From positions 1 to 41,763 of IMG/VR virus record IMGVR_UViG_3300043470_000852: a stretch of 41,763 nucleotides of DNA; one strand, written 5' to 3'. Below the pieces are notes generated by a model that had not been told where the DNA came from, did no database searches, and worked only from the letters and a program-made list of their open reading frames with translations. Origin of the DNA: a virus. Positions 1-41,763 of this stretch are shown here, in pieces (the first letter of the stretch is position 1; each line of letters opens with the position of its first letter). The translations under genes were made by a program, and so were the position numbers.

Positions 1-830
1 TATATGCTCCACAAAGACGTAACCAATTACCTTTAACTCGTAATGATGTTAAATGGGAACCGTTCATTGAGTTCTGGATGCGTAAATCTATGTTAGAGTT
101 GAAAGTTAAACGTATGATCTGGGCTAAACCAGGTACAGTTAAAACTAATGGTTCTAAACAAGAATTGAAAAGAACATCTGCTGGTGTATACCACAGAATG
201 AGAAACAATGGAAACTTAGTACAATATAACAGAGGTGAATTCTCTGCTAACTTAATCCGTTCTGTATTTGGAGATTTATTCTACAGAAGAGTGGATGTAA
301 AAGATAGAAGTGTTAAGATGTATACTAATGAAGCTGGATTCGATGTATTCCAACAAGCTTTAAAAACAGATGCATTAAATTCAGGTCTTACTTTCATGGC
401 TGATTCTGGAAACAGATATATGCAAGGAGAAGGACAACACATCACTTACAACTTTGCATTTGATGCAATGGTAACTCGTGAGACTGGACGTGTTGAATTG
501 ATTCACTTAAAAGAATTAGATTTACCACAATCTAACTTAGAGTTTGGACAAAACAAAAAATCTACTCCAGTATTTATGGTGTTTGATGTTTCTCCAATGT
601 CTGATGGATCAATGGTAAACAACATTAGAGAAGTACGTATGAAAGGTGCTCCTTCTATGACATGGGGTTATATTGATGGTACTCGTCACCACTTAGGTTT
701 TGCTAAATCTCAAGGTATGAGTTCTGCTAATAAATTCCCAGGATACGAAATCTGGATGAAAGACAGATGTGATGTATTTATTGAAGATTTATCTAGAACT
801 GTGTTGATCGAGGAAATCCCACAATTCTAA
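1..830 (+). CDS. Major capsid protein, C-terminal part (5' end cut by window)
   Basis: The frame is open from base 3, 25 codons before the first in-window Met at base 78, so the gene begins outside the window. About 275 residues are visible. The end of the protein reads GYEIWMKDRCDVFIEDLSRT and then LIEEIPQF, preceded by a GYIDGTRHH segment. I recognise this as the C-terminal style of crAss-like HK97-fold capsid proteins. That is recognition from memory, not a search. The protein would form the icosahedral shell. Its place fits: in crAss-like genomes the capsid gene precedes small head/ring genes, then the muzzle and cargo genes, as here. A terminator-like hairpin follows the stop, as expected for a very highly expressed gene. 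Another beta-rich structural protein is the main alternative. Confidence 0.68.
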   Translation, partial: YAPQRRNQLPLTRNDVKWEPFIEFWMRKSMLELKVKRMIWAKPGTVKTNGSKQELKRTSAGVYHRMRNNGNLVQYNRGEFSANLIRSVFGDLFYRRVDVKDRSVKMYTNEAGFDVFQQALKTDALNSGLTFMADSGNRYMQGEGQHITYNFAFDAMVTRETGRVELIHLKELDLPQSNLEFGQNKKSTPVFMVFDVSPMSDGSMVNNIREVRMKGAPSMTWGYIDGTRHHLGFAKSQGMSSANKFPGYEIWMKDRCDVFIEDLSRTVLIEEIPQF

Positions 831-841
831 TAATAAAACGT

Positions 842-885
842 AGATGTGATGCTTCCCATAATAGAACAGCACACATCTCTTTTTT
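842..885 (+). terminator. Intrinsic terminator after the capsid gene
   Basis: AGATGTG (842-848) pairs with CACATCT (872-878). A bulged A and three further pairs (TGC with GCA) extend the stem. Six T residues follow at 880-885. It lies 11 bases after the capsid stop codon. It could be partial, setting capsid excess over downstream genes, because no promoter is obvious before the next gene. Confidence 0.6.
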
Positions 886-892
886 CCGAGAA

Positions 893-1038
893 AGATCCCC
901 TCACCTCCTCTCCCTCCCAGAGGGGATTGATCTCAACCCTACTTAGTCAAGCCTCTTGCACAGCAACGTAACTAAGTTTTAGAGTGATGGATTGGGTTTC
1001 CCAGTCGCATTCCCTTCAATGGGGACACTCTTCTAAAA
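893..1038 (+). ncRNA. Densely folded intergenic segment, possible structured RNA or UTR element
   Basis: This part of the 236-base gap between the capsid gene and the next ORF has three more complementary blocks after the terminator. ATCCCCTC (895-902) pairs with GAGGGGAT (920-927), with AGATC/GATCT flanks. ACTTAGT (941-947) pairs with ACTAAGT (971-977). TTTTAGAGTG (977-986) pairs with CACT and CTAAAA (1026-1038) around a 3-base bulge. The last helix encloses two small hairpins, TGGG/CCCA (993-1003) and TCCC/GGGA (1011-1025), so it resembles a three-way junction. The segment is richer in G and C than its surroundings and holds no ORF. It could be a phage small RNA, a 5' UTR element for the 1067 gene, or an mRNA stabiliser. 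The pairing is read directly; the function is unknown. Confidence 0.4.
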
Positions 1039-1066
1039 TAAACCAAATATTTAATTAAACTACATT

Positions 1067-2035
1067 ATGGGTAAAACAGGCAAAATCTCTACGATAAAAC
1101 GTGAGTATAACAGTTCTCAACTGCAGACAATGGACAGTGGACTATCGCAAAAAGGATTTACAAGAATTCCTGGAACAGGAGTATTCAAGTATCCTTATAA
1201 AGAATTAGATGGAAAGTATAGAACAGGATTAGATCCAGACTCTACTTACATCAGAAGAATTGCAGATCAAACTGAAAGAGAGTTAGAAATAGAAAGAGTA
1301 ACTAAACTTAAAGCAAGACTTGAAAATGAATTAGGTGATATTGATTTAGGACCTCGTTCAAAGTTTTGGAATTATGGGTTATCAACTTCTACAGATGATC
1401 AAACACATGTACAACCAGTTAAGTTATTAGATGGTGATAATTACTTTGATCTATCAGTTCCTTTTCAAGAGATAGCCTTTTCATGGTTAAGAGTACATCC
1501 AACTATTGCATCTTCTCACCAAGCATGGGAAAGAGGAGAATATCCAGCAGATACACAATTTTATGTTGTTGATGATGAGATAGAAAATGCAGTGATCTAC
1601 AAGAAAAAACAATTGATTAACAAAGCTATTGTTAAGTTTGATTCTATGACTCCTGAGAAGAAACGTAAAGTTGCAAGACTTTTAGGTCTTCCAGTATCAG
1701 AAGACACAATGGAAGAAGTTGTTTATAATCAAGTAGATAATATATTGAAACAAACAGAATTCACGAATGGTAAATATTCAGGATTGAATCCAGTTGAAGT
1801 GTTTAATAGATTTGCTGACATGAAAGAAAATTTACTCCATATACAAGATTTAATTAAACAAGCAATTACACATTCAGTTTACAGAGTTAAACCAAATGGT
1901 AAAGTTTACGAAGGTGAATTTGAAATTGCTAAAGATGAACAAGATTTAATTAAATTCCTAGCTGATGATGATAACCAAGATGAGTTATTGACATTAGAAG
2001 GTAAGTTGAAAACTAAAAAGCTAGCTTCTGTATAA
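1067..2035 (+). CDS. Conserved structural-region protein of unknown function (322 aa)
   Basis: I do not recognise a domain. The protein is charged, with an N-terminal glycine-rich stretch (about residues 25-55). A central part contains FDLSVPFQEIAFSWLRVHP, and the C-terminal half is helical and rich in Lys, Glu and Asp. There is no signal peptide, membrane segment or catalytic motif. It sits directly after the capsid gene, where crAss-like phages encode small virion or head-assembly proteins, so a head accessory or assembly role is likely by position only. The start at 1067 is the first Met after the structured gap, and no Shine-Dalgarno sequence precedes it. The stop codon lies in the loop of a hairpin (2017-2047). 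Confidence 0.75.
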   Translation: MGKTGKISTIKREYNSSQLQTMDSGLSQKGFTRIPGTGVFKYPYKELDGKYRTGLDPDSTYIRRIADQTERELEIERVTKLKARLENELGDIDLGPRSKFWNYGLSTSTDDQTHVQPVKLLDGDNYFDLSVPFQEIAFSWLRVHPTIASSHQAWERGEYPADTQFYVVDDEIENAVIYKKKQLINKAIVKFDSMTPEKKRKVARLLGLPVSEDTMEEVVYNQVDNILKQTEFTNGKYSGLNPVEVFNRFADMKENLLHIQDLIKQAITHSVYRVKPNGKVYEGEFEIAKDEQDLIKFLADDDNQDELLTLEGKLKTKKLASV

Positions 2036-2047
2036 GAGGCTAGTTTT
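2017..2047 (+). terminator. Hairpin across the stop codon with a T run (weak terminator)
   Basis: CTAGCTTC (2021-2028) pairs with GAGGCTAG (2036-2043) through one G-T wobble. Flanking G-T and A-T pairs extend the stem into AAA/TTT. The 7-base loop contains the TAA stop of the upstream gene. The four T residues are in the 3' strand of the stem. This is consistent with a weak terminator or a 3'-end stabilising hairpin. Confidence 0.4.
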
Positions 2048-2063
2048 AAAAATATAAAAGCAT

Positions 2064-2795
2064 ATGATACCAGTAGATAGTTTATTGTATAAGATCGATC
2101 AGAAACTAAATAAACTATCAACTAATGAGCACCAACAGATTCAACTAGAAGACAAAATCTTAGCTTTGAATGAAGCTCAGATTAAGTTGATAAAACAAAA
2201 GATTGATGGTATTAGTACTGCTAGTCAATTAGGACAAGATTCATTTAAGAAACGTTATGAAGACTTACAAAGTCTTATAATGAATTACAATCATCAACCT
2301 TTAGATCTTACGTTAAAGAATGTTGAATTGAATCAATGGTGTACATATGTACATCAACTTAGTCCACAATATATGTTCTACATAGATTCATATATACTGG
2401 CAGACAAAGGTAGATGTAAAGATAGAAAGATCTGGATCAATAGAGATCTTGCTAAACATGGTGATCTTCAGTTTATATTAAACAATGATCATTATAGACC
2501 AAGTTTTGAATATCAAGAAACATTCAACTCTTTATCATCAGATGAAATAAGTTATTTTACAGATGGTACATTTACCCCAACTAAAGTTTACATGATGTAC
2601 ATGAGATATCCAGTATATATAAATAAAACAGGATATATAATGTTAGATGGGCAACCATCATTTGATCAAAATTGTGAACTTGAATTATATTTAGAGGATG
2701 AGCTGTTAGACTTAACAGTACAAAATCTAGCAATGTATACTGAAAACCAATCTGCAGTACAAAGTGCAGCTTACAGAATACAAACAAACGAATAA
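2064..2795 (+). CDS. Uncharacterised structural-region protein (243 aa)
   Basis: The function is not recognised. The first 65 residues are predicted helical with regular Leu and Ile (DSLLYKIDQKLNKL onward), resembling a coiled coil. The remainder is mixed and aromatic-rich, with several Tyr clusters (YVHQLSPQYMFYIDSYI; MMYMRYPVYI). No transmembrane segment or enzyme motif was found. It follows the 322-aa gene by 28 bases and precedes a Thr-tailed structural protein by 27 bases, so it probably belongs to the same late operon. A neck, head-fibre or assembly role is possible by position. Start 2064 is the first Met in the frame; the antisense frames here are shadows. Confidence 0.72.
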   Translation: MIPVDSLLYKIDQKLNKLSTNEHQQIQLEDKILALNEAQIKLIKQKIDGISTASQLGQDSFKKRYEDLQSLIMNYNHQPLDLTLKNVELNQWCTYVHQLSPQYMFYIDSYILADKGRCKDRKIWINRDLAKHGDLQFILNNDHYRPSFEYQETFNSLSSDEISYFTDGTFTPTKVYMMYMRYPVYINKTGYIMLDGQPSFDQNCELELYLEDELLDLTVQNLAMYTENQSAVQSAAYRIQTNE

Positions 2796-2822
2796 ACTTT
2801 ATTAACATTTAAATAAATTAAA

Positions 2823-3953
2823 ATGGCTGATTTTTCATTAACCACGTTATTCGTGGTTCCAGTAGGGCAGAGTGCTGTCCCTAGCTCTGGCTCAACACAA
2901 GACCTAACTCCAGGTACTGTGGGAATTTTTAAAAGCGATTATTCTGTAGCTACTGCTTTGAATATTGCTGCTTCTCCTTACTTCTATGTAGCTCAAGGTA
3001 GAACAAACACTTACTTGCAAGGTTCTAAAAGATCTGATAAGATCAAAGGATGTCCTTCAGGATCTGGTTGCAACTCTAACGTAACAGAATGGTACAAAGT
3101 AACAGGATGTCCAACTGCTGCTAATCAAATTACTGATGTAACTGATTTCTTAGTACAATGTGGAGAAAGCATCACGTTAACTTTACGTGGTTTTTCTAGC
3201 TACATCAATACTTTGTATTTCAATGGTTTCACTCGTTCAGTAACTATCCAAGCTCCTTGTTGTGGTTGTGACGAAAATCCATGTGCTGATGTAAGTCCAA
3301 ATATTATTATTGACTTATTGATTGCTAAATTAACTCAACAAGCTCCAGGTAATAACCCTGATAACATTAGCTTCAACACATTCTATACATTTGAAAATGT
3401 AGGTGGAACTATCTTACGTATTACTGGAAAACCATTAACTGTATATGGACAACCTTGTGATATCGCAGCGTTCCCATTTGAATATGATAGATTGTCTTTC
3501 AGAACTTTCGTTTATGCTGGTCCAGCTACTACTGCTGACTTTATCGTAGCGGATGCTTGTAACATTGTTGCTACTGAAACAATTGCACAACGTGCTTCTT
3601 ATCCTACTGGAACATCTGCAGAGATTGCTCAATTAGAGAAAAACTTCTACAGCTACCAAGCAGGTTACTTGAAACACTTATATAGAATGAATGGATACAA
3701 TGAGAACTTTGAGTCTTGGGTATCTAATGGTACTATGTACAACTCATTCTATATCAAATTCAACGAGTATAACAAATCTGAATACCAATGGGGTGATTAC
3801 ATCATGGAAGATTCTACAGTGATTATTGCTGTGCCTCAAGGTGGTAGTAACTTAACTGCTCCATTTGAAGCAATCTTAGAAGCTGCTTTAGGAACTGTTC
3901 CAGATAATAATACTTGTATCACAACTACAACTACTACTACAACTGCTCCTTAA
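2823..3953 (+). CDS. Probable virion surface protein with C-terminal threonine tail (376 aa)
   Basis: This is a beta-rich, Cys-containing protein with CCGCDENPC near residue 145. The last residues are a run of eight Thr ending in Ala-Pro. The N-terminus (FSLTTLFVVPVGQSAVPSSG) has no lipobox or classical signal peptide. Codon use is relatively C-rich at third positions compared with the fibre genes, like the capsid gene, which suggests high expression. Placement soon after the capsid gene suggests an auxiliary capsid or head-decoration protein, but this is positional inference. The Thr tail has the same composition as the linkers in the fibre genes downstream, yet nothing follows it. A stable hairpin lies 30 bases after the stop. 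Confidence 0.75.
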   Translation: MADFSLTTLFVVPVGQSAVPSSGSTQDLTPGTVGIFKSDYSVATALNIAASPYFYVAQGRTNTYLQGSKRSDKIKGCPSGSGCNSNVTEWYKVTGCPTAANQITDVTDFLVQCGESITLTLRGFSSYINTLYFNGFTRSVTIQAPCCGCDENPCADVSPNIIIDLLIAKLTQQAPGNNPDNISFNTFYTFENVGGTILRITGKPLTVYGQPCDIAAFPFEYDRLSFRTFVYAGPATTADFIVADACNIVATETIAQRASYPTGTSAEIAQLEKNFYSYQAGYLKHLYRMNGYNENFESWVSNGTMYNSFYIKFNEYNKSEYQWGDYIMEDSTVIIAVPQGGSNLTAPFEAILEAALGTVPDNNTCITTTTTTTTAP

Positions 3954-3982
3954 GGATTAACAAGTAGAAATTAATAATAACC

Positions 3983-4031
3983 TATGCCAGGGGAAAGAGG
4001 ATAACTCACATTCCTCTGGCATATTTATTTA
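3983..4031 (+). terminator. Stem-loop with T-rich tail
   Basis: TATGCCAGGGGAA (3983-3995) pairs with TTCCTCTGGCATA (4011-4023) over 13 bp with one G-T wobble. The loop is 15 bases and TTTATTT follows. It lies wholly in the gap between two genes. The T run is interrupted, so it may be a partial terminator or an mRNA-processing or stability hairpin that lowers expression of genes after 4040. Confidence 0.55.
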
Positions 4032-4039
4032 AAAACAAC

Positions 4040-4603
4040 ATGGCAAACTTACAATTAGATATACTAGTAGTACCTACTTACGATGTTAATACTCTTGGTG
4101 TTGCAGATGCTTCTGTATATCCTACCAATCCTCCAGTGGTCTCAGCACCATCTATTGAGATTGATATACCAGGATTCGGAACCAAGATTTTACCTTTTGT
4201 TCCTGACCAATTAAATGTATTTACATCTTCTAATTTAGGAATTACAGATCCTGGTTGTAATCAACCACTTCCAGATGGAGTGTACAGATTAAGATATTCT
4301 GTTGCTCCTGCATATGCAAACTATGTGGAGAAAACAATATTACGTGTTGATAGACTTCAAGAGAAGTTTGACAATGCGTTTTTGCAATTAAATATGATGG
4401 AGTGCGACAGAGCACTTAAAACACAATCTAGTGTTCAATTAAACACAATTAACTTCTTTATTCAAGGAGCTATTGCTGCAGCTAATAACTGTGCAGAATA
4501 TGAATCAAATACATTATATGTACAGGCAGATAATATGTTAGATAACTTTTTAAGAACCAACTGTGGTTGTTCAGGTAACAACTACCAAATAAACTTTTAT
4601 TAA
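4040..4603 (+). CDS. Small structural-region protein (187 aa), function unknown
   Basis: The N-terminal half is predicted beta-rich (LQLDILVVPTYDVNTLGVAD; GVYRLRYSVAP). A helical stretch follows (about residues 95-165), including EKFDNAFLQLNMMECDRALK. The end, NCGCSGNNY, contains a CGC pair. No family is recognised with confidence. The pattern of a beta-sandwich-like N-terminus followed by helices is seen in small neck or connector proteins next to fibre genes in Bacteroidota phages, but this is only an impression. The stop is 2 bases before the start of a 31-codon Cys-rich ORF, so the two are probably translationally coupled. Confidence 0.72.
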   Translation: MANLQLDILVVPTYDVNTLGVADASVYPTNPPVVSAPSIEIDIPGFGTKILPFVPDQLNVFTSSNLGITDPGCNQPLPDGVYRLRYSVAPAYANYVEKTILRVDRLQEKFDNAFLQLNMMECDRALKTQSSVQLNTINFFIQGAIAAANNCAEYESNTLYVQADNMLDNFLRTNCGCSGNNYQINFY

Positions 4604-4605
4604 TT

Positions 4606-4701
4606 ATGGCACAATGTAATTCATGTGGAGCTAATGTGGGGTGTGGATGTCAATTGAGAGATGGACTATGCGGACAATGCGCTTCTAAAGTAAACAAATA
4701 A
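4606..4701 (+). CDS. 31-residue six-cysteine mini-protein
   Basis: ATG at 4606 and TAA at 4699-4701 enclose 31 codons. Six cysteines lie at residues 4, 7, 13, 15, 22 and 25, giving the pattern CxxC-x5-CxC-x6-CxxC. This is the layout of a small zinc or metal knuckle. The ORF fits exactly between two genes, 2 bases after the previous stop and 12 before the next start, on the same strand. No other use of the DNA is evident. It may bind Zn and act as a small structural clamp or regulator. No homologue is recognised by name. Confidence 0.6.
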   Translation: MAQCNSCGANVGCGCQLRDGLCGQCASKVNK

Positions 4702-4713
4702 AAAATTAATACT

Positions 4714-5877
4714 ATGTTATCACCAAGACTAAATAATTGCCCAGAATGCGCTGATATACCTTCTTTACTTAAAAAGATAGATTGTAAGTTAGCTGAGCTT
4801 GGCAATAATTTATATAATAACATATCGTATATGTTAAATAAACCAGTACCTGCTGATGACATTCTTCAGTTAATAGGTTACAGGAGAATATTAACTTATA
4901 AGTATTGTAATCCTAACTACGTATGTAAGTACTCTGTTAAGATGATAGCTAGTAGAGTGATACGTCTTACATTAGGATGTGTTAGTAGATGTAATGAACC
5001 AGAACGTTGTTTAGAGGAACCTTGTGATATTATTATTGTACCAAATCCTGTAAGAACTACAACTACTACAAGTTCAACTAGTACATCTACAACCAGTACT
5101 AGTACAACTGCAATACCAACTACAACAACAACAAGTTCAAGTTCAACAAGTACAACTACTACATCTACCACAAGTAATTCTACAGCAGGATGTCCTGTTG
5201 GTTATTATGGTCCTGTAGGTTTTCCAAATAGATATACAGGTGATGGAACTATGACACTTAGTTCTGGATTAGTAGTTAGCACTACATATACAGGAGCGTT
5301 ACCACTACTTAGTTTACCAAGTCCTCCTTTTATTAATTGTGTAGGTGGACAATTTGGTGGAGATGTTGGAACAGGTGGATCAATTTTTTTAAATTATAGT
5401 GATGGAGCTTTTACATTTACAATAACATATAGTACTGCTCAAACTGCAGTAAAATTTGTAATGTATGGAATGGGTTATGCTGACCAATTAGGTATATCAG
5501 AATATTATACATTTACAACAAATGCTGCAAATACAGTAGTAACAGAATTAGCTGGATGTAATGACTTTAGAGTTGAAGCTCCAAATGTTGTTGCAGGTTC
5601 TATGCCTTCACCAGAACAGCGTACAGGAGGAAATATTGAAGTGGTTGCAGATGCACCTTTCAATACAATTACAATAACAGGAAATAATCCTGGAAGTTTA
5701 AATGGAACTGGATTTGATATGTATATATGTGGTATTGAACCTACTTCATCTACTACCACTACTAGCAGTAGTTCAACAAGTACAACAACAAGTTCTACTA
5801 GTTCAACTACAAGCACAACAACAACATTAGCTCCAAGTGGAATTAGAACAATCTATACGCACTTTGATGCTTTATAA
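4714..5877 (+). CDS. Modular appendage protein: conserved N-terminal adaptor, Thr linkers, beta domain (387 aa)
   Basis: Residues 1-105 form a Cys-rich adaptor beginning LNNCPECADIPSLLKKIDCK, with a helical segment and a further Cys-containing end near residue 100. I recall this N-terminus in tail genes of other Bacteroidota phages. Residues about 115-157 are a Thr/Ser linker. Residues 158-342 are a compact beta-rich domain bounded by Cys. A second Thr/Ser linker follows (about 344-371), then a short C-terminal peptide (SGIRTIYTHFDAL). The likely role is a tail or neck fibre anchored by the N-terminus. The short peptide after the second linker is odd and may be a remnant of a lost domain or an assembly tag. 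Receptor binding is inferred. Confidence 0.75.
   Translation: MLSPRLNNCPECADIPSLLKKIDCKLAELGNNLYNNISYMLNKPVPADDILQLIGYRRILTYKYCNPNYVCKYSVKMIASRVIRLTLGCVSRCNEPERCLEEPCDIIIVPNPVRTTTTTSSTSTSTTSTSTTAIPTTTTTSSSSTSTTTTSTTSNSTAGCPVGYYGPVGFPNRYTGDGTMTLSSGLVVSTTYTGALPLLSLPSPPFINCVGGQFGGDVGTGGSIFLNYSDGAFTFTITYSTAQTAVKFVMYGMGYADQLGISEYYTFTTNAANTVVTELAGCNDFRVEAPNVVAGSMPSPEQRTGGNIEVVADAPFNTITITGNNPGSLNGTGFDMYICGIEPTSSTTTTSSSSTSTTTSSTSSTTSTTTTLAPSGIRTIYTHFDAL
5056..5184 (+). repeat. Thr/Ser-coding (ACN)n linker tract
   Basis: This imperfect ACN/AGT/TCN repeat encodes a Thr/Ser linker of 43 residues. Thr codons alternate among ACA, ACT and ACC, so the DNA is not a pure microsatellite. Confidence 0.85.
5743..5826 (+). 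repeat. Thr/Ser-coding linker tract
   Basis: This is the second Thr/Ser tract of the same gene (28 codons). It separates the beta domain from a 14-residue C-terminal peptide. Confidence 0.85.
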
Positions 5878-5905
5878 TATAAACAATAACTTAAAATAAA
5901 ATAAC

Positions 5906-7027
5906 ATGTCCAATTGCTCAAATTGTTATAACGGATGTACAGAGATTGTCTCTGACAGATGTGTTAAATATACAGGAATAGATGTTCCTGTCCTAGGAAT
6001 TCAAACTGGTGATTCATTATCATTTGTAGAACAAGCATTGATTACATTCCTTACATCTGCAATAGATGGTACAGGAATCAAACCTATTATTGATCCTCAG
6101 ATTATTTGTGATTTAGTTCAAGCAAATCTACCTAACTGTGGAGATCTTTCATTAAATGATATACTATCAGCTATTATAAAATCTACTTGTGATCTTCAAG
6201 ATCAAGTTGATGTTATTGTAGCAGAACTTGCAATATTGAATGGAGATTATAATGTTGGATGTTTAACAGGAGTAACAAGTTCTTCAGATACACATTCTGT
6301 ATTACAAGCTACAATCACTGCACTTTGTACATTAAGAGATGAGTTTGATCAGTTAGTAATGGATCTACCAGATACGTATGTACAATTAGATCAACTTAAC
6401 ACATTAATCCAAGATTATTTAGATAGTTTATCTACTGGATTAATTAGTAATAAAATGGTTCCATTCTCAGTGGTTCCTTATTTTGGATCTCTTTCATATT
6501 TTAATAGTACAGGAGCTGGTATAATAGGTAGTCCTTGGGAAAAAATATATCTATGTAATGGAGAGAATGGAACTCCTGATTTAAGAGGTAGAGCTTTAAC
6601 AGGTGCAATTGTTAATGTTCCTGGAAATTCACTAGATCCATCTGTTCTTCCAAGTCCTGGATCTGGTAATCCAAACTATGCTATTTTTGATGAAGTTGGT
6701 GCAAATCAAATTACATTATCATCTACACAAATTCCTTTACATACACATGCTAATACAGCAATTGTTAATGATCCTACACACACACATCAAGTTGGACCAA
6801 CTGGAAAAGGTGTATTGGGAATATTGGATACAGGTAGTACTACAAGACAATTTCAGAATGCAAATACTAATAATACACCTTTGCAATCTACATTTTTTAC
6901 AGCACCAGCATCAACAGGAATTACAGTTTCAATAAATAATGTAGCTGGTCCAGCAGGTGGAGGACTTCCTCATTCAAACATTCAACCAGTAACAGCTTGT
7001 TATTGGATTATGTATAAACCTTATTAA
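5906..7027 (+). CDS. Tail fibre/tip protein with phage tail collar domain (373 aa)
   Basis: The N-terminus is Cys-rich (SNCSNCYNGC, then DRCVKYTGID) and is followed by helical segments to about residue 180. I have seen this N-terminus in Bacteroidota phage fibre genes. From about residue 183 the sequence matches a tail-collar (microcystin-dependent-protein-like) domain: NGTPDLRGR near 220, then His-containing IPLHTHANT and PTHTHQVG segments, a Gly-rich stretch, and a typical ending (LPHSNIQPVTACYWIMYKPY). Such domains trimerise at fibre tips and neck collars. The gene starts 28 bases after the previous one and ends 12 before the next, within the same cassette. There is no Thr linker here, unlike its neighbours. 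The collar assignment is fairly secure; the receptor role is inferred. Confidence 0.82.
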   Translation: MSNCSNCYNGCTEIVSDRCVKYTGIDVPVLGIQTGDSLSFVEQALITFLTSAIDGTGIKPIIDPQIICDLVQANLPNCGDLSLNDILSAIIKSTCDLQDQVDVIVAELAILNGDYNVGCLTGVTSSSDTHSVLQATITALCTLRDEFDQLVMDLPDTYVQLDQLNTLIQDYLDSLSTGLISNKMVPFSVVPYFGSLSYFNSTGAGIIGSPWEKIYLCNGENGTPDLRGRALTGAIVNVPGNSLDPSVLPSPGSGNPNYAIFDEVGANQITLSSTQIPLHTHANTAIVNDPTHTHQVGPTGKGVLGILDTGSTTRQFQNANTNNTPLQSTFFTAPASTGITVSINNVAGPAGGGLPHSNIQPVTACYWIMYKPY

Positions 7028-7039
7028 TAAATCAATAAA

Positions 7040-8653
7040 ATGGCATATCCATATTTACCAGTAAATCCTTGCTGTACAGATGTAGTTTTAAATAGTCCTT
7101 GTGGATGTAGTTCTACAATCACCAATGGTGGTTGTAACAATCCATGTGGTACTCATTTAACTGCTTCTAGCACTATTGTTTATGATGGTCCTGCATTAAG
7201 TTGTACGACAGCTGAACCATGTGATACACTTAATGTGATATTACAAAAGATTGATGAGATTATATGTAATCTATTAACACAGATTAATATATTAAATATT
7301 GAAATTATTAATATTAAGAATGAGATTACTAATATCAACAATAATATTACTAACATATATAATATATTAGGTGAATGTTGTACAACAACAACTTCTACTA
7401 CTGCTGTACCTACTACAACAAGTACAACAACAATACGTCTTTGTGAAAACTTCTCATTAACTAATACAGGAGATGTACCAGTAGCTATAATTATTACTGA
7501 TTGTACAACACAAGAGCCAGACGCTATTATACTATATCCAGGAGATACAAATATTTGTGTTGTAACAGATAGTCCTCTAACTGTTCCTGGAACTATTATA
7601 GTGATTCCAAATGGTCCTTGCTTTCCTCCAACTACAAGTACAACATCATCAACATCAACTAGTACTACGACAATAGCACCTACTACCACTACAACAACAA
7701 CACCAATTCCTTGTGAATGTTTGACATTTGAAAATACAGATAGTAGTGCAAGCCATAATATTTTATATAATAATTGTCTTGGAGAGCCTATTGATTTTAC
7801 AATTGCTGCAAATCAAACATCACAATTTTGTGGATGTTGTGCATCTGCAGACAGTGATCTTGTATTAATTACAGTTGGAGCTGATTGTATTGGTGGATTA
7901 TGTCCTGGAATTACAACTACTACAACAACAACTGCTATACCAAATTGTAACTTCACTGGAACTGCTAATCAACTTCCAGATCCAACAACTACAACAACAA
8001 CTAGTAGTTCTAGTTCTACTACTACATCTACTACCACTGTAGCACCAACAACTACTACAACAACAACTGTATGTGTAAATTGTATACCAGGTAATGTAAC
8101 AATTGGAACTCAAGTGTGGACTGGATGTAATCTAAATATTACTACTTTTGCAAATGGTGATCCTATTCCAGAAGTAAGTGATCCAACTGCTTGGGCAGCA
8201 TTAACTACTCCTGCATGGTGTTACTACAATAATGATTCAGCAAATGGACCAATTTATGGAAAAATATACAACTGGTACGCTGTAAATGATCCAAGGGGAT
8301 TAGCTCCAACAGGTTATCATGTTCCAAGTGATGCAGAATGGACAACGCTAACTACATTTTTAGGAGGTTCAAGCGTTGCTGGTAGTGCATTAAAACAAAC
8401 AGGATTATGTCACTGGAATGTTAATAATATAGATGCTACTAATAGTACTGGCTTTTCAGCACTTGGAGGAGGTCTACGAGATAGTTTTGGTGCATTTAGT
8501 AATCTTGGTTTTAGTGGTAATTGGTGGCCTTCATCACTTCTTCCTTCTACAGATTATTATTATCGCCTAATGACTCCTGCTGATGGAATTGTTTATAGAA
8601 ATTTTGGTAGTACTCCAACACTTGGTTTCTCAGTAAGATTAATACAAGATTAA
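7040..8653 (+). CDS. Modular tail fibre with coiled coil, Thr linkers and Fib_succ_major tip (537 aa)
   Basis: The N-terminal adaptor (1-70) contains STIVYDGPALSC. Residues about 72-112 are an Ile/Asn-rich coiled coil ending in CC. The rest is beads on a string: linker; Cys-flanked beta module (about 135-196); linker; second Cys module starting CECLTFENTD (about 225-290); short linker; CNFTGTANQL peptide; 28-residue Thr/Ser linker; and a C-terminal domain from about 350. That last domain has the signature of the Fib_succ_major (FISUMP) family: TIGTQVWTGCNLN, GKIYNWYAV, PTGYHVPSDAEW and GFSVRL. This fold is often found on secreted Bacteroidota proteins and phage tips and is C-type-lectin-like. 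A trimeric receptor-binding fibre is the likely role. Confidence 0.83.
   Translation: MAYPYLPVNPCCTDVVLNSPCGCSSTITNGGCNNPCGTHLTASSTIVYDGPALSCTTAEPCDTLNVILQKIDEIICNLLTQINILNIEIINIKNEITNINNNITNIYNILGECCTTTTSTTAVPTTTSTTTIRLCENFSLTNTGDVPVAIIITDCTTQEPDAIILYPGDTNICVVTDSPLTVPGTIIVIPNGPCFPPTTSTTSSTSTSTTTIAPTTTTTTTPIPCECLTFENTDSSASHNILYNNCLGEPIDFTIAANQTSQFCGCCASADSDLVLITVGADCIGGLCPGITTTTTTTAIPNCNFTGTANQLPDPTTTTTTSSSSSTTTSTTTVAPTTTTTTTVCVNCIPGNVTIGTQVWTGCNLNITTFANGDPIPEVSDPTAWAALTTPAWCYYNNDSANGPIYGKIYNWYAVNDPRGLAPTGYHVPSDAEWTTLTTFLGGSSVAGSALKQTGLCHWNVNNIDATNSTGFSALGGGLRDSFGAFSNLGFSGNWWPSSLLPSTDYYYRLMTPADGIVYRNFGSTPTLGFSVRLIQD
7382..7432 (+). repeat. Thr-coding linker tract
   Basis: A 17-codon Thr/Ser run follows the CC end of the coiled coil. 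Confidence 0.8.
7631..7702 (+). repeat. Thr/Ser-coding linker tract
   Basis: A 24-codon Thr/Ser run lies between two Cys-flanked beta modules. The DNA is an imperfect ACN repeat. Confidence 0.85.
7985..8068 (+). repeat. Thr/Ser-coding linker tract before the FISUMP tip
   Basis: A 28-codon Thr/Ser run separates the GTANQL peptide from the C-terminal lectin-like domain. Confidence 0.85.
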
Positions 8654-8686
8654 TACAAGCAACAGTAATTTAAATAAAAATTTAAA

Positions 8687-8986
8687 ATGGGAAATTGCTC
8701 TCAAATAAATAATACAACAATACAAGGAACGAGTACTATCACATATGATGGTACTCCACTTCCTTGTTCAGATGTGAATACATGTGATAATTTAAATACT
8801 ATCCTTGCTAAGTTTGATGCTATTATATGTGATGCTATAATTGGTGTAAATGAAATTACAATAAATGTAACAGATATTAACAACAGTATAACAAATATTA
8901 ATAATAATATAACTGACATATATAATCAACTTGCTGTATGTTGTAATGTATGTGACTTTACTGGAACTGCTAATCAATTATCATAA
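8687..8986 (+). CDS. Short fibre paralogue: adaptor and coiled coil without a tip (99 aa)
   Basis: It is a clear paralogue of the first part of the 537-aa fibre. Shared features are an STI-YDG---C adaptor motif, CD-LN-IL and IIC segments, and the coiled coil with TNINNNIT followed by IYN and CC. It ends with CDFTGTANQLS and a stop. In the 537-aa protein the same GTANQL peptide is followed by a Thr linker and the tip domain, and 18 bases around it are identical. This gene therefore looks truncated exactly at a module junction. It may encode a stub that caps or mixes with the long fibre in trimers, or be a decaying copy. It has its own start 34 bases after the previous gene. Confidence 0.75.
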   Translation: MGNCSQINNTTIQGTSTITYDGTPLPCSDVNTCDNLNTILAKFDAIICDAIIGVNEITINVTDINNSITNINNNITDIYNQLAVCCNVCDFTGTANQLS

Positions 8987-8992
8987 ACTAAT

Positions 8993-9012
8993 ATAAATTA
9001 ACATAAATTAAC
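8993..9012 (+). repeat. Two tandem copies of ATAAATTAAC
   Basis: Two perfect 10-base tandem copies lie in the leader of the next gene. They could be chance in AT-rich DNA or a small regulatory repeat. Confidence 0.4.
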
Positions 9013-9022
9013 ATATAAAAAT

Positions 9023-10333
9023 ATGACAGTCTTAATAACATTAACCATACCACCTGGTGGGATTGCAGGTCCTTTTAATCTTTATTCAGATACAGATGGG
9101 TATGTCCTACCATTTGAAACAAATATATCTGCACTTGTTTTAACAGCTGGATTTATATCATTTAATGTACCTCCTGGAACAACAATCATTAGAGTGAGAT
9201 CTATTGCACCATGTACAAATTATATTGATATACCAATCAATTTAATTACTACAACTACTACTACCAGTTCTAGTAGTACAACTACATCTACTACTACAGT
9301 TCCTCCTACGAGCACTACAACCAGTACAAGTAGTTCTACATCAACTAGTACAACTACTGTTCCTCCTACAAGTACAACAACTAGTACCTCAAGTAGTACT
9401 ACATCAACTACTACAAGTAGTTCTAGTACAACAACTTCAACAACAACAGTTATTGCTTGTAATTGTTTAACATTTGTAAATACAGATGAAAATCCTCATT
9501 TGTTTGGATATACTACTTGTGATAATGTTGAACTATTCAATATAGGTATTGGTGGTAATGAAACTGTAAAACTTTGTGGATCTCTACCATCTGCGAATGA
9601 TCCTAGTGTAATAATTACAGTTGGAGATCCTTGTATTTTAGGAGCTTGTCAAACAACAACTACTACTACTACTATACCGCCAACAACTACAACCACTACT
9701 ACTGTGTGTCCATGTGTTGAGTATGTAAGTATTATTGCAGATGGAGCTGGTACATTTAACTATGAAGATTGTTTTGGTACTCCTAAATCAGTAGCTATAG
9801 TTTCAGGTCCAAACGTATTTATTGGTCTTGATGATCCTGCATGTTTGAATAGAAATTCATTATCAGCAACTGTATCCTTTACTGTAGAAGCTTTCGGTCC
9901 ATGCTGTATACCAACACCATCTACATCTACAACTACAAGTACAACTACAGGTATTCCTACATGTGCACAATATCTAATAGATCCAGTTGCTGGTGAGATA
10001 CATACAGTACAATACACACCATGTGGTGGATCAACTCCACTTACTATTAATTTAGGAGAACTAGATCCTTCAATAACAATATGTGCTCAATCTCCTTTAA
10101 TTAGTGATAACTTTCCAGCAGACACAACAGAAGGAGCAGGTTGTACAGGATATTGTTTTGAATATTCTTATGATTCAGGAGATGTTGGAGGAGATTTAGT
10201 TGTGACTGATTGTGACACAGGTGTTGTCTCTACTGTTCCTTATGGACCAGGTGAAACAGGTACTGGCTGTGCAACTAATGTTTACTCAACAGGAGGTGTA
10301 CTATTTAATATAATAGGACCTTGTCCGTTTTAA
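9023..10333 (+). CDS. Multi-module appendage protein with GPFN adaptor and Thr linkers (436 aa)
   Basis: Residues 1-75 are a GPFN adaptor (AGPFNLYS, then CTNYIDI) shared with the 83-aa gene at 10351 and the start of the 288-aa gene at 20233. Residues 76-142 are the longest Thr/Ser linker in the window and contain a 17-residue direct repeat (TTTVPPTSTTTSTSSST). Cys-flanked beta modules of about 60-65 residues follow. The first (CNCLTFVNTD, about 145-210) is a paralogue of the CECLTFENTD module in the 537-aa fibre. A second starts CPCVEY (about 230), and the last 124 residues look like two more, beginning CAQY and CFEYSYDSG. No enzyme motif is visible. A long flexible virion appendage with binding domains is the best guess. 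Confidence 0.78.
   Translation: MTVLITLTIPPGGIAGPFNLYSDTDGYVLPFETNISALVLTAGFISFNVPPGTTIIRVRSIAPCTNYIDIPINLITTTTTTSSSSTTTSTTTVPPTSTTTSTSSSTSTSTTTVPPTSTTTSTSSSTTSTTTSSSSTTTSTTTVIACNCLTFVNTDENPHLFGYTTCDNVELFNIGIGGNETVKLCGSLPSANDPSVIITVGDPCILGACQTTTTTTTIPPTTTTTTTVCPCVEYVSIIADGAGTFNYEDCFGTPKSVAIVSGPNVFIGLDDPACLNRNSLSATVSFTVEAFGPCCIPTPSTSTTTSTTTGIPTCAQYLIDPVAGEIHTVQYTPCGGSTPLTINLGELDPSITICAQSPLISDNFPADTTEGAGCTGYCFEYSYDSGDVGGDLVVTDCDTGVVSTVPYGPGETGTGCATNVYSTGGVLFNIIGPCPF
9248..9448 (+). repeat. Long Thr/Ser-coding tract with internal duplication
   Basis: A 201-base tract encodes 67 Thr/Ser/Pro/Val residues. It contains two copies of a 17-residue unit starting TTTVPPTSTTT. The copies differ at many synonymous sites, so the duplication is not recent or has been kept at protein level. 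Confidence 0.85.
9653..9703 (+). repeat. Thr-coding linker tract
   Basis: A 17-codon Thr-rich linker with a central Ile-Pro-Pro separates two Cys-flanked modules. Confidence 0.8.
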
Positions 10334-10350
10334 TTTAAAATCAATAATAT

Positions 10351-10602
10351 ATGACAGTATTAATAACATTAACAGTTGCTGGGGCTGATTCAGGCCCCTT
10401 CAACCTGTATTCAAATCTAGATGGATATGTAACAGCATTTGAATCAGGAGTAGATAAAACAGCTTTACTTACAGGATATTCTTCTTCTTTAGTTCCTGAT
10501 TACACAACAGTAGTTAGAGTGTTATCAACAGGAGATTGTACTAACTATATAGATATAGTACTAGATCAAGTGACAACAACCACTACAACTACCTTAACTT
10601 AA
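10351..10602 (+). CDS. Stand-alone GPFN adaptor with Thr tail (83 aa)
   Basis: The protein is essentially one GPFN module (DSGPFNLYS near residue 14; CTNYIDIV near 70) followed by seven Thr, Leu and Thr. It is a paralogue of the N-terminus of the preceding gene, and their first 23 bases differ at only one position. The linker at the end has nothing attached, so the protein is either a minimal adaptor subunit or a stub left after loss of a distal domain. It is the last gene of the fibre cassette; a strong terminator starts 36 bases downstream. Confidence 0.75.
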   Translation: MTVLITLTVAGADSGPFNLYSNLDGYVTAFESGVDKTALLTGYSSSLVPDYTTVVRVLSTGDCTNYIDIVLDQVTTTTTTTLT

Positions 10603-10637
10603 TAAAAAAATCTTGTTTTGTTGGTTTTACAAGTTTT

Positions 10638-10671
10638 CTCCTCAAGATTTTTCTTGGGGAGTTTTTGTTTT
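10638..10671 (+). terminator. Strong intrinsic terminator closing the fibre cassette
   Basis: CTCCTCAAGA (10638-10647) and TCTTGGGGAG (10652-10661) form a 10-bp stem with one G-T pair and a TTTT loop. TTTTTGTTTT follows. It separates the fibre cassette from the next promoter. Confidence 0.85.
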
Positions 10672-10691
10672 ATAACTAATTTAGTTATAAA
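10669..10691 (+). promoter_or_regulatory. 23-base palindrome, copy 1 (candidate operator)
   Basis: Arms TTTATAACTAA and TTAGTTATAAA are perfectly complementary around a central T. A copy with one changed base lies at 26433-26455. In both places the palindrome ends exactly 24 bases before a TTTG promoter box. It is probably the binding site of a dimeric regulator. It also overlaps the T tail of the terminator. Confidence 0.6.
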
Positions 10692-10715
10692 TAATTCTAT
10701 CTCTAACTAAAATTA

Positions 10716-10748
10716 TTTGGAATATATAAAAACAATTGTTTATCTTTA
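10716..10748 (+). promoter_or_regulatory. Bacteroidota-type promoter for the metallophosphoesterase/tail unit
   Basis: TTTG (10716-10719), 21 bases, then TATCTTTA (10741-10748). This is one base from the TAnnTTTG -7 consensus of Bacteroidota primary-sigma promoters with the -33 TTTG. It lies 28 bases before the start codon and directly after a terminator and palindrome. Confidence 0.6.
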
Positions 10749-10776
10749 CAATATTTTTTAACTAATATAAATACAT

Positions 10777-12000
10777 ATGTCTGAAAATCAACACTTGTTA
10801 TACCAATTAGAAGAGTTATTAACGCAAAAGAAAAGTAAAAAGTTCTATGCTGAAAGATTAGGAATAAGTGAGTTTGAAGTGAGTGAGCTCATGAGAGAAC
10901 TTAAAGAAAAAGATAATGAACAACCTTCAGAGATAGCAAGAAACTATACAGAAGAACGTAAAGTTAATGTTGAAAAAGGTACACTAGAAAGTACAATCAT
11001 ATCTGACTATGAACCTAAAAATGATATTGAACTAGCTAAGCTACATAAGATAAATTTAGATAAATACATCATAACCAACTACTGGTCTAAGATGTTACCA
11101 AGTGGGAAGTTTACTTCCTCAGTCTTTTCAAAACTAAAACAAGCAAAAGATTATTCCCCTGAAGACTTTGCTAAATTTTTACAAAACTACAAACCAAATA
11201 ACATATCAATTGCTAAAGAAAACTATTCTATAGAGAAAGATTATGTAGATATAGAAATATCTTTATCTGATTTTCATTTAGCTAAAAGAACTGTAGATGG
11301 TGATAATAGTCCAGAAGGAAGAGCTTTAAGATATTTTAATGTGGCTCAGTCTTTGATTAACAAAGTGAGAGCTAATTACAATATAAACACTGTAGTGTTA
11401 CCTATATCAAATGATTTCTTTCATACTGATAACTATCAAAACCAAACTACACAAGGTACTCCACAAGATACTATAATGGATTATAGTTCTGAATATGAAT
11501 TAGGATTTGCTATTCTTGTAGATACAATTAACATGTTAAGACAGAATGCCAATGATGTAACTGTCATTCTTGTACAGGGTAATCATGATAGAACTAAATC
11601 TTTTTACTTAGCTCATGCATTAGATGTTTATTTCAAGGAAGATCTTGATGTAGATTTTATCAGAGAGCATAGTGTAGTTAAAGGATTAACATTAGGAAAT
11701 ACATTTATTGGATGGCACCATGGTAACTGTAAGTTAGAAGACCTACCATTATTGTTTGCAACACATCCTCAATATAGTCAAGCATTTGGTAATGCTATCT
11801 ATAGAGAAGTACATACAGGTGATAAACATCACTACATGGCTAAAGAAGTCAAAGGTGTAAGAATACAACAAATGCCTAGTCTTTCAGGAACTGATAGATG
11901 GCACCTAGATAATAACTACGTACATTCAGTAAGAGCTGCCTTAGCTTTAGTATATGATAGTAAACTAGGTAAGATTGCTGAGTTCGAAACAAGAATATAA
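10777..12000 (+). CDS. HTH-metallophosphoesterase fusion (407 aa)
   Basis: Residues about 9-42 form a helix-turn-helix (KSKKFYAERLGISEFEVSEL), and a charged linker follows. From about 160 the protein has calcineurin-like metallophosphoesterase motifs: D165-x-H167 (SDFH), N212-D213-F-F-H216 in place of the usual Gly-Asp, G268-N-H-D271-R, H314-H315-G, and G348-D-K-H351-H352 near the end. The family hydrolyses phosphodiesters with two metals; SbcD/Mre11-type nucleases are the closest general comparison. Metal-binding residues are largely present, so it is probably active. It is the first gene after the promoter and palindrome and precedes ring genes by 2 bases. The HTH could let it bind DNA or dock on another protein. 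A DNA end-processing or host-nucleic-acid role is inferred. Confidence 0.85.
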   Translation: MSENQHLLYQLEELLTQKKSKKFYAERLGISEFEVSELMRELKEKDNEQPSEIARNYTEERKVNVEKGTLESTIISDYEPKNDIELAKLHKINLDKYIITNYWSKMLPSGKFTSSVFSKLKQAKDYSPEDFAKFLQNYKPNNISIAKENYSIEKDYVDIEISLSDFHLAKRTVDGDNSPEGRALRYFNVAQSLINKVRANYNINTVVLPISNDFFHTDNYQNQTTQGTPQDTIMDYSSEYELGFAILVDTINMLRQNANDVTVILVQGNHDRTKSFYLAHALDVYFKEDLDVDFIREHSVVKGLTLGNTFIGWHHGNCKLEDLPLLFATHPQYSQAFGNAIYREVHTGDKHHYMAKEVKGVRIQQMPSLSGTDRWHLDNNYVHSVRAALALVYDSKLGKIAEFETRI

Positions 12001-12002
12001 TT

Positions 12003-12731
12003 ATGGCAACATTAAGAAAATTAGTATCAGATGTTAGAAGTGTCCACAAGATACTTTCTACAGATAGTCTTATTACAGATAGAGCAATTGCATCTGAGAT
12101 AAGAAACAACTCTTTATTACTTATAAAGAGAGAAACCAATCTAAGAAAGCTTTGGGCAACTGATACATTATTTACTACCATTCCTTGTTTGGAAATGGTA
12201 GAGGTATCTATTTCTGAATGTTGTAATTATGTAGATGAATGTACTATAGCTAGAACTAAGTTTAAACTTCCACGTATATCAGAAGGTAATTACCAATATG
12301 TAATACAAGGAGTTTATTCCATTAATGCTATGAGTGGTGTAGGAAAAAAGTTAAAAGAAATAACTATCAATAGATATATAAATCTTTTAAAGCTTCCTAT
12401 AATCAAGAAAGAAGAATACTATTGGATATCTAATGGATATCTATATGTAAACAATCCTTTACTTAAAGCAATTAGATTTGTTGCATTATTTGAAGAAGAT
12501 GTAGAAAATGAAATCATGTATCCAGAATGTGGATGTGGAACTCCAGAATACACTACTGAAGAACTATGTAAGAATCCATTAGATAAAGAGTTTCCTCTTC
12601 CTGGATATTTAGAACAACAAGTACTACAACTTACATCTCAAAAACTTCTATCTACATACTTCAATCTTAAAACTGATACTAGTCAAGAAGGAATAGATGG
12701 TCAATCACCAAACTCAAAACCAACTAATTAA
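12003..12731 (+). CDS. Neck/ring-region structural protein (242 aa)
   Basis: The N-terminal 60 residues are helical and charged (KLVSDVRSVHKILSTDSL, then RNNSLLLIKRETNLRKLW). The rest is mixed alpha/beta with a Cys motif (YPECGCGTPEY, about residue 175) and a helical C-terminus. It is not assigned to a named family with certainty. The sequence style and position before the basic 158-aa and the 324-aa adaptor genes fit the ring/neck proteins of crAss-like virions. Its last base overlaps the first base of the next start codon (TAATG), so translation is likely coupled. Confidence 0.75.
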   Translation: MATLRKLVSDVRSVHKILSTDSLITDRAIASEIRNNSLLLIKRETNLRKLWATDTLFTTIPCLEMVEVSISECCNYVDECTIARTKFKLPRISEGNYQYVIQGVYSINAMSGVGKKLKEITINRYINLLKLPIIKKEEYYWISNGYLYVNNPLLKAIRFVALFEEDVENEIMYPECGCGTPEYTTEELCKNPLDKEFPLPGYLEQQVLQLTSQKLLSTYFNLKTDTSQEGIDGQSPNSKPTN

Positions 12732-13207
12732 TGAGAACAAAGATTGATTGGAGAAGCTCTAGCAAAGACAACTATAATCAGTTCTGCAAAAAACACCCTT
12801 CTATAACTCTTACGTATGATGAGTGGAGAAATATTATCTACACTTACAATGAATTCTTTAAAGAGTATATATTAGAAACAGGTGAGAAAGCAAAACTACC
12901 TTATGGGTTTGGAGAGTTCTCTATCAATAAAAAGAAAAGAAGAAAAATAAAACTAGCTGATGGAAAAGAGTTTATTAACTTACCAATCGATTGGCAGAAA
13001 ACTAAAGAGAAAGGAAAAGTTATTTATAACTTTAATTATCATACGGAAGGTTATTTTTTTGGTTGGATGTGGTTTAAACCAACAGCACGTTTCAAAAACT
13101 CTGACCTATGGTATTTCAAACCTTCTAGACTCACTTCAAGACTTTTATCACACTATCTAAAAACCAGCGACAAGTACCAAAATATTTACCGAGAATGGAA
13201 AAAATAA
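12731..13207 (+). CDS. Small basic conserved structural-region protein (158 aa)
   Basis: The protein is strongly basic, with KKKRRKIK near residue 72, and aromatic-rich (YFFGWMWFKP near 115). The opening MRTKIDWRSSSKDNYNQFCK leads into a helical region. Crassvirales genomes have a small protein of this kind between ring genes, but the function is unknown to me. A basic aromatic protein at the neck could contact DNA in the portal channel. It overlaps the previous gene by one base and lies 6 bases before the next. It is too unlike HU/IHF to call it that. Confidence 0.75.
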   Translation: MRTKIDWRSSSKDNYNQFCKKHPSITLTYDEWRNIIYTYNEFFKEYILETGEKAKLPYGFGEFSINKKKRRKIKLADGKEFINLPIDWQKTKEKGKVIYNFNYHTEGYFFGWMWFKPTARFKNSDLWYFKPSRLTSRLLSHYLKTSDKYQNIYREWKK

Positions 13208-13213
13208 TGAACT

Positions 13214-14188
13214 ATGTCATATTACTATAAATATAATTTTGTATCCCCAGAGCCTGTCTACTCAACAGTTAAAGAAGAACTTAAAAGTTACTTTGATACT
13301 GGTGCAGTGGATGATCTTTTATTTCCTACCTACTTAGATAAGTGTCTTAAGAAGTTAGGAAGAACTACCTTTGTAATAAGTGAAGAAGTCTTATTTATAG
13401 AAGATTACCAAGCTAGACTCCCTGATAACTTTTATGCTGTAAGAGAAGCTTGGATGTGTACAGAAGTTGCAGGATACCCATATCAATCAGCTAATTCATT
13501 CTATTCTCAAGCTGCTTCAGCTACAACTATTCAAGTGGCTCCATTAACTATTGGAGGAACTCCTTGTAATCAACCTGGTTGTCAAGTTCCACAATGTGAT
13601 GGTACATGTATGCCTGTATTAGTACAAGCTGTATATAAAACAAACAACACTGTAGCTAGAGGATTTACTCACGAGTATTTACTTAAGCCTGGTAATATAT
13701 CTGCAAGACAAAACTGTGGAGTGGAATACACTAACAATTGGGACTTCTATGCAGAAGCTCCTCCTATTCATGAATTCACTCCTGGTGCTGCTAGTTATGA
13801 CTCATTTGATATTAGAGACAATAAGTTTGTAACTAATTTTAGAAATGGTGTGGTACACTTATTATTCTATGCTACAGAGTATGATCAAATAGGAAATCAA
13901 ATGATTCCTGATAACTATCGTATTAGAGAATATGTAGAAGCGTTTCTTAAATTCAAGATATTTGAAACTCTTACTAATCAAACTAATGATGAAACTTTCA
14001 ATCAGTTACAACAAAAGATGTTATATCATAAACAAGCTTATGAAGAATCTTACATCATGGCTGAGATTGAAATGAAGAAACAAACTCCTTGGGAGAAGCA
14101 AAGAAGAATTAAAAACGATCTTAATAGATTCAATATGTATGAACTTCCTAACCGTACTAATAGATATGGTAGAAGACGTAATAACTAA
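13214..14188 (+). CDS. Tail adaptor/ring protein, P22 gp4-like (324 aa)
   Basis: The N-terminus is helical (STVKEELKSYFDTGAVDDL) with a conserved-looking DKCLKKLGR. A beta-rich middle carries a Cys-rich insertion with CNQPGCQVPQCDGTC near residue 115-130, and the C-terminus is a long helix ending very basic (RTNRYGRRRNN). In crAss-like phages the gene just before the muzzle encodes a ring protein related to P22 gp4-type tail adaptors that joins the portal to the tube. Position and fold pattern fit that. The four-Cys insertion could bind metal or stiffen a loop. It ends 5 bases before the muzzle gene. Confidence 0.65.
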   Translation: MSYYYKYNFVSPEPVYSTVKEELKSYFDTGAVDDLLFPTYLDKCLKKLGRTTFVISEEVLFIEDYQARLPDNFYAVREAWMCTEVAGYPYQSANSFYSQAASATTIQVAPLTIGGTPCNQPGCQVPQCDGTCMPVLVQAVYKTNNTVARGFTHEYLLKPGNISARQNCGVEYTNNWDFYAEAPPIHEFTPGAASYDSFDIRDNKFVTNFRNGVVHLLFYATEYDQIGNQMIPDNYRIREYVEAFLKFKIFETLTNQTNDETFNQLQQKMLYHKQAYEESYIMAEIEMKKQTPWEKQRRIKNDLNRFNMYELPNRTNRYGRRRNN

Positions 14189-14193
14189 AAACT

Positions 14194-17100
14194 ATGGCTG
14201 ATCAAGAAAAAGAACAAAGTAATATAAGGATAGAAATTAATAGTGGATCTATTGGTTTAAATATGGATCAAACTTTGAACCAGATTAAACCAGGTACTCT
14301 TACATATGCATTAAATGCTGCCTTAGAAAACTTTGATGCAAGTTCTATTAATTATCAAAATGAACAAGGGAATGAACTTTGTATAAGTTTTCCTTCTGGA
14401 TACATGTTAATTGGTAGACACTTTATTGCAGAAAAAAGCAAACATATATTCTTTGTTGTAAATCCTCAACTAGGGATGAGTCAAATAGGATATATGGATA
14501 ACAATGATTGTATCTACCGTACATTAGTAGAAGCTGCATGTCTTAATTTTAATGAGAACAATCCTATACATAAAGTTGTACATAAAATAAGTAATTGCAC
14601 TACAGAAATATATTGGACAGATGGATTAAATCCAAGAAGATATTTAGATATTGAAAATATTCCATATTTACAAACTCCTACTTCAGATCCTTGTGACCCT
14701 ACATATACAAATCAATTAGATTGTAATCAATTAAAAATACAACCTAATTTTAATATTCCACAACTTACTATATCAGATATAGCTAGTGGTGGAGATCTTA
14801 CTGCTGGTACATATCAGTTTGCTATTCAATATGCTAATGCATCTGGTAATCCTTACACATCATATTACTCTGTTACAAATCCTACACCAATTGCTGATAC
14901 GCAATTAACCACAGCTATATTTGATTATAAAGTGGGTAGATCTATAGAAGTTAGTATTACTAATTTAGATACAACAGGGTTATTTCAATATTATAATGTA
15001 GCTGTAATTAAAACAGTTAATAATATTACCACTATAGAATTAGTTGGTACATATTCAATTGAGAATCAAGTTGACACAATAACATATACTGGACAGAATA
15101 ATACACTTATTAATCTTTCTCCATCAGATATATTTGAGAAGTATCCATACTATGATATAGCACAAGATCTTACAGCTGTACAAGATGTTCTTGTATGGGA
15201 TAATCTTACATCTATAGATAGAATTAATTATCAACAAATAGCATCTCAAATAGATTTATTATGGGAGACATACAGAATTCCTTCCAATGAAAATTATGGT
15301 GATGAATTAAATGCTACAAACCTACGTGGATATCTACGTGATGAGGTGTATGCATTTGAGATTGTATTCTTATTAAAGAATGGAAAACAAACAGATGGGT
15401 TCCATATTCCTGGAAGAACATTAACTTATGCTGATTTACAATATCCAGATGTACCAAATACTAATGCTGATTTTATAGGTGAGCCTGATTATATCGATCC
15501 TGTTACAGGAATAGGATATAGTTCTTATTGGAAAATATATAATACAGCTACTGTCATAGGTAATGCTACTGGTCCTAATATTAATAATGCTACACCATAT
15601 CAATATGGTGAGTTTGCTTATTGGGAGTCTACAGAAGAGTATCCTTGTAATGTTGATGTATGGGGTGATCTTGCTGGTAAACCTATTAGACATCATAAGT
15701 TTCCAGATGTTCTTGTAAGTCCTATATTTGAGAATCCTGTATATTCATTAACTCCTGGGTTTCAACCAGTGATGCAAAATAATGCTGTATATCCATTAGG
15801 TGTAAAAGTTAATATTAAACAAATAGAAACACTTATACAAACATCAACAGGTCTTACACAAGATCAAAAAGATGATGTTGTAGGATTTAAAATTGTAAGA
15901 GGTAATAGAAATACAAATAAATCTATTGTAGCTAAAGGAATGCTCCGTAATGTAGGAACATACCAAAGACAAGATCAAACTTTATACTATCCAAACTATC
16001 CATATAACGATCTTAATACAGATCCATTCTTATTAGCAAGTAGTAATTCATATGCTGTATTAGGACAAACAGAACCATGGATGGTTGTATGTACTGAGTC
16101 AGGTGATTATAGTTATTTTGAGCCAGAAACTGGTGAACAAGTAATTAAACAAATGGTTGCTAATGAAACTTATGAATTTTGTTCTTTAACAAGACCAATA
16201 TATTTAAGTGGTAAAGCAACAATAGGTCCTGGTAACTATGATGTGTGGTATGTTAATAATGCATGCGCAGGTGTTAGTTGTTATAAATTAAGAAGTAATA
16301 CTCGTTGGACTAATGATAATCAACCTCTTAAAACTTTAAATTGGGGGGGATGGATGCCTTATCCTTGTGCAGGTGCTATTGGTCCTGTATATGTTCAAAG
16401 ATTAGATTTAAACTCAGTTCCTTTTAAAGAACAAGATTTACAACCTGCTCCTTGTGCAACTAAGCAACCTTTTGTAACACCCCCATTAGGACAGTTTCCT
16501 CCAAATACATTAACTCCTTTTGGAAATGTAGTTCCAGGAAGAGAGTATGGAAGAAGATCACCACTTAATGCATTCTGTGGAGATCCTAAACCACTTCCTC
16601 CTATAACTAGTGATAGTTCTAGATATAGACAAGTGTTTAATTCTCCTGAAACTTCTTTTGCACAACCATTCTTAGGAGATGTTCTTAAGTTAGAAAATGT
16701 AATGTTTGGTGGAGGTAGAGCACATTTTGTCAAAGTGAAAGGTAATGCTAAATATAGACTTCTTTCTAAAGAGGTTCAAGAAGATGCATTAAAAGCATCA
16801 TTTACTATTGGTGGTCTAGATATAACAGCTGTATTTACAGCATACCAAGCATATCTAACTATTTATGTAAATGGTATTACAAGAAAGAATTATGCGTATT
16901 CATTTAACTCTGTAGCTAACTATGATTACTATTCAGATATAAATAATAACACTGCAGATATTAATGGAAATGTTGGTATTAAACAAAGACCTCTTGATTT
17001 AAAATCTTATATGATTCCAGGAGTTCAAAATATTGGAGATGATAAAAACATTAATAACTACCAAAGAGAGTCTTCTATTTATTTAAGAACAAAAGGTGCA

Positions 17101-18639
17101 TTAACTAATTCAGTAGTGCCATTACCATTCCCTGATAAAACACCAACACTTGTTAATTCATTAGGTACATCTTTAATTACAGATAAATCTAGATTCACAA
17201 TCTCTAGTAATATAGATCCTCTTACAGGTAGAAACTATTGTAACACACCTGAGAAAGAACAAGACATTACAACTGTAGTATATTATGCTTCATTGAAAAA
17301 TATATTTGTAAACCAATGGGGACAAATATATTCATATGAAACAATTGACACAGGATTCCAAAGATTTTTTGATAGTGGTTTTTCAAATGATGTAGTGTTT
17401 GGTGGAGATACATTTATTTCTAGATTTGCATACAAAACAAAACTTCCATTCTTTATAGATAATAGAGTGAATGGATTAGATGATAGTGATATATTCTATG
17501 ATGAAATAGGTAACGTAGCTTATCCAAAATTCTGGCATTCTGCTAGATCTATTTTGTATAACTACCAAACAATGACTAACATTATATCAATTAAAGCTCA
17601 CAACTTTGATTGTCCTAGTGATCCTAGTAAAGCTCCTACAACTGTTGGAGGACCAGCTGGTACATATAGAACATTTTATGATGGTAAGTTTTATTTATTT
17701 GCATATGGTATTCCTAATTTTTATTGTGAGACTTCTTATAATTTAAATTTAAGACAAGCATTCAATGATAGAGAAGGAAACTTCTGGCCACATGTATCTA
17801 CAGGTATTCCTGATGATTGGGTACAAGAAGAGTTTACAACAATTGCTTATGATAATACATATTATTATAATGTAACATTCTCTAAACAGAATAAAGAAAA
17901 CTTCTTTTCACATCTACCAGCAGATTGGACTAGTCAATTATGTTATACATATTATCCATTTAGAGCAATCTATTCTGATTCACAAGAACAAAATGCTGAT
18001 ATAAGAGTTAACAATTGGTTAAGTTATGCCCCATTAGCATTATTTGATTTTCCTCAAAACTATGGAAAGCTTACATCATTAGATGGTATTCAGGATAAAG
18101 CTGTACTTGCTAGATTTGAAAACAAATCATTGTTGTATAACAAATTATTAACAATGGATTCTACAAATCCAAAAGCTGCTTATTTAGGAGGAACTAAATT
18201 ATTTGGAGAAACTCCACCTATTGATTTTGCTGAAACAGATCTTGGATATGTAGGAAGTCAGAATAAGTTCTTATTGAAGATACCACAAGGACAAGTAACT
18301 GTAGATGCTAAAAGAGGACAAGTGTTTTTAATAACTAATGAAGGAGCTAAAGATCTTACAGCAGTTGGTTCTGGTGTAAATAGATTTATGACAGATCACT
18401 TAGCATTTGAAATACTTAGATTCTTTCCTAATGTTGATATAGATAATAACTATACTGGAATAGGACTTCATGGTGTATATGATAGTAAGTTTGATAGAGT
18501 GATAATTACAAAACAAGATTATATTCCTATTGATAAAGATGTAAAATATGATCCTATAACTAAAGAGTTTTATGTTGAGTCAATAGTTTATACTAATCAA
18601 CCTATCACTACAAGTACCACGACTACTACAACACCATAA
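14194..18639 (+). CDS. Tail muzzle (tail tube/hub) protein, N-terminal and central part (1481 aa)
   Basis: The start region (GLNMDQTLNQIKPGTLTYAL, then NAALENFDASS) is what I recognise as the beginning of crAss-like muzzle proteins. Muzzle proteins form the distal tube of the short tail and are functionally comparable to T7 gp12. The body is beta-rich throughout, with repeated aromatic strands and no membrane segment or enzyme motif. Late in the protein come GVYDSKFDRVIITKQDYIP and EFYVESIVY. It then ends in TTSTTTTTTP rather than continuing. Sequence that in related proteins seems to follow in the same chain appears at the start of the next ORF, 13 bases on. The protein therefore looks shortened at a Thr junction. 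The large size fits the family. Confidence 0.78.
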   Translation: MADQEKEQSNIRIEINSGSIGLNMDQTLNQIKPGTLTYALNAALENFDASSINYQNEQGNELCISFPSGYMLIGRHFIAEKSKHIFFVVNPQLGMSQIGYMDNNDCIYRTLVEAACLNFNENNPIHKVVHKISNCTTEIYWTDGLNPRRYLDIENIPYLQTPTSDPCDPTYTNQLDCNQLKIQPNFNIPQLTISDIASGGDLTAGTYQFAIQYANASGNPYTSYYSVTNPTPIADTQLTTAIFDYKVGRSIEVSITNLDTTGLFQYYNVAVIKTVNNITTIELVGTYSIENQVDTITYTGQNNTLINLSPSDIFEKYPYYDIAQDLTAVQDVLVWDNLTSIDRINYQQIASQIDLLWETYRIPSNENYGDELNATNLRGYLRDEVYAFEIVFLLKNGKQTDGFHIPGRTLTYADLQYPDVPNTNADFIGEPDYIDPVTGIGYSSYWKIYNTATVIGNATGPNINNATPYQYGEFAYWESTEEYPCNVDVWGDLAGKPIRHHKFPDVLVSPIFENPVYSLTPGFQPVMQNNAVYPLGVKVNIKQIETLIQTSTGLTQDQKDDVVGFKIVRGNRNTNKSIVAKGMLRNVGTYQRQDQTLYYPNYPYNDLNTDPFLLASSNSYAVLGQTEPWMVVCTESGDYSYFEPETGEQVIKQMVANETYEFCSLTRPIYLSGKATIGPGNYDVWYVNNACAGVSCYKLRSNTRWTNDNQPLKTLNWGGWMPYPCAGAIGPVYVQRLDLNSVPFKEQDLQPAPCATKQPFVTPPLGQFPPNTLTPFGNVVPGREYGRRSPLNAFCGDPKPLPPITSDSSRYRQVFNSPETSFAQPFLGDVLKLENVMFGGGRAHFVKVKGNAKYRLLSKEVQEDALKASFTIGGLDITAVFTAYQAYLTIYVNGITRKNYAYSFNSVANYDYYSDINNNTADINGNVGIKQRPLDLKSYMIPGVQNIGDDKNINNYQRESSIYLRTKGALTNSVVPLPFPDKTPTLVNSLGTSLITDKSRFTISSNIDPLTGRNYCNTPEKEQDITTVVYYASLKNIFVNQWGQIYSYETIDTGFQRFFDSGFSNDVVFGGDTFISRFAYKTKLPFFIDNRVNGLDDSDIFYDEIGNVAYPKFWHSARSILYNYQTMTNIISIKAHNFDCPSDPSKAPTTVGGPAGTYRTFYDGKFYLFAYGIPNFYCETSYNLNLRQAFNDREGNFWPHVSTGIPDDWVQEEFTTIAYDNTYYYNVTFSKQNKENFFSHLPADWTSQLCYTYYPFRAIYSDSQEQNADIRVNNWLSYAPLALFDFPQNYGKLTSLDGIQDKAVLARFENKSLLYNKLLTMDSTNPKAAYLGGTKLFGETPPIDFAETDLGYVGSQNKFLLKIPQGQVTVDAKRGQVFLITNEGAKDLTAVGSGVNRFMTDHLAFEILRFFPNVDIDNNYTGIGLHGVYDSKFDRVIITKQDYIPIDKDVKYDPITKEFYVESIVYTNQPITTSTTTTTTP

Positions 18640-18652
18640 TAAAAGATTAACA

Positions 18653-20230
18653 ATGGCTGACGAAAATAAAATACCAGTAGTAATAAGAACGAAAGTTTAC
18701 TTATCAGATCCAGATTATTTTTGTAATAAATCTTGGACCATGTCATATAATTTAAATACTGGAAGTTGGATTTCTTTTCATACTTATATTCCTAATTTTT
18801 ATATAGGAGAAAATAATTTCTTTTATTCAGGACTTAATGGATGTTGTGATGATTCTTCTGCTGGAGGAGGATTTCAAGCTCTTGTTGGAATTATGACAAA
18901 ACCTTTACCACCAAGCACTACAACAACTACTACAGGAGCACCACAACCAACCACTACGCATACCACTACATTATTGTATTGTGATTTAGATGGATTTGGT
19001 GTAACAACAGATTGTGAATTAGATGGAACAGGAGTGATTACAGTTTATCCAACTACAACAAGTACCACCACTGTATGTCTTACACCTACAGATCTAAATG
19101 TATTTACATTTGTTCAAGGATATACAATAGGAATAGATCCTCCAGTTGATTCTTCATTAACTCTTCAGGATGCATGTGATGCTGTACCAGTTGTACAAAC
19201 ATCTTTAAGTCCTGATAATGTAGATATAGTATTAACTTCTTTCTTTGGAGCTACATACACTACGCAAGATGTAACAGCTCTTCCTATATTAGGAGAGTAT
19301 GTATATAATGCAGCATTTATTTATTGTACTTATTTACCAGATGGTTGGTATAGTGTATCAACTCTACCTAATATGTATTCTATTCAAGATTACATATATC
19401 ATATTGTAGATGGTATTATTGTAGAAATATCAAACTGTGGTTGTGAGACTACTACCACCACTACTACATTACCTCCAGTTATTTCAGAATGTTGTGGTAT
19501 ATTATTTACATCAGGTGATGTTGTTTACTATTATGTTAATAGTATCACTGATTCTATACAACCTATAGATGTTCCAGGATATATATCATCTCTAGGAATA
19601 GCTATGACAACTAATAAGCTTTGGTCTATTGATACTGATATACAAGAATGGGATATCACTCTATCTCCATTTAATGCTACATTTAACAGAGCAATTTCTT
19701 TCTCAGGTGGATTTACTACATCATCAGGAATAGTTGCTTTAGATGACACTACATTGATTGCTGTAAATGATGCACCATCTCCACAAGAGGTTACAGAATT
19801 AGACATCGCTACATTAACTGCATCTAACACTATTAAGTTTACATTACAAACAAATAGAGTGGCACAAGGTAATATGTTATATGTACAAACTGGTGAGTTA
19901 TTAATTATCAACAAAGATAGTGTAACATTAGATTATTACATATCAGAATATGACTATGCTACAGGAACACTTTTAGTAGATATTAATGTAGGTGCATTCT
20001 CTCCTACTTCTATATACGAATGTCAGTGTAACATATATGTAACAGATGTAGATGGAAATATTTATGTAATAATTAAATCTAATCCTCAATCAATCATTGA
20101 TACATATAGAAATATTACAGATACATCAAGTATAACTGTAACTGCTTTAAATTCAGCTACTCAAGTAGGAAGCTGTGTGATAAGTTCTATAGCTGATATA
20201 ACAACAACAACAACCACTACTGCTCCATAA
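18653..20230 (+). CDS. Detached muzzle segment fused to Thr linkers and a propeller-like domain (525 aa)
   Basis: The first 80 residues (CNKSWTMSYNL, WISFHTYIPNFY, FFYSGLNGCC) resemble a C-terminal portion of muzzle proteins. Next come a Thr-rich linker (about 87-105), short repeats with GFGVTTDCELDGTGV, another linker, and a Cys-flanked region starting about 148. A region of about 230 residues from ECCGILFTSGDVVYYYVN has repeated strand patterns with internal aromatic/Asp motifs, suggestive of a beta propeller. The end is seven Thr, Ala and Pro. It lies between the muzzle and another muzzle-like segment in one operon, separated by 13 and 2 bases. The likely role is a muzzle-associated appendage. 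The propeller call is tentative. Confidence 0.72.
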   Translation: MADENKIPVVIRTKVYLSDPDYFCNKSWTMSYNLNTGSWISFHTYIPNFYIGENNFFYSGLNGCCDDSSAGGGFQALVGIMTKPLPPSTTTTTTGAPQPTTTHTTTLLYCDLDGFGVTTDCELDGTGVITVYPTTTSTTTVCLTPTDLNVFTFVQGYTIGIDPPVDSSLTLQDACDAVPVVQTSLSPDNVDIVLTSFFGATYTTQDVTALPILGEYVYNAAFIYCTYLPDGWYSVSTLPNMYSIQDYIYHIVDGIIVEISNCGCETTTTTTTLPPVISECCGILFTSGDVVYYYVNSITDSIQPIDVPGYISSLGIAMTTNKLWSIDTDIQEWDITLSPFNATFNRAISFSGGFTTSSGIVALDDTTLIAVNDAPSPQEVTELDIATLTASNTIKFTLQTNRVAQGNMLYVQTGELLIINKDSVTLDYYISEYDYATGTLLVDINVGAFSPTSIYECQCNIYVTDVDGNIYVIIKSNPQSIIDTYRNITDTSSITVTALNSATQVGSCVISSIADITTTTTTTAP

Positions 20231-20232
20231 TT

Positions 20233-21099
20233 ATGTCAAAGATTATAACAATAAAATTGAAACAAGCTGGACCTTCTGCAGGACCATTCAACATATTGGA
20301 TGATCGTGGAAATATCATAGCTGAAAATGTTCCTAAGAAAACTCTTATTAGAGGAGTGAGTTATGAAGTTAATAATAATGTAAATGCTATAATTATAAAA
20401 TCTGTAGGAAATTGTACTATAGAAAATACTTTTAAATTAGAATCATTTGATACTGTAGAGTTTATAAATACAACATACACACAATCTGTTACAGCTTGTT
20501 TATGGAGACACTTAACTAATATAAGACTTTATAATACATTCTATGGAACTATAGAACCATATATTATTGAGTATCCTTTTGCGTATCAATACCAAGATGA
20601 AATATTACAGAATGTAAAAGATTATACAAAAGCATATGAATACTATCCTATATTTGATGGAGTGTTTGATGATAATACAAGAATAGAAACAAATGATAAA
20701 TGGTTTAATAAAGCTATCTTATATAACGGACAGCAGAGTTCTGGTATATTAGAACTTGTAGCTAAACCTCTTCATAACTTACATGCATACATGCAGTATC
20801 CTATATTGAATGCTGAGAGTAAAACTATCACTTATACTAAGAGTGATAACTTCTATCAGTACAATACATTCTGGGCTGCAGAGATAAGTTCTCAGATTCC
20901 ATTATTTAGAACAACTTGTGAAAATCTTTCTATTGATAAGATAGTTAATCAAGCTAATATGGACTATGGCCCTAAGAGCTTTAAGAAAGCAACGCTAAGA
21001 GCAAAAGAATTAAAGGTGAGACATATACTAGATAACAGTTCAACAACTCATCTAGTGTCTCAATTTATAACAGCACCTGCACAAATATCTTATAAGTAA
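20233..21099 (+). CDS. GPFN adaptor fused to the distal muzzle segment (288 aa)
   Basis: Residues 1-75 are a GPFN module (SAGPFNILD near 16; GNCTIENTF near 60). The rest includes ACLWRHLTNIRLYNTFYGT, IIEYPFAYQYQDEILQNVKD, NKAILYNGQQSSGILELV, FYQYNTFWAAEIS and the ending FITAPAQISYK. I recall these segments as the C-terminus of single-chain muzzle proteins in related gut phages. Here they sit on a separate polypeptide with a fibre-type adaptor at the front. Its last base is the first base of the next ATG (TAATG), so the next gene is probably translationally coupled. The virion-tail assignment is good by position; the split is inferred. Confidence 0.75.
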   Translation: MSKIITIKLKQAGPSAGPFNILDDRGNIIAENVPKKTLIRGVSYEVNNNVNAIIIKSVGNCTIENTFKLESFDTVEFINTTYTQSVTACLWRHLTNIRLYNTFYGTIEPYIIEYPFAYQYQDEILQNVKDYTKAYEYYPIFDGVFDDNTRIETNDKWFNKAILYNGQQSSGILELVAKPLHNLHAYMQYPILNAESKTITYTKSDNFYQYNTFWAAEISSQIPLFRTTCENLSIDKIVNQANMDYGPKSFKKATLRAKELKVRHILDNSSTTHLVSQFITAPAQISYK

Positions 21100-23141
21100 T
21101 GAGTAGTGGTAAAGTAAAATGCACATGTGGATGGTCATGGAACAAATCTGATTCTAGTAAGAAAGATATGTACATATGTCATGAGTGTGGTAGAGATAAT
21201 TCTAACAACATGAAAAATGGTGGTTGGCTAGATAGCTATGCTAATGGTGGAACAATGCAAGAACACCAAGAGAATTATAATGATTCTTCTGTGTCATTAC
21301 CAGAAGGATTTGTTGGTATGGGTAATAACACCAAAGGTAGAAACTATTCTCCTGCATGGGGTGGACAATTTCAAATGGGTGGAGTTTTATCTGGAACAGA
21401 TTTAAATCTAACTGAAAATATATTTGGAAACAAAAATCAATATGAAACATATGGTGATGATAGTGCAAGTAATTTAAATACTTTCAATCCACATTATACA
21501 AGAACAAAAGATTCTGTTGATTATGGTATGAATAATTATGATGATGAGTATATGCCTTGGCATGATGTTCAAGTTATAGAAGATGAAGATACAAGAACTA
21601 ATCAAGAAATATTTTCAAACTACTATACTAATAATGGTTTTAATTTTAATGATTATAATTCAGTAAATGAAGATGGTATTAGAAGAATGATGCCTAATCC
21701 AGAAGATTTATATAATGGTAAAAATAAACAAAAAGTAAAAACTGTAGAAAGTGAAGCACCTCCTCCTCGTGCAATTATAACTGGTAGAGGAAATCCTCAT
21801 AATACATTTGCTAATCCTAACACTCCTAATTATCAAATGGGTGGATATGTTTATCCAGTTAACTATGTTCCTCAAGCACAGATGGGTGGTTCTATTCCAG
21901 GAGCTGTAGGTTTCTCATATGCACGTACACAATCTCCTGCTCCTAGCAATGGGAAGTATGCAAAGAAAACAATGGCTAGTGCACAAGAAGGTTTAAATCT
22001 TGGTCCAATAATTAAAGATAATTCATATAAAATAAAAACTGTAAACTCTGATCCAGTTAAACAATGGACTTTAGATTATATTAATTCCCCTAAGTATAAA
22101 GAAAGATTAACTAAATCTGGATACGAAAATGTACCAAAGGAAATTAGAATTAGAAGTGGTAATGTAAAAAATACAAAGATTGAACCAATACCTAATGAAG
22201 CTTATGAAATGAATAAGATGTGGGATTCTGGTGACTTTGATAAATATAGTAGTCATTATAATTTAGATGAAAACATAATACATTTAAATGAAAAGAATGA
22301 TGCACTCCTACATAAAGATATATACAAAAATTCTAAGTTTACATCACCTACAATAAATGAAACTGAGTCACATGAACTTGGTCATGCTGAAGTACAAAGA
22401 TTAGATCCTACAGGAGAAAATGATTTTGACTTTAGATTAAATAAAAAAGATGTAGATAATTTAATTAAGAGAGGTGGTAGATCAAAAGGTATAAATGAAC
22501 ATGATCAAGATCCATATGAAAATAAAGCTGATTTAAATTCTTTTAGATATAATTTAAAACAACAAGGAATATATGATGCAGGTAAAGAAGATTTTAATGA
22601 AGGGCATTTAAAAAAAGCAAGGAAAACATTTGCAAAAGATCGTTTGTTAAAAAACTATTCAGATAAAGATTTAATCTGGCTAATGAATAATATTGCACAG
22701 AATAAACAACCTGAACAAGAAACTTATGTAGCACAGAATGGTCAAGAGATGAAATTCTATCAAGAGGGATTAGATTGGAAACCTAAGAGCATTAGTAAGA
22801 ATGGTGGATGGTTAGATAGCTATGAAGATGGAGGAGTTGTTAAAGATGATATGGGATATTGGAATCCTGATAATTGGGGAAGTCCTGTTGAGATAGGTTC
22901 TAATAAAATAACAATGGAAGGAGTAGATCAACCACTGTTAGGTATATCTGATACTGGTGATACTAAACTAATGAAACCAGGAAAGAATTATAAGTTCAAA
23001 GGAAAGAAGGTAACTGAATATCCTATGGCTCAGAATGGATTAAGACAAGAACAAAAAGGTTTGGTTAACTTAGATAATCTAACTAACTTTACAAACTATA
23101 ACAAACCACAACCAGGTGGATGGTTGAATAAATATAACTAA
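21099..23141 (+). CDS. Cargo-type virion protein: zinc ribbon, GGWLDxY motifs and HELGH metallopeptidase (680 aa)
   Basis: The N-terminal zinc ribbon has Cys 8, 10, 27 and 30 (CTCG, 16 residues, CHECG). A GGWLDSY motif follows at 41-47, recurs at 569-575 and appears as GGWLNKY at 673-679, right at the C-terminus. The middle is Asn/Gly-rich and probably disordered. Around 325-540 lies a zincin-like domain with H425-E-L-G-H429 and E474 (YENKADLNSFRY) as the likely third ligand. The family would be a phage polyvalent-type metallopeptidase. The gene lies between the muzzle segments and two other cargo genes, where crAss-like phages encode proteins carried in the particle. Proteolysis of virion proteins on ejection or of a host target is inferred. 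Confidence 0.78.
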   Translation: MSSGKVKCTCGWSWNKSDSSKKDMYICHECGRDNSNNMKNGGWLDSYANGGTMQEHQENYNDSSVSLPEGFVGMGNNTKGRNYSPAWGGQFQMGGVLSGTDLNLTENIFGNKNQYETYGDDSASNLNTFNPHYTRTKDSVDYGMNNYDDEYMPWHDVQVIEDEDTRTNQEIFSNYYTNNGFNFNDYNSVNEDGIRRMMPNPEDLYNGKNKQKVKTVESEAPPPRAIITGRGNPHNTFANPNTPNYQMGGYVYPVNYVPQAQMGGSIPGAVGFSYARTQSPAPSNGKYAKKTMASAQEGLNLGPIIKDNSYKIKTVNSDPVKQWTLDYINSPKYKERLTKSGYENVPKEIRIRSGNVKNTKIEPIPNEAYEMNKMWDSGDFDKYSSHYNLDENIIHLNEKNDALLHKDIYKNSKFTSPTINETESHELGHAEVQRLDPTGENDFDFRLNKKDVDNLIKRGGRSKGINEHDQDPYENKADLNSFRYNLKQQGIYDAGKEDFNEGHLKKARKTFAKDRLLKNYSDKDLIWLMNNIAQNKQPEQETYVAQNGQEMKFYQEGLDWKPKSISKNGGWLDSYEDGGVVKDDMGYWNPDNWGSPVEIGSNKITMEGVDQPLLGISDTGDTKLMKPGKNYKFKGKKVTEYPMAQNGLRQEQKGLVNLDNLTNFTNYNKPQPGGWLNKYN

Positions 23142-23142
23142 T

Positions 23143-26100
23143 ATGAAGGCACAAATTTTAAAAATTGCAGGAGTTAAATCTGAGAAGGAGTTCTATAAGA
23201 AATATCCATCTGAAGCAGCATTCATGAAAAAGCATGGTAAAGAGTTTAAGAAAGCTCAATCATCTAATGCAATAGATAAAGCACAGAACTATGGTAATCT
23301 GAATGATACTAATAATAATGGTGTTCCAGATTTTCTAGAAAACATAAATAGTATGAATGATCCTAGATTTGGACAAACTGCTAATTATGCAAATACTCAA
23401 GGATATGGATATACTCCTCAGGTTAGTCCTATTGGTAGTAATTTAAAATCTTCAGGATTAGCTCAACTTCCTACACAATTACCTACAGCAAAATTACCTA
23501 CAGCAAAAGAATTAAATGGTAACCCTAGTGATAAAAAAGGTAGTGGTGCAATGGATATGTTTGGTAAAGCAGTTGGTTTTCTAGGTGATATTAATCAATT
23601 AAATCAAGAAAGTAAAGCAGCAGAAGAATTAACAAAGAAATATGAAACTTGGGCTGATGTTTCTGATGTTGTATTAAGAGCTAAAAGATCAAATGATGCT
23701 GTGCCTAGACCAAAAAATAAATGGGTTAGTCCAGATGATAAAAGATTTATTGCTAACACTAATGAATTATATAATACACAAGGAAGAGGAACTGATATAT
23801 TAAATGTACAAAATGGATCTTTCATTGGAGGTAATCCAACAGAAATACAAAACACATATGCCCCTAACAATACATTATATGATGATCTTGGATATGCACC
23901 TTTGCAAGATGAAGATCAAGTTAAAGCATTTCAAACTGGTGGAGGATTTGGAGAATGGTTTGGAAAAATGAATGGTGCATTAGGTGGAAGTGCTACAGGA
24001 GGATTCATGGGTAACTTTGGAGTGAGTAGTCCTTTTGCAGGTATGATATCTGGTTCTAATAATTCTGCAGAGGGTAAAAAGTGGGGTAAGATTGGTAGTG
24101 CATTTGGACCAGGTGTAGGATTGTTAGCTGAACAAGTTGCAACAGCTTTTGATAAAAATCCAGGTAGACAAAGAAATGCAACAAACAGAATGGATTTCAA
24201 TAATAAATTGATGGGTCAGGTAGATGGTGCAAATAACATCACTACTGGTATACAAGGTATGGGTGTTGCTCAGGATGGTACAGAACTTCCTGCATATGAA
24301 GAAGGTGGATATATGAATCCTGAATATAATCCACAAGTGATTGCAATGTTTGGTGATCATAATGCTGATGACTTTGCTGACTATGCACATAAATTTAGAG
24401 CTGGTGGACATTTAAAAGAATACACTGCTCCTAGTGAAAGAGCTATGCAAACTTATGAGAATGGTGGAAGAATGAATTCTTATGCTATGGGTGGACAACT
24501 TCAAACTCATTGGGGTGGAGAAGTTAATCCTATAGCTTACAATCCTTACTTACCAGGATCTGGTGAAATAAGTATGCTTAGTGGAGCATCTCACGATAAT
24601 GGTGGCATTGGTATTAGTTATAATGGTGGAGAAGAAGACTATCAATCAATGGCTGAAAATGGTGCAAACATGGGAGCACAAGTAGAAGCTGAAACAGGAG
24701 AGCCTATTATTGAAATGGCAGAAGGTGGATCAATGGGTTCTAATACATCAGCTGTGATATTTGGTAATATACCATTTACTAAAAAAGTAGCACAGGCTAC
24801 AGGAGATGAAGCTCTTATTAAACTTGCTAAAGAAAAAGATGGTAAAACATATAAGAAACTAATAGCTGATTTAGCTGCACCACAAAAAAGAGCAGAACAA
24901 AATAAAGTTAAAGCTTCTGAAATAGCAAATGATGCAGACACTACTAAATGGGGAGCACTTGATTTAAAGACTGCAGAGATGATGGAATATGGTGGTGACC
25001 AAACACAAAAAGATTATGCTGATCTAATAATGAAACTAGCTAACTTACAGAATGCTACACAAGAAGTGAAGAAAGAACAATCATATCTTAAAGGAAAAAA
25101 CATTAGTGCTGAAGCATTAGGTAAAGGTAAAATAGAAACTGATTATGATCCTATTACTAAAGATGCTGAATTAGAAAATCCATATGCTAAACATGGAGCG
25201 TTCTTAAGAAAAGCTCAGAACAGTGCTACTGTTGGAGATGATAAAGATTATGTAAGTAAATATGGTATCACTCCTTGGAAAGGAAATACATCTAAAGGAA
25301 ACAAATATGGTAAAGCTACAGCTTCTTCATTTAGTGCAAAACAATGGGATGAAGTAGCAGACAAATTAGGATTCAAAGGAAAAGGAAACAAAGAGTTTCA
25401 AGAGTTTCTTTTAAACAATCCTGAAAGTGCTCCATTGATTAAAGCTAGACATCAGAATTTATACGGTAAAGACACACCTATGATAGATGAGAAGTTAGGT
25501 TATGGTTGGGCAGCTGATCAATTATTATTACCAAAGCCTGCAGAAATTCCTAAAGATGATAAAACTAATGTACCTAAAGAAGAACCTAAAAAACCAACAG
25601 ATATAATTCCATATGAAAGAAATAAGATAGTAGATTTCGCTAATATGATTTCTCCATTTTTTCAAAATAATGATTTACCTGATATTGATCCACGTCAGTT
25701 TGCTAAAGAATATATGGCTATGGCTCAGAATACACCTTATCCTGTACAAGCTCAACAATATGCTCCAGAGTTAGATCCTGTATATCGTGTAAGTTATGAA
25801 GATGTAATGAATCAAAACACTGCAGACTTTAGAGATGTAGAAAGACAACTTGGAAATAATCCTGCTGCATTAGCTGGTTTACTTGCTAATAAATATAAAG
25901 CAAACCAAGCAGTTAAAGGAGAAGAGTTTAGAACTAACCAAGCTATTGAACAACAAATATTCGGTGGTAATAGAGCTAAGATAAATCAAGCAAGAGGTAT
26001 AAATATGCAACTGTTAGCTGATCAAAGAGATAAACAATTAGAAGGAGAAGCTATTACAAATAAAATTAATCAAGAAGCTATAGGATCTATTGGTGATAAG

Positions 26101-26439
26101 TATTTACAACACGAAGCTCGTAATGCTGAATACAGAGTTAAACGTAATTTATTCCCTAACTATAGATATGGTCAAACAGGTAATATATATAATCAAGGAT
26201 ATACTCAACTAAATATTCCACAGATGTATGGTAACAAAGCATCATTTATACAGGTTCCTAAATATGGTCCTGATGGTGAAATAACAGGTTACGAATTAAA
26301 ACCTTATAATGATACAACAACTGAAACAACCACTGCTCCTTATCAAACTCCAGGTATAGTTGCTAAGAAAAAGAATGGAGGATCAGTTGTTAAAAATGCT
26401 AAGAATAGTTCAGTTGTTAAAGCATTCAAAAATTTATAA
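23143..26439 (+). CDS. Large cargo/ejection-type virion protein (1098 aa)
   Basis: The N-terminus (ILKIAGVKSEKEFYKKYPSE, then FMKKHGKEFKKAQ) is one I recognise in Bacteroidota phage cargo proteins. Next come a DTNNNGVPDFLE EF-hand-like loop (about 47-60), a Gly-rich segment (about 265-320), and a cluster of YxxGG repeats (about 380-455). Then follow ASHDNGGIGI (about 482), GAQVEAETGEPIIEM with VIFGNIPFTKK (about 512-549), and a small domain ending KLGYGWAADQLLL (about 790). The C-terminal third is helical and Gln-rich. It ends KKKNGGSVVKNAKN with a basic tail. No active site is certain. The protein is probably packaged in the capsid and ejected. Its stop codon lies in the second palindrome copy. 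Confidence 0.76.
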   Translation: MKAQILKIAGVKSEKEFYKKYPSEAAFMKKHGKEFKKAQSSNAIDKAQNYGNLNDTNNNGVPDFLENINSMNDPRFGQTANYANTQGYGYTPQVSPIGSNLKSSGLAQLPTQLPTAKLPTAKELNGNPSDKKGSGAMDMFGKAVGFLGDINQLNQESKAAEELTKKYETWADVSDVVLRAKRSNDAVPRPKNKWVSPDDKRFIANTNELYNTQGRGTDILNVQNGSFIGGNPTEIQNTYAPNNTLYDDLGYAPLQDEDQVKAFQTGGGFGEWFGKMNGALGGSATGGFMGNFGVSSPFAGMISGSNNSAEGKKWGKIGSAFGPGVGLLAEQVATAFDKNPGRQRNATNRMDFNNKLMGQVDGANNITTGIQGMGVAQDGTELPAYEEGGYMNPEYNPQVIAMFGDHNADDFADYAHKFRAGGHLKEYTAPSERAMQTYENGGRMNSYAMGGQLQTHWGGEVNPIAYNPYLPGSGEISMLSGASHDNGGIGISYNGGEEDYQSMAENGANMGAQVEAETGEPIIEMAEGGSMGSNTSAVIFGNIPFTKKVAQATGDEALIKLAKEKDGKTYKKLIADLAAPQKRAEQNKVKASEIANDADTTKWGALDLKTAEMMEYGGDQTQKDYADLIMKLANLQNATQEVKKEQSYLKGKNISAEALGKGKIETDYDPITKDAELENPYAKHGAFLRKAQNSATVGDDKDYVSKYGITPWKGNTSKGNKYGKATASSFSAKQWDEVADKLGFKGKGNKEFQEFLLNNPESAPLIKARHQNLYGKDTPMIDEKLGYGWAADQLLLPKPAEIPKDDKTNVPKEEPKKPTDIIPYERNKIVDFANMISPFFQNNDLPDIDPRQFAKEYMAMAQNTPYPVQAQQYAPELDPVYRVSYEDVMNQNTADFRDVERQLGNNPAALAGLLANKYKANQAVKGEEFRTNQAIEQQIFGGNRAKINQARGINMQLLADQRDKQLEGEAITNKINQEAIGSIGDKYLQHEARNAEYRVKRNLFPNYRYGQTGNIYNQGYTQLNIPQMYGNKASFIQVPKYGPDGEITGYELKPYNDTTTETTTAPYQTPGIVAKKKNGGSVVKNAKNSSVVKAFKNL

Positions 26440-26455
26440 CTAATTTAATTATAAA
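26433..26455 (+). promoter_or_regulatory. 23-base palindrome, copy 2 (candidate operator)
   Basis: Arms TTTATAACTAA and TTAATTATAAA lie around a central T. It is identical to the 10669 copy except for one base, which weakens one pair. It overlaps the stop codon of the upstream gene and ends 24 bases before the TTTG box, exactly as copy 1 does. Confidence 0.6.
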
Positions 26456-26479
26456 GAATTACCAAAATTGATTATTAGT

Positions 26480-26511
26480 TTTGGATAATTTAATAATTCA
26501 TATTACATTTG
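26480..26511 (+). promoter_or_regulatory. Bacteroidota-type promoter for the cargo/RNAP unit
   Basis: TTTG (26480-26483), 20 bases, then TACATTTG (26504-26511), an exact TAnnTTTG box. The ATG at 26519 is only 7 bases downstream, so the transcript should have almost no leader. The TTTTGG of the box also pairs with CCAAAA (26462-26467), which may form a hairpin. Confidence 0.7.
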
Positions 26512-26518
26512 CTTAATT

Positions 26519-29083
26519 ATGGCTTCATACAAAGACACAGTCCCTACGTTTAATCCCTACGTGAAACAATTACCTCTTGAGGCAATGGTTCAAGTAGGTA
26601 TGTACAAACAACAAAAGTACGAAGAGGGCATTCAGAAAATACAAACTAGCATTGATAATGTTGCAGGATTAGATGTTGCTAATGATGCGGATAAGGCATA
26701 CCTGCAATCTAAACTTAATCAACTTGGTAATGATCTTACCACAGTTGCAGCTGGTGATTTCTCTAACTTTCAACTAGTTAATTCTACAACAGGTATGGTC
26801 TCACAGATTGCAAGAGATCCTAATGTGCAAACTGCTGCATCATCTACAGCTTGGTTAAGAAAACAACAAGCTGATATGGAGAAAGCTATTGCTGAAGGTA
26901 AGTCTTCACAATCTAACATCTATGATTTCAATCAACAAGCAAGTGAGTATTTAAATAATGATAAAGTGGGACAATCTTTCAGAGGAAGATATACACAATA
27001 TACAGATGTAAAGAAGAAAGCTTTAGATACTATCAAAGCTTTGAATCCTGATTTATTAAAATATGATATTCCTTTTGTAGATGAGAATGGTAGAATAGAT
27101 CAAACTAGAATTGCTGATGCAATGAAGAGATATAAGATTGAAGGAATTAGTGCAGAGAAGATTACACAAGCATTAACTGCAGCTATGACACCAGATGATC
27201 TTAATCAATTAAGAATTGATTCTAAGTATCAATTCAGAGGAGTTGGATCTGAACAACTTGCAGTGAAAGCTAAACAAGATTATGATGTTCAAAGAGCTCA
27301 AGCAATTAGTGAATTAGATAGATTACAAGTTCAACAAGCTATTACAACAGATCCTACTAAGTTAGATGATATTGAAAATCAAATTGAACAATATAGAGAC
27401 TTATTAGGTGGTGATGGTAAAGTGGGTAAGCTTGATGAAAGATTCTATAAGAATGTTGAACAAGCTAGAACTAATCCTGATGAGGTGAAGTATAACATAT
27501 ACAAAGATGGGTTTGTTAGTGAGTATGCAAATGCTTTCAAATACAAGAAAGAGGAAATGGAGTATGTTACAAACCCATTGAAAGCACAACAAAACTGGGT
27601 TGCTGAGATGAAACTTAAACAAGCTCAGTTCCAACAAGATAAATATGAGTTTGGTGTAACTACAGATTTAACTAGACAGAAAATTGCTATAGATGCTGAG
27701 AAGCTTGCAATGGATAAAGCAATGGCTTATGGTGTAGAGTCTCCATGGACTGATCTAGGAAACCCAACAGATAATTTAAACAGAGGTTCTGAGTTATTCA
27801 CTAACCATGTTGTATCAGTTCAAGATTCAGTTGATTCAACTAAAGGTGCATTAAAATCAAAAGGATATCGTGAAGCTGATATTAATGAAATGGTTAAAAA
27901 ATGGAACGATGCACAAGGTGTAGTTTCAAAAGCTGGCATACCAGCTAATGCAATTAAAGAAATACAAGACATTGTAAAAAATGAAAACTACTTAAAACAA
28001 TTAGAAACTTTTGAAACAAGAACCAGAGCTGATTCTGAAAAAGAAGCTGGTGTAGAAAAAATAATTAATTCAGCTGTAAAAGGTAGAGGTAATGTATCTT
28101 TTTCAATGGCTAATGGTGAAAGAGTTACATTAACTCCAAAAGAATTAGTTGGGGTGCTGAATGCTGAAAGAAAACAAACTGTTCCTTCAGGAGAACTTAC
28201 AACAGAACAAACTTATATAGATCCAAAAGCAGCGTTAAATAAAAACCAAAGAAAGTATGTAGATGCTGTATATGGTTTTGGTGGAAAATTAAGTAATACT
28301 ACAAGAACTCAATTAAATAATATTGTAAAAACTTTTAGACCAGCAGCTAGTAAAGTGAAAGAAGCTTATGATAAATCTGATATTATATATACATCAAAGT
28401 TAGGAGAATCTGCTTTTGCATTTGTTCCAAAAATAAAAGCTGTATCTAATCCTAAAGGAGAAGTTCCACCAATCATATTACAAAAACTTAATCAATTAGT
28501 TATTGCTCAAAATGAGAAAGGAATTAAAACAGATAGTAAATGGAATTTTGGTACTGCATCATCATATTTTACAGATAAGCTTGCAAAAGATACAAGAGTA
28601 ATGATAAAACAAGATGGAGATAATTACACAATACAATTGAGAAATTTACAAGATCCAGATAATGTTCAATCATTTAAAGTGAATAGTCAACAAGTTCGAG
28701 CGTACCTAGGTGATGAATATGTAAATGATAATTCTCAAGTTTCTGGTAGATTTGCATTAGGTAAAGGTAATAGTGATATTAATAGATCAAACGTTGCAAC
28801 TGATCAATTAATGCAAAAACGTTTTGGTGATTTCCCTGGAATTAAAAAATTACAAGTAACTGCAAAACTAGAAGAAGATACTCCTGGTTTATTTATTCCA
28901 ACAATTTTTCTTAAACAAAAAGATGGTAAGTATGTTCGTTTTGAAATTGCAGGAGATGATAAATTATCTAGAGTTGGATATGAACAAGGTATACAAAATT
29001 TAAATTCATTAAATGATGAGGTGCTATTGAATGTACTTAAACAATCTTACCCATCTTATGATTTCTCTAAAATAGACTACTAA
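26519..29083 (+). CDS. Cargo protein, first gene of the RNAP unit (854 aa)
   Basis: The N-terminal motif NPYVKQLPLEAMVQVGM (residues 12-28), followed by KQQKYEEGIQKIQ and NVAGLDVANDADK, is one I recognise in cargo proteins of crAss-like and related Bacteroidota phages. The chain is dominated by long charged helices rich in Gln, Lys and Glu, with few Cys, consistent with an extended ejection protein. A more globular C-terminus runs from about residue 515. No catalytic motif or membrane segment is visible. The gene begins 7 bases after a TAnnTTTG box and ends 15 bases before the giant polyprotein. Co-packaging with the RNA polymerase is the likely role. Confidence 0.8.
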   Translation: MASYKDTVPTFNPYVKQLPLEAMVQVGMYKQQKYEEGIQKIQTSIDNVAGLDVANDADKAYLQSKLNQLGNDLTTVAAGDFSNFQLVNSTTGMVSQIARDPNVQTAASSTAWLRKQQADMEKAIAEGKSSQSNIYDFNQQASEYLNNDKVGQSFRGRYTQYTDVKKKALDTIKALNPDLLKYDIPFVDENGRIDQTRIADAMKRYKIEGISAEKITQALTAAMTPDDLNQLRIDSKYQFRGVGSEQLAVKAKQDYDVQRAQAISELDRLQVQQAITTDPTKLDDIENQIEQYRDLLGGDGKVGKLDERFYKNVEQARTNPDEVKYNIYKDGFVSEYANAFKYKKEEMEYVTNPLKAQQNWVAEMKLKQAQFQQDKYEFGVTTDLTRQKIAIDAEKLAMDKAMAYGVESPWTDLGNPTDNLNRGSELFTNHVVSVQDSVDSTKGALKSKGYREADINEMVKKWNDAQGVVSKAGIPANAIKEIQDIVKNENYLKQLETFETRTRADSEKEAGVEKIINSAVKGRGNVSFSMANGERVTLTPKELVGVLNAERKQTVPSGELTTEQTYIDPKAALNKNQRKYVDAVYGFGGKLSNTTRTQLNNIVKTFRPAASKVKEAYDKSDIIYTSKLGESAFAFVPKIKAVSNPKGEVPPIILQKLNQLVIAQNEKGIKTDSKWNFGTASSYFTDKLAKDTRVMIKQDGDNYTIQLRNLQDPDNVQSFKVNSQQVRAYLGDEYVNDNSQVSGRFALGKGNSDINRSNVATDQLMQKRFGDFPGIKKLQVTAKLEEDTPGLFIPTIFLKQKDGKYVRFEIAGDDKLSRVGYEQGIQNLNSLNDEVLLNVLKQSYPSYDFSKIDY

Positions 29084-29098
29084 TTATAATAGATAATT

Positions 29099-32000
29099 AT
29101 GCCAGATTTTAAAAACCTTAATCCAATTCTTGTAAACCCAGATCAGCAACTGCCTTATCTGCCTAACCCATCTACACCCACTCCAGATAACTACGCATCA
29201 TTACGTACAGATTTATCAGGAAGGAATAATGGGGATCCTATATTTGGTAAAGGTCCAGTTATGGGAAAAGGATTAATCCCTACTGTTACAGCAAATGAAT
29301 TATATGAGAATAGAAGATATGATGTGTTTGCTCGTGACATTATTGATATTGAAGATCAGAATGCTAATGCACAATCTATATTATCAAAAGCTACTAATGG
29401 TGTATTAAAAGGAGTTAACCTTGCAGCTACTACAGTTGCAGGAAGTTTTGGTATGTTATATGGATTAGCTAAGTCTCCATTCTCTGGTAGACTTGCTGAC
29501 ATATGGGATAATCCAGCAATGCAAATGTTAGATAAATATAATAATGAGGTGGATCAAAACTATCTACCAAACTATTATACTAATCAAGAAAAGAATGCTT
29601 CTTGGTATTCTCCAGATAACTGGATGAGAGCTAACTTCTTATTTGATAAACTAATTAAGAATTCTGGATTTGCTGTTGGAGCAATGTTATCTGGTAACAT
29701 AGCTAATGGTGCATTGCGTGGTATTGGTGGAGCAATTGGAACATTATCTGCAGAAGGTGCTATACTTGCTGAATCATCACAAGCATTTAAATTATTCACT
29801 CCATTATTAAAAAATACATCAAGAGCTTTCTCTGCTGGAAAAAATATTGAAGCTGCTGCAGCATTAGAGAATGGAATATCTTCTATTGCTGATCTTACTG
29901 CTATAGAATCTGAAATTGCAAATATAGCTAAGGTAACAAATAGAATAGCTGGGTTCCAAGATAAGTTTAGAAGAACAGCAGTTGCTGCTTATTCATCTGC
30001 AGGTGAAGCTTCTTTTGAAGCATTACAAACATCAAATGAATATAGAAAAAATTTAATTGAACAATATAAAAAAGATCATGAGGATCAAGATCCTACAGGT
30101 GCAGCTTTAGCAGAAATAAATGCAACAGCAGAAGCAGTAGGTAAAACTTCTTTCTTTGGTAACTTAGCATTATTAAGTGTTACAGAATATGCTCAGCTTC
30201 CTAAACTGTTAGGAAGTTCGTATGCTGCTGAAAGACAAGCTGCTAATAGTTTATTAGGAAAAGCAGATGATGTATTATTAAGAGAAGGTAAGTATGCAGC
30301 AGCAGAAGGTGCTACAACTAAATTTGGTAAGCTTTATGAAAGAGGTGCTAAAGTAGGTAAGTATGTTTTCGATCCTAAAGAAGCTGGACAAGAGATTGGA
30401 CAATTTGCTTTACAAGTAGGTACACAAAACTATTTTAATAAAGGACGTGATGGTAAAGAAGCAAGTGTTTGGACTGATGGTTTCTTATACGGAATGTATG
30501 GTGAAAATGAAAAGGGTGAAGGTGTAGGAGCACTTAATTCAAAAGAAGGTATTGAGAGTGGAATACTTGGTGGTATCACTGGAGGACTAATGCAATCACT
30601 TGGACCTAATGGAGAGATTGCAAGAAACAAAGTTACAAAATCTAACACCGAAAGATTTATTCAAGATCTTAATGGTGCGCCTACATTTAGAGAAGCATTC
30701 AAAGAAAAACTTGAAGCTGTAAATAGATTTGTTACATTACAAGAACAACAACAATCTGCTACTATACAAGGAGATGAACTAGAAGCTAGAGATCTTAATG
30801 CAGACATGATGCATACATATCTTGCTCCACGTATTAAGTATGGTAGATATGATATGATTGCTGATGATATCAATGATCTTAGACAAGCAGGAATGTCTAA
30901 AGAAGGACTTGCAGATTTAAAAGAAGAAGGAATAGCTAATGTTAATGATACAGTTGAATCATTCCAAAAAAGATTAAACGCATTTGAAACTACAGCAAAG
31001 AATACACAAGAGTTATATAAATCTTTAAACCTTAGATACTCTGGTGAAGTGATGAAGGATGCAGAAGGTAAAGTTTTATTATCTCCTGATGGAAGTCAAA
31101 TTAGAAAGTACTCTCCACTTATTATTGATAAGATGGTTTATGCAGCTAGTAAGATAGCTGACTATGATCTTCGTATACCTAAAGTGTCTGAGAAGATCTT
31201 AAGAACAGGAATGCCTGTACAAGATATTGTAGATGATGAATTATCAAATGATACATCTGTATCTCTTGCTAAAGCATTATACAATATAGATGAACAAGCA
31301 TCAGATAGAATAGATACTGATGTTGTTAAACAAGAATTAAAAGATGTAGTTGAGCTTTCTAAGAGAAGACAACTATTTGTTAATGAGTATAACGATCTTA
31401 AAAATAATCCACAGAACTATTCATTCACAGGGGAGAAAGAAGAATTTACACCAGAAGGAAAGAAAACAAGAACTACTGCTCCAGTACAAAGTGATTACTT
31501 CTCTAAGAGTAGAGATAAGTTTAAATCAGATAAGAGAACTTATGCTGATCTTGTAAATCAATATGGTGAAGGAGAGAAAAGTAAATATGAAGTGTTACAG
31601 AAGATTGCTGAATCACCTTATGCTACTACTCTTGAAAAACAATTAGCAGCAGCTTTCTTAAACTTCACAAGTAAGAATAGTAAAATCATATTAGGTGATA
31701 GAACATTAGCTAGTGCTGGAGTTTCTAGAGGAGGAACATTAGGTCCAGAATCTGCTGTAAGTAGTATTAACTATGAAGACAATGCTTTTGATTATGAAGC
31801 AGGTAGTCTTCCAGTAGAACATGTATTATTACATGAGATAGGACATGACTTAACTGTATATGGATTGTCTGATACAAACGGACAGTTCTATAAAGAGTTA
31901 GATCCATTATTTAAATTTGTACAAGAAACATTTAAGAATGATCCTGATAAATATGCTGAGGCTGGATTGATTAAGAATGGTGAATACTATGCATTCAAAA

Positions 32001-35000
32001 ACATCTATGAGTTTGCAACAGAAGCTTTATCTAATAGAGAGTTCCAAAGATACTTACAAACTATTCCTTATGAAGGTACAAAAACTTCTACATGGAATGC
32101 ATTTGTTAATTCATTAAAAACATTCTTTAGAAGATTGTTTGGTACTAATAATGAAACATTATTAGATGAAACTATTGCTGTTATAACAAACAATATAGAT
32201 GAGACATACAAAGCTGTAAAAGAAAAGAATGCTGCTTTAGAGAAAGAGGAACAAGCAATGCTTGTCACTAAGAATGAAGTGGATAGGCAACAGGATAAAG
32301 CAGAGCTTAATTCTGGAGAGATTGCTACACCTATTCCTACAGACACTACAACTTCACAAGCTATTGTAAAAGAAGATGAGAGCTATTTAAAATCTTGGCA
32401 AGACTTCTTTATCTCAGGTACAAGTGAATCTGAGAATGCTCAGAATCGTACTAATGCACCACAGCATGTTAAGAACTCTAGACAGTTTTTAAACAATGTT
32501 AAGAACTTTAAAAATGCACCTAAGATAGGAGCAATGTTAGTTACATCTAATAATGAAAAAGCTTTAGGATTAGAAGGACTTACACAACTTCAGTTTGGTA
32601 GACCAATAGTTGCAGATGATAAAATAGATAATGTTGATACAGGATTTGTTGCACAAGTGTTTGTAGAACATGATAACAATAAAACTTATTTTGTAGATAA
32701 AGATGGAAAACGTTTAGGAGAAGTTGGTAAACAGATTGATGTAAATCAAGCTATCTTCCAAGCTATGCCTACAACAGAATTATATTATACATACACAGAT
32801 CCTAAAACTGGACAAAGAGTTCCTAGATATAGACAAGGTGAAAAAGAAAATCTTGCATCTGCAGCTAATGGTTGGAGACAAGAGAGAGCTAAGTTGTTTG
32901 CAAACAATACAGCAGCACATAAAGTATATCAGATTAATGTTTCTAGAGGTATCCCTATTATTAATAAAGGTGCTGATGGTAAGTTTGAAAGAAACCAAGT
33001 TGGTGGAATATTAATTCCTGAAGATAGAATCGCTTCTCAACCAGGACTTATTCAAATCAACACAGCAGGATTTATTTCTCATAAAGGTAAGAATATATCA
33101 TTCAAAGAAAAAGGATTAGTAGTTCTTCAGTATGGAGATACATTAGAGATATTAAACAATAGTGTATTAGGTAAAGAGAAAGCTAATTCATTATACCAAG
33201 TTATTAAAGCATTAGCTCTTGACATAAGAGAGAAATCTACATCTGGTAAACCATTAGATATAGATGTAAACTATTTAACTTACTTACAGAATGTATTATA
33301 CTTACGTAAGAGTAGTACAACATCTGCAGGAAGTAATCAATTCTTTATTGATACAAACAAAAGAACTATCTCTATAGGTGGTGTCAATTATCCTATCATT
33401 GATATTGAGAATAGAGAAGATGAGATGGTAAGACAACTTGAAGGTACTTATCACAACATTAATAGTAAAACTGTAAAAGATGTTACTAGTAAGTTCTATG
33501 AATACACAGGAGAGAAGAATGCTAAAGGTGAACTTGTAGCTAGGTATTGGAAAAACTATCAATCTTATTTATTATCAGGAAGAATGCCTGATGGTAAAAC
33601 ATCTCGCTCTGGTGCAAACACACCACTTACAACTATAGTGGCTGCTCCTACACCAAGTGTTCCTTATTCATTTTCTCAGAAGTATGCTACATTAATTGAT
33701 TTTGAATTACCTATTATCAAACCTGCTCCTGTTGCACAAGCTCCTAAAGCTGCTGTAGCTCCAGTTGCTGGTAATGCTATTGGAGAATATGTAATGGATG
33801 GTACAACATCTAATACATATCAGTTTGCAAGTGGTCCAGTTGAATTTACAGGAACATTAGATGCTGATGGTAATATATCTGTAGACATTACTGTGAATGA
33901 TACAATAACAAAAGCTGCAGAGAATGAAGGTACATTATCTACAGTGGATGATGTATTACAAGCTATTGATAAATATGATGCAGAAGCTAGTGATGAACAA
34001 CGTGTAGTAACATTTGTTGGTGATAAACTTATTGCTGCATTAAAAGAAATACAGAACACACAACAAGTAGAAGAAGCTCCAGTTGTTGAAGAAGTTCCTA
34101 CAGTTGTAGAAGAAATAAAAGAAGATGATTCAAGACCTTATGGTTTTAAAAAAGGAGACAAAGTTCAATATATATTAGAAGTATATAATCAAAGAGAAGA
34201 ACCTTGGAGAAGTAATAACATTCAAGAAGGAGAAATAGAAGTTATTTCAGAAAAAACAAAATCTTATAAATTTAAAGGTAATCCAAATTGGTATAAATTA
34301 AAAGGTAATATTTTTACAATATTAAAAAATTATACTAAAGAAGAAGAATCCAAACAACAAACTCCTACAGTTATAGAAGAAGTTTCTGATATAGATACTA
34401 AGAAAGCTGATATAGAAAGTGCATTTACTTATATAACAAGAAGTAAATATGAAGGAGATAGAAGAGATGAAGTAAATAAAGTAGGTGAAGATCTTGCAAA
34501 ACGTTTTGTAGCTAATCTTAAAGAAAAAGGTTTAGTTAAAGAAGGATTTAAAAGTGCTCCTAGAACTGATGGATCTGTAGAAAAAGTAAAAGTAAATACA
34601 GATACTGAAGGTAATAATTTAGGAAATGATTGGAGTACTGCTGGTAAATTTAAAGATGAGTTTAGAAAATTTGTTGATGCAGAACTAGCTGCTTTAGAAG
34701 GCGGAGAACAAATTCTTCCTGGAGAGAAAACAGATACTATTGATGTAGCTGATACAGAGTTACCTGAAGATGATTACATGAGAGTGGGACCTACTGTTGA
34801 AGAAGCAATGACTAATGAAGAACTTGAAATATTAAAACAATTCCAAGCTGAGAATCTTCCTGGTATACCATTAGAAGTGTTAGAAGATCTTGTTGATACA
34901 TATGATGGTGAGAAAGCATTTGGTGTATATGTTGATGGTGTAGCTAAGTTCTACAAAGCTGGACCAAGAACAGTTGGATACCATGAATTGTTTCACCCTG

Positions 35001-38000
35001 TCTATCAACACTTCTTAAGTCCTGATGAAAGAACTGCTCTTAATGATGAGTTCAGAAACAAACCTGGACAGTTTACAGATAGAGCTTCTGGTAAGAAAAT
35101 AGATTACGCTAATGCTACAGATAAACAAATAGAAGAAAGAATAGCTGATGACTTTGGTGAATTCAAAGCAGGTCAACTTCCTGCTAGATCATTGAGTGAA
35201 TTAGTACGTAACTTCTTTAGAAGAATTATTAATTTTGTTAAATCATTTAATGCTAAACCTTCATTAACTAAAGATTTATTCAAAGCTATTGATGCTGGTA
35301 AATATAAAGCTTTTACTATTTCTGAATCACAAAAGAAAGGATCACCTGCATATAGTAGAATCCCTGGTATAACAGAAACACAAGCTTCTGAATATGCACA
35401 GGATATATTCTCTCGTGCATCAAATTATATATTTGGTGATCATAAAAAATACTTATATGATTTACAAAAGATCTCAGGAGCTGAAATATATAACTATGTT
35501 AAACAGTTATATATTAATGAAAAAAAATATGAACAATTAGGAGAAGTACGTTTTAATGCATTGTTTGCACAAGGTAAACAATTACTACGTACAATAGGTG
35601 TTGATTTCAATGAAGAAGATCTTGTAGATATTAATGATGAGAGTGTAACTAGTGTTGGTTATTCTCAAGATGCTTTTACAGTTGATTATAAAAAGACTGC
35701 ACCTTATGCTATCAAACTTGTTGGTGCTACATTACCAGAAGTAGTTCCTACTAATCAACAAAATAGTACAACATTAGAATTACCTAAAAGATCAACATCA
35801 TCTGTTAAAGGATACAAACTTGTAAACTTTAGTAGAGTGTTTTCTACACTATTAGATAAATTTTCTAATACAACAAACATTGGTAAGATAGTTAATAAAT
35901 TAGTTGACTTAGCTAAATACGATGCTACATATGTTAGATTCTTCCAACGCTTAGGTGGTGATCTTGCAACAGGAACTATTCCTTTTGAAAACTTTAAAAC
36001 AGCAGAAGACTGGAGATTATTTATAAACTTCTACCAAACATTTACTAAACAAAAGCCAACTGCTCTTGTTCAATATGTTACAGGTACAGAAGTGTATACT
36101 GCTCCTGCTAATCAGTTTACAATAACTAAACAAGTAGAACAAGATTGGTTTAGTCAAATGAGAGCATTGGCTAAAACTCGTAGCGGATTAGTTACACTTA
36201 ACACTGAAACTAAAACATATCAAGTTAACACTAAGTCAGAGTTATGGCCTGATAAGCTTCCTAAAGGTCCTGAAGAGATGCTTGACTTCTTGAAAGACTT
36301 AGGTATCACTTTCACTATGGAAGATTATCTAAAATTAAAATCAAAACAAAGAGATGATTTTAGTGATGCTGTTGGTGAGATATATGCTTATCTACCAGAA
36401 GCTAAGGATATTGGTACATTAGATGGTAAGACATTAAAGATTAATAAACAAGTAGCTGCTCTTGCTGCATTGCAAGTTAAAGTGGACAATCCTAATCAAG
36501 AGAATACAATGATGGGAGTTGAAGGTAATAAGAAACAAGTTTATGTTGATAACAATGTTCCTTCAATATTTGAAAATGCATTTAATGATTCTGAGACATT
36601 AGAAGAATTAAAAATAGCAAGACCAGAACTTAATGATGTATTTTCTAAAAATGCTATTACATTTAAAGAAGGTGGGTTATTCTTTAATGATCGTGGTGAT
36701 AGATTTAAAATGATAAAAGTTTCTTTAATTGAAGGTAAGAAATCAATTGATAGTAACAAAGGTACCACTACAAGTAAACTAACTGAAGGTCAAAGATTTA
36801 CACAAGAGATAAATCAAAACATTAATGGTAACTATTATATTCTTATTCCTGCAGATGGATCTACAGAATGGATGATGAATCTTGGTAATCATATATCATA
36901 CAAAAATGTTGTAGGTGGTAGAGCTATGGATGAGATCCATGAAATCTTTAGAGGATATTTAGATGATGATATTGCTTTAGCTCGGGATTGGAAAAATAGA
37001 AGTTCTCTTAAGAATGTAGGTAGCAAAGCTAAAGAATTACGTTTCTTCAAAGAGATATTAGAAGACTATGCTCCTAAACAACTAGAAGAGCTTAATGTAA
37101 TGATTGCTGATGAAGCTACAACAGATGCTGAGTTTGAAGATTACATTGCTAAGAACACTGATGCTATTAATGAAGCTGTAGATAAAACTTTAAAAGATCT
37201 TGCAAACGGTACAAAAGAAATTCTTTTTGCAACTAGTGAGGTTATTATGGCAAAGAAGAAAAATAGTGATGCTGAGAATATGTATACATATGCTGGGCTT
37301 GATAGTAACTTTGCTATATCAGAAGGTATTGATAAATTTAGAATGACTGAAACTCAACTTGATAACATGTTAATGTTTGTAAATACAAATGACTACATTA
37401 ATAGTATTGAGTTCCATAAAATATTATTTGGTGATCCATATCAATTTAAAATTAAAGATGGTATATTAGATGAGACTAAACGTATTAAATCTTTCTTATC
37501 TCCAAGAGGAACTACATTTGATAGTCCTGAATATAATGCATTTTTAAATGATCAAAATAATGTTAATGGTATAGAATTAACTCCAGAGGATTATGGATAC
37601 CATGAGAACAAAGAGTATGCTACTACAGTAACATTAAAAGATGTTGAGCTTGATACAAACAACTATACAGGAGTTAATGAAGCAGATGCATTCTCATATA
37701 TATCAGATGTAGCATATAGAGAGACTAAGAGTAAAAATGGACAATGGTCAGAGAATGCTGAAGCTTGGCATCAATATGAAATGGCTTTAACAAGAAAGCT
37801 ATTATCTGATAAAGGAGTTTACAAATACACTAACAAACAATTGAAAGCTGCTGATGAACAAATATTATCAGAAGAACAAGTTGAGTATGTAATTGATATT
37901 ACTAAACCAATTATGTCTGGTTCTCAATTCAATGAGAATGAGATAAAACTTGTACTAGATAAGACATCTCAAATGCCTTTATATTATAGTGCAGTGGCAG

Positions 38001-41000
38001 GAACTAATCTTGAAAAACTGTATATCAAAATGTTCAATGAGAAGATTGACTACGCTATTATGGAAAGTGGTAGAAAAGTTGGTATTGAAAAAGCACACAG
38101 TCTTTATAATCCTGATGGAACATTTAATGAATCTCCATTTTCTGGAGATACTAAAGTGTTAGTACCATGGAGTATTAATGGTATTCAAGTTCAAACTGCA
38201 TATGAAGGTGGAACAGAACAAACTAGAGGTTCTCAACCTACTAAGATTGTTACACTTGATATGTTTGATAATGGAGAAGAAGTTGTTGAAGGAGCAAGAG
38301 ATGCTTTTGATACTTATAACCAAGCTCTTAAAGATCTTGATGACAATGCATATACAGAACTTCTTTCTAAATTTGGTGTAGAAGATCTTGGTGTAGGTGA
38401 ATTTGAATTAGTAGATCCATTTGTAATAGCAAAAACACTTGAAGGTGAAATGTTTAGAAGAGAACTTTCAAACAATGCTAAAGACACTATTCAGTTAGAT
38501 GAGAATGGTCAACAAAGAATTCCATACGAAGCTTCTCCTGCATACAAACAAGTTAAAGATATTGTATACTCAATGATTAACAAAGCGTTAGTTTCTCCTA
38601 AAATGAATGGAGGAGGATATACACAAGCTGCTGTTACAGGATGGGAGAATGCTGAACAAGGAAGAGGTGTTGCTATTAAAGAAAAAGATGGATATAGAAA
38701 GTTATCTATAAAAGAATACAATGAACTACCAGCAAATCAGAAAAGTAAAGTGGTTCTTACAAGTGACAGACTTCATTTCCCTACACAAAATGATCCTTAC
38801 ATGGAAGTATTACTTCCTAACTGGATGAAGAAATCACTTAAAGGTAAATTTAAAAACGATGCTGATCTTATTAGAGAACTAAACAAACCTGAGAATCAAG
38901 GAATTTTAAGAGGTATTGCTTTCCGTATACCTGCTCAAGCTATGTCTTCTATGGCTGCTATTAGAGTGGCAGCATTCTTACCAGACTACATGGGTAAAAC
39001 TGTTGTTGTTCCTTCAGAGATTACATCTCAAGCTGGATCAGATTTTGATATTGATAAATTAAACATGTATCTTAAGTCTGTATATGTAGATGAGAATGGA
39101 AAACTTCATGCAGTTGATTACAAAGGATCTGAGAAAGCTACAAAAGAATTCTATGGTGGAGTGTATGATAGTACAATCAAAAAGAATATTGAAAGCATAT
39201 CAAATAATAATGAATTCAGAGATCAACTTCTTGATGTACTAAGTGCATTTGAAGAAACAGACACTGTAGTATCTAAAGAACAAAGAGTCTTTTATAAATT
39301 AAATCAAGATGTTATTGATGAAATAGTTTCTCAAGCTGATGCTGAAGAGATGTTACCTTCACAATACATGACTAGTCAAATAGAATCTCTTTCTAAAAAG
39401 ACAGAAAGACTTAATGCTAACTTATTAAATACAGAATTAAGAGATAAGTATGTTAAGACTATGTACAAGAAAGCTCTTGAGAATAGATACTTTGATGCAT
39501 TCGAAAAACTATTAACTCTACCTGGTAACTATCAAAACTTAATCACTCCTATTGGAGATGCTGGATTAAAAGATATATCTGATGAGTTAGATAAAATACG
39601 AGGTAATGATGAAACAAAAATTAAAAATAGAATCATCAATAGAAATTATCGAACAAGATTAAGAAATGCATTCCTTACTGGTAAGAGATGGATTGGTATT
39701 GCTGCTGTAAATATTACAGGACATGCTCTTGCACAAAGAATAAAACTAGTAATGGATATTGATGCTGTAGCAAATAAACTAACTGCTGATGAATTATCAA
39801 TATTAGGAGATCGTATAGTTAATCTTCCACATAATGAAATTGATGGTAAGGTTTCTCTTTCTGGAACTAATACAGCTGTAGCAAATGCTAAGGGAATATT
39901 TGAAAAGATATCTAATAGACTTTCTGGATATGCAACATCTGTTGTGGATATTGCAAAAGATCCATACATCATGAAGATTATTAAATCTGATGCTGCTATT
40001 GGAACATTCATGTTCTTAGAAAGAATTGGTGTTGGTCAAAACACAGTGTGGTTTATGAACCAACCGATCATTTCTGAATACTTAAGTATGCTTGAAAGTA
40101 AAGGAACTAAGTTCTTATATAATCCAAAAAATGTAAATGCTATACGAGCTAAGTTTGGTCTTAATAAATTAGGAGCTAAAGGTACAGAAAATGAAACTTT
40201 CAATGTAGATAGTTTAAAAGCTAACATTAAAACTTATTCTGATAATAAGAATAAGATGTTAAGTAAACAACAGAATGATGAGCAAGGAGCAATACTTAAA
40301 GACTTCTTGAAGTATGCTAAGATGGCTGAGTATAGTTTCAAGTTTACACAAGCTACAAACTATGATACAACTAAGTTTAAAAACTCTGATACATTCCATA
40401 GAAAATCAACTAAGACAGATATTGCAAGAGATATAAACATGTTCTCTTCTGTAGATAATTTATTAGATTCAAGTTCATTAGGTAATCAAAAGAGATTAAT
40501 CAATCTTGGAATGAAAGCTGTTGGTGCATTCATTAAACTTGAACAAGAACAATTTACAGATATCACTAACAAAGTGTTAGATTCATTTGAGAGACAAGAG
40601 TTCATGAGTGATGATGACTTCTCTAAGATTGCTAGTAAAGCTAAAGCATCATTCCTTGATTTTGTTGTACAAACTAAATCTGGAATTAATGCAGAGATAT
40701 TAAAACTAACAACAGGAGAAAATTCTATTGCTGAGCAATTAGCAAAAGCTAAGTTACAATATCCTAACATGAAGTTGTTACAAGATCTTGTTCCTGAATC
40801 ATCTAAAAAGATTGATGGTGCACAAACTATAAAACTTAAAGTGAACTTGAAAGAAGCATATGATGAAAACTTATATGTAGAGATGATGAGAGAGTTAAGA
40901 GAGCTGGATCCTCAATTGTATAATAACATTGTTAAGGTGGCTATTTTACAAGGAACATATCAATCTCCTGTATCTATTAATAACATTGTTCCTTTAGAAG

Positions 41001-41763
41001 ATTATTCTAAAGAGATCAAACCTGTAATAGATTCATTAATTGATAATGCTGATACTGAGTATTTTGCTAATGGAGGAATGTTCCAAAAGAACAATTGGAA
41101 AGATGATCAGATAGTTCCTACCATCACTCCTAGATTCCAATTTCAAAGAGACGCAGAGTTTGAAGAGATTGAAAATATCATTGGAGAAGATCCTTATGGT
41201 AATGATGTATATCAATATGAAGTGGAAGGATTCGAAACTCAATTTGATGATGCTGAAAACAAAAGATTGGTATTAACATTGAGTCCTAGATATGATGGTA
41301 ACAATGGTGCCAATAGTGATTTTGTTAAAGTGCCTAGAGTGTTTGTAAACAACAGAGGTCAGAATGTAGATATTTTATCTGGGAAAACTATTAGCCCACA
41401 AGCTATGAAAGCTATGAGAATGGCTGGTAATACATCTCTAACAGATTACTATGGATACCAAAAAGTAAAATACTCAAATGGTGAAACTGTAAGAAACCAT
41501 GAAGGTAGATATGTATACAAACTAGTTAACTTACTTGGTGATGGTAATTTAGTTTCTGAATACTATTTAGATGGAAGACCTTCTGTTCTTAATAATGGTA
41601 CAATAAAACTTGATCAAGAGATTCCTAATGCAACAATTATTGAATATTTTGGTGGTGATATTGCACAAGAAGTTGTATCTTTACCAACAGAAACATCTGT
41701 ACAAGAAGAAGTTGTTCCTGAAATAGAGTACACTGAAGAAGAACAATTACAATTTGAAATAAA
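29099..41763 (+). CDS. Giant virion polyprotein: two zincins and a crAss-like virion RNA polymerase (more than 4221 aa, 3' end cut)
   Basis: ATG at 29099 opens a frame with no stop to the window end (4221 codons). Residues about 100-125 and 190-220 are Gly/Ala-rich and hydrophobic, possible membrane-interacting segments. Zincin 1 has H912-E-I-G-H916 with EFATEAL at 971-977. Acidic Glu/Val/Pro linkers lie near 1656-1680 and 1748. Zincin 2 has H1962-E-L-F-H1966 with EERIADDF at about 2012-2019. From about 2160 onward the sequence resembles the single-chain virion RNA polymerase of crAss-like phages. It has a GGGYTQ segment near 3175, RIPAQAMSS about 40 residues before the metal motif, and the catalytic-type D3315-F-D3317-I-D3319-K. 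A further acidic linker near the right edge suggests another domain beyond. The protein is probably ejected to transcribe early genes; the zincins may cut the polyprotein or host proteins. Confidence 0.85.
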   Translation, partial: MPDFKNLNPILVNPDQQLPYLPNPSTPTPDNYASLRTDLSGRNNGDPIFGKGPVMGKGLIPTVTANELYENRRYDVFARDIIDIEDQNANAQSILSKATNGVLKGVNLAATTVAGSFGMLYGLAKSPFSGRLADIWDNPAMQMLDKYNNEVDQNYLPNYYTNQEKNASWYSPDNWMRANFLFDKLIKNSGFAVGAMLSGNIANGALRGIGGAIGTLSAEGAILAESSQAFKLFTPLLKNTSRAFSAGKNIEAAAALENGISSIADLTAIESEIANIAKVTNRIAGFQDKFRRTAVAAYSSAGEASFEALQTSNEYRKNLIEQYKKDHEDQDPTGAALAEINATAEAVGKTSFFGNLALLSVTEYAQLPKLLGSSYAAERQAANSLLGKADDVLLREGKYAAAEGATTKFGKLYERGAKVGKYVFDPKEAGQEIGQFALQVGTQNYFNKGRDGKEASVWTDGFLYGMYGENEKGEGVGALNSKEGIESGILGGITGGLMQSLGPNGEIARNKVTKSNTERFIQDLNGAPTFREAFKEKLEAVNRFVTLQEQQQSATIQGDELEARDLNADMMHTYLAPRIKYGRYDMIADDINDLRQAGMSKEGLADLKEEGIANVNDTVESFQKRLNAFETTAKNTQELYKSLNLRYSGEVMKDAEGKVLLSPDGSQIRKYSPLIIDKMVYAASKIADYDLRIPKVSEKILRTGMPVQDIVDDELSNDTSVSLAKALYNIDEQASDRIDTDVVKQELKDVVELSKRRQLFVNEYNDLKNNPQNYSFTGEKEEFTPEGKKTRTTAPVQSDYFSKSRDKFKSDKRTYADLVNQYGEGEKSKYEVLQKIAESPYATTLEKQLAAAFLNFTSKNSKIILGDRTLASAGVSRGGTLGPESAVSSINYEDNAFDYEAGSLPVEHVLLHEIGHDLTVYGLSDTNGQFYKELDPLFKFVQETFKNDPDKYAEAGLIKNGEYYAFKNIYEFATEALSNREFQRYLQTIPYEGTKTSTWNAFVNSLKTFFRRLFGTNNETLLDETIAVITNNIDETYKAVKEKNAALEKEEQAMLVTKNEVDRQQDKAELNSGEIATPIPTDTTTSQAIVKEDESYLKSWQDFFISGTSESENAQNRTNAPQHVKNSRQFLNNVKNFKNAPKIGAMLVTSNNEKALGLEGLTQLQFGRPIVADDKIDNVDTGFVAQVFVEHDNNKTYFVDKDGKRLGEVGKQIDVNQAIFQAMPTTELYYTYTDPKTGQRVPRYRQGEKENLASAANGWRQERAKLFANNTAAHKVYQINVSRGIPIINKGADGKFERNQVGGILIPEDRIASQPGLIQINTAGFISHKGKNISFKEKGLVVLQYGDTLEILNNSVLGKEKANSLYQVIKALALDIREKSTSGKPLDIDVNYLTYLQNVLYLRKSSTTSAGSNQFFIDTNKRTISIGGVNYPIIDIENREDEMVRQLEGTYHNINSKTVKDVTSKFYEYTGEKNAKGELVARYWKNYQSYLLSGRMPDGKTSRSGANTPLTTIVAAPTPSVPYSFSQKYATLIDFELPIIKPAPVAQAPKAAVAPVAGNAIGEYVMDGTTSNTYQFASGPVEFTGTLDADGNISVDITVNDTITKAAENEGTLSTVDDVLQAIDKYDAEASDEQRVVTFVGDKLIAALKEIQNTQQVEEAPVVEEVPTVVEEIKEDDSRPYGFKKGDKVQYILEVYNQREEPWRSNNIQEGEIEVISEKTKSYKFKGNPNWYKLKGNIFTILKNYTKEEESKQQTPTVIEEVSDIDTKKADIESAFTYITRSKYEGDRRDEVNKVGEDLAKRFVANLKEKGLVKEGFKSAPRTDGSVEKVKVNTDTEGNNLGNDWSTAGKFKDEFRKFVDAELAALEGGEQILPGEKTDTIDVADTELPEDDYMRVGPTVEEAMTNEELEILKQFQAENLPGIPLEVLEDLVDTYDGEKAFGVYVDGVAKFYKAGPRTVGYHELFHPVYQHFLSPDERTALNDEFRNKPGQFTDRASGKKIDYANATDKQIEERIADDFGEFKAGQLPARSLSELVRNFFRRIINFVKSFNAKPSLTKDLFKAIDAGKYKAFTISESQKKGSPAYSRIPGITETQASEYAQDIFSRASNYIFGDHKKYLYDLQKISGAEIYNYVKQLYINEKKYEQLGEVRFNALFAQGKQLLRTIGVDFNEEDLVDINDESVTSVGYSQDAFTVDYKKTAPYAIKLVGATLPEVVPTNQQNSTTLELPKRSTSSVKGYKLVNFSRVFSTLLDKFSNTTNIGKIVNKLVDLAKYDATYVRFFQRLGGDLATGTIPFENFKTAEDWRLFINFYQTFTKQKPTALVQYVTGTEVYTAPANQFTITKQVEQDWFSQMRALAKTRSGLVTLNTETKTYQVNTKSELWPDKLPKGPEEMLDFLKDLGITFTMEDYLKLKSKQRDDFSDAVGEIYAYLPEAKDIGTLDGKTLKINKQVAALAALQVKVDNPNQENTMMGVEGNKKQVYVDNNVPSIFENAFNDSETLEELKIARPELNDVFSKNAITFKEGGLFFNDRGDRFKMIKVSLIEGKKSIDSNKGTTTSKLTEGQRFTQEINQNINGNYYILIPADGSTEWMMNLGNHISYKNVVGGRAMDEIHEIFRGYLDDDIALARDWKNRSSLKNVGSKAKELRFFKEILEDYAPKQLEELNVMIADEATTDAEFEDYIAKNTDAINEAVDKTLKDLANGTKEILFATSEVIMAKKKNSDAENMYTYAGLDSNFAISEGIDKFRMTETQLDNMLMFVNTNDYINSIEFHKILFGDPYQFKIKDGILDETKRIKSFLSPRGTTFDSPEYNAFLNDQNNVNGIELTPEDYGYHENKEYATTVTLKDVELDTNNYTGVNEADAFSYISDVAYRETKSKNGQWSENAEAWHQYEMALTRKLLSDKGVYKYTNKQLKAADEQILSEEQVEYVIDITKPIMSGSQFNENEIKLVLDKTSQMPLYYSAVAGTNLEKLYIKMFNEKIDYAIMESGRKVGIEKAHSLYNPDGTFNESPFSGDTKVLVPWSINGIQVQTAYEGGTEQTRGSQPTKIVTLDMFDNGEEVVEGARDAFDTYNQALKDLDDNAYTELLSKFGVEDLGVGEFELVDPFVIAKTLEGEMFRRELSNNAKDTIQLDENGQQRIPYEASPAYKQVKDIVYSMINKALVSPKMNGGGYTQAAVTGWENAEQGRGVAIKEKDGYRKLSIKEYNELPANQKSKVVLTSDRLHFPTQNDPYMEVLLPNWMKKSLKGKFKNDADLIRELNKPENQGILRGIAFRIPAQAMSSMAAIRVAAFLPDYMGKTVVVPSEITSQAGSDFDIDKLNMYLKSVYVDENGKLHAVDYKGSEKATKEFYGGVYDSTIKKNIESISNNNEFRDQLLDVLSAFEETDTVVSKEQRVFYKLNQDVIDEIVSQADAEEMLPSQYMTSQIESLSKKTERLNANLLNTELRDKYVKTMYKKALENRYFDAFEKLLTLPGNYQNLITPIGDAGLKDISDELDKIRGNDETKIKNRIINRNYRTRLRNAFLTGKRWIGIAAVNITGHALAQRIKLVMDIDAVANKLTADELSILGDRIVNLPHNEIDGKVSLSGTNTAVANAKGIFEKISNRLSGYATSVVDIAKDPYIMKIIKSDAAIGTFMFLERIGVGQNTVWFMNQPIISEYLSMLESKGTKFLYNPKNVNAIRAKFGLNKLGAKGTENETFNVDSLKANIKTYSDNKNKMLSKQQNDEQGAILKDFLKYAKMAEYSFKFTQATNYDTTKFKNSDTFHRKSTKTDIARDINMFSSVDNLLDSSSLGNQKRLINLGMKAVGAFIKLEQEQFTDITNKVLDSFERQEFMSDDDFSKIASKAKASFLDFVVQTKSGINAEILKLTTGENSIAEQLAKAKLQYPNMKLLQDLVPESSKKIDGAQTIKLKVNLKEAYDENLYVEMMRELRELDPQLYNNIVKVAILQGTYQSPVSINNIVPLEDYSKEIKPVIDSLIDNADTEYFANGGMFQKNNWKDDQIVPTITPRFQFQRDAEFEEIENIIGEDPYGNDVYQYEVEGFETQFDDAENKRLVLTLSPRYDGNNGANSDFVKVPRVFVNNRGQNVDILSGKTISPQAMKAMRMAGNTSLTDYYGYQKVKYSNGETVRNHEGRYVYKLVNLLGDGNLVSEYYLDGRPSVLNNGTIKLDQEIPNATIIEYFGGDIAQEVVSLPTETSVQEEVVPEIEYTEEEQLQFEI

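Follow-up and report, generated by a model that had tools for sequence, protein, structure and literature searches.

Tandem palindromic operators at predicted late promoters of an environmental crAss-like phage clade, and a candidate winged-helix protein for its passage from replication to assembly

Introduction

What is a near-perfect 23-base palindrome doing, twice, a fixed distance upstream of two promoters in a phage genome, and what might read it? The question arises from a linear IMG/VR record of 41,763 bases (IMGVR_UViG_3300043470_000852, positions 1 to 41,763; hereafter the window), in which a first reading of the letters alone (the sequence-only reading) had noticed the palindrome and its promoter as one element repeated at two transcription-unit starts, and had suggested either an activator site or a phage-encoded switch for late or virion genes. 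From the operators, their fixed positions, their conservation, the paired changes of their arms and the prediction of a winged-helix protein, all taken from sequence, we here argue that a small DNA-binding phage protein very probably docks at the palindrome, and that it would turn the tail and virion RNA polymerase operons on and the replication operon down.

The crAss-like phages, to which the window is assigned below, are described as the most abundant phages of the gut (PMC10172136, in excerpt). According to excerpts of PMC8375218 and PMC10136315, their late genes probably use the host RNA polymerase and a transcriptional regulator gene is among the early ones; neither an operator nor a protein for a late switch is given in these excerpts. 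In phiCrAss001, the middle and late genes are presumed to rely on the host enzyme, two RNA polymerase subunits being middle and one late, and the early genes include an unnamed transcriptional regulator (PMC8375218, in excerpt). Among titles and opening lines of abstracts, in a search from which subscription papers mostly fell out, no paper dealt with such a palindrome or operator code; PMC12118408 speaks, in the part consulted, of invertible host promoters, and the word 'promoter' is absent from the main text of PMC7886860 and PMC10172136.

Results

Within G001, a record of 113,562 bases, the window has an identical counterpart over 41,761 bases. On its plus strand (29099-41763, open at the window end), it carries the gene for a giant virion RNA polymerase of at least 4221 aa, recognized by its match to 6vr4 (E 2.3e-22 over 2708-3378), which we take to be the phi14:2 RNA polymerase, and by a DxDxD motif, GSDFDID at 3315. 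A Pfam scan that covered 75 of the 130 open reading frames of G001 (129 listed plus the giant one) further revealed a Crass_capsid major capsid protein (E 3.3e-28), an IHF/HU-like protein (Bac_DNA_binding, E 1.8e-8) and a portal (P22_portal, E 4.3e-15); a 674-aa gene product without a Pfam match was taken for the terminase from gene order. Judged by these marks of Crassvirales membership, the window is part of the 113.6-kb genome of an uncultured crAss-like phage. A tRNA scan of the window found none, and Rfam gave no match in it at gathering scores. A structural protein of the window matches the Cellulophaga phages phi17:2 and phi4:1 and csAssE-Sib, and the best annotated relative for the structural, capsid and 854-aa proteins is Leptolyngbya phage Lbo-JY46, at 28-35% identity. 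Three window proteins (78-830, 14194-18639 and 26519-29083) are closest to this phage, which was deposited as a cyanobacterial phage, an unexpected kinship given the Bacteroidota-type promoters. From the promoter boxes and some of the related phages we infer a Bacteroidota host, though the best annotated relative is a phage of Leptolyngbya, a cyanobacterium.

Inspection of the window placed the palindrome at two sites on the plus strand, 15,764 bases apart, as first described. The first copy (TTTATAACTAATTTAGTTATAAA, 10669-10691) is complementary at 11 of 11 arm pairs; the second (26433-26455) differs from it at one base, is complementary at 10 of 11 pairs, and overlaps the end of the upstream gene (23143-26439), stop codon included. 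When up to three mismatches were allowed, these were the only two matches in the window, compared with none in 100 dinucleotide shuffles. The spacing was also as reported by the sequence-only reading: TTTGGA follows after 24 bases in both copies (at 10716 and 26480), and its TTTG is separated from the -7 box by 21 bases at copy 1 (TATCTTTA, 10741-10748) and by 20 bases at copy 2 (TACATTTG, 26504-26511). Promoters of Bacteroidota carry a TTTG-like -33 box, and the sigma-A pattern of such a box followed after about 19-21 bp by TAnnTTTG is found behind both palindromes, with -33 boxes at 10716-10719 and 26480-26483, a -7 box matching in full at copy 2, and one with A in place of the last G at copy 1. 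With the flavobacterial -7 box, of the form TAnnTTTG, positioned at -12 to -5 (PMC9723704, in excerpt), transcription is predicted to start near 10753 at the first promoter and near 26516 at the second. The latter start lies about three bases 5' of an ATG, and the RNA polymerase unit may thus be nearly leaderless (26504-26519); in L168 and L173, among other relatives, the leader of this unit is longer and has an ACATGT-like inverted repeat.

The unit behind copy 1 (10777-26439, plus strand, its extent estimated from gene order) comprises an SbcD-like exonuclease and virion structural and tail genes, and that behind copy 2 is the virion RNA polymerase unit, whose first gene (26519-29083, plus strand) encodes an 854-aa protein with no Pfam or PHROGs match. 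These units and their promoter boxes bear on the idea that the palindrome belongs to a promoter read by the RNA polymerase of the phage itself. The virion RNA polymerase of crAss-like phages does transcribe early genes, but the same sources ascribe late genes to the host enzyme (PMC8375218, PMC10136315, both in excerpt), the units here hold virion genes, and full -33 and -7 boxes follow the palindrome at fixed spacing, all of which makes a phage-polymerase promoter exceedingly unlikely. A role as RNA, in a hairpin, terminator or stability element, is scarcely credible: copy 1 can fold (-5.7 kcal/mol), but copy 2 has no stable fold, and copy 1 itself lies between a strong terminator-like hairpin (-15.1) and the promoter, so that it should rarely be transcribed. 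Tandem hairpins, the second of which resembles an intrinsic terminator, occupy 10611-10661 (plus strand) between the upstream unit and the first palindrome. The 12-base loop of the first hairpin, TTTGTTGGTTTT, is nearly invariant (one letter off in 1 of 20 relatives) while its stem co-varies, and the two hairpins together show both-sided changes at 13 of 16 pairs; this loop word was found at the hairpin place in seven of nine genomes tested, as a one-letter variant in the other two, and additionally elsewhere in two genomes.

The conservation of the two heads was next examined in the best 80 of 426 exonuclease loci and in all 28 loci of the 854-aa gene, with L107 and L118, too near a contig end to show the region, left out of the comparison. 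In 12 long records (110-119 kb, G001 included) the palindrome, at up to three mismatches, occurs twice in 11 and once in one, whereas the reversed pattern has no match in the same records. All 23 places fall at the two heads, 12 before the exonuclease and 11 before the first gene of the RNA polymerase unit. A scan of IMG/VR yielded 63 stretches with the palindrome, a number that includes near-duplicates, distinct versions being counted separately. Of these, 61 stand at the heads of three homologous units, namely 36 tail-unit heads (32 scored and four, L031, L043, L045 and L056, placed by context), 24 RNA polymerase heads, and the head of the regulator gene described below in one (L051); L005 and L032 have no gene in common with the window's phage. 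One genome, G033, has the palindrome three times, at its regulator, tail and RNA polymerase heads. At all 56 scored heads (32 of 32 exonuclease and 24 of 24 RNA polymerase heads), 24 or 25 bp separate the palindrome from the -33 box (TTTG or NTTG), and the promoters differ in length by no more than two bases. Thus, the confinement to operon heads and the constant spacing that the sequence-only reading had proposed to look for were both seen in relatives. Its denial of a recent duplication was borne out as well, since the flanks of the two heads differ and each head is conserved separately.

Some heads depart from this pattern. The tail head has lost the palindrome (O1) in G015 and retains no more than an O2-like core in G018. 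In L043 and L056, the -33 box is not TTTG and the site seems to be followed by a different gene; these may have yet another first gene behind the operator. In four of ten compared relatives, the exonuclease (10777-12000 in the window) is only about 31% identical, the next two downstream genes being 65-80% identical, which suggests a replacement of the exonuclease gene with the operator left in place. Third sites, found at the tail-fibre unit in G010, G003 and G028, are single palindromes with another promoter spacing, about 16-17 bp by eye, and constitute weaker evidence.

The host type of the promoter boxes, and the fact that a phage could exploit a host factor, raise the alternative that the palindrome is the site of a host regulator borrowed by the phage. 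Among one genome each of 84,980 species, however, the exact 21-base pattern was found in only 18 stretches (a scan for exact matches, in which variant operators would be missed); these lie in scattered phyla, one in Bacteroidota, and none is followed by a promoter 24-25 bp away. We thus consider a borrowed host site very unlikely. A host regulon, of which none was seen in this exact-pattern scan, was likewise rejected as a likely explanation.

Alignment of O1 from the relatives (35 distinct 23-mers at the tail head and 21 at the RNA polymerase head, 54 distinct overall) delineated an operator core, TAAY-N7-RTTA, with invariant TAA and TTA arms and the adjoining pyrimidine and purine in nearly all versions, an invariance that is partly built in, as TAAY/RTTA was imposed when the 23-mers of 15 sister records were cut; those of the distant G013, G014, G016 and G028 were placed by their distance to TTTG, not by score. 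In the window, the core is TAACTAATTTAGTTA at 10673-10687 (centre at about -73) in the O1 of the exonuclease/tail unit, and TAACTAATTTAATTA at 26437-26451 (centre at about -72) in that of the virion RNA polymerase unit, both operators resting on the palindrome search, the relatives and the tandem scan described below. The arms change in pairs, as the sequence-only reading had anticipated: TAACTAA/TTAGTTA gives way to TAATCAA/TTGATTA or TAACTGA/TCAGTTA, and TAACCAA/TTGGTTA is also found. Over the 54 O1 versions, 430 of 594 cells are complementary compared to 393 +/- 7 when right arms are shuffled, a value reached in 0 of 5000 shuffles, the excess being inflated by shared ancestry since the test ignores relatedness; for this dyad count and for the offset counts below, the site 1 sets exclude G015 and G018, in which no O1 is recognizable, and the site 2 sets exclude L184 and L193, whose gene start lies on TTG and whose head was not recovered. 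A relaxed 17-base pattern with two mismatches was barely enriched in 14 sister records (77 forward versus 67 reversed matches), so that sister-clade sites are told from noise by their position and not by their sequence alone.

The stretch between palindrome and -7 box, which the sequence-only reading had described as not conserved, fits that description only in part, for it harbors a second, weaker core at both heads. At copy 1, this second operator (TAACTAAAATTATTT, 10704-10718, plus strand) lies 31 bp after O1, at about -42, and overlaps the -33 box; at copy 2, O2 (TACCAAAATTGATTA, 26460-26474, plus strand) lies 23 bp after O1, at about -49. Each has seven of eight core letters and was found both by sliding the core and in the tandem scan. 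Among distinct RNA polymerase heads, the second core (at least seven of eight letters) forms a single peak at +23 bp in 29 of 30, with none at other offsets from 14 to 34; among 63 distinct tail heads it is found at +22 in 26 and at +31, mainly in the window's own clade, in 44, with offsets of 19 in three and 26 in two. The tandem offsets of 22-23 and 31 bp amount to about two or three helical turns.

A position-blind scan of G001 for tandem cores beside TTG returned four sites, these being the two window heads, a tail-fibre head and the replication-arm head, compared with a mean of 0.00 per genome in Markov-2 controls (0.12 in one genome; eight replicates each). Across 11 genomes, the scan recovered the tail head in eight and the RNA polymerase head in nine, the misses being both heads of G015, the tail head of G028 and G018, and the RNA polymerase head of G016. 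Its other matches were the tail-fibre head in G003, the reverse of the RNA polymerase head in G010 and G014, and one unplaced site each in G010 and G015. Of the six best single cores in G001 (dyad at least 6/7), two lie inside genes. The tandem operators of the tail-fibre site precede a collagen-like/tail-fibre unit (9404 of the reoriented G001 record, outside the window) and have no clear -7 box at the right distance.

At the replication-arm head of G001, also outside the window, the tandem runs directly into the -7 box (TAATTATCTTTG). With that box set at -12 to -5, the operator centres fall at -41 and -18, inside the promoter, and on this predicted numbering the position of the tandem is that of an occluding site. 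The tandem was found at the same place in three of seven genomes examined (G001, G010 and G009) and is missing in G003; the 420 bases read in G013, G014 and G028 showed no core, but the mapped gene start may not be the head of the unit there. A search of IMG/VR with the left arm of the first operator, its R, and the Y of the second operator left free retrieved 18 stretches, 11 of them distinct. The free left arm reads TAAY in all 11 versions (TAAC in nine, TAAT in two), R is G in eight and A in three, and Y is T in six and C in five.

A candidate for the protein that reads these operators is encoded outside the window, at 53890-54264 of the reoriented G001 record, by the gene that opens the portal/capsid unit. 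The 124-aa product has a weak helix-turn-helix match below the Pfam cut-off, and its AlphaFold model (mean pLDDT 86) shows four helices and a two-stranded wing. Fold matches of the model are general winged-helix proteins, T4 MotA among them at middling scores, and those among viral models are crAss-like phage proteins, phi17:2 included. Across 45 aligned orthologues, the presumed recognition helix shows no variation at residues I69, N70, N71, I72, S74, K75, L76 and K77. The gene is present in seven of ten compared relatives; the other three are incomplete records from which the adjacent portal gene is missing as well. A PDB sequence search with the regulator profile gave no match up to E 1, and tblastn against 50,697 annotated phage records none at E 0.01; no sequence relative of known function was found for the regulator, and its fold match names no function.

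The regions upstream of this gene were compared in the best 80 of 211 and the best 80 of 145 regulator loci. Of 97 distinct upstreams, 26 contain the operator core (dyad at least 5/7), located exactly 23 bp before the -7 box in 23 and exactly 20 bp before it in three, when a core at any position is expected in 5.5% of resampled sequence; the other 71 are without the core as defined. In the window's own clade the regulator promoter has no palindrome, and the link to the operator comes from relatives. Another conserved element, CATAATATRGCA, is found upstream of the regulator gene (in L163, upstream of 2302-2673, minus strand, the regulator gene of G001) and is possibly an early promoter or the site of a second regulator; CATAATAT is present in 81 of the 97 distinct upstreams and recurs once in G001, on the minus strand before the gene for a 1153-aa protein.

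Might another phage protein read the operators, such as the HU/IHF-like neighbour of the winged-helix gene or a protein without a recognized domain? The HU-like gene adjoins the regulator gene, many small phage proteins are without a family, and a DNA-binding protein could sit among the open reading frames beyond the 75 of 130 scanned in G001. HU-like proteins, however, usually do not read a dyad this strictly, and the only other helix-turn-helix-like protein among the 75 (27542-27835) has no match in the ten relatives compared. As related phages also have the palindrome in the promoter of the winged-helix gene itself, we regard a different reader as distinctly improbable. It is the 124-aa winged-helix protein that we believe, with fair though incomplete confidence, to be the phage's switch, activating late promoters through O1 and the second site and occluding the replication promoter.

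The same regulator and operators could act with the opposite sign at the late promoters, as a timer that represses them early in infection and is displaced later. Repressors also bind palindromes near promoters, the second site at +31 bp of copy 1 overlaps the -33 box, and late promoters with recognizable -33 and -7 boxes may need no help. Yet O1 is centred at about -72 at both heads, and the second site lies at about -49, upstream of -33, at 29 of 30 distinct RNA polymerase heads, and likewise at the tail head in sister clades; the replication-arm head has its sites within the promoter core (-41/-18). The regulator gene, moreover, heads the portal/capsid unit. Repression of the late promoters is thus the less probable sign, though it deserves to be kept in mind, and activation is the one retained in what follows.

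Discussion

Altogether, the comparisons support the interpretation put forward by the sequence-only reading. The phage-encoded switch for late or virion genes that it had suggested fits the position of copy 2 at the head of the virion RNA polymerase unit, and fits the presence in related phages of a conserved winged-helix gene with an operator in its own promoter.

In the mechanism that we propose, the palindromes would be the strong members (O1) of tandem operators for the 124-aa winged-helix regulator, a dimer of which would read TAAY-N7-RTTA through half-sites one helical turn apart. Dimers bound at the late heads to O1 (about -72) and the second site (about -49, or -42 at copy 1) would lie on the upstream side of the -33/-7 promoter and would recruit or stimulate the host RNA polymerase at this Bacteroidota-type promoter. 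A dimer just upstream of -33 with a second one two to three turns further upstream is the geometry of class I/II activators. At the replication-arm head, the same tandem at -41 and -18 would shut the polymerase out by occlusion. The regulator gene of sister clades has one operator, centred at about -43, that reaches into its -33 region and would provide feedback, the sign of which is uncertain; centres at -43 and -42 are compatible with activation and with repression alike. Produced along with the head genes, the regulator would move the phage on from replication to the making of tails and fresh virion polymerase: as the portal/capsid unit begins with its gene, it would appear after replication and then open the tail and polymerase genes. 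Binding of the regulator to the operators, activation as opposed to repression, timing, and the use of host RNA polymerase are the steps that we infer here, and the timing would need changing if the regulator were early in this phage too, as is the unnamed regulator of phiCrAss001.

The logic of such a switch has a counterpart in phi29, an unrelated virus that is not known to have a virion RNA polymerase. In this Bacillus phage, one protein, p4, acts at several sites, repressing the early promoter A2c and activating the late promoter A3 through host RNA polymerase (PMC4461284 and PMC11476376, in excerpt). The likeness in our case, the same operators at a promoter to be shut off (-41/-18) and at late promoters (about -72/-49), is one of sequence only, and p4 is, by the title of a reference cited there, an N-hook protein, in contrast to the winged helix predicted here. 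T4 MotA is a phage transcription activator with a winged-helix activation domain and is matched by fold both as 1bja (Z 7.8) and in the sigma appropriation complex 6k4y (Z 8.1 to chain M, presumably MotA), although fold matches at such Z are common. MotA binds DNA through a second domain and, together with AsiA, recognizes a -30 site; this two-domain architecture does not apply to the regulator, the model of which has one folded domain in 124 aa. Phage Mu C, for which we know of no role at replication genes, can be compared by function only. It is a late-gene activator that binds upstream of the -35 site of host promoters (PMC4461284, in excerpt).

Winged-helix regulators of the MarR and Fur types resemble the regulator at the level of the fold, MarR chains being among its middling matches. 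Such regulators have AT-rich palindromic operators and, in the MarR family, dimerisation helices at both the N- and the C-terminus; the model of the phage protein shows none at the C-terminus, where its confidence is low, and the PDB search gave no sequence match. Among phage proteins, S0A071 of Cellulophaga phage phi17:2 (120 aa) has a similar predicted fold (E 8.7e-4, TM about 0.7), with 22% identity in the fold alignment, and is probably the product of gp075, a 120-aa gene that comes first in the terminase/portal arm. A profile comparison of gp075 with the regulator was not significant, and the first 100 kb of phi17:2 contain no perfect 23-bp palindrome. No known regulator family could be assigned to the regulator by these comparisons. 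Its similarity to the phi17:2 protein in fold and gene order hints that it is ancient in crAss-like phages.

In its broadest form, our proposal is that a single 124-aa winged-helix protein, first in the capsid operon, runs the replication-to-assembly switch of a whole environmental crAss-like clade through tandem TAAY-N7-RTTA operators, shutting off the replication arm, feeding back on itself, and opening the tail and virion RNA polymerase operons; we give this general version an even chance of being right. If it is true, each infection would ration the polymerase packed for the next one. With a candidate protein, an operator code at the level of bases, a set of controlled units that includes the virion RNA polymerase, and operator positions that predict the sign of control, the analysis provides a testable model of how such phages may pass from copying their DNA to building particles.
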